From Deltaproteobacteria bacterium (lineage in GTDB: Bacteria; Desulfobacterota; Desulfarculia; JACQYL01): a DNA stretch of 38,086 nt. Positions 1 through 38,086 of this stretch are shown piece after piece; positions within the stretch are counted from its first letter, which is position 1, and each line of letters begins with the position of its first letter. The stretch lies in the NCBI GenBank assembly GCA_016208165.1, contig JACQYL010000016.1, positions 1-38,086 on the forward strand, in the 5' to 3' direction. Below the pieces are notes generated by a model. The model was given only the letters and a program-made list of their open reading frames with translations. It was not told the origin of the DNA and did no database searches. Position numbers and translations under genes: made by a program.

Positions 1-2
1 GC

Positions 3-152
3 AATCATTATGAACACATCATTCGCAATGATGAGGAACTGAACCGTATCCGGGAATACATCATCTGCCACCCTGCACAAAAGGAAATGGATCGGGAAAA
101 TCAGAACGTTGTCGTAGGGACTGGATTAAAACCTGCCCCGGAATGGGTCTGA
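3..152 (+). CDS. REP-associated tyrosine transposase (RAYT), C-terminal end, cut by window edge
   Basis: Only the last 49 residues are inside the window, so the start is not visible. They read NHYEHIIRNDEELNRIREYI, then a CHPAQ segment and DREN, and stop with TGA at 150-152. The YEHIIRN-x-EELNRIREYI-x2-NP pattern is the typical end of IS200-like Y1 transposases of the RAYT group, single-domain HUH nucleases that are domesticated and act on REP-like palindromes. The catalytic HUH and tyrosine motifs lie upstream, outside the window. The window holds several short palindromic repeat families (near 1.0, 5.0, 17 and 31.6 kb) of the general kind RAYTs act on, but which repeat, if any, this protein recognises cannot be told. 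Family assignment is good; activity is unknown. Confidence 0.72.
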   Translation, partial: NHYEHIIRNDEELNRIREYIICHPAQKEMDRENQNVVVGTGLKPAPEWV

Positions 153-154
153 CG

Positions 155-459
155 ATGGAACCTTATTCCCTACACGCATCCGTCCGATATCAAGGACGGC
201 CACGAAAACGGGGACGACTATGTTTTAAAACTTCACAAGAATTGATTACCCTTGAAATTAGAGTGGCCGAATCGATGGGTATGACCCCAAGGAAGTGATG
301 GCATTCGGTAAATCGCGGCAAAGCGTAAAGGCTCGGGCGCTCTTATGTTATCGGGCGCATCGAAAGCTTGGGATGACCGCCACCGAGATTGCCCGGAGGC
401 TCAAGATCACTCAACCGGCGGCAAGTCGCTTGTCGAAATGGGGTGAACAAAAAGAATAA
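155..459 (+). pseudogene. Frameshifted remnant of a RAYT C-terminal DnaA-like/helix-turn-helix domain
   Basis: From 155 the frame reads a basic linker (GRPRKRGR), then LITLEIRVAESMG, and runs into a stop at 296-298. One frame over, the reading continues from about 280 as YDPKEVMAFGKSRQSVKARA, followed by LLCYRAHRKLGMTATEIA and RRLKITQPAASRLSKWG, ending with TAA at 457-459. Joined, this is the DnaA-domain-IV-like DNA-binding tail that long-form REP-associated transposases carry after their catalytic domain, with the helix-turn-helix near MTATEIARRL...QPAASRL. The break requires a one-base indel around 275-280. It directly follows the first transposase end, so it may be that gene's decayed tail after a premature stop at 150, or a second broken copy. 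No ribosome binding site was recognised. The indel could be a sequencing error, but the shift plus the upstream stop favours decay. Confidence 0.6.
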
Positions 460-1489
460 TGATCCAGTTTGATTGGAGAAAAATGGTATAAAGGTATGGA
501 CGTCCCCATTATTTCTTTATTATTGCAAGAAATTCCGAACTTAAGATGGCTTAGTCCTCGTGGACGTTCGGGGTCGATCCTCGCTCCGGGCACGAAGTTG
601 GGCCGAGCAGGGGCTCGGCGTTCCCAGGGGAAAAGGGGTCAAGTCTCGTTTTGACTCTATTTAGGCCAACATCACAGGATGAACCGCAACGAAGAGTCGG
701 TGTCCGTATTGCCGCCTACAAGATACAATTCTCGCCCATCCAGTCCCAAAAGTTCCCAATCCTGCTATTACGTACCAAAACAACGCCATAAAACCTGACG
801 ACTACCGGATGAAGTATTGAGCCAAGGGTCCATTGACAGGGTACGATCTTCCTCCCGACAGTCTTTTTCATCCTATCGTCATCCGGCTGTATCGATGTCT
901 CCGTGGACACGGCCTGCGCCGGTGCATCCAATGCGGCAGGTTTTTACGCATGGGGTGCGACCTCTTGTTGCTTCGCAACTCGGACAACGAGTTGTCCGAG
1001 CCACCCAAGTCTCAAATCAGGGCCGGTCTCCGAGTTGGTATTCTATCAGCCCGTTGAGAAAGCCGGGTCGTTACTGGCCGTTGAAAAAGGATGAGATGCA
1101 AGGCGCGCAAATCCCGAGGAATGGGCGTACATAGAGTACGTCGCATTGACGAGGGATGAAGCGTCACGCCGTTGGCGTGACCGCAGATCGCGTTTTACAA
1201 CGGCCTGCTATGTACAAACGCGCCCTTTCACCCCGGCCCGCTCCCCCGAGTTCGGGGGCGAGGGAATCCAGCCTCCCCGGATCGCGCCGCCTTGATGGTA
1301 TCGCCTCGTCCTTCTTGAAGGTTGCGCTTTGCATTCCCTGAAGCAAGAGCAGGATTGCAGAATGACATTCCGCGGGATCGGTCGCGTCCTGCCGCTTTCC
1401 GAAAAGACCACAAAAACCTTGCTGTTCAACAGGTCGCGACAACGAGCCCGGTTTCCGGATTTGGTCCGAAAATTGCTCTACTCATAAGC
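460..1489. other. Gene-poor stretch flanking the transposase remnant
   Basis: No convincing gene is seen on either strand; the open frames here lack coherent protein character. Near 629-655 a GGGGTCAAGTC...TTTTGACTCT segment resembles the short conserved flank often found beside Y1/RAYT loci, which would put the element's end near 660 (weak, from memory). A structured repeat sits at 954-1006 (separate entry). A 7-bp hairpin, CCCCCGA/TCGGGGG, lies at 1243-1258. The rest shows no recognisable promoter or RNA gene. Confidence 0.5.
954..1006. repeat. Structured interspersed repeat, copy A
   Basis: About 53 bases starting GGTGCGACCTCTTGTTGC and ending GAGCCACCC. It is near-identical to 17225-17278 and partly to 16897-16930. 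It can fold into two hairpins: GTTGC/GCAAC, and CTCGGACAAC/GTTGTCCGAG. Relative to the copy at 17225, stem positions change on both sides together (TC/GA here, GT/AC there), so pairing is kept. This suggests selection on, or mechanistic dependence on, the hairpin, as in REP/BIME-type elements. Confidence 0.75.
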
Positions 1490-1714
1490 ATGCCTATTTA
1501 CGAATATCAATGTTCACACTGCGGATTCAGCTTTGAAAAGCTCGAAGCGACCAGCGCGTCGGTCTTGTGCGAATGCCCTGAATGCGGGAAGGAATCGAAA
1601 CGCACCATGAGCGCCCCGGCGGCGTTTCTGTCCGGCGGCTCTGAGAACCGGGAGCTTTCGGGCAATACGTGTTGCGGTCAGGCGTCCCCTTGCTCGAATC
1701 CCAAACACTGCTGA
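1490..1714 (+). CDS. FmdB family zinc ribbon protein
   Basis: This 74-residue protein begins MPIYEYQCSHCGFSFEKLE, the hallmark opening of the FmdB/CxxC_CXXC_SSSS regulatory-protein family. C8-x2-C11 and C29-x2-C32 form the predicted zinc ribbon. A low-complexity tail follows, ending with further cysteines (TCCGQASPCSNPKHC), also usual for the family. The start at 1490 is chosen because the conserved MPIYEY opening is there; the longer frame upstream has no family similarity, and no strong ribosome binding site is visible. FmdB proteins are small and near-ubiquitous in anaerobes; the founding member was described near a formamidase gene, but a general role is unproven. It is monocistronic here, convergent with the minus-strand operon ending at 1886. 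Confidence 0.85.
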   Translation: MPIYEYQCSHCGFSFEKLEATSASVLCECPECGKESKRTMSAPAAFLSGGSENRELSGNTCCGQASPCSNPKHC

Positions 1715-1826
1715 GGCAAGTGAGGCCGGGAAGCGCCCACGGACTCGGACGACCTGCGGGCCGGACCGCGCTGCCGCTTTCCGCGCGGGGGGCGCCGAGG
1801 TGTGTACACGCCTAAGTTAAGGGAAA

Positions 1827-1858
1827 CCGGGCAATACCGCGGTGACGGGATTGCCCGG
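1827..1858 (-). terminator. Hairpin downstream of the FAD-oxidoreductase operon
   Basis: Inverted repeat CCGGGCAAT (1827-1835) and ATTGCCCGG (1850-1858), a 9-bp stem with a 14-base loop. On the minus strand it is followed by TTTCCCTTAACTT, a mixed T-rich tail. It lies about 28 bases after the stop at 1886 and is the likely end of the minus-strand operon transcript. Confidence 0.5.
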
Positions 1859-1885
1859 CTTCCTTGTGTGCTCGTCCGAGGTCCG

Positions 1886-3241
1886 TTAAAGGCTTTCCTT
1901 GATGGTTTCCACCGCTACTTGTCCGAAAATGCTGGATATCTGCAAACCGGTGCCGGTAGAGGGATAGCTGTCGTAAAAACCGGCCGTGTTGTTGCCGGCT
2001 GCGTACAATCCGGGAACGGGACTTCCGTCCGGTTTGAGCACGCGGGCTTTGGCGTCGATGACGGCGCCTCCCGCGGTGTTGAGGACCATGGGAACGATTT
2101 CGACGGCGTAGAAAGGAGGAGTGGCGAGAGGGGCCAGGAGTTGGGCCGCTTTTCCGAATTCATCGTCCCTGCCCGCACGTGCGTATCCGTTGTACTTTTC
2201 CATGCTCGCCACGAACGAGTCCACCGGTAATCCGATCTGACGGGCAAGGTCCGTGAACGTGTCGGCTTTCTTGATCCTGCCGGCTTCCACCTCTTTTGCG
2301 AGATCGGTAAAGGGATTGCCGGTGCGCAGGGTTTCATCGATAATCACGTATCCCGTGCCGTCCGGTTGATTGTTCAGAGCGTGGGCGAAGTAGGCGTTCC
2401 AGATGGATTCGTCCATGAATCGGACACCGGCCTTGTTCACCACCGCGTAGTTGCTGAACAGAATAAGGTAGAAACTCCGCATTGTGAGCCCCGCCGTGTT
2501 CGGCATTTCCGCTTTGTAGCCTATGCATACTTCCAGGTCCCCGATAGCGGCCCCAGCCTGCTCGGCCAGGCGAATACCGTCTCCTCGGGCCCATCCGGCG
2601 CAGATCATAACGTGGTTTTGAAGATTCACATACTTCTCCACCAGCGTCTTGTTCTTGCCGAATCCGCCCGTGGTGAGCACCACGCCCTTGGCGCGGACTT
2701 CCACGGATTGCCCGTCGTCCGTTTCGGCCCGAACCCCGGCGACCCTTCCGTGTTCAATGATGAGTTCCTTGGCTCCGGTTTTGAGCAGGATTTGAACCCC
2801 CAGGGCCTCGGCGCGTTCTTTCATCTTGACTACGTACTGGGCGCCCATGCCTTCGTTCTGGTGCACCCTGGGCACGGTTGTGGGCCCGTGGGTGTGAATC
2901 TCTTTGGTCTGCACGACCCCCTGTTTCGCCAACCATTCGATGTTGGAGGCGCAGCGGTCCGCCAACACCCGGACCAGGTCCGGCCGGCAGCGGTAAGAAG
3001 AATAGTCCATAAAGTACCGATACAGATCGCCTTTGGAATCCTGAATGCCTTTTTCTTTCTGCAGGGCTGTCTCGGCGCCCACCCAGAAACCGGCCGCGAT
3101 CATGGCGTCGCCGCCGCAGGAACCCAGCTTTTCCAACACCACCGCTTTCAAGCCCAATTCCCGGGCGCGTACCGCACCGCAAAGCCCGGCTGAACCGCCT
3201 CCTACAAATACGACGTCCGTTTCCACTACTTTTGAAGCCAT
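1886..3241 (-). CDS. FAD-dependent oxidoreductase (FAD_binding_2 family, ketosteroid-dehydrogenase-like C-terminus)
   Basis: A 451-residue flavoprotein with an N-terminal Rossmann motif, VGGGSAG at 13-19, an acid-ending second strand (AVVLEK), and the family's late FAD loop GLYAAGNNTAG. The fold matches the fumarate reductase/3-ketosteroid dehydrogenase superfamily, but the C-terminus reads YPSTGTGLQIS rather than the fumarate-reductase HG-x-NRLGG pattern that carries the substrate His and Arg. It is therefore unlikely to be a fumarate reductase; the YP-x2-G-x-G pattern is nearer to ketosteroid 1-dehydrogenase-like enzymes that introduce or reduce a double bond next to a ketone. No signal peptide or heme motif is present, so it should be cytoplasmic. 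The start at 3241 has AAGGAG at 6-7 bases spacing. It is the last gene of a five-gene operon with acyl-CoA dehydrogenase and thiolase genes, suggesting action on a CoA-ester or alicyclic intermediate. The substrate is unknown. Confidence 0.8.
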   Translation of the reverse strand: MASKVVETDVVFVGGGSAGLCGAVRARELGLKAVVLEKLGSCGGDAMIAAGFWVGAETALQKEKGIQDSKGDLYRYFMDYSSYRCRPDLVRVLADRCASNIEWLAKQGVVQTKEIHTHGPTTVPRVHQNEGMGAQYVVKMKERAEALGVQILLKTGAKELIIEHGRVAGVRAETDDGQSVEVRAKGVVLTTGGFGKNKTLVEKYVNLQNHVMICAGWARGDGIRLAEQAGAAIGDLEVCIGYKAEMPNTAGLTMRSFYLILFSNYAVVNKAGVRFMDESIWNAYFAHALNNQPDGTGYVIIDETLRTGNPFTDLAKEVEAGRIKKADTFTDLARQIGLPVDSFVASMEKYNGYARAGRDDEFGKAAQLLAPLATPPFYAVEIVPMVLNTAGGAVIDAKARVLKPDGSPVPGLYAAGNNTAGFYDSYPSTGTGLQISSIFGQVAVETIKESL

Positions 3242-3305
3242 GCCGTACTCCTTTCGGTTTTAAAGAAGGCCAAGTTGCAAGACGTTCAAATCGGTATAAT
3301 TGGTA

Positions 3306-4463
3306 TCAGAGGGTACCGGCGATGACGATCTTCTGAATCTGACTGGTTCCCTCATAGATTTGGGTAATCTTGGCGTCACGCATCATGCGTTCTACCGGGT
3401 ATTCCTTGATATATCCGTAGCCGCCCAGAAACTGGACCGCGTCCGTGGTAACTCTCATAGCCGTTTCAGCCGCATACAGCTTCGCCATGGCCGAGTAACG
3501 CACCAGTTGCTTGGGGAGTTTGTCCAGATTCTTCGGAAGGTTTTCATACGCGGACGCCGCCTTATAGGTCAGTTGTCTCGCGGCTTCTATCTGGGTCGCC
3601 AGATCGGCCGCCATCCATTGAATCCCCTGATTCGAGAACACCGGGCTGCCGAACTGAACCCGTTCTTTCGTATACTGAACGGAATAGTCTAAAGCGCCCT
3701 GTGCGATACCCAGCGCCTGAGCGGCAACCGGAATTCTGGTGAAATCCAACGTCTTCATCAGGATGGAAAAACCGACACCCTCGGCGCCGATCAGGTTGGC
3801 CGCCGGTATTCGGACGTCTTCGAATATAAGCTCCACCGTGGAAGAGGATCGAAGTCCGAGTTTGTTTTCCTTCTTTCCAATCTGAAATCCCGGAGTGCCT
3901 TTTTCCAGGATGAACATGCTGATCCCTTTGTGGCCCGGAACCGAGGTGTCGGTCTTGGCGGCCACGGTAAGCACATCGGCCGCGTCACCATGGGAAATGA
4001 AGATCTTGGCGCCGTTCAGTACATAGTGATCCCCGTCTTTGACGGCCTTGGTCTTGAGACCGGACACGTCCGATCCGGCGTTGGGTTCGGTGAGAGCAAA
4101 GGCGATCAGCTTTTCTCCTGTCGCCAGATCGGGCAGATATTTTTCCTTCTGTTCTTTGCTGCCGGCCAGAAATATGGGCATGGCGCCCAATTCATGCACC
4201 AGCAACAGGCCGGCGGTTGAGGAACACACCTTGGCTATTTCCTCGATAGCCAGACAAAGGGCCAGCATTCCCATCTGAGAACCGCCGTACTCCTCTGGAA
4301 AATCGGCGCCGAACAGAGCGTTTTCCCGGAGCAGCTCCACCATTTCCCATGAGAATTTGCCTTCCTCGTCGCGCTTTTCCGCTCCGGGCGCGATCTGTTC
4401 TTTTGCCATCCGCGCCACGGTGTCTTTCAGCATCTGCTGTTCTTCAGTAAGGTCGTATGACAT
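3306..4463 (-). CDS. Acyl-CoA dehydrogenase
   Basis: A 385-residue enzyme of normal family length, oxidising an acyl-CoA to the 2,3-enoyl-CoA with FAD and passing electrons to an electron-transferring flavoprotein. Landmarks: the N-terminal helical domain (DLTEEQQMLKDTVARMAKEQ), the FAD/substrate signature FALTEPNAGSDVSGLKT, the beta-domain segment NGAKIFISHGDAADV, and near the end YEGTSQIQK with the candidate catalytic Glu371 in the short-chain-dehydrogenase position. The segment ERVQFGSPV is also typical. An AAGGAG ribosome binding site precedes the start at 4463. It lies 64 bases upstream of the FAD oxidoreductase and 125 bases downstream of the small unknown gene, in one transcription unit with the thiolase and HMGCS-like/DUF35 genes. 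No ETF genes are in the window. Substrate specificity cannot be read from sequence. Confidence 0.92.
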   Translation of the reverse strand: MSYDLTEEQQMLKDTVARMAKEQIAPGAEKRDEEGKFSWEMVELLRENALFGADFPEEYGGSQMGMLALCLAIEEIAKVCSSTAGLLLVHELGAMPIFLAGSKEQKEKYLPDLATGEKLIAFALTEPNAGSDVSGLKTKAVKDGDHYVLNGAKIFISHGDAADVLTVAAKTDTSVPGHKGISMFILEKGTPGFQIGKKENKLGLRSSSTVELIFEDVRIPAANLIGAEGVGFSILMKTLDFTRIPVAAQALGIAQGALDYSVQYTKERVQFGSPVFSNQGIQWMAADLATQIEAARQLTYKAASAYENLPKNLDKLPKQLVRYSAMAKLYAAETAMRVTTDAVQFLGGYGYIKEYPVERMMRDAKITQIYEGTSQIQKIVIAGTL

Positions 4464-4588
4464 GCTCCACTCCTTCTATTCTGATCGTGCAGGAATTCGA
4501 ATGATGATCTTTTATGGACAGCGTCTCCGGTGTGATCAAAGACAACGAGCCGTGCGCGTCGATGGGAAGCGGTCCGAGGGCCTTCCGA

Positions 4589-4957
4589 TTATCCGTGTTT
4601 AATGTCGAATCGGTCGTCGGGTTCCTGGAATTGAACCTGTTGAACGTATTCCTTCTCTTTAAGGATGCGAACGATCGCGTGCCGGGTCTCTTCATCGACA
4701 ATGGGTTCCACCTCGGACACCCAGAGTCCCCGATCGTTTTTGCGGACCTGATGCCGGATCATGTATCCGGGTACAAAAGCGTAGCGACACCCCCAGGTCC
4801 CGCAACAGGCCCGATCTACAAAGGCGTGGCCGACGGCGTACAAGACCTGCCTCCCGTCTTTCTCGATCCGGCCTTCGCGTTCAAATACGTACCCGCCGGC
4901 GAGAAAGCGTATCTCTTCGTTCAATTCGTGAACGTGCTCCCTGGTCGTTTGGCTCAC
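4589..4957 (-). CDS. Conserved-looking small protein of unknown function
   Basis: A 122-residue protein I do not recognise. It starts with GTG at 4957 (SQTTREHVHELNEEIRFLAG follows), preceded by GGAG about nine bases upstream. The middle holds a Cys-rich patch, ACCGTWGCRYAFVPGYM, followed by a charged, probably alpha-beta C-terminal half (SEVEPIVDEETRHAIVRILK). No signal peptide or membrane segment is seen. Its position between a thiolase gene and an acyl-CoA dehydrogenase gene, in the same direction, makes it likely part of that operon. The CCxxxGC patch could bind a metal or form a disulfide; this is only a guess. The frame is unbroken, with codon use like the neighbours, which supports a real gene. 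Confidence 0.65.
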   Translation of the reverse strand: MSQTTREHVHELNEEIRFLAGGYVFEREGRIEKDGRQVLYAVGHAFVDRACCGTWGCRYAFVPGYMIRHQVRKNDRGLWVSEVEPIVDEETRHAIVRILKEKEYVQQVQFQEPDDRFDIKHG

Positions 4958-5019
4958 TGATGACTTCTCCGTACTCCGAATTTCATCTCGTTCATCTCGT
5001 TCCCAAGTTCATCTCTTAC

Positions 5020-5048
5020 CTCGTTCCCAAGTTCAACTTGGGAACGAG
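5020..5048. repeat. Near-perfect palindrome (REP-like), arm CTCGTTCCCAAGTT
   Basis: Two exact 14-base arms, CTCGTTCCCAAGTT and AACTTGGGAACGAG, separated by a single C. Degenerate pieces of the same unit flank it: CTCGTTCCCAAGTTC at about 4997-5010, and AACTTGGGGACGAG near 5061-5074. It sits in the 133-base gap between the thiolase stop and the GTG start of the small gene, inside the presumed operon. It resembles dispersed palindromic repeats of many bacterial genomes and could affect mRNA stability or partial termination. Confidence 0.8.
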
Positions 5049-5090
5049 ACAACGAGACCTAACTTGGGGACGAGACCTAAGGGCCGGATC

Positions 5091-6299
5091 TTATGAATTA
5101 CCCAGAATGGCCACGCTGCAGACCAGGCTTCCGGCCAGGCCTCCGTGATTGTGAGCCAGCCCGATTCTGGGATCGCCTTTTAACTGTCGCTGTTCAGGTT
5201 CCGCCTTCCCCTGCAGCTGTTTGTAAATCTCATACAGCATTCGGATGCCGGAGGCCCCGATGGGATGACCGAAGCACTTCAATCCCCCGTCGCTCTGGCA
5301 GGGTATCTTGCCGTCGAGATCGTAGAAACCGTTTTCAAAATCCTCTCCGCCTTTTCCCATCGGAGAAATCTGAAGGCTTTCGACCGTGACCAATTCACTG
5401 ATGGAAAAACAATCGTGCACTTCCATCAGGCTGATCTCTTCTCGAGGTTTGGTGATGCCCGCCTCTTCGTAGGCCTTGATTCCGGCGATGCGGGTGGACT
5501 CCAAATGAACGCCGTTCCAGCTCTGATGAAGGATGCCTGTTGCAGGGGTGAGCGATAGCTGGAGGGCCTTGACATAGATGGGATCGGGCCTGAAATCCTT
5601 GGCCATGTCCGCCCGGACCACAATAGCGGCAGCCGCCCCGTCGCTCACGCCGCAGCAGTCAAACAGCCCCAGCGGCCAGGCAATGACAGGAGCCTTCAGC
5701 ATGGCTTCGATGGGAACTTCCTTGCGGAGGTGCGCACGGGGGTTCATAGCCCCGTTCTTATGGCTTTTGTAGGATATCCTCGACAGAATTCGTTTGCCCT
5801 GTTCGGGGGACAATCCGTACTTCTCGAAATAGGCGGTGGCCACCATTGCGAACATGCCGGGAGCCGTCAGGTTCGGCATGTAAAACAGGTTTTCCGTGCC
5901 CATTACGGTTCCAAAATCGGGTAAGCCGCCGTAGCCCGTGTCCTTGAGCTTTTCCGCGCCGAGCGCCAGGGCGATATCGCAAGCGCCCGAAGCGACGGCA
6001 TAGCATGCTCCCCTGAACGCTTCCGTTCCCGTGGTGCAAAAATTCTCCACTCGGGTTACTGGTATATTTTGCAGTTTAAGCGCCCTGGCCATCGGCACGG
6101 CCCCGCTTCCCGCATTCACATCAGGAAACGCGCTGCCAAACCACGCCGCCTGGATGTCTTTCTTCTCTATGCCCGCGTCCGCGAGGGCTTCTTTAAACGC
6201 GTCGACAATGAGGTCTTCTTCGCTTGTATCCCATAATTCTCCAAATCGGGTGCACCCCATGCCAATGACTGCAACTTTGTCTCTAATTCCGGTTCCCAT
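5091..6299 (-). CDS. Thiolase (SCP-x/acetyl-CoA acetyltransferase-like)
   Basis: A 402-residue thiolase-fold protein of the lipid-transfer/SCP-x class that cleaves or forms beta-ketoacyl-CoA thioesters. The candidate nucleophile is Cys88 in RVENFCTTGTEAFR. The His motifs MEVHDCFS and CFGHPIGASG, and the closing NHGGLAGSLVCSVAILG, complete the active site, so it looks catalytically intact. It starts 28 bases after the stop of the HMGCS-like/DUF35 fusion. This pairing is typical: DUF35 proteins assist thiolases in channelling acyl-CoA (archaeal thiolase/HMGCS/DUF35 complex) and in benzoylsuccinyl-CoA cleavage (BbsAB). The two adjacent products are therefore probably one complex. In a degradation operon the expected direction is thiolysis, releasing acetyl-CoA or another acyl-CoA. 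The substrate is not deducible. Confidence 0.9.
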   Translation of the reverse strand: MGTGIRDKVAVIGMGCTRFGELWDTSEEDLIVDAFKEALADAGIEKKDIQAAWFGSAFPDVNAGSGAVPMARALKLQNIPVTRVENFCTTGTEAFRGACYAVASGACDIALALGAEKLKDTGYGGLPDFGTVMGTENLFYMPNLTAPGMFAMVATAYFEKYGLSPEQGKRILSRISYKSHKNGAMNPRAHLRKEVPIEAMLKAPVIAWPLGLFDCCGVSDGAAAAIVVRADMAKDFRPDPIYVKALQLSLTPATGILHQSWNGVHLESTRIAGIKAYEEAGITKPREEISLMEVHDCFSISELVTVESLQISPMGKGGEDFENGFYDLDGKIPCQSDGGLKCFGHPIGASGIRMLYEIYKQLQGKAEPEQRQLKGDPRIGLAHNHGGLAGSLVCSVAILGNS

Positions 6300-6327
6300 T
6301 ATCTATATCCTCCGTCCAAAGTTCGTC

Positions 6328-7773
6328 TTACACCGGTACGGCTTTCCAAAAATAGGAGTATATTCCCCGCCGCTTATCGGCAAATTTGCGACGGAAACTC
6401 ATCCTGACCTGTGCCCCCCCCTTCAGGGAGTCCAGCTCGCAGTCCGTGATGTCCAGGTAGAGTCTTCCGCCCTCGTCAAAGTCGATCAAACCGTACATGC
6501 CCGGCGGATCCCAGCTGAACGCCAGATTGTCGCCCGTGTAGGAGTTGATGCGTCCGATTTTGTCATGGAAGAAATAGTCCTCCATCTGATCTATGGTTCC
6601 GCATTCCGGATTGACGCATACCCGCTGGGCGGGAAACTGGGGAGTGCCGCATTCCTTGCACTTTGAACCACACAGGGCGGCCATGGTCTTACCTTCCCTG
6701 AACATGACCGACATCCGGGCCATGGGCATCTCTTCGCCACGGATGCCGACGTCAACGGGAAGCAGATCCCGAAAAACCAGGTACTTGGAATAGCTCCCCA
6801 GGTCCTTTTTCGAATCGAGGTGGCCCTTGACTCCCTGGCGCGGCTCGATCTTATTGATATTTCCGGTAACTTGGAAGAGCAGTGCGTCGGCCCCGCTGCC
6901 AAAACCCAGGACCGCGATCTTGTCCCCCGGTTTGGCGTCCTCGAGGGCGGCGACCAACATCATGGACGCCAGCGCGGAACCACTGTCTCCCATAACGTTC
7001 ATCAGGTTGTCCTGTACCTGTTCGGGCCGGAATCCCAACTGCTTGGCGAGCCCTTCCGTCACTTTGATAAAAGGACAGGCAACCACCAGCTTCGAAATAT
7101 CGGCGGCCTTTACGCCACATTTGCCCATCAGACCGGCGATCGCCTGAGGGATGATCTTTCCGTATCCTTCGTCCCGAATCCATCGCTCTTCCCAGCCTTG
7201 GGGGGACCTTTCTCCCTGCGTACGACGAAAATCGGGGAAATCCCGCGTATAGAAATAGCTGCCTTTCAACTCGGCGATGACGTTTTCCTTGCCGATGAGG
7301 AGGGCTGACGCGCCGTCGCCGGACATATGTTCCAAAGCGCTTCCGGGCTTTCCCAACCGGGTGTCGGACGCGCATACCAGAAAGGTGTTCACCGCTCCGG
7401 ATGCTACTGCATCGCACGCGGATGCGAGGGCGGTGGTGCCCGATTTCAGCGAAGCGGTGAAGTCCGCTGTTCGAATATCCGGCCTCAAAGCAAGGGCCGC
7501 AGAACAGATCGCCGCGTTCTGTCGCTCGAGATAGGGCAGCGTTGTCGAGCCGAGGAATAGTCCGTCCACCCGCTCTCGCGCGAACCCTTTCAGACAATCC
7601 ATCGCCGCCGCTACGGACATGGTGATGCTGTCCTCGTCGTAGTTTGCAACCGCTTTTTCCCCTCTTGCCAGACCCGCCGTGGCGGCATTAAACCATCCGA
7701 TAGACTGAAAAATGCTTCCGCGATTCAGCCTATAGCGCGGAACGTATGCGCCATAAGAAACGATGCCAACCAT
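6328..7773 (-). CDS. HMG-CoA-synthase-like domain fused to a DUF35 zinc-ribbon/OB-fold domain
   Basis: 481 residues. Residues 1 to about 330 have the 3-hydroxy-3-methylglutaryl-CoA synthase-like thiolase fold (opening MVGIVSYGAYVPRYRLNR, then HMSGDGASALLIG and VLGFGSGADALLFQ). Residues about 345-481 are a DUF35 domain with zinc ligands C372, C375, C386 and C391 and an OB-fold (DKIGRINSYTGDNLAF). The synthase nucleophile region reads ADFTASLKSGT; against the archaeal pattern ADFEFACKAGT (from memory) the Cys position is Leu109, so acyl-Cys chemistry is probably lost and the domain may be a scaffold for its thiolase partner. The start at 7773 has GAGGAGG seven bases upstream. It is the first gene of the five-gene operon, with the thiolase immediately downstream. 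A dyad at 7796-7810 lies just before the start. Confidence 0.85.
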   Translation of the reverse strand: MVGIVSYGAYVPRYRLNRGSIFQSIGWFNAATAGLARGEKAVANYDEDSITMSVAAAMDCLKGFARERVDGLFLGSTTLPYLERQNAAICSAALALRPDIRTADFTASLKSGTTALASACDAVASGAVNTFLVCASDTRLGKPGSALEHMSGDGASALLIGKENVIAELKGSYFYTRDFPDFRRTQGERSPQGWEERWIRDEGYGKIIPQAIAGLMGKCGVKAADISKLVVACPFIKVTEGLAKQLGFRPEQVQDNLMNVMGDSGSALASMMLVAALEDAKPGDKIAVLGFGSGADALLFQVTGNINKIEPRQGVKGHLDSKKDLGSYSKYLVFRDLLPVDVGIRGEEMPMARMSVMFREGKTMAALCGSKCKECGTPQFPAQRVCVNPECGTIDQMEDYFFHDKIGRINSYTGDNLAFSWDPPGMYGLIDFDEGGRLYLDITDCELDSLKGGAQVRMSFRRKFADKRRGIYSYFWKAVPV

Positions 7774-7795
7774 GTGCTTACCTCCTCTTGAGATC

Positions 7796-7810
7796 CACTA
7801 TCTGATAGTG
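7796..7810. promoter_or_regulatory. Possible operator: dyad CACTAT-CTG-ATAGTG
   Basis: A perfect 6-3-6 inverted repeat 23 bases upstream of the ATG of the first operon gene, just before its ribosome binding site. Its position fits a repressor operator or an mRNA-leader stem. No matching regulator gene is adjacent, and no clear -35/-10 pair was found. Confidence 0.35.
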
Positions 7811-7949
7811 ATTTATCCGAACCTCCGTTTAAGGATACCCGATTCTCGCGTACTCGAGAGCCTTGGTTTCAGTCCTTGAGGGCCACGAGTCCTTCAATGC
7901 CCGAAATACAAGAAAGCCTGCCGACCCGAGCACGCCGTACGTCCGAACA

Positions 7950-8318
7950 CTAATCCCGCTGCTCCACTATATCCGGCCATTCCCCCGGTTCCGCAGGCTT
8001 CACCCTTGCCGCCCTGATGGCTTCGATGCCCTTTGTACGGGCAATGGTGTTGAACCTGATCTCGGGCGGTTTGCTCGACATATCGATGGCTGCAAGGATC
8101 TGAACATAACGGTCGGAACGGATGTGTCGATCCAGATCCGCCTGGGTTTTCCACTCCTCCTCGAAAAGAAGTGCTTCTTCGTTTTCCAAATCCTGGTAGA
8201 GCCGACAGCTCAGGCACCCCGGTTCAACCTGGGTCGGCTCGATGACCGAGCGCAAAAGGTCCAGCACTTCGCTCCTTCGATGCGCAGGCACGGTTACCCT
8301 GAGGGTTGCCGTAATCAT
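7950..8318 (-). CDS. Antibiotic-biosynthesis-monooxygenase (ABM) domain protein
   Basis: A 122-residue protein whose first ~95 residues fit the dimeric alpha+beta-barrel ABM fold: MITATLRVTVPAHRRSEVLD, then EPTQVEPGCLSCRLYQD, LLFEEEWKTQADLDRHIRSD. This is the YgiN/quinol-monooxygenase-like pattern of a small beta strand, helix, EPGC-x2-Y strand and EEW-x-D helix. Members include cofactor-free monooxygenases, heme-degrading enzymes and many of unknown role; in an anaerobe an oxygenase role is doubtful. The start at 8318 is chosen because the domain begins there and GGAGGG lies upstream; the longer frame to 8453 adds unrelated residues. It is transcribed toward the HMGCS-like operon (176-base gap), so it may be co-regulated with it. 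The C-terminal ~25 residues are not part of the domain. Confidence 0.75.
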   Translation of the reverse strand: MITATLRVTVPAHRRSEVLDLLRSVIEPTQVEPGCLSCRLYQDLENEEALLFEEEWKTQADLDRHIRSDRYVQILAAIDMSSKPPEIRFNTIARTKGIEAIRAARVKPAEPGEWPDIVEQRD

Positions 8319-8797
8319 GAGCGCACATCCCTCCGGGCCTCGATCTCGAATAACCGCCCGCGCGAGGTCCTGACAGCCGCCATCGCTTCCCTCCTCCGCT
8401 AAGGTCCTCCAAAATAAAATCATATACAACTTGCGGGAATCGTGCCAATTCAAACGACGAAAGGAACGAATGGCTGTGACCCGCTCCCAACGAATGGTTT
8501 TACAAAAAGAGGAGTTGATGTCCGCTCTTGGAAAAGGATGTCAGCCGACGATATATCGTCTATCGTTTATGGAAACGAAAAAGCGGTTTTCCGCTCGACC
8601 GGGTTCGTATACCAGCGCCGGCCCGGCTGTCGAGGATGCAGGTGGAAGACGCAGCGCCGGAACCCGCTTCTGCTGCACTGTTATCCTTTTTTTGTGGCTT
8701 AAGCAAGGAATTAGGTTCGGTTTCGCGTCCCTCCGGGGACGAAGGAGCCCGCGCGCCGCATGCAAGGTGAAGAAGGTGGTTCGAACGGAGCGGCGTG
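8319..8797. other. 479-base gap between the ABM gene and the sigma54 activator
   Basis: No gene is supported on either strand. It contains a 14-base perfect palindrome GACGATATATCGTC at 8547-8560, a possible regulator site upstream of the ABM gene, and a small terminator-like hairpin at 8578-8595 (separate entry). No sigma54 GG-N10-GC element was recognised here. Confidence 0.45.
8578..8595 (-). terminator. Short intrinsic-terminator-like hairpin downstream of the activator gene
   Basis: Read on the minus strand: AGCGG, loop AAAA, CCGCT, then TTTTCG. The 5-bp stem is short but the T-run follows directly. It lies about 200 bases after the activator stop (8798) and before the ABM gene, so it could separate the two transcripts. 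Confidence 0.35.
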
Positions 8798-10810
8798 TTA
8801 TTCGACGATATGTCGACTATCCAACGAAATGTCGAACGATTTGCCCGGACGTTGAATGCCCAGCTTCTTCATCCTCGAGTGGAGTGTCGTGGGTTTGAGG
8901 CCCAGAACCGCGGCCGCCCCGTTTCTCCCCCGGATGCGCCATCCGGTTCTTTCCAACACGCTGACCACGTGTTTTCGTTCGACTTCCCGTATGGTGAGAT
9001 CGTGGGCTCCCACGGAATCCGAAAGACCCGGAACCTGCACTTTGAGGATTTTGTCCCGCGTGATGATCATGCCGTGTTCGATCACGTTTCGCAGTTCGCG
9101 CACGTTGCCCGGCCAGGGACAGCGTTGCATCAATTCCATGCTCTGCTTGGGAATCGACTCGATCCGCTTTCCCATGGTCTCTCCGAATTCATTGATAAAC
9201 GCCCACACCAGAAGCGGAATATCCTCGGGGCGCTCACGTAACGGCGGCACCGTGATGGGGAATACGTTCAAGCGGTAGTAGAGGTCCTGCCGAAATCGTC
9301 CATCCTTCACGGCTCGGACCAGGTCTCTGTTGGTCGCTGCGATGACCCGAACGTCTACGTGGATGGTCTTCGAGCTCCCCAGCCGCTCGAATCGTCCGTC
9401 CTGGAGCACCCGGAGCAGTTTCGCCTGCAGTTCCAAAGGCAACTCGCTGATCTCGTCCAGAAAGATGGTCGATCCGTGAGCCACTTCGAATCGCCCCATT
9501 TGCTTGGACAACGCTCCCGTGTAAGCGCCCTTTTCCCGGCCGAACAGTTCGCTTTCCACCAGGGCTGCCGGCAGGGCCGCGCAATTGACTTTCACCATGG
9601 TCCGGCCTTTGCGCGAACTGAAGTTGTGGATCGCCCGCGCCAGGAGTTCTTTTCCCGTACCCGTTTCGCCCTGAATGAGGACCGTGGAGTCCGTTTCGGC
9701 CACCTGCTCCACCTGATTCAAGACCGCCTTAATGACGGTGCTCTGACCGACAATCTCCTCATAATTGTGTTTGAGTTTGATTTCCTGGCGGAGATAGATG
9801 TTTTCCGTTTCCAAACGCTCCTTCAGTCGCTGGATTTCCGAAAAAGCCGCCTGCAGGGTTTCCTCCGAACGTTTTCGATCCATGGCGCCGGCAAAGATCT
9901 CCCCTATAAACTTGAGACGCCGGACCACGTCGTCGGGCCAGGTGCGTTCGTCTCTGTACGACTCTATCGTGAAACCTCCCATAAAAGCGCCGCCCACACT
10001 CAAGGAGACCAGCACGGCCGCTTTGAGACCGAACTTCTCGACAAAGCTGCGGACGTCCGTCCAGTCCTCGGGGATTTCCCGAAGGCTTCCGAAAACGAAC
10101 GCACCGTCGGTCTGCAGGCGGGAGATCAGGTTTGGAAACGGAAGCGGTCTCCGGCCGGAAGGCATGTACAGTCCCGACGTGTCCCGGTTCGCCAACCAGA
10201 GGTATCGGGCCCGGAATCCTTTTACGTCGGGGAGAAATTCGCCGATAACCACCCGGTCCACGTCAAAGAAGCCACCAATGAGACTGAGCCCGTTTTCAAT
10301 GACCTTGTCGATTTCCCCTGTGGGGAGGTGGATCAACTGCGCCGAGATTCGGGAAACAAGGGCCTCGAATCGCAGCCGCTCGTCCAATACCCGTTCGGTG
10401 CTTTTCAAGTCGGAAATGTCGCTTACCAGTGCGTAAAATCCATGAACCGCACCGTCGGAGCCGCGGTGGGGAAGGAAATTCCCCCGAACGTGACGGGAAC
10501 GTCCGTCGGGATAGGGAATGCGGGTTTCAAAGGTCACTTCGCGACCGGAGAGGACCGCTATCGTGTATTCGCGGATAGAGTCATAGGCCTTTCCGCCGAG
10601 AACGTCCCGCAACGATTGACCTGTGATGGATTCACAGGATCGGCCGAACCACTTCTCGTGGGCCGCGTTGTTGAACTCGAATCGTTCGTCCGCGTCGATA
10701 TACGAGATGAGCACGGGTAAGGAATCCGTCATTCGGCGTACCGGCTCATCGCCTGGAAAGCCGGCCGGTTCCGTTCGCGCCTTTTGTCCGGATGATGCGT
10801 CGCCCGCCAT
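8798..10810 (-). CDS. Sigma54-dependent transcriptional activator (PAS-GAF-AAA+-Fis HTH)
   Basis: A 670-residue enhancer-binding protein. The order is a PAS domain (~27-135), a GAF domain (~146-310), a helical linker, an AAA+ sigma54-interaction domain (~353-590) and a C-terminal Fis-type helix-turn-helix (~628-655, GRNGAAAVLGLKPTTLHSRM). The AAA+ core is complete: Walker A GETGTGKE at 381-388, GAYTGA at 428-433 (the Tyr variant of GAFTGA), Walker B TIFLDEI near 448-454. PAS plus GAF instead of a receiver domain implies sensing of a small ligand or redox state, not a kinase. The ATG at 10810 is preferred because AAGG lies eight bases upstream and the PAS domain follows; the frame is open further up without domain content. 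Orientation toward the ABM gene and catabolic operon makes those candidate targets, but no clear sigma54 promoter was found there. Confidence 0.9.
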   Translation of the reverse strand: MAGDASSGQKARTEPAGFPGDEPVRRMTDSLPVLISYIDADERFEFNNAAHEKWFGRSCESITGQSLRDVLGGKAYDSIREYTIAVLSGREVTFETRIPYPDGRSRHVRGNFLPHRGSDGAVHGFYALVSDISDLKSTERVLDERLRFEALVSRISAQLIHLPTGEIDKVIENGLSLIGGFFDVDRVVIGEFLPDVKGFRARYLWLANRDTSGLYMPSGRRPLPFPNLISRLQTDGAFVFGSLREIPEDWTDVRSFVEKFGLKAAVLVSLSVGGAFMGGFTIESYRDERTWPDDVVRRLKFIGEIFAGAMDRKRSEETLQAAFSEIQRLKERLETENIYLRQEIKLKHNYEEIVGQSTVIKAVLNQVEQVAETDSTVLIQGETGTGKELLARAIHNFSSRKGRTMVKVNCAALPAALVESELFGREKGAYTGALSKQMGRFEVAHGSTIFLDEISELPLELQAKLLRVLQDGRFERLGSSKTIHVDVRVIAATNRDLVRAVKDGRFRQDLYYRLNVFPITVPPLRERPEDIPLLVWAFINEFGETMGKRIESIPKQSMELMQRCPWPGNVRELRNVIEHGMIITRDKILKVQVPGLSDSVGAHDLTIREVERKHVVSVLERTGWRIRGRNGAAAVLGLKPTTLHSRMKKLGIQRPGKSFDISLDSRHIVE

Positions 10811-11162
10811 GCGATAACCTTTTCCAGTGTTCAATTGGGAGAATGGATAGTATTCTTCCCGTTGAAGGTAACTTTGAACATCCCGCCGGGGGCCGGACTC
10901 AAACTCCCTGCAAACTTCCGGAGCATCGCCGCACCGCCTTTGGGGGAGCGGTAAGTCGTTGGGAGAACGCCGGGTTTTCCACGTATCGTGTCCAATCCCA
11001 TTAGAAGTACGGACGCAACCCACTTTCGGGGTTATCTCAATCGTTCGAAATGAAGTATCGCTTCGGAGCATAGGTTCCCGCGATGTTCGGTGTCAAGTCG
11101 ACGACGTGGCGGATTCAATCCGCGAAAAGAGATGTCCGGACCGGATCCCGAATGCCCGAGCG

Positions 11163-11181
11163 AAAGCCCTTCGCGGGCTTT
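11163..11181. terminator. Hairpin AAAGCCC-TTCGC-GGGCTTT
   Basis: A 7-bp perfect stem with a five-base loop, running into TTTT on the plus strand and into GCTCGG on the minus strand after its own TTT. It lies immediately upstream of the TTGACA box at 11187. No plus-strand gene ends here, so it may insulate the downstream promoter from read-through, or be a regulator-bound structure. Confidence 0.35.
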
Positions 11182-11186
11182 TCCGA

Positions 11187-11215
11187 TTGACAGGTCCTGT
11201 TTGAAGAACTATGAA
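11187..11215 (+). promoter_or_regulatory. Sigma70-type promoter for the DUF2889 gene
   Basis: A perfect -35 box TTGACA (11187-11192), a 17-base spacer and a -10 box TATGAA (11210-11215, four of six consensus bases). It would start transcription near 11222, leaving a leader of about 70 bases before the ATG at 11292. Confidence 0.55.
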
Positions 11216-11291
11216 GTGTACCACCTAAGTCGCACGAAGCCCAATGACCGCCACATGGTGTGTTTTAAAACAAGGAGCCGGACGGAACGTT

Positions 11292-11882
11292 ATGAGCGAA
11301 TCAGCCGCAACCAAAGATGATCGAATGCACCTATGCACGCGAAACAAGAAGATCGACGTCTATTTTCTGCCTTCCAAAACCAAGGTTCAGGCTGAAGCGG
11401 AAATGCAGGACGGTGTCCATCATATGAAGATCAACATGATCTTGACTTATCCCCTGCTGAGGATCGAGGAGATCCGGTGCGAAATGCCGGGGGTGCCCGA
11501 CGCGATATGCCGGAACGCCCGGAGCTATCTTGAACCCCTGATCGGCAAACGGATGGTTTCGGGATTCAAGAAAGTCCTCGGCAACAACGGTTCCTCGAAA
11601 GACTGCATGCTTCTGATGGATCTGTTCGACGATGTTTGCACCACCGTGAACCAGGGGATCGTGGTGTTGGGCAAGCAGTATCTGAAAGTCCAGTTTCCCG
11701 GAATCGAAGACGAACAGATCTACAAGATCTGGCTCGCCCTTCGGCCCGACATTGGTAACAGCTGCCTCCGATACGCCGACGATTCTCCGTTTATGAAGAA
11801 AGTGGCCGAAACGGAGTGGCCCCAAGGATCCCAGGAATTCGTCTCCGGCTGGAAGAAGATGCTCGGAGAGTCGCAGAAGTGA
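11292..11882 (+). CDS. DUF2889 family protein
   Basis: A 196-residue protein. It opens with a basic strand (TRNKKIDVYFLPSKTKVQAE), continues with HHMKINMILTYPLLRIEEIR, then EMPGVPDAICRNARSYLEPLIGKR and a Gly/Cys segment, GSSKDCMLLMDLFDDVCTT. This arrangement (an A-x-M-x-D...H-x-I strand, a 'c-x2-a...l..L.G..i..GF' helix, a 'GC.hL..L' helix) matches DUF2889, a family of unknown function that, from memory, occurs near aromatic and CoA-thioester degradation genes in proteobacteria. The start at 11292 follows a GGAAC stretch; an AAGGAG further upstream is rather distant. It has its own promoter, and it is the only plus-strand gene between the transposase region and 30 kb. It is cytoplasmic by absence of a signal peptide. 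Confidence 0.7.
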   Translation: MSESAATKDDRMHLCTRNKKIDVYFLPSKTKVQAEAEMQDGVHHMKINMILTYPLLRIEEIRCEMPGVPDAICRNARSYLEPLIGKRMVSGFKKVLGNNGSSKDCMLLMDLFDDVCTTVNQGIVVLGKQYLKVQFPGIEDEQIYKIWLALRPDIGNSCLRYADDSPFMKKVAETEWPQGSQEFVSGWKKMLGESQK

Positions 11883-12050
11883 TCGGGTATTACGAGCAAC
11901 GCAAAATGGGTTCCGTCTGATTCGCTTTTCTCTGGACGGATTCAAGATTAGATCGGCTATTGCTCAGCGAAAACTCTGTCTATTTCGTGCCCCCTACAAT
12001 AGGCAGTGGCTGCGTTACCGAGGATGTTCGCCATATATATCAAATGAGAT

Positions 12051-12362
12051 TCAAAGCCTATGGCGAATGTCTTCATGGTAAGTACGGCCCACCCACTTTT
12101 TGTTGGAGCGACGATAGATAGTGCTATAGGATCTTCTTCCCCACGCGTCCCTTGTACCATTCGGGTGCGCAGTTTTTTCTCCCGTGATTGCCCATAGACA
12201 CTCCAGGTTGTTGGCCTTGAGGAACTCGAAAAATAAGTCCCTGGCTATCAGGGCCGCTGGATAATAGGCCGTGCCCATGCTGGGATCGAAGAATGACAGT
12301 TTTCCTTCGGCATTTTCGAACTGACCCATCTTAGGAGAACGGACCTTAAGACCGAGGTGATT
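12051..12362 (-). pseudogene. Out-of-frame C-terminal end of the Avs-like STAND protein
   Basis: Just past the large gene's stop (12361-12363), a second minus-strand frame reads SLFNHLGLKVRSPKMGQFEN, then LSFFDPSMGTAYYPAALIAR, FLKANNLECLWAITGEK and GRRSYSTIYRRSNKKW, ending at TGA 12051-12053. An N-x-LGL...G-x-L-x-FFDPS...LI-x-R...LECLW-x-x-GEK pattern is what I recall at the extreme C-terminus of large nuclease-STAND defence proteins, and it continues naturally from the large gene's last in-frame residues (GPYYLASGIV). One extra coding-strand base near 12361-12370 would explain the split. The internal ATG at 12329 has no obvious ribosome binding site. It is therefore a broken tail rather than a separate gene, unless the frameshift is a sequencing error. 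Confidence 0.6.
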
Positions 12363-15300
12363 AAATAACGATACCGCTGGCTAAATAATAGGGACCATCC
12401 GTCACCTCCGGTGGTTGCCAGGCGATGGTATGCGTCAACGGCCTATCCCCTAAAACATTTTCAAGTCTTGGACCATCACCTGCACGTACAATGATTGTAT
12501 TTATAAAGACGAAAGCCGTTCTCCGGTAAGGATCAGAGAATCTCTCATCAGGCAATCGCTCCGTAGCTATATCAAAGAGGTGTAGCACTAACCATCTACG
12601 CCCGTCTGCATCCGCGACCTCGATAGAATTTGAATCGTTGACCATATCTCGTTGTTCAAAGGGCCAGAGAGCCGCCGACTCGTCAGATTCTTCCCGAAAT
12701 CTGATTTTTCGAGGGAACCACCATTGATCGGATTCTTTGCCGTCATCCTGAGTGCTTGGCGCTGCAAATATCGTAGGCTCAATGTCCCTTACGAAACCGA
12801 CTTGGAGGGGATGGTCATAGACTGCCGTTACTTTGTCAGAGTGGCTGACCGCCCATACATGATCAGCTAATCGAGCCATAAGTTCAAGAAGAGCTAACCA
12901 TTGGTACTTCTTTCCAATCCGTTCGACCAAGGGCCGATTCCGACCTTGATAGGTACTCCATTCGCGTGGGAAGAGAGACTTGGTCCATCCGAAATCGTAC
13001 GCCCGCTTCGTTATCCATCTTCTAGCTAAATCCAAATCGAATCTCGGGATGTCTATCTGCGACAGAAGCATTTGCTCAGGAAAAAAGCTCGGCAGAGCCA
13101 GTTCTTCGTACTTCTTAATCTGTGAGTTCGACAGAAGTTTGATGAAACGGTCATGCGATTCTTTTGCGTCTCGCGTCGCATTCTCGTCATACCGGATCTG
13201 CAATCCACGGTTTTCCGATACACGGTCGACAAGTGTGTAGGAATTATCTCTTGTCCGGACCGCTTCCTCAAGTCGTTGAAAAGCTTCGCGTTTAGCCTCG
13301 TTCCACTTGTTGGTCAACTTCCTGAATTTTGATAGGTTCTTCTCTGGATTGAGAGGGGGATCGTCCGAAAGCGGAATGGAAGTGAAATTCCAGATCTCGC
13401 TAGTAACCTCGTAAGTGCCAAAATCTCCAGAAAAAATAGATGAATAAATTTGGCCGTCTTTTGCCCGCTCTCGCACTTTCTCAATGTCCTCTTCAGTCAC
13501 CTCCTCGATAGGCCATGAACTTTCATAAGGCGGACGACAATGTCGGATATCCACGGAAGCGGGAAGTCGGCTTCTTGAGTTAGCCAGCTCAATAATGCCT
13601 CGCGCATAATCTCGCATCAGAAGATGGGGTGGTGGATTACCCGATTTGAATAGGCATACGAAAACCGCGTCCGCAATTGCCGACAGATGTTCATCGCTCA
13701 CTCCGTGGCACACTGCTCCGTAAGCTGCAGCGCAAAGTCGTTCGAGTATATAAAGATCATCGATATCTGAGAATTCTTTTAGGAGACGTGGAAAAAGGCC
13801 CGGTCGTTCGATCAATATCTTAGTCAGCGCTTTTGTGGCTCGATCCCGAATGAGACGATTCGAGGCTGCAAAACTCCAAACAAGGACCACAGACGTGAGG
13901 CGGAGTGTTTCGTCTTCCGCAGAAGTTATATCCGCGTGATGCCCCCAGTCGATGAGTTGATAAATCGGGTGCTCTTCTGAATCGCCTATCCGGCTCAGTT
14001 CTAATGACCAAAACGAGTCTCTCTCCGGCATTTCTCTGCGGCGTAGGTTTTCGTCTATCATGTGGGCATTCCAGGGGTGTTCGGTTAAGACGGAAAGCTG
14101 CAGGAGAAGCCGTAGTCTCGGATCATCGTGATGATGTTGCGAGAGTGTATTGAAAAGGTCCAATGTCCTGGGTGAAAAAGCCTCCGCAGATCGCCACAAA
14201 ATGCTCTCGCTAAATGCGTCTCTGATCACAGGGATATCCATGCAGTCGAACTCGGTTTCAGGCATCAGATCCACGAGTTCTATTCCTTCGAGTCTTTCTG
14301 GAATCTGTATGGACAAAGGAGATAGGAATCTGTAGAAATCCCAGGCAATTTGATTGTCTTCGATCATAAAGCCCAAAGGCCCTCCTTCGTCGAAAGCTTT
14401 TTTGAAATCGTGGACTTCATCGAGCAACGCAGAAACGATTAGATGGTCGGAAAATCGCTGATAAGTAAATCGGAACATCTCTTCGGATGGGGATAGAGGG
14501 TCCTCCTCCTGATATGAAAATTGGATATCTTTCCTCAAGGCTCCCTCTTCACACAGAATTTCAATCCAGCTTCTTCCTATATGTGGGCCACCACAGCCAA
14601 ATGCTCTTAACAGGAGAGTCTCGCCGATGTTTCTCTCCACAAAATCCGCTTTGACTTGTCCCATTTGTTTTGCGAGAGAAAGAAATCCCTTTTTGACACA
14701 ATCGTGGGGCAAGTCCACGTTCACGTATTTCCGCTTGAGCCTGTTTTCTAAACTGTGAATATAGAATCCCAAGATCTCTTTAGCACCATGAAGGCCCCTC
14801 GGGAATTCTATCCGGCCGTCCTCCGATAGGGCGGTGGCACAGGTACGCAGGAACAATGGGTTGGTAAATTCAGGCGCCAACCAAGGAGTTGCCGGACGGA
14901 TGATTCCACGCTTTTCAAGATACTGCACGGCTGCCATTTCGCGTTCACGAGCCGTTACAAACCCGTAGCACTCGACATTAGTCAACTTTTCCGCAAGGGG
15001 AGAAGAAAAGAACAGCTTTTGATACTCGGAACGGCAGCTCAAAGCAAAGGAAAGGTGCTTATATTGCACGATTTTTGTTATGACACTGCCAATACTATCT
15101 CTCCAAACCTTTAAATCCGTTTCCTCATTCATCAAATCCACGAGTATCAAGCATCTGGCCCGGGCAGCCTCTGCAGCGGAGTCGAGGGCGCCAAGAAAAG
15201 TGTCGCTTGAATAATTTCGAAGATCTAACCTACCAAGGATGGTTTCCCACGGATCCCCAGTGGCGAAATACTGCCCCAGCATGAGAATAGCGGGTCTTCC

Positions 15301-16425
15301 TTGCTCGATCGCTTTTGCCGCCGCGTCTGCGAATAGATGTGACTTCCCAGTTCCTGCACCACCCACCACCAGACCAGCCCTGTGTTGATCTGCTGTTACA
15401 TCAATGTCCTCAAGTCTGGACCGAACACTCACTAATGAGTTTGCAAGATCGTCCACCGCGTTTCTCGATTTGTAGAGGTCATAATTTATCCGTCCATGTT
15501 CTGACGGGTTCTCAATCTCCCGCTCCTTTTCCCAGAGCCAGTCCTGCAGACCTTCTACAGCTATTGTAGCCTCGGTAATTCTCTCCATCCAGCAGTGGAT
15601 TGGATACAGGGCATCGGGGGTCGGTTTTATCTCGTCCCCAATAGCCCGCACAATGAGGAATGTATTTTTCAAATTTTCCAGGAGCTGATTGACTGGCTTA
15701 GCTTTCAATCTCTTCAGGCGGGCAACCAAGTTTTCAGGAGACAACAATTCACAAAAAGATTTTCTGAGGCTTTGCCGGAACGACTCTGAACGCGCGAGCC
15801 CGTCGAAGAGTTTGGCGGCTTCTACCTCGACGTGATCTTCCGGATGATATCTTTCGTCAAGATCAGCCTTAACGAGTTCGAAGAGTTTACGGAACCAAGA
15901 GGGGTCAAAAACGGGACTGTTGAACCAATACTCTGAAAGGCCCTGGCTGTCCGGGCGTACCAGCCGATCCAGAATATCACTCTTGGTCCACGTTTCGAAC
16001 GCGACGTTCAGGCCTTTCTGTGCCGTCCAGTCTTCCCACTTCTTTTTATGATTATTCCAATGCTCCCATCCGTATAGACCCTTTCCCTTCTTGCCGCTTC
16101 TGTCGGTTAGGTCGCTGGCAAAAGCGACAATGTAACCAGAAAGTTCTGGATGGATATCAATGGCTTTTGAAACTGATTGTTCTACTTGCTTCCAATCGAT
16201 GTCGCCTGTTTTTAGGAAATATTTTGCCTGAAAACCGATTTTGCTTCCCGAACGAAGAAGCCAATACGCTTCAACACCGCCGTCTCCGCCAGTTCCCTCT
16301 ACGCGTCTGAATTCTGCAGCGTCCCCAGGCGGATCTCTCCGCGCAAGTTGGCACACTAGTTCTTCGAAAGCGTTCCACTGGCTCCCATCGTATGAGCGAA
16401 TATGCTTAAAGTTGACATCACACAT
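12361..16425 (-). CDS. Avs4-like antiviral STAND ATPase with N-terminal Mrr/PD-(D/E)xK nuclease (3' end frameshifted)
   Basis: 1354 residues to the stop. Residues 1 to ~150 form a restriction-type nuclease: RVEGTGGDGGVEAY with D48, then GFQAKYF with Q66-x-K68, the Mrr-like D...QxK site. A STAND NTPase follows, with Walker A GGAGTGKS (355-362), Walker B CLILVD (425-430) and an ALSCRSEY sensor-like strand. The remaining ~800 residues are a helical, repeat-like sensor region. This order matches AVAST type IV (Avs4) proteins, which are known to recognise a phage protein and then activate nuclease cleavage of DNA. A weak promoter lies at 16499-16528; no strong ribosome binding site is visible at 16425. 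It stands alone, is visibly more AT-rich than its neighbours, and borders a repeat-rich 1-kb gap, all consistent with horizontal acquisition. The C-terminal ~100 residues are out of frame, so function may be lost. Confidence 0.75.
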   Translation of the reverse strand: MCDVNFKHIRSYDGSQWNAFEELVCQLARRDPPGDAAEFRRVEGTGGDGGVEAYWLLRSGSKIGFQAKYFLKTGDIDWKQVEQSVSKAIDIHPELSGYIVAFASDLTDRSGKKGKGLYGWEHWNNHKKKWEDWTAQKGLNVAFETWTKSDILDRLVRPDSQGLSEYWFNSPVFDPSWFRKLFELVKADLDERYHPEDHVEVEAAKLFDGLARSESFRQSLRKSFCELLSPENLVARLKRLKAKPVNQLLENLKNTFLIVRAIGDEIKPTPDALYPIHCWMERITEATIAVEGLQDWLWEKEREIENPSEHGRINYDLYKSRNAVDDLANSLVSVRSRLEDIDVTADQHRAGLVVGGAGTGKSHLFADAAAKAIEQGRPAILMLGQYFATGDPWETILGRLDLRNYSSDTFLGALDSAAEAARARCLILVDLMNEETDLKVWRDSIGSVITKIVQYKHLSFALSCRSEYQKLFFSSPLAEKLTNVECYGFVTAREREMAAVQYLEKRGIIRPATPWLAPEFTNPLFLRTCATALSEDGRIEFPRGLHGAKEILGFYIHSLENRLKRKYVNVDLPHDCVKKGFLSLAKQMGQVKADFVERNIGETLLLRAFGCGGPHIGRSWIEILCEEGALRKDIQFSYQEEDPLSPSEEMFRFTYQRFSDHLIVSALLDEVHDFKKAFDEGGPLGFMIEDNQIAWDFYRFLSPLSIQIPERLEGIELVDLMPETEFDCMDIPVIRDAFSESILWRSAEAFSPRTLDLFNTLSQHHHDDPRLRLLLQLSVLTEHPWNAHMIDENLRRREMPERDSFWSLELSRIGDSEEHPIYQLIDWGHHADITSAEDETLRLTSVVLVWSFAASNRLIRDRATKALTKILIERPGLFPRLLKEFSDIDDLYILERLCAAAYGAVCHGVSDEHLSAIADAVFVCLFKSGNPPPHLLMRDYARGIIELANSRSRLPASVDIRHCRPPYESSWPIEEVTEEDIEKVRERAKDGQIYSSIFSGDFGTYEVTSEIWNFTSIPLSDDPPLNPEKNLSKFRKLTNKWNEAKREAFQRLEEAVRTRDNSYTLVDRVSENRGLQIRYDENATRDAKESHDRFIKLLSNSQIKKYEELALPSFFPEQMLLSQIDIPRFDLDLARRWITKRAYDFGWTKSLFPREWSTYQGRNRPLVERIGKKYQWLALLELMARLADHVWAVSHSDKVTAVYDHPLQVGFVRDIEPTIFAAPSTQDDGKESDQWWFPRKIRFREESDESAALWPFEQRDMVNDSNSIEVADADGRRWLVLHLFDIATERLPDERFSDPYRRTAFVFINTIIVRAGDGPRLENVLGDRPLTHTIAWQPPEVTDGPYYLASGIVI

Positions 16426-16498
16426 GTGTACGAGCTCTGGGTACTATGATGAAGGTTTAGGTTCAGCCGTTCCGGACTTCACATGTAGCTCTTGTTAC

Positions 16499-16528
16499 TA
16501 TTTAGTCGTACTGTGAGTGCGGAGTCAA
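16499..16528 (-). promoter_or_regulatory. Possible sigma70 promoter of the Avs-like gene
   Basis: Minus-strand TTGACT (16523-16528), 18-base spacer, TAAATA (16499-16504). Both boxes are imperfect. It would give a leader of about 65 bases before the ATG at 16425. Confidence 0.35.
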
Positions 16529-16896
16529 GACATATGACTAGCTATCGTTGGAAGGCAGAGACGGAGAGATATTGTCGATTGATAGCATGGCAAAAATTGT
16601 ACATGTTTAAGCAAAGTGGTTATCTCATTTGATCATAGAATCTAAATCCTTGGAGTCCCCTCAAAAGATGGTATCTCCATTCATATATAATGGCTCGTAT
16701 CGGGTGACGTTTAGTCATTAGTGCGTCGATCCTTGAGACATGTGTGCCAGATTATCTTAACTCCGAGGACAAGAGGTCCTGTCCCGATGAGTGTTTGCAG
16801 AGGGATCCTATAGTTGGCCCAACGATTTGGGTCAAGGTCAAATCGGCGTAATGGTGCATAAATCTAACGTCCGTTCGTATCCCAGGCCAGTCCTAC

Positions 16897-16930
16897 AACC
16901 TCTTGTTGCTGCGCAACGTGGACAAACGAG
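16897..16930. repeat. Structured interspersed repeat, truncated copy B
   Basis: It reads CTCTTGTTGCTGCGCAAC followed by GTGGACAAACGAG, identical to the left half of copy C at 17225-17278. It lacks the complementary right arm and runs directly into the GGGCGGGT element. It looks like a copy truncated by insertion or deletion. Confidence 0.65.
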
Positions 16931-16939
16931 AATCGAGAA

Positions 16940-16997
16940 GGGGCGGGTCCCTGTACCCGCCATGATAGATAGGGCAGGCGCGGGGCCCTGCCCCTAC
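16940..16997. repeat. Tandem GC-rich palindromes of the GGGGCGGGT type
   Basis: Two hairpins: GGCGGGT/ACCCGCC (16942-16948 with 16955-16961) and GGGCAGG/CCTGCCC (16972-16978 with 16987-16993), the second ending in CCCCTACGG. They share the GGGGCGGGT...CCCCTAC vocabulary with the palindrome at 31601-31629, so they are probably related members of one dispersed repeat family. Confidence 0.6.
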
Positions 16998-17075
16998 GGT
17001 CTTCAACGGTGCTCACGCGATATCGAGGTGGGCTGGGTTATCGACTGCAGCGAGCGTATCCCAACCTATTGGTAT

Positions 17076-17108
17076 TGTTGGGTTTCGCGATGCTCAACCC
17101 AACCTACG
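17076..17108. repeat. Dispersed hairpin repeat GTTGGGTT...AACCCAAC
   Basis: An 8-bp perfect stem, GTTGGGTT (17077-17084) with AACCCAAC (17096-17103), with an 11-base loop, TCGCGATGCTC, followed by CTACG. Elements of the form GTAGGTTGGGTT-GAGC-x-n-AACCCAACA are, from memory, among the most widespread intergenic repeats in bacteria. Only one copy lies in the window. Confidence 0.6.
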
Positions 17109-17224
17109 CTTCGACGCGTCAGCCCGTCTTGATATCCATTTGGGTGAATCTGCGGTACCAGGCTCCAAAGGACATGAAGCGGCTGTACGTCTTCCATCAC
17201 ACACACGAAGGATGCAACAATTCC

Positions 17225-17278
17225 GGTGTGACCTCTTGTTGCTGCGCAACGTGGACAAACAAGTTGTCCACGCCACCC
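17225..17278. repeat. Structured interspersed repeat, copy C
   Basis: It starts GGTGTGACCTCTTGTTGCTG and ends with CGCCACCC. It can form two hairpins: GTTGC/GCAAC and CGTGGACAA/TTGTCCACG. Compared with copy A (954-1006), the second stem differs at two positions on each side, with matching complementary changes. Confidence 0.75.
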
Positions 17279-17382
17279 CTAATTTGGCTGTTACGGGGTG
17301 AATCCGAGGAGTTGCCCCTAATATTCAAAGAGTTGGAGAGCACGAAGGCGACGCTTGCATCCGTCCGACGATGGTATGCGAA

Positions 17383-17409
17383 GGGCATTGCGGCCGGGCC
17401 GCAATGCCC
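17383..17409 (-). terminator. Strong hairpin downstream of the ThDP-enzyme gene
   Basis: A perfect 12-bp stem, GGGCATTGCGGC with GCCGCAATGCCC, and a three-base loop CGG, beginning 14 bases after the stop codon of the last gene of the long minus-strand operon. No T-run follows (TTCGCAT on the minus strand), so it could be a weak or Rho-assisted terminator or an mRNA-stabilising 3' stem. Confidence 0.55.
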
Positions 17410-17423
17410 CGAGAATAGAGGGG

Positions 17424-19355
17424 TTATTTGACGCCGAGTTCGAAGTCTTCTTCCTGAAGATCCCAACGGTCGTAGCCTTCGGTTTCCACACCGTATTCTT
17501 CAAAGGGGTACATACCGGGGATGAACTTGGACCGCATCTTTCTCATATAGCGGGTGGTTTCATTCCAAGGCAGATGCTTCCACATGATGGCGCAAATGGG
17601 ACTATCCAAAATGGCCTGCACCGGACGCTTGTCCACGTCCACATTGATGACGGCCGTCTTGCCCTGTTCCGCTGCGGAGAAGGCTTTCTTCAACGCAGCG
17701 CCTATCTTTTCCGGTTGGGTGACCCACTCGGTATGACAGCCGATCGCTTCGAACATGCGATCATATCGTTGGTTCGGGATGAAATAGTGCGGAAGCACTT
17801 CGCCCTCGGGAAGCCCGTACCAACCAAGATTTTTCCCGTATTGAGCATCCGAGCCTCCGATCCAGCCGTCATTGTTGTTGACCAGGTATACAATGGGTAA
17901 TTTGTGCCGCAGGGCGGTTTCAACGTCCATTCCCGAAAGACCCATGCCGGCGTCGCCCATCATGGCGAATATCATCTTCTTTTTATCATACCCGAAAGCG
18001 GCCCCTATGGCCTGTCCGATACCGTGACCAACCCCCGCGTGCGGCCCGGAATCAATCACCTGGCCCGCATTTTTGGCCTTGATATAGGGACTCAGTATAT
18101 TGCTTCCGGTAAAGGCGTCCATGATATAGCAGACGTCACCCTTGTACATCTCGTCCACCGTGTCACAGATGACCTTGCTCAGCCAGGCCGGATGCACCGG
18201 GCTTAAATCTTTGAATTGAAGCGCTCGTTTTTCCAGGTGGGAGGACCTCTCCTGTTCCACTTTCTTTACTCTCTCCAGCCAATCCGAACGTTTCGCAGGC
18301 GGAGACAGGGTGTTATTCTTGATGGCGTCGATCATAGCCTGGATGGTCGTTTTCACGTTTGCCTGGATGGCGACCTCCGTAGGAATCCATGGGTGGATAT
18401 ACTCGGCGGTCTCCGATATCTGGATGGCGCGTTTAATCTGAAACCGATTGCCGAAAAAGTCAAAAAAGTCCATGCGTGCGCCCAGGATGACAAAGAGGTC
18501 CGATTCGAGTCCGATGTTGCCCGCCCGCCAAATCAGGGGATCGTCTTCGGGGATCGAGCCCCGGCCGCCCCGCCGGCCCATCACCGGAATCTGAGCCAAA
18601 CGGGCGAGTTCCCGCAGTTCGGCCTGGCAATTGTTCCAGAGAATCTCGTCACCTACGTACAGCACCGGTTTCTCGCTGGCAAACATCAGTTCCAACACGC
18701 GATCCACGGATTTGGGATTCGGATACGACTCGGCGATGGGTTCTTTCAACCAGTTTTCGGTGTACAGGTTGTGGTTAGGTGGGTAGTTGCCGGTAGCCGC
18801 ATTGAGCTCGAATTCGAGGACCGACGGTCCTTTGGGCAGTTCCATGGCTTTCCGAATGGCTTTGGTAAACCAAAATTTATATGACCGTGAGTCAATCACC
18901 CGTTTCGAAACTTTAGCAAAACTTTCATAAATTTTTTCCGCATAGCATTCTTGAAGCGTGTACGCTCCATCGTCGTTAGCCTCATGACCGGCCAAAAGCG
19001 CCAGCAGCGGGGTATTGCTCAAATGCGCCTGGTGGACGGGCGCCACCAAGTTGGTCGACCCGGGTCCCACCGTGCCGCAGCAGACTCCGATTTTGCCGGT
19101 GGTGCGTGCATAGGCTTCCGCTGCATAGCCTCCGCTCTGTTCGTGCCGTGTTGTGACGTGCTTAATCCCTCCCTTGATCAAGGCATCCACCCAGAGCCAC
19201 ATATGTCCGCCCGAGACTCCGAAAAAGATGTCCACCCCGTTTTCCTTCAGGACTTCCAACATAACGTGCCCCGGATTAGGGGACGTTTCCAACTTGCCCT
19301 CGGGAACCCGTACATCGACTCCGCCTTTTTTCGCCTCGCTGTTCTGTTCCGGCAT
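17424..19355 (-). CDS. Thiamine-diphosphate enzyme (acetolactate synthase-like fold), possible C-C lyase or hydrolase
   Basis: 643 residues with the three-domain POX/acetohydroxyacid-synthase order: Pyr domain (~28-190) with the catalytic Glu72 in TRHEQSGGYAAEAYAR, a central Rossmann-like domain (~215-345), and a PP domain (~385-570) with the ThDP/Mg motif GDAG (467-470)...NNNDG (493-497) and SGPHAGVGHGIGQAIG. The cofactor sites look intact. About 60 extra residues at the C-terminus (WKHLPWNETTRYMRKM onward) are not typical. The start at 19355 has GGGAGG five bases away; the frame is open further upstream without homology. Relatives include synthases, 2-hydroxyacyl-CoA lyase, oxalyl-CoA decarboxylase and the ring-opening cyclohexane-1,2-dione hydrolase. 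Beside BadH- and BadI-like genes, cleavage of an alicyclic dione or ketol is an attractive but unproven role. It lacks the FAD-domain hallmarks I would look for in AHAS, and there is no small subunit gene. Confidence 0.8.
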   Translation of the reverse strand: MPEQNSEAKKGGVDVRVPEGKLETSPNPGHVMLEVLKENGVDIFFGVSGGHMWLWVDALIKGGIKHVTTRHEQSGGYAAEAYARTTGKIGVCCGTVGPGSTNLVAPVHQAHLSNTPLLALLAGHEANDDGAYTLQECYAEKIYESFAKVSKRVIDSRSYKFWFTKAIRKAMELPKGPSVLEFELNAATGNYPPNHNLYTENWLKEPIAESYPNPKSVDRVLELMFASEKPVLYVGDEILWNNCQAELRELARLAQIPVMGRRGGRGSIPEDDPLIWRAGNIGLESDLFVILGARMDFFDFFGNRFQIKRAIQISETAEYIHPWIPTEVAIQANVKTTIQAMIDAIKNNTLSPPAKRSDWLERVKKVEQERSSHLEKRALQFKDLSPVHPAWLSKVICDTVDEMYKGDVCYIMDAFTGSNILSPYIKAKNAGQVIDSGPHAGVGHGIGQAIGAAFGYDKKKMIFAMMGDAGMGLSGMDVETALRHKLPIVYLVNNNDGWIGGSDAQYGKNLGWYGLPEGEVLPHYFIPNQRYDRMFEAIGCHTEWVTQPEKIGAALKKAFSAAEQGKTAVINVDVDKRPVQAILDSPICAIMWKHLPWNETTRYMRKMRSKFIPGMYPFEEYGVETEGYDRWDLQEEDFELGVK

Positions 19356-19703
19356 ACTTACCTCCCTTGGTGTTTGTTTGGTGCAAAAACCATGTACTCC
19401 GCCGAACGAGGCATACACTGTACTCAAGGGGCCACAATAAATAGTGTGGCGCCGAGTGAGCACTGCAACCCCGTTCCCGGCAATGATGAGTTTGGAATTA
19501 CCCACACCGTAAGAATGGAACATCCCCGAAATCGTACGCCGGAACCGGTTTCGATGCTTCCACGATCAAAGGAGGTCAGGTTTCCCAAAACTGTACTTGG
19601 TAAGGAGATGCCATACATCCGTGTCATGCACGGGCAGAGGAGCGATTGTGCGTCCGATCCCGAGGCCCGAATGCCCGTGCCGTGGCCCGGCCCGGCTCGA
19701 GCC
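19356..19703. other. 348-base gap between the ThDP gene and the BadH-like gene
   Basis: No gene is supported. The gap is much larger than others in this operon, so the ThDP gene may have its own promoter; a sigma54-like element lies at 19464-19479. An open reading frame continues upstream of the ThDP start, but its residues do not look like part of the enzyme. Confidence 0.5.
19464..19479 (-). promoter_or_regulatory. Possible sigma54 promoter for the ThDP-enzyme gene
   Basis: Minus-strand CGGGAACGGGGTTGCA has GG and GC at the required ten-base spacing, and TTGCA matches the -12 consensus, but the -24 half (CGGGAAC versus TGGCACG) is poor. It lies about 110 bases upstream of the ATG at 19355. 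A sigma54 activator is encoded at 8798-10810. Low confidence, since GG-N10-GC occurs often by chance. Confidence 0.25.
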
Positions 19704-20468
19704 CTAAGCCATGGTCAGACCGCCGCTTACGCTCAACGTTTGCCCCGTGATGAAATTCGCCTCGTCGCTGGCCAAAAACGTCACGGCCGCGCCGATGTCT
19801 TCGGGCGCGCCCATGCGCCGCAGAGGAATTATCCTGTCCATGGCGGCGAAGACCTTTGCGACGAACTCATCCACTTCAACCATGGCGGTGATCATCGGTG
19901 TCATGGTCGGTCCCGGACAAACGGTATTGACGGTGACGTTGTTCCGGGCCAATTCTCTGGCCATGGTTTTGCTAAACGCTATAATGGCGCCTTTCGTCCC
20001 GGAATATACCGCCTCTCCCGTGCTGCCCACCCTGCCGGCGTCGGAGCTGATATTGATGATTCTTCCGCGATTCCTGGACATCATGTGTTCCACAACGGCG
20101 CGGGTGCAATGGATGGTTCCCATGTAGTTGATTTGTACGATTTTTTCCCACACATCCGGCGTATTCTTTACAAACGGTTCGATCTTGTCCCAGCCGGCAT
20201 TATTCACGAGAATATCGACTTTCTCGAAGTCGGATATAATCCTTTGCATGGTCGCGACTATGGATTCACGATCCGTGATGTCGGCTCTATAAAATCGGAC
20301 TGTTCGACCTAACTGCTTAAGTTCCTTACACGTTTCATCGGCTTCCTTCTCGAGTACGTCGATCATGGCAATGCCGGCGCCCTGTGTGGCAAGGCAGGAG
20401 CATATGCCTTTGCCTATGCCTCTTGCGCCACCCGTTACTACGGCGATCTTACCGGTCAAATCAAACAT
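19704..20468 (-). CDS. SDR-family dehydrogenase, BadH-like (2-hydroxycyclohexanecarboxyl-CoA dehydrogenase type)
   Basis: 254 residues with a complete classical SDR core: TGGARGIG at 12-19, NNAG at 89-92, catalytic Ser141/142, Tyr155 and Lys159 (YSGTK). The segments NNAGWDKIEPF, RGRIINISSDAGRVGSTGEA, VNTVCPGPT and the end ITGQTLSVSGGLTM closely follow the Rhodopseudomonas BadH sequence as I remember it. BadH oxidises 2-hydroxycyclohexane-1-carboxyl-CoA to the 2-keto ester with NAD. The gene lies 88 bases after the BadI-like ring-hydrolase gene, the same functional pairing as in the Bad cluster, so oxidation of a ring hydroxyl beside a CoA-ester carbon is the likely role. The start at 20468 has AAAGGAG seven bases upstream. 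The natural ring substrate may be larger than cyclohexane. Confidence 0.82.
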   Translation of the reverse strand: MFDLTGKIAVVTGGARGIGKGICSCLATQGAGIAMIDVLEKEADETCKELKQLGRTVRFYRADITDRESIVATMQRIISDFEKVDILVNNAGWDKIEPFVKNTPDVWEKIVQINYMGTIHCTRAVVEHMMSRNRGRIINISSDAGRVGSTGEAVYSGTKGAIIAFSKTMARELARNNVTVNTVCPGPTMTPMITAMVEVDEFVAKVFAAMDRIIPLRRMGAPEDIGAAVTFLASDEANFITGQTLSVSGGLTMA

Positions 20469-20556
20469 ATCGGGTCTCCTTTCTTGCTCTCTTGGGTACC
20501 CTGCGGGAAGAGCAGGTGAACGTTAAACACGAAAAACACGAAGCAGTACGGAATAG

Positions 20557-21336
20557 CTACCTCCTGAACCTGGAAAAGTCGGTAGGTCTTTTTTCGAGAT
20601 ACGCGTTTTTACCTTCCTGAGCTTCTTCGCTTTGATAGTACAACCAGGTTGCGGCGCCGCCCATGGCTTCCGAGCCCATTAGATGGTCGGTCTCCCTGTT
20701 GAAGGATGCCTTTAGTACCCTGATCGCCGTCGGGCTCATGGATAGGATCTTCTGACACCAGGCGTCTACTTCTTCGCGCAGCTTTTCAGGCGGCACGACC
20801 TTGTTGACGAGTCCCATGTCCATTGCTTGCCGGGCATTGTACTGTTCGCACAGGAACCAGATCTCCCGGGCCTTTTTCTCACCCACTAGACGCGCCAGGT
20901 AGCCGGCTCCGAATCCGGCGTCGAAGCTGCCCACTCGAGGACCCACCTGCGCGAAAACAGCATTTTCGGATGCGATGGTGAGGTCGCATATGCAGTGAAA
21001 CACGTGCCCGCCTCCGATGGCATATCCATTTACGGCCGCGATCACGGGCATCGGCACTCTTCGAATGGCGTCGTGAACCATGCTCACGTACGTGAGCAGT
21101 TCCGGCTTGTACCCCGCCCCGGAAGACTCGCCCGCATCTCCGCCCACGCAAAAGGCCCTGTTTCCGGCCCCCGTGAAAACCACCACACCGATGGTTCGAT
21201 CCACGATCACATCGTCAAAGGCCTTGACGATTTCTATGAGGGTTTCCGTTCGGAACGCGTTAAGCTTTTTTGGCCGATTGATCGTTATAGTGGCAATTCC
21301 GTCTTTCTTTTCGTAGATAATGTCCTCGAAATCCAT
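20557..21336 (-). CDS. Crotonase of the MenB/BadI type (2-ketocyclohexanecarboxyl-CoA hydrolase-like)
   Basis: 259 residues, matching BadI/MenB in length. The opening MDFEDIIYEKKDGIATITIN and the block VGSFDAGFGAGYLARLVGEK (135-154), KKAREIWFLC, AMDMGLVNKVVP, and the end EGKNAYLEKR-PTDFSRF are the MenB/BadI signature. GGGH at 108-111 provides part of the oxyanion hole. MenB closes a ring by Dieckmann-type condensation; BadI runs the reverse, hydrolysing 2-ketocyclohexane-1-carboxyl-CoA to pimeloyl-CoA. No other men genes are nearby, while a BadH-like dehydrogenase is, so hydrolytic ring opening is preferred. The ATG at 21336 is chosen over 21348 because GGAGG lies five bases upstream and the alignment to BadI begins there. 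It lies 45 bases after the CoA-transferase-like gene. Confidence 0.85.
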   Translation of the reverse strand: MDFEDIIYEKKDGIATITINRPKKLNAFRTETLIEIVKAFDDVIVDRTIGVVVFTGAGNRAFCVGGDAGESSGAGYKPELLTYVSMVHDAIRRVPMPVIAAVNGYAIGGGHVFHCICDLTIASENAVFAQVGPRVGSFDAGFGAGYLARLVGEKKAREIWFLCEQYNARQAMDMGLVNKVVPPEKLREEVDAWCQKILSMSPTAIRVLKASFNRETDHLMGSEAMGGAATWLYYQSEEAQEGKNAYLEKRPTDFSRFRR

Positions 21337-21381
21337 GGGCTCCTCCATTGTTTGATGGGAATATGCGCTTATTAACGGGAT

Positions 21382-23160
21382 TTACTCCGCTTTCTTGCCT
21401 AAATAGTATCTATTGGGATCGAAGGACCGGATGATGTCCAGCTCGAGTTGCACGGGAGGGTCCAATATCTCGATATTCGGCGCCTGCTTGAGGTCCCACC
21501 CGCAACGTTCCCGGATCTCCTCCGGTGTAACGTGCGATTGGCCCGAGCAGCACGGAAAGCAGGCTGTCAGGACCAGTTCCTCCCCCGCACGCTCCCGTTC
21601 GAAGAGGCCCAACGTGGAGACCACGACGCGCAGGTTGTCTCCCGGAGAGGTCACATACCCGAGGTGCTTTTTGAAACGGTTCTTGGACTGCCCCACGAGC
21701 ACCATCATCTCTCTGGCCGCACTGGCCACGTCGTTGGCGCCTCCCGATCCCGTTATGAATGTGCCTTCGCTCGTTCTGGTCGTATTCACGTTCCCCAAAG
21801 GGTCAATCTCCGCGGCTCCGATCGCGCCGATACAGGACCCATGGCGCCCACTCAATATCAAACCCATTACCGTTTGGATATCGCACACCATCTTACACGT
21901 GCAGAAGTTTCGATGATTGAAAATGGAAGGGTCCATGGGACGCGGAACGTACCCGTAGAGGCCGACTTCCGCGATCAAATCGATGTCATATCCTTCCTTT
22001 CGGAGGTTGTAGAAGCACAGCCAGGCAGCGAGGTTGGATATGCCGGCGCCGCAGAGCATCGTCTTATATTCGTTCCGGATGATCGTTTCTTTGAGCTTGC
22101 GGGACATGGCCACCGCAGCCATCTCGACGGGTGTGTAGGAGGGGCTTCTAGATATGTTCTTTTCAGCCCCGACCTCGAATTTCCACATGTCGAAATGGGA
22201 CTCGCCCTTGAGCCTCAACAATCGATCCCGGCCCAGCTTTTCGAGGTATGCTTCATGCGAATCGCAGGACAACACCCATTCCTGGACCCAGGCTTCAAAT
22301 TCTTCCTCGGATTTCTCGCACCGCCGCCCCTCGTCGATGAAATCGTAGTCCTCGGCGTATACATCGAGATCAACCATGCCTATGCGAGACAATCCCCCGG
22401 GATGCGCGCCGAAGGGTACCTCCGAAACCGACCGCACGAAAGTCCCCGGCAGCCGCACCAGGTGATTGTATCTGCGTATGGTTTCCGTTGACACGATTTT
22501 CTCGGCGCTCAGGACCACTCCCTGGCGGCTGGCCATGGCTCCGTAAAGGTTTTCGCTGAGCGGAGGCAGAAATACTGCGTTTCCTTGGCTGTCAGCCATC
22601 CAGGCGTGCAGAATCGAGAGGTCCGGCGTCAATGCTTTCACCAGTCCGATCCGTCGTTCTTTGTCGAAGGGATCGTCCATTGCAAGGAACGTATCCGGAT
22701 TCTCCCGCTCAAGGGAACTCCCGAGAAGGGACTTGGTCGGCAGGAAAGGTACACCCATAGCCCCGGCCTGCAGGCGCAGGGGCAGCGTGAGAAGGGACCA
22801 GTGCTCGGCCTTCAGCGACCCATCCTGGAGAGATCGTTGGAACACGGCGTTGGGGCCGGGTGTATAGTATGGGTCTCCGAAGTAGCAGGTAATGATCTTG
22901 GACACGAGTCCCCCATGCACCAGAACCGCCTGGGGGAGATTCATGGACAGCGCCACGAGCTCGAGGCTGTTTTTCCTGCCCCAGAACTGGCGGGCGATTT
23001 CAAACAGAATGGCCGTGCACCACCGCGCCCCCACCTGACCGACGTGAAGCAGGATTCCGGGCTTTACGTGCTCCCTGACGGCGTCCTTCAGTGAAGTCAC
23101 CTTATCCGGACCGGCGGTGAACTCCGGTTGAAACCAGGGTTCGTTGAAATGTTCCATCAT
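21382..23160 (-). CDS. Fused alpha-beta family I CoA-transferase-like protein (GctAB/IpdAB type)
   Basis: 592 residues. Residues ~1-320 match the GctA-like alpha subunit (GILLHVGQVG, LQAGAMGVPFLPTKSLLGSS, ILHAWMADSQGNAVF), and ~340-592 the beta subunit (YTPVEMAAVAMSRKLKE, CGAGISNLAA, DLIAEVGLYGYVPRP, FITGSGGANDVASAAREM). The two are usually separate genes; here they are joined in one frame by a charged linker. Glu398 in AEVGLYG stands where family I transferases carry the acyl-accepting Glu. Possible roles are CoA transfer between organic acids or, as for the structurally similar IpdAB of steroid degradation, retro-Claisen hydrolytic opening of an alicyclic beta-keto-CoA. The start at 23160 has AAGGGG seven bases upstream, 20 bases after the thiolase stop. 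The frame extends upstream through the thiolase gene, but that part is a shadow. Confidence 0.82.
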   Translation of the reverse strand: MMEHFNEPWFQPEFTAGPDKVTSLKDAVREHVKPGILLHVGQVGARWCTAILFEIARQFWGRKNSLELVALSMNLPQAVLVHGGLVSKIITCYFGDPYYTPGPNAVFQRSLQDGSLKAEHWSLLTLPLRLQAGAMGVPFLPTKSLLGSSLERENPDTFLAMDDPFDKERRIGLVKALTPDLSILHAWMADSQGNAVFLPPLSENLYGAMASRQGVVLSAEKIVSTETIRRYNHLVRLPGTFVRSVSEVPFGAHPGGLSRIGMVDLDVYAEDYDFIDEGRRCEKSEEEFEAWVQEWVLSCDSHEAYLEKLGRDRLLRLKGESHFDMWKFEVGAEKNISRSPSYTPVEMAAVAMSRKLKETIIRNEYKTMLCGAGISNLAAWLCFYNLRKEGYDIDLIAEVGLYGYVPRPMDPSIFNHRNFCTCKMVCDIQTVMGLILSGRHGSCIGAIGAAEIDPLGNVNTTRTSEGTFITGSGGANDVASAAREMMVLVGQSKNRFKKHLGYVTSPGDNLRVVVSTLGLFERERAGEELVLTACFPCCSGQSHVTPEEIRERCGWDLKQAPNIEILDPPVQLELDIIRSFDPNRYYLGKKAE

Positions 23161-23180
23161 TTCGTCGCCCCTTCGAGTGT

Positions 23181-24344
23181 TCAGCGGGCCTCGAGGATCG
23201 TGACCGAACTGTTGGGGCCGGCGCCCATGGCATGGGCCATGCCGATTCGGGCTCCCGCCACCTGCCGTTTCCCCGCCTCCCCGCGTAATTGGCAAACCAA
23301 CTCGCATATCTGGCCCAAGCCTGTAGCGCCCAACGGATGACCCCGGGACATGAGACCACCGTCCGTGTTTACAGGGGTTTTTCCACCGATATCGAACGCT
23401 CCCTCTTTCAGCAGACGGGGAGCTTCGCCCTTTTTGCAGAAGCCCAGTTTCTCGATGTCCCACAGCTCGGCGGGCGCCATGGTGTCGTACGCCTGTACAA
23501 CGTCCATGTCTTCCGGTCCGTATCCGGAAGTCTCGAAAGCCTGTTTGGCGGAAAGCTCGACGATGCCTAAAGCGGGGGGGTGATTGCGGCTCTTGGAGAT
23601 CCCCGCCATTATAGAGTGCTCTCCATAGACCCCCGACGTCAGCGAACACGCCTTTACGGTCACGGCCCGTTGTGCGGAAGGGATCCTGTCGCGACTGCAC
23701 ACGATGGCGGCGGCCGCGCCGTCGGCCAGAGGGCAGCAATGGAACAATCGCAGAGGGGTTGCCACCATCCGGGAATTCAACACTTCTTCCATGGTGACTT
23801 CTTTTTGGAATCGGGCGTGCGGGTTGTGAACGCCGTTCTTTCTGTTTTTCACCGTGACCCGCGCGAAGTCCTCCACCGTGGCGCCGGTTTCTTCCATGTA
23901 TACCACGGTCTCATTGGCATAGTTCGCCATCTGAACGTTGAAGCCGGAAGCCAGTTCCCATGGCCTGAAAGCCGTGCTGGGGATCGGACCCCGCGGCATT
24001 TTCTCCATGCCGAGGACCAGAACGGTATCGTAGAGTTCCGCGGCTACGGATTGGCATGCCAGGCGGAAGGCCGAAGAACCGCTCGAACACGCGTTCTCGA
24101 CGTTCACCACGGGAATACCGGTCAATCCGACTTCCTTTATGGCCTGATGGCCGGATCCGGTTCCCTGATACACGCTCCCGCAAAATGCCGCTTGCACATC
24201 GTTCCAAGTAAAACCCGAATCTTCGAGTGCGTTCAGTATGGCCTCGCTTCCAAAGTCGTAGCATTCCTGATCAGGGTAATACCCCCATTTGGTCAGTCCG
24301 AACCCCGCCACCAGGACTTCTCTCATCTCACTCATGTCCTTCAT
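23181..24344 (-). CDS. Thiolase (SCP-x-like), probable partner of the DUF35 protein
   Basis: 387 residues. The nucleophile is Cys86 in VVNVENACSSGSSAFR, with SRGHPLGATG near the end and the closing AHAMGAGPNSSVTILEA. Where the other thiolase of this window has MEVHDCFS, this one has VVQAYDTMAPAE, that is Tyr in place of the catalytic-loop His; the same change occurs in some SCP-x-like thiolases. The start at 24344 has GGGGGAG about five bases upstream, and the gene lies 23 bases after the DUF35 gene. The thiolase-DUF35 pair mirrors BbsAB (benzoylsuccinyl-CoA thiolase). Expected function: CoA-dependent cleavage of a beta-ketoacyl-CoA made by the acyl-CoA dehydrogenase, crotonase and SDR of the same operon. 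Confidence 0.88.
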   Translation of the reverse strand: MKDMSEMREVLVAGFGLTKWGYYPDQECYDFGSEAILNALEDSGFTWNDVQAAFCGSVYQGTGSGHQAIKEVGLTGIPVVNVENACSSGSSAFRLACQSVAAELYDTVLVLGMEKMPRGPIPSTAFRPWELASGFNVQMANYANETVVYMEETGATVEDFARVTVKNRKNGVHNPHARFQKEVTMEEVLNSRMVATPLRLFHCCPLADGAAAAIVCSRDRIPSAQRAVTVKACSLTSGVYGEHSIMAGISKSRNHPPALGIVELSAKQAFETSGYGPEDMDVVQAYDTMAPAELWDIEKLGFCKKGEAPRLLKEGAFDIGGKTPVNTDGGLMSRGHPLGATGLGQICELVCQLRGEAGKRQVAGARIGMAHAMGAGPNSSVTILEAR

Positions 24345-24367
24345 ACATCTCCCCCAGACACCACAGG

Positions 24368-24799
24368 CTAAACAGGCATGAACTTGAACGTTACGATGTC
24401 GCGGCCTTCTTCGTCCTCACACAACTTATCAATTACGAGCTCGACGTCTCTGTGCAGTTCAAGTTCGTCAAAATCGTCGGTTTTGAACAACGTCGTAACA
24501 TAAATGCCCTCCGGCAGCTCGACGGCTCCATACGCATACGGAACGGGTCCCTTATAAAAGCCCCCTCCCGGTTGCTGCATGACCACGCTGAAGCTGGCGA
24601 TCTTCCCTCTCGGGCTCAACCTCACGTCTTTCAAAGTCTTTTGCCGGCAGTAGGTACACCAGCCTTTTTCCTTCTTCGGGAAGAAACTCTCCCCGCACGA
24701 TTCGCATTGACTTCCGATGAGCTGGGGCGGTTCATCCTCCGAAGCCGGCGTTGTCCAAAAACCCTCGTGAATGGGAATCCGGTTACTCTCACTGTTCAT
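24368..24799 (-). CDS. DUF35 zinc-ribbon/OB-fold protein (acyl-CoA-associated)
   Basis: 143 residues with the DUF35 layout: an N-terminal helix (IPIHEGFWTTPASEDEPPQL), a rubredoxin-like zinc ribbon with C32, C35, C48 and C51, then an OB-fold (GKIASFSVVMQQPGGGFYKG, VPYAYGAVELPEGIYV, TLFKTDDFDELELHRDVEL). Such proteins bind the CoA moiety and bridge or regulate thiolase-fold partners; none is an enzyme alone. It is encoded directly before the SCP-x-like thiolase and after a crotonase gene. Length is normal for a stand-alone member, in contrast to the fused DUF35 domain at 6328-7773. The start at 24799 lies 29 bases after the preceding stop; upstream sequence has only a weak ribosome binding site. 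Confidence 0.88.
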   Translation of the reverse strand: MNSESNRIPIHEGFWTTPASEDEPPQLIGSQCESCGESFFPKKEKGWCTYCRQKTLKDVRLSPRGKIASFSVVMQQPGGGFYKGPVPYAYGAVELPEGIYVTTLFKTDDFDELELHRDVELVIDKLCEDEEGRDIVTFKFMPV

Positions 24800-24828
24800 T
24801 ATGGTCTCCGACGTTGTACATTAAGGTC

Positions 24829-25608
24829 TTATTCGGCCTTGAATACCGGCTTCCGCTTCTCGAGAAAGGCCTGTATTCCTTCCTTGTAATCTTCCGTAAA
24901 GCTTACCAGAGTGGCGCATTTTGCTTCGTAGTCCAGGCCCTGGGCCATAGCCATTTGCATACCGTCGTTGATGGCGGCCTTCGCGAGTTTGAGTACAAGA
25001 GGAGGCCGCTCTCTATAGAGATTCGCCCAACTGTGTGCTTCTTCGAGCAATGAGTCCGTTGGAACTACTTTGTTCAAAAGGCCTATGCGTTCGGCTGTTA
25101 CAGCGTCGATGGGTTCCCCGCTGAAGATAAGTTCCTTGGCCTTTGCTATGCCGATGAGACGGGGAAGCCTCTGGGTGGAACCTCCACCGCCGATGACGCC
25201 TATCCTGGAATGCGCATCTCCAAGCAATGCATTGTCTGCGCCGATGCGGATATCACAGGTGCAGGCCAGCTCGAGGCCGCCTCCCAGGCAATAGCCGGCA
25301 ATGGCTGCGATGACCGGTTTACCCATATCTTCGATCAGATGATAGTAGCTGTAGGTCCGTTTGGGCGAGAGCTTGTCCCATAGCCGAGCCGGAACAGGCG
25401 ACTCCTTGATGTCCGCCCCGGCGCAAAACACCTTTAGGCCCCCGGTAATGATCACCACTTTGATGCCGTCGTCGACACCCGCATCCTCGAGGGTCTCGAT
25501 GATCTCGTCGCGCATCCTGGGATTTATGGCGTTTCGCCTCTCCGGCCGATTCAGGGTAATGGTCGCTATACCTTCAATTTTTTCGTACAATATGGTTTCG
25601 TATGCCAA
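24829..25608 (-). CDS. Crotonase/enoyl-CoA hydratase-like protein with altered catalytic Glu
   Basis: 259 residues in the crotonase fold: MAYETILYEKIEGIATITLN, FCAGADIKE, the oxyanion-hole/first-Glu motif YCLGGGLELAC (Glu113), and IGLLNKVVP. The second catalytic Glu of classical hydratases (PEI-x-LG) is replaced: the segment reads GDAHSRIGVIGGGG with His133 at that position. A similar GD-x-H variant exists among crotonases of anaerobic degradation clusters, so hydration of an alicyclic 1-ene-1-carboxyl-CoA (a BadK-like step) or another crotonase reaction is possible. The start is a TTG at 25608 because GGAGG lies seven bases upstream and the family alignment begins there; no ATG fits. Spacing is 28 bases after the SDR gene and 29 bases before the DUF35 gene. 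Confidence 0.85.
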   Translation of the reverse strand: MAYETILYEKIEGIATITLNRPERRNAINPRMRDEIIETLEDAGVDDGIKVVIITGGLKVFCAGADIKESPVPARLWDKLSPKRTYSYYHLIEDMGKPVIAAIAGYCLGGGLELACTCDIRIGADNALLGDAHSRIGVIGGGGSTQRLPRLIGIAKAKELIFSGEPIDAVTAERIGLLNKVVPTDSLLEEAHSWANLYRERPPLVLKLAKAAINDGMQMAMAQGLDYEAKCATLVSFTEDYKEGIQAFLEKRKPVFKAE

Positions 25609-25636
25609 TGGATCGCCTCCTCTCGTTGTATGCGCT

Positions 25637-26419
25637 TCAGACCATGCAATAGCCCCCGTTGACGCTGAGGGCCTGGCCGGTGATCCAACTCGCTCGTTCC
25701 GACGCCAGAAAACAGATGGCATTTGCCGCATCCTGCGTTCTTCCAAAACGCCGGAGCGGATAGTTCTTCAGAATCGCTTTTTCCAATTCGTCTACGGTCT
25801 TACCGAAACGTTCCGCCATCACTTCCTTCAGTTTGGCTGCACCGGGGGTGTTCGTGGCGGAAAGCGATACGCAGTTGACACGTACGCTGTTGCGGCCCAA
25901 TTCTTTGGCAAGGGCCTTGCTGAATGCGATAACGCCTGCTTTGGCCGCCGAATAGACGCAGTTGTTTGTTTCTCCGATCTTACCCGCATCTGAAACCACG
26001 AACACCATGCTTCCCCGATTCTGTGTTACCATCTGTCGGACCACGGCCGCAGCGGAGTTCAAGACTCCGTATAGATTCAAATGGACGGAAGAATCCCAAT
26101 CCGCTTGAGTTGCTTCGATGAATGGTTTGCGTTCTCCATGTCCGGGGACGTGAATCAGGATGTCGATGGATTTGAAGGCGCTCAACGCTTTTTGGACCGC
26201 CTCGGCCACCTGATTTCGGTCCGTAACATCGAGGCCGAACCAGAGGCTGTCAACGCCGAGGTCCCGGACCATGCCGGCCGTCTTTTCGGCTTCGGCAGGG
26301 TCCATGTCGCACGCCACGATATGAGCACCCTCCGCAGCCAGCGTCAGGGCCGTCTCCCGCCCGATGCCTTCACCTCCGCCCGTGATGAACGCTACCTTGC
26401 TCCGTACGCCCAGGTCCAT
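25637..26419 (-). CDS. SDR-family oxidoreductase with unusual NNAG replacement
   Basis: 260 residues. The cofactor loop TGGGEGIG (13-20) and catalytic Ser143, Tyr156 and Lys160 (YSAAK) are present. The usual structural NNAG after strand 4 is HVPG (90-93), an uncommon substitution that removes the Asn residues. It resembles the BadH-like SDR of the same operon in the middle and C-terminal parts (QNRGSMVFVVSDAGKIGE, ITGQALSVNGGY). A beta-hydroxyacyl-CoA or ring-hydroxyl dehydrogenase role is likely, as with the two SDR subunits BbsC and BbsD of toluene degradation. An AAGGAA ribosome binding site lies six bases before the start at 26419. A 260-base gap without recognisable features separates it from the upstream acyl-CoA dehydrogenase gene. 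Confidence 0.85.
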   Translation of the reverse strand: MDLGVRSKVAFITGGGEGIGRETALTLAAEGAHIVACDMDPAEAEKTAGMVRDLGVDSLWFGLDVTDRNQVAEAVQKALSAFKSIDILIHVPGHGERKPFIEATQADWDSSVHLNLYGVLNSAAAVVRQMVTQNRGSMVFVVSDAGKIGETNNCVYSAAKAGVIAFSKALAKELGRNSVRVNCVSLSATNTPGAAKLKEVMAERFGKTVDELEKAILKNYPLRRFGRTQDAANAICFLASERASWITGQALSVNGGYCMV

Positions 26420-26679
26420 GAAGTATTCCTTCTTATTGTCCGTTCAGAGGATATCGGAGGGAACTTTTCTTAAACGAGGCCTCCCTCGGGCTCCGTCCGA
26501 AGATTCAATGTCTAGTCGCCTTGCGCCGGGGTTGTCCGTCCTCTTGGGTATCGTATCTCGATTTGCATCAGCGGACCACGGTCTGCGAGAATTCCGACTC
26601 TCCCTGCATACTTACCTAAGTGGACCGGCTTTCCGTACGCCGACGGAAGCCGATTACGTTTCAAGTCGAGACGCTCGCA

Positions 26680-27831
26680 TCATACAAAGGCGGACATTCC
26701 CAGTATATGGCGCCCGAGAATGAGCTTTTGGATTTCTGTGGTTCCCTCCGCCATGGTGAGATGACGCACGTCCCGGTAGTATCGTTCCATGGGGAACTCT
26801 TCGGTGTATCCATATCCTCCGTGGATCTGGATTCCCTTGTAGGTTACATCGAGCATGGCTTCCGTTGCGTAGAGCTTCGCGAACGAGGCTTCGCGCACGC
26901 ATTCCACTCCTCGATCCAACAGGTCCGCCGCCCTGTAACCCAACAGCCGTGCTATATCCACTTTGAGGGCCATGTCGACGATCATTTCCTGCACCAGCTG
27001 AAACTTGCCGATGGGCCTGCCGAACTGGACCCGTTCTTTGGCGTAGTCGATGGAAGCATCGAGGGCGGCCTGGCCGATTCCGGTGACGGCAAAGGTGACG
27101 GTCACCCGGCCTATGTTGAGTCCGCTCAAAGCGATCTTCATGCCCCTTCCTTCATCGCCCAGACGGTTCGCCGCAGGGACTCGGCAGTCCTCGAAGGACA
27201 GTTCCGAGAGCACGGATGCGTGCATACCCATCTTTCGGATATCCCGTGCGCCGAAAGGGGACTCCTCTTTGTCCACAATGAAGGCGGTGATGCCTTCCCC
27301 TTTTTTGGAACGGTCCACCGTGGCGTACACGATGGCCACATCCGCCATACTTCCGCCCGTAATGAGCGTTTTCGTGCCGTTGAGGACATAGTAATCGCCA
27401 TCACGTTCGGCCTTGGTTTCAATGGAACTCACGTCGGATCCCACGTTGGGTTCCGTGAGGGCGAAACACCCCAGCGTATCCACGGAAAGCAAGCCCGATA
27501 CAAACCTATCCTTCTGGCCGGCGGTTCCATGCTTGGCAATGGAGTAGGTCACCATTCCGGTTGTGGTGGTGATGGTGCGGAGGGAACCCCAAACCCGGGC
27601 CAGTTCCTCGACCAGAATGTAGTAGCTGATGAAATCGAGCCCAAGTCCGCCCATTTGCTCCGGGATAAGGGCTTGCGTGTAGCCGAACGGTTCCAACTTC
27701 TTCACTATGTCTTTGGTGAGAGGCTTGCGCTCCCGCTCGTAATCGTCCACGAGGGGTGCTATTTCTTTTTCCAGGAATTTCCGCACCGTATCTTTGAGTA
27801 TTCTCTGTTCCTCTGTGAAGCTGAAGTCCAT
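26680..27831 (-). CDS. Acyl-CoA dehydrogenase
   Basis: 383 residues with complete family features: MDFSFTEEQRILKDTVRKFL, the FAD motif CFALTEPNVGSDVSSIETKA, NGTKTLITGGSMADVA, ERVQFGRPIGKFQLVQ, GGYGYTEEFPMERYYRD and AEGTTEIQKLILGR with candidate catalytic Glu362. 1,4-dehydrogenating cyclohexenecarboxyl-CoA dehydrogenases use Asp at this position, so the Glu here favours ordinary 2,3-desaturation. The NIGR-x-TV and EEFPMERYYRD segments recall AliB/BadJ- and BbsG-like enzymes, but this cannot be settled by eye. GGGGAG lies seven bases before the start. It is the second catabolic gene of the operon, 46 bases after the family III CoA-transferase-like gene. Confidence 0.92.
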   Translation of the reverse strand: MDFSFTEEQRILKDTVRKFLEKEIAPLVDDYERERKPLTKDIVKKLEPFGYTQALIPEQMGGLGLDFISYYILVEELARVWGSLRTITTTTGMVTYSIAKHGTAGQKDRFVSGLLSVDTLGCFALTEPNVGSDVSSIETKAERDGDYYVLNGTKTLITGGSMADVAIVYATVDRSKKGEGITAFIVDKEESPFGARDIRKMGMHASVLSELSFEDCRVPAANRLGDEGRGMKIALSGLNIGRVTVTFAVTGIGQAALDASIDYAKERVQFGRPIGKFQLVQEMIVDMALKVDIARLLGYRAADLLDRGVECVREASFAKLYATEAMLDVTYKGIQIHGGYGYTEEFPMERYYRDVRHLTMAEGTTEIQKLILGRHILGMSAFV

Positions 27832-27877
27832 ACGATTTCTCCCCTTCTGAACGCGGCCCTTGGGACACGAGGATGCA

Positions 27878-29044
27878 TCAACAAATACGCGCTTGCTTCA
27901 GAGACCGTATTTCCTCTGGACTGAAACCGGCTTCCGTCAATATGGGGCCGGTGTCCCTTCCAAGAACGGGTTCGCCGGGTGCCGAGGTCCGGGAGCCGGC
28001 GGACAGGGCCACGGGGAAACGCGGCAGGTCACGCGTCACCACCCGTCCCCCCGGATCCATTGGAATCAGATTACGATGGCTTAACTGGGGATCGCGCATC
28101 CAGGTGTCGAAGGTCGCTACCGGAGCCACGGGCACGTCCGCTTTGGATAGCGCAGCCAGCCAATACTCGAGATCGTGTCTTTTGATGACCGCTTGAATCC
28201 TGGAGACGATCCTGCTCCTGTTCTCGTTGCGTGCAACCCAAGACCGGAGGGACGCATCCGACGCCAGATCCTCGAGTCCCAGGGCCCGGCACAAGTTGTC
28301 CCAGAAGTGGTCTTCGACAACGCCCAGAGTCAGGTATTGGCCGTCTTTGGTTTCGAACACCCCGTAAGGGCCTCTTCCCATGAACTTTTCTTTGCAAGGC
28401 CGGCCACGATCCAGGAATTCCAGAAAACGAGGCATCATCCACATGGCCAGGCTTTCCGTCATGCTGACGTCCAGGTAAAGGGGGGTGGGCGAATGCCGGG
28501 CTCTGAGAAGCGCGGCAAGGATGGCTGTCGCCGCGTACATGGCGCCGCTCAGGTCCGCTACCTGGAAGCCGTATGGGTTTTGGGGCCCCTGCTCCGGGTC
28601 TCCGGAGATACTCAACAGGCCCGCGACTCCTTGATAATTGATGTCATGGCCGGGAAGAAGCGCATACGGACCCGTTTGACCGTAGCCGGAAATGGAGCAG
28701 TAAATGACGGACGGATTGGCTTTCTTGACGGTTTCGAAGTCAATGCCCAAGCGAGAGGCTACTCCGGGCCTGAATCCTTCCACTACAACGTCGGCATGTC
28801 GAGACAATCTCAAGAAGACATCGACGCCTTCCGGTTGTTTGAGGTCCAGCGTGATCAGCTTCTTATGGTTATTCAGGTAGTCAAAACCCAAAGGCAGGAT
28901 GCTGCGTAACGGGTCGCCGGCTGGGGTCCGTTCGACCTTAATCACCTTTGCCCCCAGGTCCGCCAGGATCATCGTGCAGTAGGGTCCGGGAAGCAGATTC
29001 GTACAATCCAGCACCTGTATTCCGTGAAGAGCCGGGCGGTCCAT
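27878..29044 (-). CDS. CaiB/BaiF family III CoA-transferase or alpha-methylacyl-CoA racemase
   Basis: 388 residues with the family's interlocked-fold signatures: the N-terminal GIQVLDCTNLLPGPYCTMIL, LADLGAKVIKVER, the DLKQPEG segment, VVEGFRPGVASRLGIDFET and SISGYGQTGPYALLPGHDIN. The GHDINY-x4-G element with its Asp is shared by alpha-methylacyl-CoA racemases, so it may epimerise a branched acyl-CoA rather than transfer CoA; length suits both. Transferases of the benzylsuccinate type (BbsEF) are heterodimers, and only one gene is present here. As first structural gene after the GntR regulator it probably acts early, activating the acid or setting stereochemistry for the dehydrogenase encoded next. 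No CoA-ligase gene is in the window, which slightly favours a CoA-transferase role. Confidence 0.85.
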   Translation of the reverse strand: MDRPALHGIQVLDCTNLLPGPYCTMILADLGAKVIKVERTPAGDPLRSILPLGFDYLNNHKKLITLDLKQPEGVDVFLRLSRHADVVVEGFRPGVASRLGIDFETVKKANPSVIYCSISGYGQTGPYALLPGHDINYQGVAGLLSISGDPEQGPQNPYGFQVADLSGAMYAATAILAALLRARHSPTPLYLDVSMTESLAMWMMPRFLEFLDRGRPCKEKFMGRGPYGVFETKDGQYLTLGVVEDHFWDNLCRALGLEDLASDASLRSWVARNENRSRIVSRIQAVIKRHDLEYWLAALSKADVPVAPVATFDTWMRDPQLSHRNLIPMDPGGRVVTRDLPRFPVALSAGSRTSAPGEPVLGRDTGPILTEAGFSPEEIRSLKQARIC

Positions 29045-29092
29045 GCTGTCTCTCTATGGCTTTTCTGTCCGGTAGTAGAGTGTACCCATCTC

Positions 29093-29833
29093 TCAGGAAG
29101 CTTGAGAGTCCGCAGTCACGAAAAATCCATCCGGGTTGAAAGCAGCGGTTTCCAATGATTTCTGAACGATGCCCGTAACATGGGCCCTAACCTGGTGTTC
29201 CGCCCGGACACTATCCCGTGCCTCAAAACTTTCGATGATGCGCTCATGTTCTCGAATGGATTGAGGTATGACGTCATGATCCCGGTAGTAGAAATTGCAC
29301 ATCCAAAACCAAACGATGGCTTTCTTCAGAGACCGTATGGTGCCGTGGATCACCTGATTATCCGCCGCCTTCACGTAGGTCTTGTGAAAGTCGAAATTCA
29401 GCTCGGCGCATCGTTCGTACTGCTCATGTTCATACGCTTCGGACATGTCTTTGTTCAGCTGTTTGAGCAGTGTGATATGAGCGTCCGTGAGTTTGACGGC
29501 GGCCAGACCGGCGGCAAGTGACTCCAAAGCGGCCATCACGGGGATCAAATCCTCAATATATTTTCGCGTGATTTGGCGCACGTACCTCTTCTTGTAGGCG
29601 TCGACCACTACCAGGTCGTCGGACTCCAACATGCGGAGGGCTTCCCGAATGGGCGCCCGGCTCACGCCGAACGCTTTTTGCAGGTCGGTTTCTTTCAGCA
29701 GTTGCCCGGTCCGGATGTGGCCCATGGCGATGGCGCGCCCCAGGGATTTGTAGATCTGGTCCACCAGAGTCAGGGGTTTCCCGAGGGCTTCGTAGGCCTT
29801 TTCATGTTGTCCGTTGGAATGGTCCGGTTTCAT
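29093..29833 (-). CDS. GntR family transcriptional regulator, FCD type
   Basis: 246 residues: a winged helix at ~20-90 (LVDQIYKSLGRAIAMGHIR, LLKETDLQKAFGVSRAPIRE, ALRMLESDDLVVV) and an all-helical FCD ligand-binding domain from ~95 with the metal/ligand pattern D/E...H-x3 (FDFHKTYVKAADN) and later REHERIIES. FCD regulators sense organic acids or acyl-CoAs and usually repress. The start at 29833 is preferred to the upstream in-frame ATG (29890) and TTG (29899) because a perfect operator-like palindrome, TTGTCGACAA, covers those upstream codons. It is the first gene of the long minus-strand operon (48 bases before the CoA-transferase-like gene) and is divergent from the double-cubane protein gene, so it likely controls both and itself. 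Confidence 0.88.
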   Translation of the reverse strand: MKPDHSNGQHEKAYEALGKPLTLVDQIYKSLGRAIAMGHIRTGQLLKETDLQKAFGVSRAPIREALRMLESDDLVVVDAYKKRYVRQITRKYIEDLIPVMAALESLAAGLAAVKLTDAHITLLKQLNKDMSEAYEHEQYERCAELNFDFHKTYVKAADNQVIHGTIRSLKKAIVWFWMCNFYYRDHDVIPQSIREHERIIESFEARDSVRAEHQVRAHVTGIVQKSLETAAFNPDGFFVTADSQAS

Positions 29834-29889
29834 GGTCTTGTTCGTTTCCACTTGGTTGTTGGAACAAAATCGAGTGAGACCATAGCACA

Positions 29890-29899
29890 TTGTCGACAA
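29890..29899. promoter_or_regulatory. Possible GntR autoregulatory operator TTGTCGACAA
   Basis: A perfect 10-base palindrome of the T-x-GT-x-n-AC-x-A form that FCD-type GntR proteins bind, 56 bases upstream of the chosen regulator start and lying between a possible -35 (TTTTAC) and -10 (TATGGT). Occupancy would block the promoter. Confidence 0.45.
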
Positions 29900-30218
29900 G
29901 AGTAAAAGTGTAAAATCGACAGCACCTCTCTCTTGTTTCCTTCATACGGTAACCGAGGTGTGGATGTCAGCCGATGGAGACGGTGTCGCGATGTCAGAAA
30001 CGTCCTTCCGCACGAAGGCAGTGAAGTCCGGAAGCCAGGAAACTTACATGATATCAAATGAGTATGGATAACGATTCGGGTCCCGTTTTACGGGAGATAG
30101 CCGGGTTGACGAATCGTGACACATCCCCGTATGCCGGGCTGCACGGTTTCACACCCCATCGCCTTGCCATCGGTAACCTGAATTCGAAGGGACTCATTAC
30201 ATCGGTATTACCTATTTG

Positions 30219-30236
30219 TTGTATCGAATAATACAA
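30219..30236. promoter_or_regulatory. Possible GntR operator TTGTAT-N6-ATACAA
   Basis: A perfect 6-6-6 inverted repeat, 60 bases upstream of the double-cubane gene's ATG. It overlaps a second dyad, ATAATA-CAA-TATTAT (30228-30242). The outer TTGT...ACAA matches the palindrome in front of the gntR-type gene, which suggests one regulator for both divergent units. Confidence 0.45.
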
Positions 30237-30296
30237 TATTATACTGCCACCGATTGGAGATACTTACTTCAAACGCTTCTTCAGGAGGTTCCGAGT

Positions 30297-31568
30297 ATGA
30301 GTTACGAGGCGATGTGGCAACAACTGGGACTCGATCTCGCCGCGCACGACGTTTTGATGCAAACGCTCGGCGAGGGCTACAAGAGTATATTCCTGCAGCA
30401 GCAAGAGCGGCCCAAAGGTATGGAGTACTTCGACTTCGTCATGAGCGAAGTGCACGGATTGCGTATCAAAGAACTGCTCGAAGGCAAAAAGGAGGGGCGC
30501 AAAGTCATCGGCTCCTTCTGCGTTTTCGTCCCCGAGGAAATCGTGCGGGCCGCGGACGCAACCCTGGTGGGATTGTGCACCGGAGCCGACTTCGCCACCG
30601 AGGAAGTCGATAAGCTTTTGCCCAGGAACACGTGCGCCCTGATCAAGTCGGCCTTTGGATTCAAGCTGGGCAAGGTGTGCCCCTACATCGAGTCCGCGGA
30701 CATGATCGTGGGGGAAAATACCTGTGATGGAAAGAAGAAATCGTACGAAACACTGGATACCCTGGTGGACAACCTGTACGTAATGGATCTTCCGCAGACG
30801 AAATCCGAGCAAGGCAAGTCGCTGCTCAAAGCCGAATTCGAAAAGTTCATGCGGGCGGTGGAAGGACTGACCGGAGTCACCATTGACGTTGAGAAGCTCA
30901 AGAAAGGCATCGGCATTGTGAACGACAAGCGCGCCGCCATTCACAGGCTCTCGAGCCTCCGAACGGCGGACCCGGCCCCCATCTCCGGACTGGACGCGCT
31001 CTTGATGAATCAGGTTTTCTTTTACGACGATCCCGCGCGATTCACCCATTCGGTCAACACGATCTGCGATGAACTCGAGGGACGCATAGCCGAGAAACGG
31101 GGTCCGTTCCCCGAGGGCGCTCCGAGGATTCTCTTGTCCGGTTGTCCCATGGCGGTGCCGAACTGGAAAGCGCCCTGGATCGTCGAGACCTCGGGTGCGG
31201 TCATTGTGGGAGAGGAATCGTGCGTAGGCGAGAGAGGGACGCGAAACCTTACGGCGGCCACCGGGAACAGCGTCGAAGAACTCATGGACGCCATTGTGAA
31301 CCGGTATTTTCAGGTGGACTGCGCCATCTTCACCCCGAACGAGGACCGCCTGAGCCATTTGAAAGAAATGGTCGACACCTACGACGCCGACGGCGTGATC
31401 CATTACGGGCTGCAGTTCTGCCAACCCTATCAGGTCGAGTCCATTCCGGTGGAAAGAGCCCTCGAGGAATCGGGCATTCCGGCCCTCAGGCTGGATACGG
31501 ATTACAGTATGGGAGACGTCGCTCAGATCAAAACGCGCGTCGAGGCGTTTCTCGAGCGCATTGGTTAA
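30297..31568 (+). CDS. Double-cubane-cluster/2-hydroxyacyl-CoA dehydratase D-type iron-sulfur protein
   Basis: 423 residues. Landmarks: GSFCVFVPEEIVRAADA (C75), LPRNTCALIKSAFGFKLGKV (C113), CPYIESADMIVGENTCDGKK (C128, C143), then late cysteines in LLSGCPMAVPNWK, GEESCVGER and YGLQFCQPYQVE. The VGENTCDGKKKSYETL block is, as I recall it, a hallmark of YjiM/double-cubane-cluster proteins, the HgdB/BcrC/BadD superfamily members that hold an [8Fe-9S] centre and perform ATP-driven low-potential reductions. They need an ASKHA-type ATPase activator, and none is encoded in this window. The start at 30297 has AGGAGG eight bases upstream. Monocistronic and divergent from the GntR gene, it is probably controlled by that regulator. 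It may reduce an unsaturated or ring CoA-ester or supply low-potential electrons. 2-hydroxyacyl-CoA dehydratase activity is less likely because no second subunit is present. Confidence 0.8.
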   Translation: MSYEAMWQQLGLDLAAHDVLMQTLGEGYKSIFLQQQERPKGMEYFDFVMSEVHGLRIKELLEGKKEGRKVIGSFCVFVPEEIVRAADATLVGLCTGADFATEEVDKLLPRNTCALIKSAFGFKLGKVCPYIESADMIVGENTCDGKKKSYETLDTLVDNLYVMDLPQTKSEQGKSLLKAEFEKFMRAVEGLTGVTIDVEKLKKGIGIVNDKRAAIHRLSSLRTADPAPISGLDALLMNQVFFYDDPARFTHSVNTICDELEGRIAEKRGPFPEGAPRILLSGCPMAVPNWKAPWIVETSGAVIVGEESCVGERGTRNLTAATGNSVEELMDAIVNRYFQVDCAIFTPNEDRLSHLKEMVDTYDADGVIHYGLQFCQPYQVESIPVERALEESGIPALRLDTDYSMGDVAQIKTRVEAFLERIG

Positions 31569-31600
31569 AGAATGGTTTCGTTGCAAATGTTCGAGGGGAT

Positions 31601-31629
31601 GTAGGGGCGGGTTTTAAACCCGCCCCTAC
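31601..31629. repeat. Near-perfect palindrome, arm GTAGGGGCGGGTTT
   Basis: Arms GTAGGGGCGGGTTT and AAACCCGCCCCTAC (14 bp, one-base centre) lie between convergent genes, 33 bases after the double-cubane gene's stop. A partial copy, GCGTTTTAAACCCGTCCCTACG, spans 31742-31763. The stem could serve as a bidirectional terminator. The same vocabulary recurs at 16940-16997. Confidence 0.75.
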
Positions 31630-31689
31630 GTTCTCGCACTTCAGATGTGCGTAACTATTCTGCTCTATGTGAATGGGCGGCAGACGTAT

Positions 31690-31710
31690 GGTGCGCGGTG
31701 CGCACCCTAC
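31690..31710. repeat. Dispersed hairpin repeat GGTGCGC-GGT-GCGCACC-CTAC
   Basis: A 7-bp perfect stem with a three-base loop followed by CTAC. ATGGTGCGC...GCGCACCCTAC elements are, from memory, common intergenic repeats in many bacteria. It sits in the same short convergent gap as two other palindromes, a repeat-on-repeat arrangement like that near 17 kb. Confidence 0.6.
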
Positions 31711-31792
31711 TTGCTACTATTAGATCTCGATCCATATCGGCGCGTTTTAAACCCGTCCCTACGGCCAAAAAATCAAACCCGTCATTTCAGCA

Positions 31793-34700
31793 CTAGGGCG
31801 CCGCGCGGAACGTCATCACTTCCTTCGGCTCCACCCAGCTCCCCAGCTCTCTGCCCCTTAAGGCGCGGGCGCAAACCGGGCACAGGTTCCGGTCGACGTG
31901 TTCCACAGCCTGGGGACCCACTCGGTGTTTGAGATGCTCGAGGTAGGCCTGGGACATGTGCGGTTTGCCGCACATCGAGCACTTCAGCAACTCCTGTTCG
32001 CGCACCACGGTGCCGGTGAGCACGGTATATCGAATCCCGTCCTTATCCACAACTTTGATGGCGCCCGTGGGACACGCTTTGGCGCAGGCGCCGCAACCGA
32101 CGCATCGGTTCGAGGGCCGAGTGAAATCGGTGAATGCCAGCCTCTCCTCGTTGGCCTCGGCCAGGCGCAGGGCCTCGATGCCCAGTTCGCTGCACACCAG
32201 TTGGCACAGCCCGCACCCGATACACAGATCGCATCGGAGACAGCGGCTCGCTTCACCGAGGGCCATTTCGTCGGTCAGTCCCAATTCGATGATCTGGAAA
32301 TTGCCCTTTCGGTCTTCCACTTTCCGGGTGGGCATCTCGGGCCGGTTCAGACGGGTTCGCGCGTTCGCGTCTACGTCCAGCGGTTCGACTTCCGCGCGCC
32401 GTATGGGCTGGGACCACGAGGGATCGATGCTCTTGCCGCGCAAATAGGCGTCGATGGAGTTTGCCGCCTGTTTTCCGGCCCGAACGGCTTCCACCACGGT
32501 TCGGGGACCGTACACAACGTCGCCGCCGGCAAAAACCCCGGGCTCCCCGGTAGCCAGGCTGTTTTCGTCGGTGCAGATCAGGCCGCGTTCCACGGTCACG
32601 AGGCTTCCCACTTCCACGCAGGCCAGATCCGTGGCCTGTCCTATGGCCAGTATCACGTGGTCCGCCTCTATGGTCATCCTTTTTCCCGGATCGAACCGGG
32701 GATTGAATCGTCCCCGCTCGTCAAAGACGCGGGTGCACCGCTGCGCTGTAAAAACGTGATCCGCCGAAACGCTCACCGGTCCCCACGAATTGTGAATGGC
32801 CACGCCTTCAGCGAGAGCCGTCTCGATTTCGGACGTGTGGGCCGGCATCTCCCGGCGTTTTTCCAGGCAGACGATGTCCACACGCCGGCCGCCCTGTCTC
32901 AGCGCCGTCAAAGCGACGTCAATGGCCACGTTTCCTCCGCCCACCACAACGACCCGGGGCCCCACTCGGGGGTTCCGATCGCCGCGAACTTCCTTGAGGA
33001 AATCGAGTCCTCCCAGAACGAACGGCAACTCTTTCCCTTCGATGGGAATCATGCGGGAAAGTTGGGTCCCCAATGCCAGGAAACAGGCGTCGAAGCCCTG
33101 GTTGCGCAATTCATCCAGATGCCCGATCTCGTAACCGGTTCGGATGCCGACTCCCAACTCGGTGATCCGGCCCACTTCCCGGTCCAGGACCTCTCTGGGC
33201 AGCCGATAAGCCGGAATACCGTAACGGAGCATTCCCCCTGCTTCCTCTTGGGCCTCGAAGATGGTTACGTCGTGTCCGCTCAGCGTCAGAAAGTAGGCGG
33301 CGGTGAGGCCGGCCGGGCCCGAGCCCACGATAGCCACTCGTTTCTTCGTGCTCTTGGCTTTCCGGGGTTTGGGATATCCGCCTTCCTCGAGGGCGTGATG
33401 AGCGGCTACGGCTTTCATGGCCCTGATATAGATGGGGGCGTCCATGTTCCCCCTCAAACAGGCGTCCTCGCAGGGAGCCGGACATACCAATCCGCATACA
33501 AACGGTAGAGGGTTGTCTTTCGAGATGGCGCCCGCGGCCTGTTTGTAGTCTTCATGGCCGATCATGGCCAGGAAACTCGGGATATCGATACATGCGGGAC
33601 ACGTCCCGTGGCAGGGGGCCGGTTTACGTTCGATGCAGCGGCCCGACGGACACGCCTCCCGGCGCACGTGGCTCTCCCACTGGTCCCGGAAGTTGGTAAG
33701 GGAGCTCAACAACGGCCACGCGGCGGCAAGGCCCCGGCCGACCATCTCCCTCCCCAGGGTCTCCAGTTCCACCAAGTGGGAATCCATGCCTTTGCCCACG
33801 GTGATTTCCGTGACCATGCGGGTGGCCCTGGCAATGAGGGTTCTGGCCCCGATCTGTTCATGTTCCGAGAGCAGCCAGTAACGGTACAAAGCCCTCCTGG
33901 TGCTGTCCACCATGCAGGTGTTCTTTTCCAAGAGCCAGACCGTTTTGGGCGCGGGAGTCACCAAGGCGGCGGCCATTTCTTCAGGGGCCAGAGGCACTCG
34001 AGCGCCCGGCGCCGGCAGGAAACCGCCCATGCCTCCGTCCAGGGAGAGGGCCAGTGGATTCGCCTTGTCAGTGAGCCCTCCGGCCAACGTCTCGACTACA
34101 TGCCAAAGATCGACCCCCAGAGGCGCTTCCGCCAGACCGGGCCGTTTGAGGGGTCCTCCCAGGGTGAGCAAACAGGTGCCGGTCTGACCTTCCACTCCCA
34201 GAGTTCTGAAATGTTCCGCTCCAAGGGAGAGCACCAGTGCGATGTGATACCAGGTCTCGATCGGGTGCACCAGAACACCCTGTCGTTCGGAGTGGGACAG
34301 CCCGTCCGTCCAGATGGAAGGGGCCTGATGGCGGATCAGCTCGAGTTTGAGCGTGTTACCCCGGGCGACGTCGTGTTCGAGAATGGTTTCGAGAGCGTTG
34401 AGGAAACCGGTTTCATAATCGTGCAGATCGGACGGGAGCAGCAGTCTGCAGTGCTCTACTCCGCATGTCACCGCGGCGATCAGCAACCCTTCGACCAGAC
34501 CGAAAGGGTTGCGCGTCAGCAGAAATGCGCTGGACTCGGAACGCGCGTCGTACTGAGTGGCGTCCACCACCAGTACCCCGGGTTCATGCCATCGCTGAAA
34601 TCGCTTCCAGTTCAAGTATACCGGCTCGGCCAGGTAGCCCCGGTCTCTCAAACCACTGGATCTCAGTTCGGCCATGACTTCAAGGGGGTTCATATCCAAC

Positions 34701-34828
34701 GCGCGCCTCAGACCCTGGAAACCCCCAATCTCGAGATAGCGATCGAGCGTCGTTGGATTGATCTGCTCGCACCATGTCGTGAGCACGCGGCCCAGAACCA
34801 GGGACAACCCTGTCGAGTAAACATCCAT
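31793..34828 (-). CDS. Fusion: degenerate NuoF-like domain + GltD-type flavoprotein + polyferredoxin tail
   Basis: 1011 residues. Residues ~50-375 follow NuoF (SSGLRDRGYLAEPVYLNWKR, TRNPFGLVEGLLIAA, NTCMVDSTRRALYRYW), but the NADH/FMN glycine loop (GRGGAGFP) has become DRGYLAEP and the N3-cluster ESCGKC-x2-C region is SEHEQIGART, so this part looks non-catalytic. Residues ~400-800 are a GltD/NfnB-like unit: two N-terminal cluster motifs (C406, C410, C413; C445, C449, C453, C457), FAD motif GSGPAG (502-507), NAD(P)H motif VVVGGGNVAID, AGGDVVYGP. Residues ~860-920 hold ferredoxin motifs (C863-C879; C909, C912, C915, C919), and two CxxC pairs close it (C950/C953, C983/C986). It is third in an operon with a molybdopterin enzyme and a four-cluster ferredoxin. 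It probably passes electrons between NAD(P)H and these partners. Cytoplasmic; no membrane anchor is visible. Confidence 0.85.
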   Translation of the reverse strand: MDVYSTGLSLVLGRVLTTWCEQINPTTLDRYLEIGGFQGLRRALDMNPLEVMAELRSSGLRDRGYLAEPVYLNWKRFQRWHEPGVLVVDATQYDARSESSAFLLTRNPFGLVEGLLIAAVTCGVEHCRLLLPSDLHDYETGFLNALETILEHDVARGNTLKLELIRHQAPSIWTDGLSHSERQGVLVHPIETWYHIALVLSLGAEHFRTLGVEGQTGTCLLTLGGPLKRPGLAEAPLGVDLWHVVETLAGGLTDKANPLALSLDGGMGGFLPAPGARVPLAPEEMAAALVTPAPKTVWLLEKNTCMVDSTRRALYRYWLLSEHEQIGARTLIARATRMVTEITVGKGMDSHLVELETLGREMVGRGLAAAWPLLSSLTNFRDQWESHVRREACPSGRCIERKPAPCHGTCPACIDIPSFLAMIGHEDYKQAAGAISKDNPLPFVCGLVCPAPCEDACLRGNMDAPIYIRAMKAVAAHHALEEGGYPKPRKAKSTKKRVAIVGSGPAGLTAAYFLTLSGHDVTIFEAQEEAGGMLRYGIPAYRLPREVLDREVGRITELGVGIRTGYEIGHLDELRNQGFDACFLALGTQLSRMIPIEGKELPFVLGGLDFLKEVRGDRNPRVGPRVVVVGGGNVAIDVALTALRQGGRRVDIVCLEKRREMPAHTSEIETALAEGVAIHNSWGPVSVSADHVFTAQRCTRVFDERGRFNPRFDPGKRMTIEADHVILAIGQATDLACVEVGSLVTVERGLICTDENSLATGEPGVFAGGDVVYGPRTVVEAVRAGKQAANSIDAYLRGKSIDPSWSQPIRRAEVEPLDVDANARTRLNRPEMPTRKVEDRKGNFQIIELGLTDEMALGEASRCLRCDLCIGCGLCQLVCSELGIEALRLAEANEERLAFTDFTRPSNRCVGCGACAKACPTGAIKVVDKDGIRYTVLTGTVVREQELLKCSMCGKPHMSQAYLEHLKHRVGPQAVEHVDRNLCPVCARALRGRELGSWVEPKEVMTFRAAP

Positions 34829-34994
34829 GAGTTATACCTTATTTAGTTTCCATCCGGAAATGGCCCGGAAACGAGCACGAAGTCGCATGAGTTCCTTTGG
34901 CGGCATTTTCACGATTTCCGGGAAATCTGCGTCCAAAGATTCAGCCGCTCCGCCAACGGCGGTGCGGCAATGCTTAAACAATTTGAAAGGAGTC

Positions 34995-35024
34995 TGAGGG
35001 GAACTTTTTAAAGTTTCCCTCAGC
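34995..35024. repeat. 14-bp hairpin within the redox operon
   Basis: CTGAGGGGAACTTT and AAAGTTTCCCTCAG, two-base loop, a single G-T wobble. It lies 20 bases after the ferredoxin stop and 166 bases before the fusion gene's start, without a T-run. It could tune relative expression by processing or partial termination. The remaining ~200 bases of this gap hold a 64-codon open frame that I do not regard as a gene. Confidence 0.6.
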
Positions 35025-35044
35025 AAAAGAGAATGATTTCCCTA

Positions 35045-35572
35045 CTACGGCGAAGTGGTCTCCGTACTGAAGGCGTGTTCCGCCACCAATTTGGCAAAAC
35101 GATCCCGCCGGTAATCCGGAAGCTTGACGGCTTCCCCGAATTCCAGGCATTGAGTGAGACATTTGGTCACACAGGCCGGCTTGAGGCCGGCGTCCACACG
35201 GTCTTTGCAGTAATCGCATTTCACGGCTTTTTGGGTGACGGGGTCCCATTGGCAAGATCCCCAGGGGCAGGCTGTGATGCAGCTCTTACACCCTATGCAG
35301 AGCGCCGGTTCGATATATACAATGCCGTCGGACGCGCGTTTCTTTATGGCGCCGGACGGACAGACCTTAAAGCACCACGGTTCCTCGCAATGAAAGCACG
35401 GCATGAACACGAAACGCACGCGGGGCAGTCCTTTGACGTCGACGGGTCCCACCCATGTGTTTTTGCACAGAGCGGGTCCGACGCCCAGGCCCTTGTTGGT
35501 TTTACAATGCACTTCGCACGCCAGACATCCGATGCAGCGCTCCGAGTCTTGCAGGAGATAGTATTTGCTCAT
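35045..35572 (-). CDS. Four-cluster ferredoxin subunit (DmsB/HycB/PsrB-like)
   Basis: 175 residues holding at least sixteen cluster-type cysteines: C13/C16/C19/C23, C59/C62/C67/C71, C92/C95/C98/C102 and C119/C122/C134/C138. That is the four [4Fe-4S] pattern of the electron-transfer subunits of molybdopterin oxidoreductases; extra cysteines (C36, C107, C142) are probably not ligands. There is no Tat or Sec signal and no C-terminal anchor. It starts 18 bases after the molybdopterin enzyme stop, with AAGGAG nine bases upstream of the ATG. Expected role: conduct electrons between the molybdenum subunit and the NuoF-GltD-ferredoxin fusion encoded downstream. The absence of an NrfD/PsrC-type membrane gene argues for a soluble complex. 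Confidence 0.92.
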   Translation of the reverse strand: MSKYYLLQDSERCIGCLACEVHCKTNKGLGVGPALCKNTWVGPVDVKGLPRVRFVFMPCFHCEEPWCFKVCPSGAIKKRASDGIVYIEPALCIGCKSCITACPWGSCQWDPVTQKAVKCDYCKDRVDAGLKPACVTKCLTQCLEFGEAVKLPDYRRDRFAKLVAEHAFSTETTSP

Positions 35573-35590
35573 GGCTTGAAACTCCTTTTA

Positions 35591-37726
35591 TTACGCAGGG
35601 TGCACATGAACGGTACATTCGCACAGAGCGTGGCCCCCTCCGGCGGGATCGTAGACGGTCAGCATGCCTTTTTGGAGCCGCTGATCCGCGGTTCCCTTGT
35701 TGTAAGCCCGCTTCTGCAGCGGCACCGTTCGTCCGAATCCGTGCAGCATGAAGACGGCATCCCGGTGAATCCACGGAGTCACTTTGGCGAGACCTTTCAC
35801 TGCATAACCCTGCCGGCTCACCTCGATCAGGCTTCCGTCGGCGATGCCCAGTTTTTCGGCGCGTGAAGGATGGATCCAGATGGGGTTGTAATCCAGAAGC
35901 TCGTTCAGCAGCGGATTGTTCATGGTGTGAGCGTGGTTGTGCACCGCGGACCGTCCGAAAAGCAGACGAAACTCGTCGCCTTCCATGTTCTTCGGTGGGG
36001 CGAATTCGACAAAGTCGTCCAGACCGGCTTTCTTAAGAACGCTGCTCGTAAATTCGATCTTTCCCGAGGGGGTCTTGAATTTCAGTCCCTTTTCCCGGTC
36101 CCACAACACGGGCTTGTCCGCCAGGGAAATCTGGCCTTTTTCCCGTAGCTGGGCAACGGTGACGCCTGTTCCTTCCAGCTGATAATTCCAGATTTCCTCG
36201 ACGTTTTCGAAGTCGAAGAACTCTCCAACACCCAATCGCCGCGCCAGTTCTCGAAAAATCCACCAGGCCGGCCGGCTGTCGAAGCGAGGAGACACGGCCT
36301 GATCCCGCATGAGGAAACTGGGTTTCGGACCCGTCTTTTCCGTGAGGATATTGGCGCGTTCCAGATAGGTGGATTCAGGAAGTATGACGTCGCTGCGCCA
36401 GGCCGCTTCCGAGTAGTTCACATCGATGGATACCAGGAGTTCCAGTCGGTCCAGTAGCTTCATCGTAGCTTCCGGATCCGGCAAGCTCGAGAGCGGGTCG
36501 TGGCGATAGGCGATATAGGCGCCCACCTTATATGGATCCCCGGTTTCGATGGCCGGAAAAAGGAGGTGTAAAATACCCGGACCCGGATCGAAATGCGTAT
36601 GCTTCCAACCGCAGCCGTCCACTCGGGGATCCTTCACGGCCGGAATGCGATCGGTGAGGTTGTTTAACCCCTTTTTCCCAACGTCCTTGGCGCCCTTGGC
36701 AAAGATCGATCCTCCCGGTACCTCGATGGCTCCGAGCAGAGCGTTGATCGCATGAGCGGTTCGGCTGCCGTAGAAGGACTGTAAATGACGCGCGGTCATC
36801 CAACCGGCGTGAAAAATGGCTTTGGGAGCATCGTTGGCGATCTCGTTGACAAAGCTACGCACTTCGCGGGCCGGAATGCCGGTATAGGTTTCCTGCCATT
36901 CCGGCGTTTTGTCCATGACAAAGGAACTGAGTTCGTCCAGGCCGATGGACCAACGGGTAACGAAATCGCGATCGTACAGATTTTCTTTCAAGAGCACGTT
37001 GATGATGGACAGATTGAGCGCATACTCGGTATTGGGGCGGATCTGCCAATAACGGGCGGCTTTGCCGGCGGTGAGGGTGGCCCTAGGATCGATGTAGGTG
37101 CATTTGGCTCCGTTTTGCAGGGCCTGAATGAAGTCTTTGGCTTCTTTCACCTGCAGCGATTCGATGATGTTCCGGCCGTAGAGCACGATGTGTTTGGAAT
37201 TCTTGAAATCGTAGCTCATGCCCGTGCGTCCGACTCCGAAAAGGCTCTTCGTGGCGTGATGGGCGTTGCTTCCGCAGGTGCAGTCGTGCGTGAAGTAGTT
37301 GGGCGAGCCGAGGGCTTTGACAAAGCTCTTGGTGAGATCGCTGAAAGCGCCTCCGCGGTCGCTCAGCACCACGCCTTTTCCGCCGTACTTGTCGATCACG
37401 GATTTGAGTTTATCCGCAACGTAGTCCAGGGCCTCGTCCCATCCGGCCCTCCGCCACTGACCCGCCCCCCTCGGACCGGTGCGGATCAAGGGATATTGGG
37501 GACGCTGGTCGTCGTCGTATTCGAGAGACAGTCCCGCCGCCCCCTTGGCGCAGAGACTGGCGCCCATCGCCTTATCGTGAGAATTGCCCTGGATCCAGGT
37601 CACGCGGCCGTCCTCGACCTCCACCTGGATCGGACACCGTGTCGCACACATTCCGCACATGCTGAACACGCTGCGCCTGCCGGGACTGCCCACGCCGCTG
37701 ACGTTGGGCGCTTTGATTGATTTCAT
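35591..37726 (-). CDS. Cytoplasmic molybdopterin oxidoreductase, catalytic subunit (DMSO reductase superfamily)
   Basis: 711 residues. The N-terminal [4Fe-4S] site C24, C27, C31 and C59 (SMCGMCATRCPIQVEVEDGR, LCAKGAAG) is followed by molybdopterin-binding regions (VLYGRNIIESLQVKEAKDF, YIDPRATLT, DVILPESTYLERANILTEK) and the C-terminal dinucleotide-binding domain (LLFGRSAVHNHAHTMNNPLL, WIHPSRAEKLGI). Cys149 or Cys151 in HDCTCGSNAHHAT is a candidate molybdenum ligand. The nearest feel is the polysulfide/thiosulfate-reductase branch or formate-dehydrogenase-like cytoplasmic enzymes; substrate unknown. RR is present at 17-18, but no hydrophobic stretch follows, so it is not a Tat precursor. The ATG at 37726 has GGAGG nine bases upstream. 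It is first gene of a three-gene redox operon beside a ring-degradation operon, so oxidation or hydroxylation of a substrate, or a role in electron disposal, can be imagined. Confidence 0.88.
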   Translation of the reverse strand: MKSIKAPNVSGVGSPGRRSVFSMCGMCATRCPIQVEVEDGRVTWIQGNSHDKAMGASLCAKGAAGLSLEYDDDQRPQYPLIRTGPRGAGQWRRAGWDEALDYVADKLKSVIDKYGGKGVVLSDRGGAFSDLTKSFVKALGSPNYFTHDCTCGSNAHHATKSLFGVGRTGMSYDFKNSKHIVLYGRNIIESLQVKEAKDFIQALQNGAKCTYIDPRATLTAGKAARYWQIRPNTEYALNLSIINVLLKENLYDRDFVTRWSIGLDELSSFVMDKTPEWQETYTGIPAREVRSFVNEIANDAPKAIFHAGWMTARHLQSFYGSRTAHAINALLGAIEVPGGSIFAKGAKDVGKKGLNNLTDRIPAVKDPRVDGCGWKHTHFDPGPGILHLLFPAIETGDPYKVGAYIAYRHDPLSSLPDPEATMKLLDRLELLVSIDVNYSEAAWRSDVILPESTYLERANILTEKTGPKPSFLMRDQAVSPRFDSRPAWWIFRELARRLGVGEFFDFENVEEIWNYQLEGTGVTVAQLREKGQISLADKPVLWDREKGLKFKTPSGKIEFTSSVLKKAGLDDFVEFAPPKNMEGDEFRLLFGRSAVHNHAHTMNNPLLNELLDYNPIWIHPSRAEKLGIADGSLIEVSRQGYAVKGLAKVTPWIHRDAVFMLHGFGRTVPLQKRAYNKGTADQRLQKGMLTVYDPAGGGHALCECTVHVHPA

Positions 37727-38086
37727 AAAAGGTATCCTCCTTGGGTGTATGGAACCCCCAGTGAACCATCGGCAACGACACTGAATTCGAGAGGAAGCAA
37801 CGAAGGCGCGCTGCACGAAGCCTGAGAGTCAACCACGTAATAATAGAAGGGAAAACCGTTCGAGAGGTTAACATTTTACAATTTAAACATAATTATGTAG
37901 ATACACAACCCACAAGTGACCATTCCTCACAAGTTCTTCAAACAGGTCGATTGCGTAAGTGTAATACAATCACACAAGCCCTTCAACGTTTGTGTTCCCG
38001 AAACAGGAGACCGTTGCCTTTTCCGCGCGAACCTCGCCTCCCACAGGTCGAAATGTCGCGATCTTTATTCCGAAGCCGGCTTGAGG
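37727..38086. other. Upstream region of the redox operon, to the window end
   Basis: 360 bases without a supported gene. It contains the promoter candidate at 37880-37908 and an imperfect 7-3-7 dyad GTGTAAT-ACA-ATCACAC at 37959-37975 (one mismatch), about 50 bases upstream of the -35 box, a plausible activator site. The AT-rich block 37840-37910 contrasts with GC-rich flanks, as expected for a promoter. Confidence 0.45.
37880..37908 (-). promoter_or_regulatory. Possible sigma70 promoter of the redox operon
   Basis: Minus-strand TTGTGT (37903-37908), 17-base spacer, TAAATT (37880-37885). It implies a leader of about 145 bases before the ATG at 37726. Both boxes match the consensus only partly, but spacing and AT-richness fit. 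Confidence 0.3.

Follow-up and report, generated by a model that had tools for sequence, protein, structure and literature searches.

A candidate four-module catabolic operon in a sulfate-reducing bacterium, with a ThDP enzyme of the acetone-induced clade beside a BadH/BadI-like gene pair

The finding of relatives of ring-opening enzymes among beta-oxidation genes, a fused CoA-transferase gene and a gene for a ThDP enzyme raised the question of whether these genes serve a single catabolic route and, if so, on what kind of compound it would act. In the window, by which we mean the whole 38,086-nt stretch of DNA that was analysed, a GntR regulator gene and ten catabolic genes run from position 29833 to 17424, all on the minus strand (Table 1). 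The first-pass annotation had described a GntR-headed run in one direction, which was borne out, as every gene that it named was located on this strand in that span; it had passed over the acyl-CoA dehydrogenase and the CaiB protein, and also the second SDR and hydratase. The operon of eleven co-directed genes is real, a chance effect of open reading frames being excluded by eleven long co-directed genes with matches to curated families. At the level of sequence, gene identities and gene order are established, as are the conserved catalytic residues and family placements described below. The host is a sulfate reducer (dsrA was found in its genome, which is 95.5% complete).

Most intergenic gaps measure 20-88 bp and two are wider (260 bp, 26420-26679; 348 bp, 19356-19703); no terminator-like site was found on the minus strand within the operon gaps. 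Promoter and terminator scans gave sites that were not in excess of those in shuffled sequences, and an Rfam search gave no match. The genes are presumably co-transcribed. Start codons were corrected for the ThDP enzyme (19355), the GctAB protein (23160) and the second hydratase (TTG at 25608, preceded by a good ribosome site), and the start of the regulator is either TTG 29899 or ATG 29833.

Table 1. Predicted genes of the operon and its divergent neighbour, with the evidence for each assignment.
Feature	Coordinates	Strand	Basis
GntR/FCD family regulator	29093..29833	-	Pfam FCD 88 bits, GntR 55 bits
Family III (Frc/CaiB) CoA-transferase	27878..29044	-	Pfam CoA_transf_3 320 bits
Acyl-CoA dehydrogenase	26680..27831	-	Pfam Acyl-CoA_dh domains
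SDR dehydrogenase (3-hydroxyacyl-CoA type), YxxxK retained	25637..26419	-	Pfam adh_short_C2 197 bits
Enoyl-CoA hydratase, candidate for BadK position	24829..25608	-	Pfam ECH_1 217 bits
DUF35/OB-fold zinc-ribbon thiolase partner (BbsA-like)	24368..24799	-	Pfam OB_ChsH2_C, zf-ChsH2
SCP2-type thiolase (BbsB-like)	23181..24344	-	Pfam Thiolase_C_1
Fused GctA-GctB family I CoA-transferase, catalytic Glu398	21382..23160	-	1poi_A and 1poi_B align head to tail
MenB/BadI-family crotonase, candidate beta-keto ring hydrolase	20557..21348	-	NCBIfam MenB/BadI scores, all below cut-off
BadH-like SDR, partner of crotonase	19704..20468	-	NCBIfam BadH is best model
ThDP enzyme, 2-hydroxyacyl-CoA lyase/synthase fold, acetone-induced TDP clade	17424..19355	-	Tree, PDB profile, AlphaFold, Foldseek
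Double-cubane-cluster reductase (DCCP)	30270..31568	+	NCBIfam double_cubane 455 bits, cut-off 350

The beta-oxidation genes follow the regulator. For the CaiB-type CoA-transferase the top PDB match was formyl-CoA transferase 10uh (192 bits), with the aligned Asp retained, and the acyl-CoA dehydrogenase came nearest, among NCBIfam models, to acryloyl-CoA reductase and glutaryl-CoA dehydrogenase, without reaching any cut-off. The DUF35 and SCP2-type thiolase genes form the pair by which a BbsAB-type thiolase is recognised, and their Pfam domains confirmed the DUF35-assisted, BbsAB-like thiolase that had been proposed. BbsAB identity itself is not claimed, since the two proteins scored 49 bits against NCBIfam BbsA (cut-off 250) and 256 bits against BbsB (cut-off 750).

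The locus had been read as a pathway in which BadI-, IpdAB- and CDH-like C-C hydrolases open, one after another, the rings of a substituted alicyclic or polycyclic acid. Favouring that reading are the BadH/BadI-like pair, which lies near a ThDP enzyme and a protein of the GctAB fold, and the fold that GctAB and IpdAB have in common. The residues of the fused protein argue against this reading. The position of the catalytic Glu105 of IpdA, found by means of the wild-type/mutant structure pair 6co6/6coj, is occupied by Leu123, and by I, L, Q, M or F in relatives, so that this glutamate is lost in all 14 members compared; the catalytic glutamate of GctB (motif E-x-G) is kept in all 14. The protein also scored 145 bits with GctA versus 68 bits with IpdA. 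By its residues it is thus predicted to be a CoA-transferase, and on the same residues IpdAB identity was rejected. The outcome that the first-pass annotation had itself named as counting against its reading, a CoA-transferase grouping with ordinary glutaconate transferases, was in good part obtained. Its nearest homologs (51-54% identity) sit in ACAD-MaoC-SDR-DUF35-thiolase-GctAB operons, so that a family of fused Gct CoA-transferases linked to DUF35-thiolase operons is delineated; one related cluster (L042) carries an additional methylmalonyl-CoA-mutase-like gene. A single-sequence search of the genome contigs with the GctAB query gave no match. Among the sampled genomes, GctAB and the ThDP enzyme occurred together in just two beyond the source genome (G069 and G139), about the level expected by chance (34 and 13 of 395 genomes).

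The crotonase scored below cut-off against two NCBIfam MenB models (359.9 bits, cut-off 380; 337 bits, cut-off 342.7) and against BadI (TIGR03210; 315.2 bits, cut-off 467.6), as did its neighbour against BadH (TIGR03206; 288.5 bits, cut-off 431.2). It retains the GSxD and LYY positions common to MenB and BadI (the Ser/Asp/Tyr pattern), and has GGDAGESS in place of the MenB motif GGDQKVRG. In a maximum-likelihood tree it lies outside the BadI clade (support 96/98), which holds the proteins of bad-ali clusters, and grouping with BadI was rejected (AU p=0.010); it belongs to a third, catabolic clade of its own (95/93), separate from that of MenB, although grouping with MenB was not rejected (AU p=0.30). 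Two members of this clade, now delineated as a third one of the MenB/BadI family in anaerobes, adjoin SDR and acyl-CoA dehydrogenase genes. A role as MenB in menaquinone synthesis was rejected by context, as no MenD scoring over its cut-off was found in the 95.5%-complete genome. Of the earlier proposal, a BadH-like SDR beside a MenB/BadI-family crotonase in a catabolic setting, outside any menaquinone context, stands. Ring opening by the crotonase is plausible next to the BadH-like SDR, and of the three proposed C-C hydrolases this protein is the only one to survive as a likely candidate.

The ThDP enzyme had been likened to cyclohexane-1,2-dione hydrolase (CDH). However, CDH was the last of 37 PDB matches to its C-terminal region (22 bits, compared with 56 bits for oxalyl-CoA decarboxylase), and CDH (2pgn/4d5g) was missing from the best 60 profile matches and the best 50 Foldseek matches of the enzyme. 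All of the top 15 Foldseek matches of its AlphaFold model were 2-hydroxyacyl-CoA lyase/synthases or oxalyl-CoA decarboxylases, and HACL/HACS/OXC are its closest relatives by fold and PDB profile. The tree placed it in a 41-member clade (SH-aLRT 100) that includes the acetone-induced enzymes of D. arcticus and D. geothermicus, in a subclade basal within it and with an identity to the acetone enzymes of just 35-37%. Tree, profile and fold thus rule out CDH or IolD identity. The ketone-TDP family as a whole has Oxc and HACL1 next to it as a separate clade (SH-aLRT 100), so that the enzyme may be said to work like HACL1/Oxc rather than to be one. As for a counterpart of the acid/base glutamate E493 of AcHACL, no acidic residue is invariant at 499-506, a range taken without alignment to AcHACL. 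The acetone-induced TDP enzymes of sulfate reducers are thought to formylate ketones (PMC4103992, PMC7888143, PMC8084838), a proteomics-based proposal for which published work reports that demonstration in extracts has not yet been possible.

Across 36 loci of the ThDP family, neighbouring genes included PF06050-type 2-hydroxyacyl-CoA dehydratases at 13, B12 mutases at nine and family III CoA-transferases at six; the gene order of locus L110 is that of the published D. arcticum acetone cluster (PMC8084838). Neither a B12 mutase nor a 2-hydroxyacyl-CoA dehydratase gene is present in the window, so these usual partners must be encoded elsewhere in the genome, which has 25 PF06050 places, some near its ThDP paralogs, and eight mutases. 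The same genome has an 83% paralog, and a 70% homolog has Gct and PF06050 genes alongside.

The locus might also consist of two units, a Bbs-like operon for a dicarboxylate or alicyclic acid (GntR to BadH-like SDR) and an unrelated, separately transcribed ThDP gene. The 348-bp gap ahead of this gene is in keeping with that, as are the neighbours of the 83% paralog (C94), which are thiolase, ACAD and PF06050 genes with no BadH/BadI-like pair, and the fact that at no further locus examined was the ThDP family found beside such a pair. The strand is shared, however, the gap has no terminator-like site, and at the locus of the 70% homolog (L105) a fragment that matches the GntR of this operon at 43% precedes the ThDP gene and GctA/GctB genes follow it, which indicates that regulator, Gct and ThDP recur together; we regard two units as rather unlikely. 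Still less probable is a route for substituted succinates of the benzylsuccinate/alkylsuccinate kind, fumarate adducts among them, in place of one for an alicyclic acid. The benzylsuccinate beta-oxidation operon is BbsEFGHCDAB; the operon here shares with it a family III CoA-transferase, ACAD, hydratase, SDR and DUF35 plus thiolase, and the mutase-like gene of L042 would fit, but the operon has a single CaiB, scores under the Bbs cut-offs and extra modules, and the BadH/BadI-like pair would have no place in such a route. No glycyl-radical enzyme (PF02901), and thus no fumarate-adding enzyme, was found in the 95.5%-complete genome, which makes fumarate-adduct catabolism unlikely. Successive ring openings have lost two of their three pillars, the IpdAB-like and CDH-like assignments, and we now consider them very improbable.

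We think it rather probable, instead, that the locus is a catabolic operon under substrate control, in which this sulfate reducer combines four modules: Bbs-like beta-oxidation, BadH/BadI-like, GctAB and ThDP. The family III CoA-transferase would load CoA, and acyl-CoA dehydrogenase, hydratase, SDR and DUF35-thiolase would act in beta-oxidation; the BadH-like SDR would produce a beta-keto ring acyl-CoA, which the crotonase may open by hydrolytic (retro-Dieckmann) C-C cleavage. The fused GctAB would transfer CoA between acids via an acyl-glutamyl intermediate, and the ThDP enzyme would form or cleave a carbonyl-formyl-CoA bond (ketone + formyl-CoA = 2-hydroxyacyl-CoA). The substrate is presumably alicyclic, and the directions of the ThDP and crotonase reactions are likewise deduced. 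Several points weigh against this reading: the ThDP gene, at its distance, could be a separate unit, its usual family partners are missing from the window, its identity to the acetone enzymes is low, the tree allows MenB-type, ring-closing chemistry for the crotonase, and the full set has no counterpart among the genomes searched. A more specific version, which we put forward only tentatively and hold to be doubtful, is formyl-CoA-dependent degradation of a cyclic ketone, in which a single operon would unite ketone formylation and the BadKHI route. The ThDP enzyme would join formyl-CoA to a cycloalkanone, giving 1-hydroxycycloalkane-carboxyl-CoA, and a 2-hydroxyacyl-CoA dehydratase encoded elsewhere would convert this to cycloalkene-carboxyl-CoA; after hydration by the hydratase and oxidation by the BadH-like SDR, the BadI-like crotonase would open the ring to a dicarboxyl-CoA, to be shortened by other operon products, with the CoA-transferases providing formyl-CoA or recycling CoA. 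Ketone formylation could then reach from acetone to rings. The four-module operon suggests a new oxygen-free degradation of a ring compound, and a ThDP relative adjoining a ring-opening gene pair points to a concrete and testable class of compounds, namely cyclic ketones or alicyclic hydroxy acids. The assignment of an IpdAB-type or CDH-type hydrolase to this locus is corrected.

No second genome among those searched was found to carry the complete gene set. The earlier statement that no described pathway is known to have it in one operon still stands, although its core recurs elsewhere. The bad-ali clusters (aliAB-badKHI) of Rhodopseudomonas palustris and Aromatoleum sp. CIB likewise have an adjacent SDR and MenB/BadI-family crotonase, a hydratase and an acyl-CoA dehydrogenase (PMC9795900), but the operon here has no AliA ligase and a GntR rather than a MarR regulator, falls short of the BadH/BadI cut-offs and clade, and adds CoA-transferases, DUF35-thiolase and ThDP enzyme. 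The acetone and short-chain ketone clusters of Desulfococcus biacutus, Desulfosarcina cetonica, Desulfotruncus arcticus and Desulfoscipio geothermicus (PMC4103992, PMC7888143, PMC8084838) share the same-clade ThDP enzyme and DUF35, SCP2-type thiolase, hydratase and SDR genes; unlike them, the window lacks genes for a B12 mutase, a dehydratase and an HMGL-like protein, and the operon adds Gct and the BadH/BadI-like pair. The thn operon of culture N47, for anaerobic naphthalene ring cleavage, encodes ThnL, a crotonase that hydrolyses 2-oxocyclohexanecarboxyl-CoA (PMC12016498, PMC11659651). By its description it too combines beta-oxidation genes with a ring-hydrolysing crotonase and a CoA-transferase, but ThnP is of the Cat1 type, not Gct, and no ThDP enzyme is listed. 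A plasmid cluster of Paraburkholderia sprentiae WSM5005 (L184) shares thiolase, OB-fold protein, ACAD, CoA-transferase, SDR, BadI-like crotonase and FCD regulator, and differs in its BadI-clade crotonase and MaoC hydratase and in having no GctAB or ThDP gene. The association with the operon of the gene that diverges from it is uncertain; this PF06050 gene was considered as the missing 2-hydroxyacyl-CoA dehydratase and rejected, as it encodes a double-cubane reductase (441 bits against PDB 7yyl/6eno).

Gene families were assigned from Pfam and NCBIfam, with start codons checked against ribosome sites. The operon comprises eleven genes transcribed in the order GntR, CaiB, acyl-CoA dehydrogenase (ACAD), SDRb, ECHa (the second SDR and hydratase), DUF35, SCP2-type thiolase, fused GctAB, ECHb (the MenB/BadI-family crotonase), SDRa (the BadH-like SDR) and ThDP enzyme, with intergenic gaps mostly of 20-88 bp and two larger ones of 260 and 348 bp. 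The window makes up an entire contig of a 5.69 Mb genome in 142 contigs (95.5% complete, 4.4% contamination), in which dsrA exceeded its cut-off; thus, the organism is likely to be a sulfate reducer.

Features of the window and of compared loci
Sequence	Position	Strand	Feature
Window	17424-29833	-	Operon, GntR/FCD regulator (29833) through ThDP enzyme (17424)
Window	1886-8453	-	Second catabolic run, beside sigma-54 activator: flavocytochrome-c-like flavoprotein, acyl-CoA dehydrogenase, thiolase (PRK06157), fused HMG-CoA-synthase-like/DUF35 protein, ABM protein
Window	12361-16425	-	1354-aa Avs2 anti-phage protein (PADLOC 1256 bits), between two catabolic regions
Window	31793-37816	-	NuoF/GltD-like 1011-aa flavo-Fe-S protein and PhsA/formate-dehydrogenase-like molybdopterin enzyme; possibly a formate or thiosulfate module
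G000:C94 (L079, window's own genome)	36050-37972		83% ThDP paralog adjoining thiolase, ACAD, PF06050-type and carboxyltransferase genes; a further, short PF06050 fragment points to a gene that is broken or split
G318:C34:105000-121000 (L093)	5046-9063		Separate GctA/GctB genes duplicated in tandem

Against NCBIfam models, ECHb scored 337-360 bits for MenB (cut-offs 342.7 and 380) and 315 bits for BadI (cut-off 467.6). In a maximum-likelihood tree of annotated MenB (men operons), BadI (bad-ali-type clusters), 20 phylum homologs and ECHb, MenB formed one clade (100/99) and BadI-context proteins another (96/98); ECHb fell in a third with proteins of its own phylum (95/93), of which L229 and L231 adjoin SDR and acyl-CoA dehydrogenase genes. 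For ECHb, which the first-pass annotation had taken for a MenB/BadI-like hydrolase, forced placement with BadI was rejected (p=0.010) but a forced MenB grouping was not (p=0.30). No MenD above cut-off was found in the genome (95.5% complete). The GSxD and LYY positions common to MenB and BadI are kept, and GGDAGESS occupies the site of MenB's GGDQKVRG. From the neighbouring genes we infer that ECHb may open rings. The thn crotonase ThnL is reported to hydrolyse 2-oxocyclohexanecarboxyl-CoA (review PMC12016498), so this hydrolysis occurs in sulfate reducers.

GctA and GctB of the glutaconate CoA-transferase 1poi aligned one after the other along the fused GctAB (592 aa), IpdA being a weaker match. 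IpdA entries 6co6 and 6coj differ by one residue, E to A, which we take to be Glu105 of the IpdAB work; the aligned GctAB residue is Leu123, and 13 relatives have I, L, Q, M or F there, never Glu. The catalytic glutamate of GctB, presumably Glu54 in A. fermentans, is Glu398 in the fusion and is kept in 14/14 members. Since Glu398 is kept and the IpdA Glu absent, the residues argue that GctAB works like a CoA-transferase, and against the IpdAB-type ring hydrolase originally proposed. Of 395 genomes sampled from the phylum, 34 had matches at E<=1e-40, and these matches include some separate-gene homologs. At loci L042-L045, which belong to the closest relatives (about 50-54%), ACAD-MaoC-SDR-DUF35-thiolase-GctAB genes run in one direction (with a methylmalonyl-CoA-mutase-like gene and CaiB at L042, and an AMP-ligase at L043), which ties GctAB to DUF35-thiolase beta-oxidation; no such run was seen around GctAB homologs below 47%.

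A kinship of the ThDP enzyme with cyclohexane-1,2-dione hydrolase (CDH) had also been suggested, but CDH was the weakest of 37 matches for the C-terminal region of the ThDP enzyme. The best PDB profile matches were oxalyl-CoA decarboxylases and 2-hydroxyacyl-CoA lyases/synthases (266 bits), and these families filled the first 15 places of a structure search with the AlphaFold model (pLDDT 82, pTM 0.85), so that profile and predicted fold agree. In the tree, a 41-member clade (SH-aLRT 100) excludes IolD, Als/Xsc and Oxc/HACL1 and includes enzymes of Desulfotruncus arcticus DSM 17038 and Desulfoscipio geothermicus DSM 3669; its basal branch holds the window enzyme, the C94 paralog (83%), Syntrophobacterales GWC2_56_13 (70%) and Desulfobacterales UWMA-0216 (52%). 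Genes near 36 loci of the clade included PF06050-type (2-hydroxyacyl-CoA dehydratase-type; 13/36), mutase-like (9/36) and family III CoA-transferase genes (6/36). At L105 (70% ThDP homolog) a GntR-like fragment lies upstream and GctA and GctB downstream. Locus L110 reads PF06050 pair, BcrAD-like activators, hydratase, thiolase, DUF35, HMGL-like, ThDP, radical SAM, thiolase, 3-hydroxyacyl-CoA dehydrogenase, ligase and carboxyltransferase, the order of the acetone-induced cluster described in PMC8084838, and from this order would hold the induced gene itself. The TDP step, ketone formylation to a 2-hydroxyacyl-CoA, was proposed but could not be demonstrated in extracts (PMC7888143).

Gene identities, residues and family placements are established for the operon at the level of sequence. 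CaiB, whose best match was formyl-CoA transferase (benzylsuccinate CoA-transferase and others also matched), and/or GctAB would load CoA; ACAD, ECHa, SDRb and thiolase would carry out beta-oxidation; SDRa would make a cyclic beta-keto-CoA for opening by ECHb; and the ThDP enzyme would join or split formyl-CoA and a carbonyl compound. Formylation of a cyclic ketone, then dehydration and a BadK/BadH/BadI-like sequence, would bring the unusual members into one route, but needs a dehydratase encoded outside the operon, and we consider it unlikely. The divergent PF06050 gene was rejected as this dehydratase, being a double-cubane reductase. The genome has 25 PF06050 places and eight mutase-family genes; no glycyl-radical enzyme was found in it (95.5% complete).

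The operon is a new combination of known kinds and no new class. No homolog in the genomes sampled had the full set, including GctAB and ThDP, in its surroundings. Paraburkholderia sprentiae plasmid pl1WSM5005 carries a comparable core of thiolase, OB-fold protein, ACAD, CoA-transferase, SDR, BadI-like crotonase and FCD regulator, and differs in having MaoC and a BadI-clade crotonase. This cluster, from a root-nodule bacterium, apparently encodes another route for an alicyclic acid; clusters of the bad-ali type are widespread (PMC9795900). As in the second catabolic run of the window, HMGCS-DUF35 and thiolase genes are found together close to the ECHb homologs of L224, L226 and L236. The Avs2 gene sits in a GC dip (0.49 vs 0.56).
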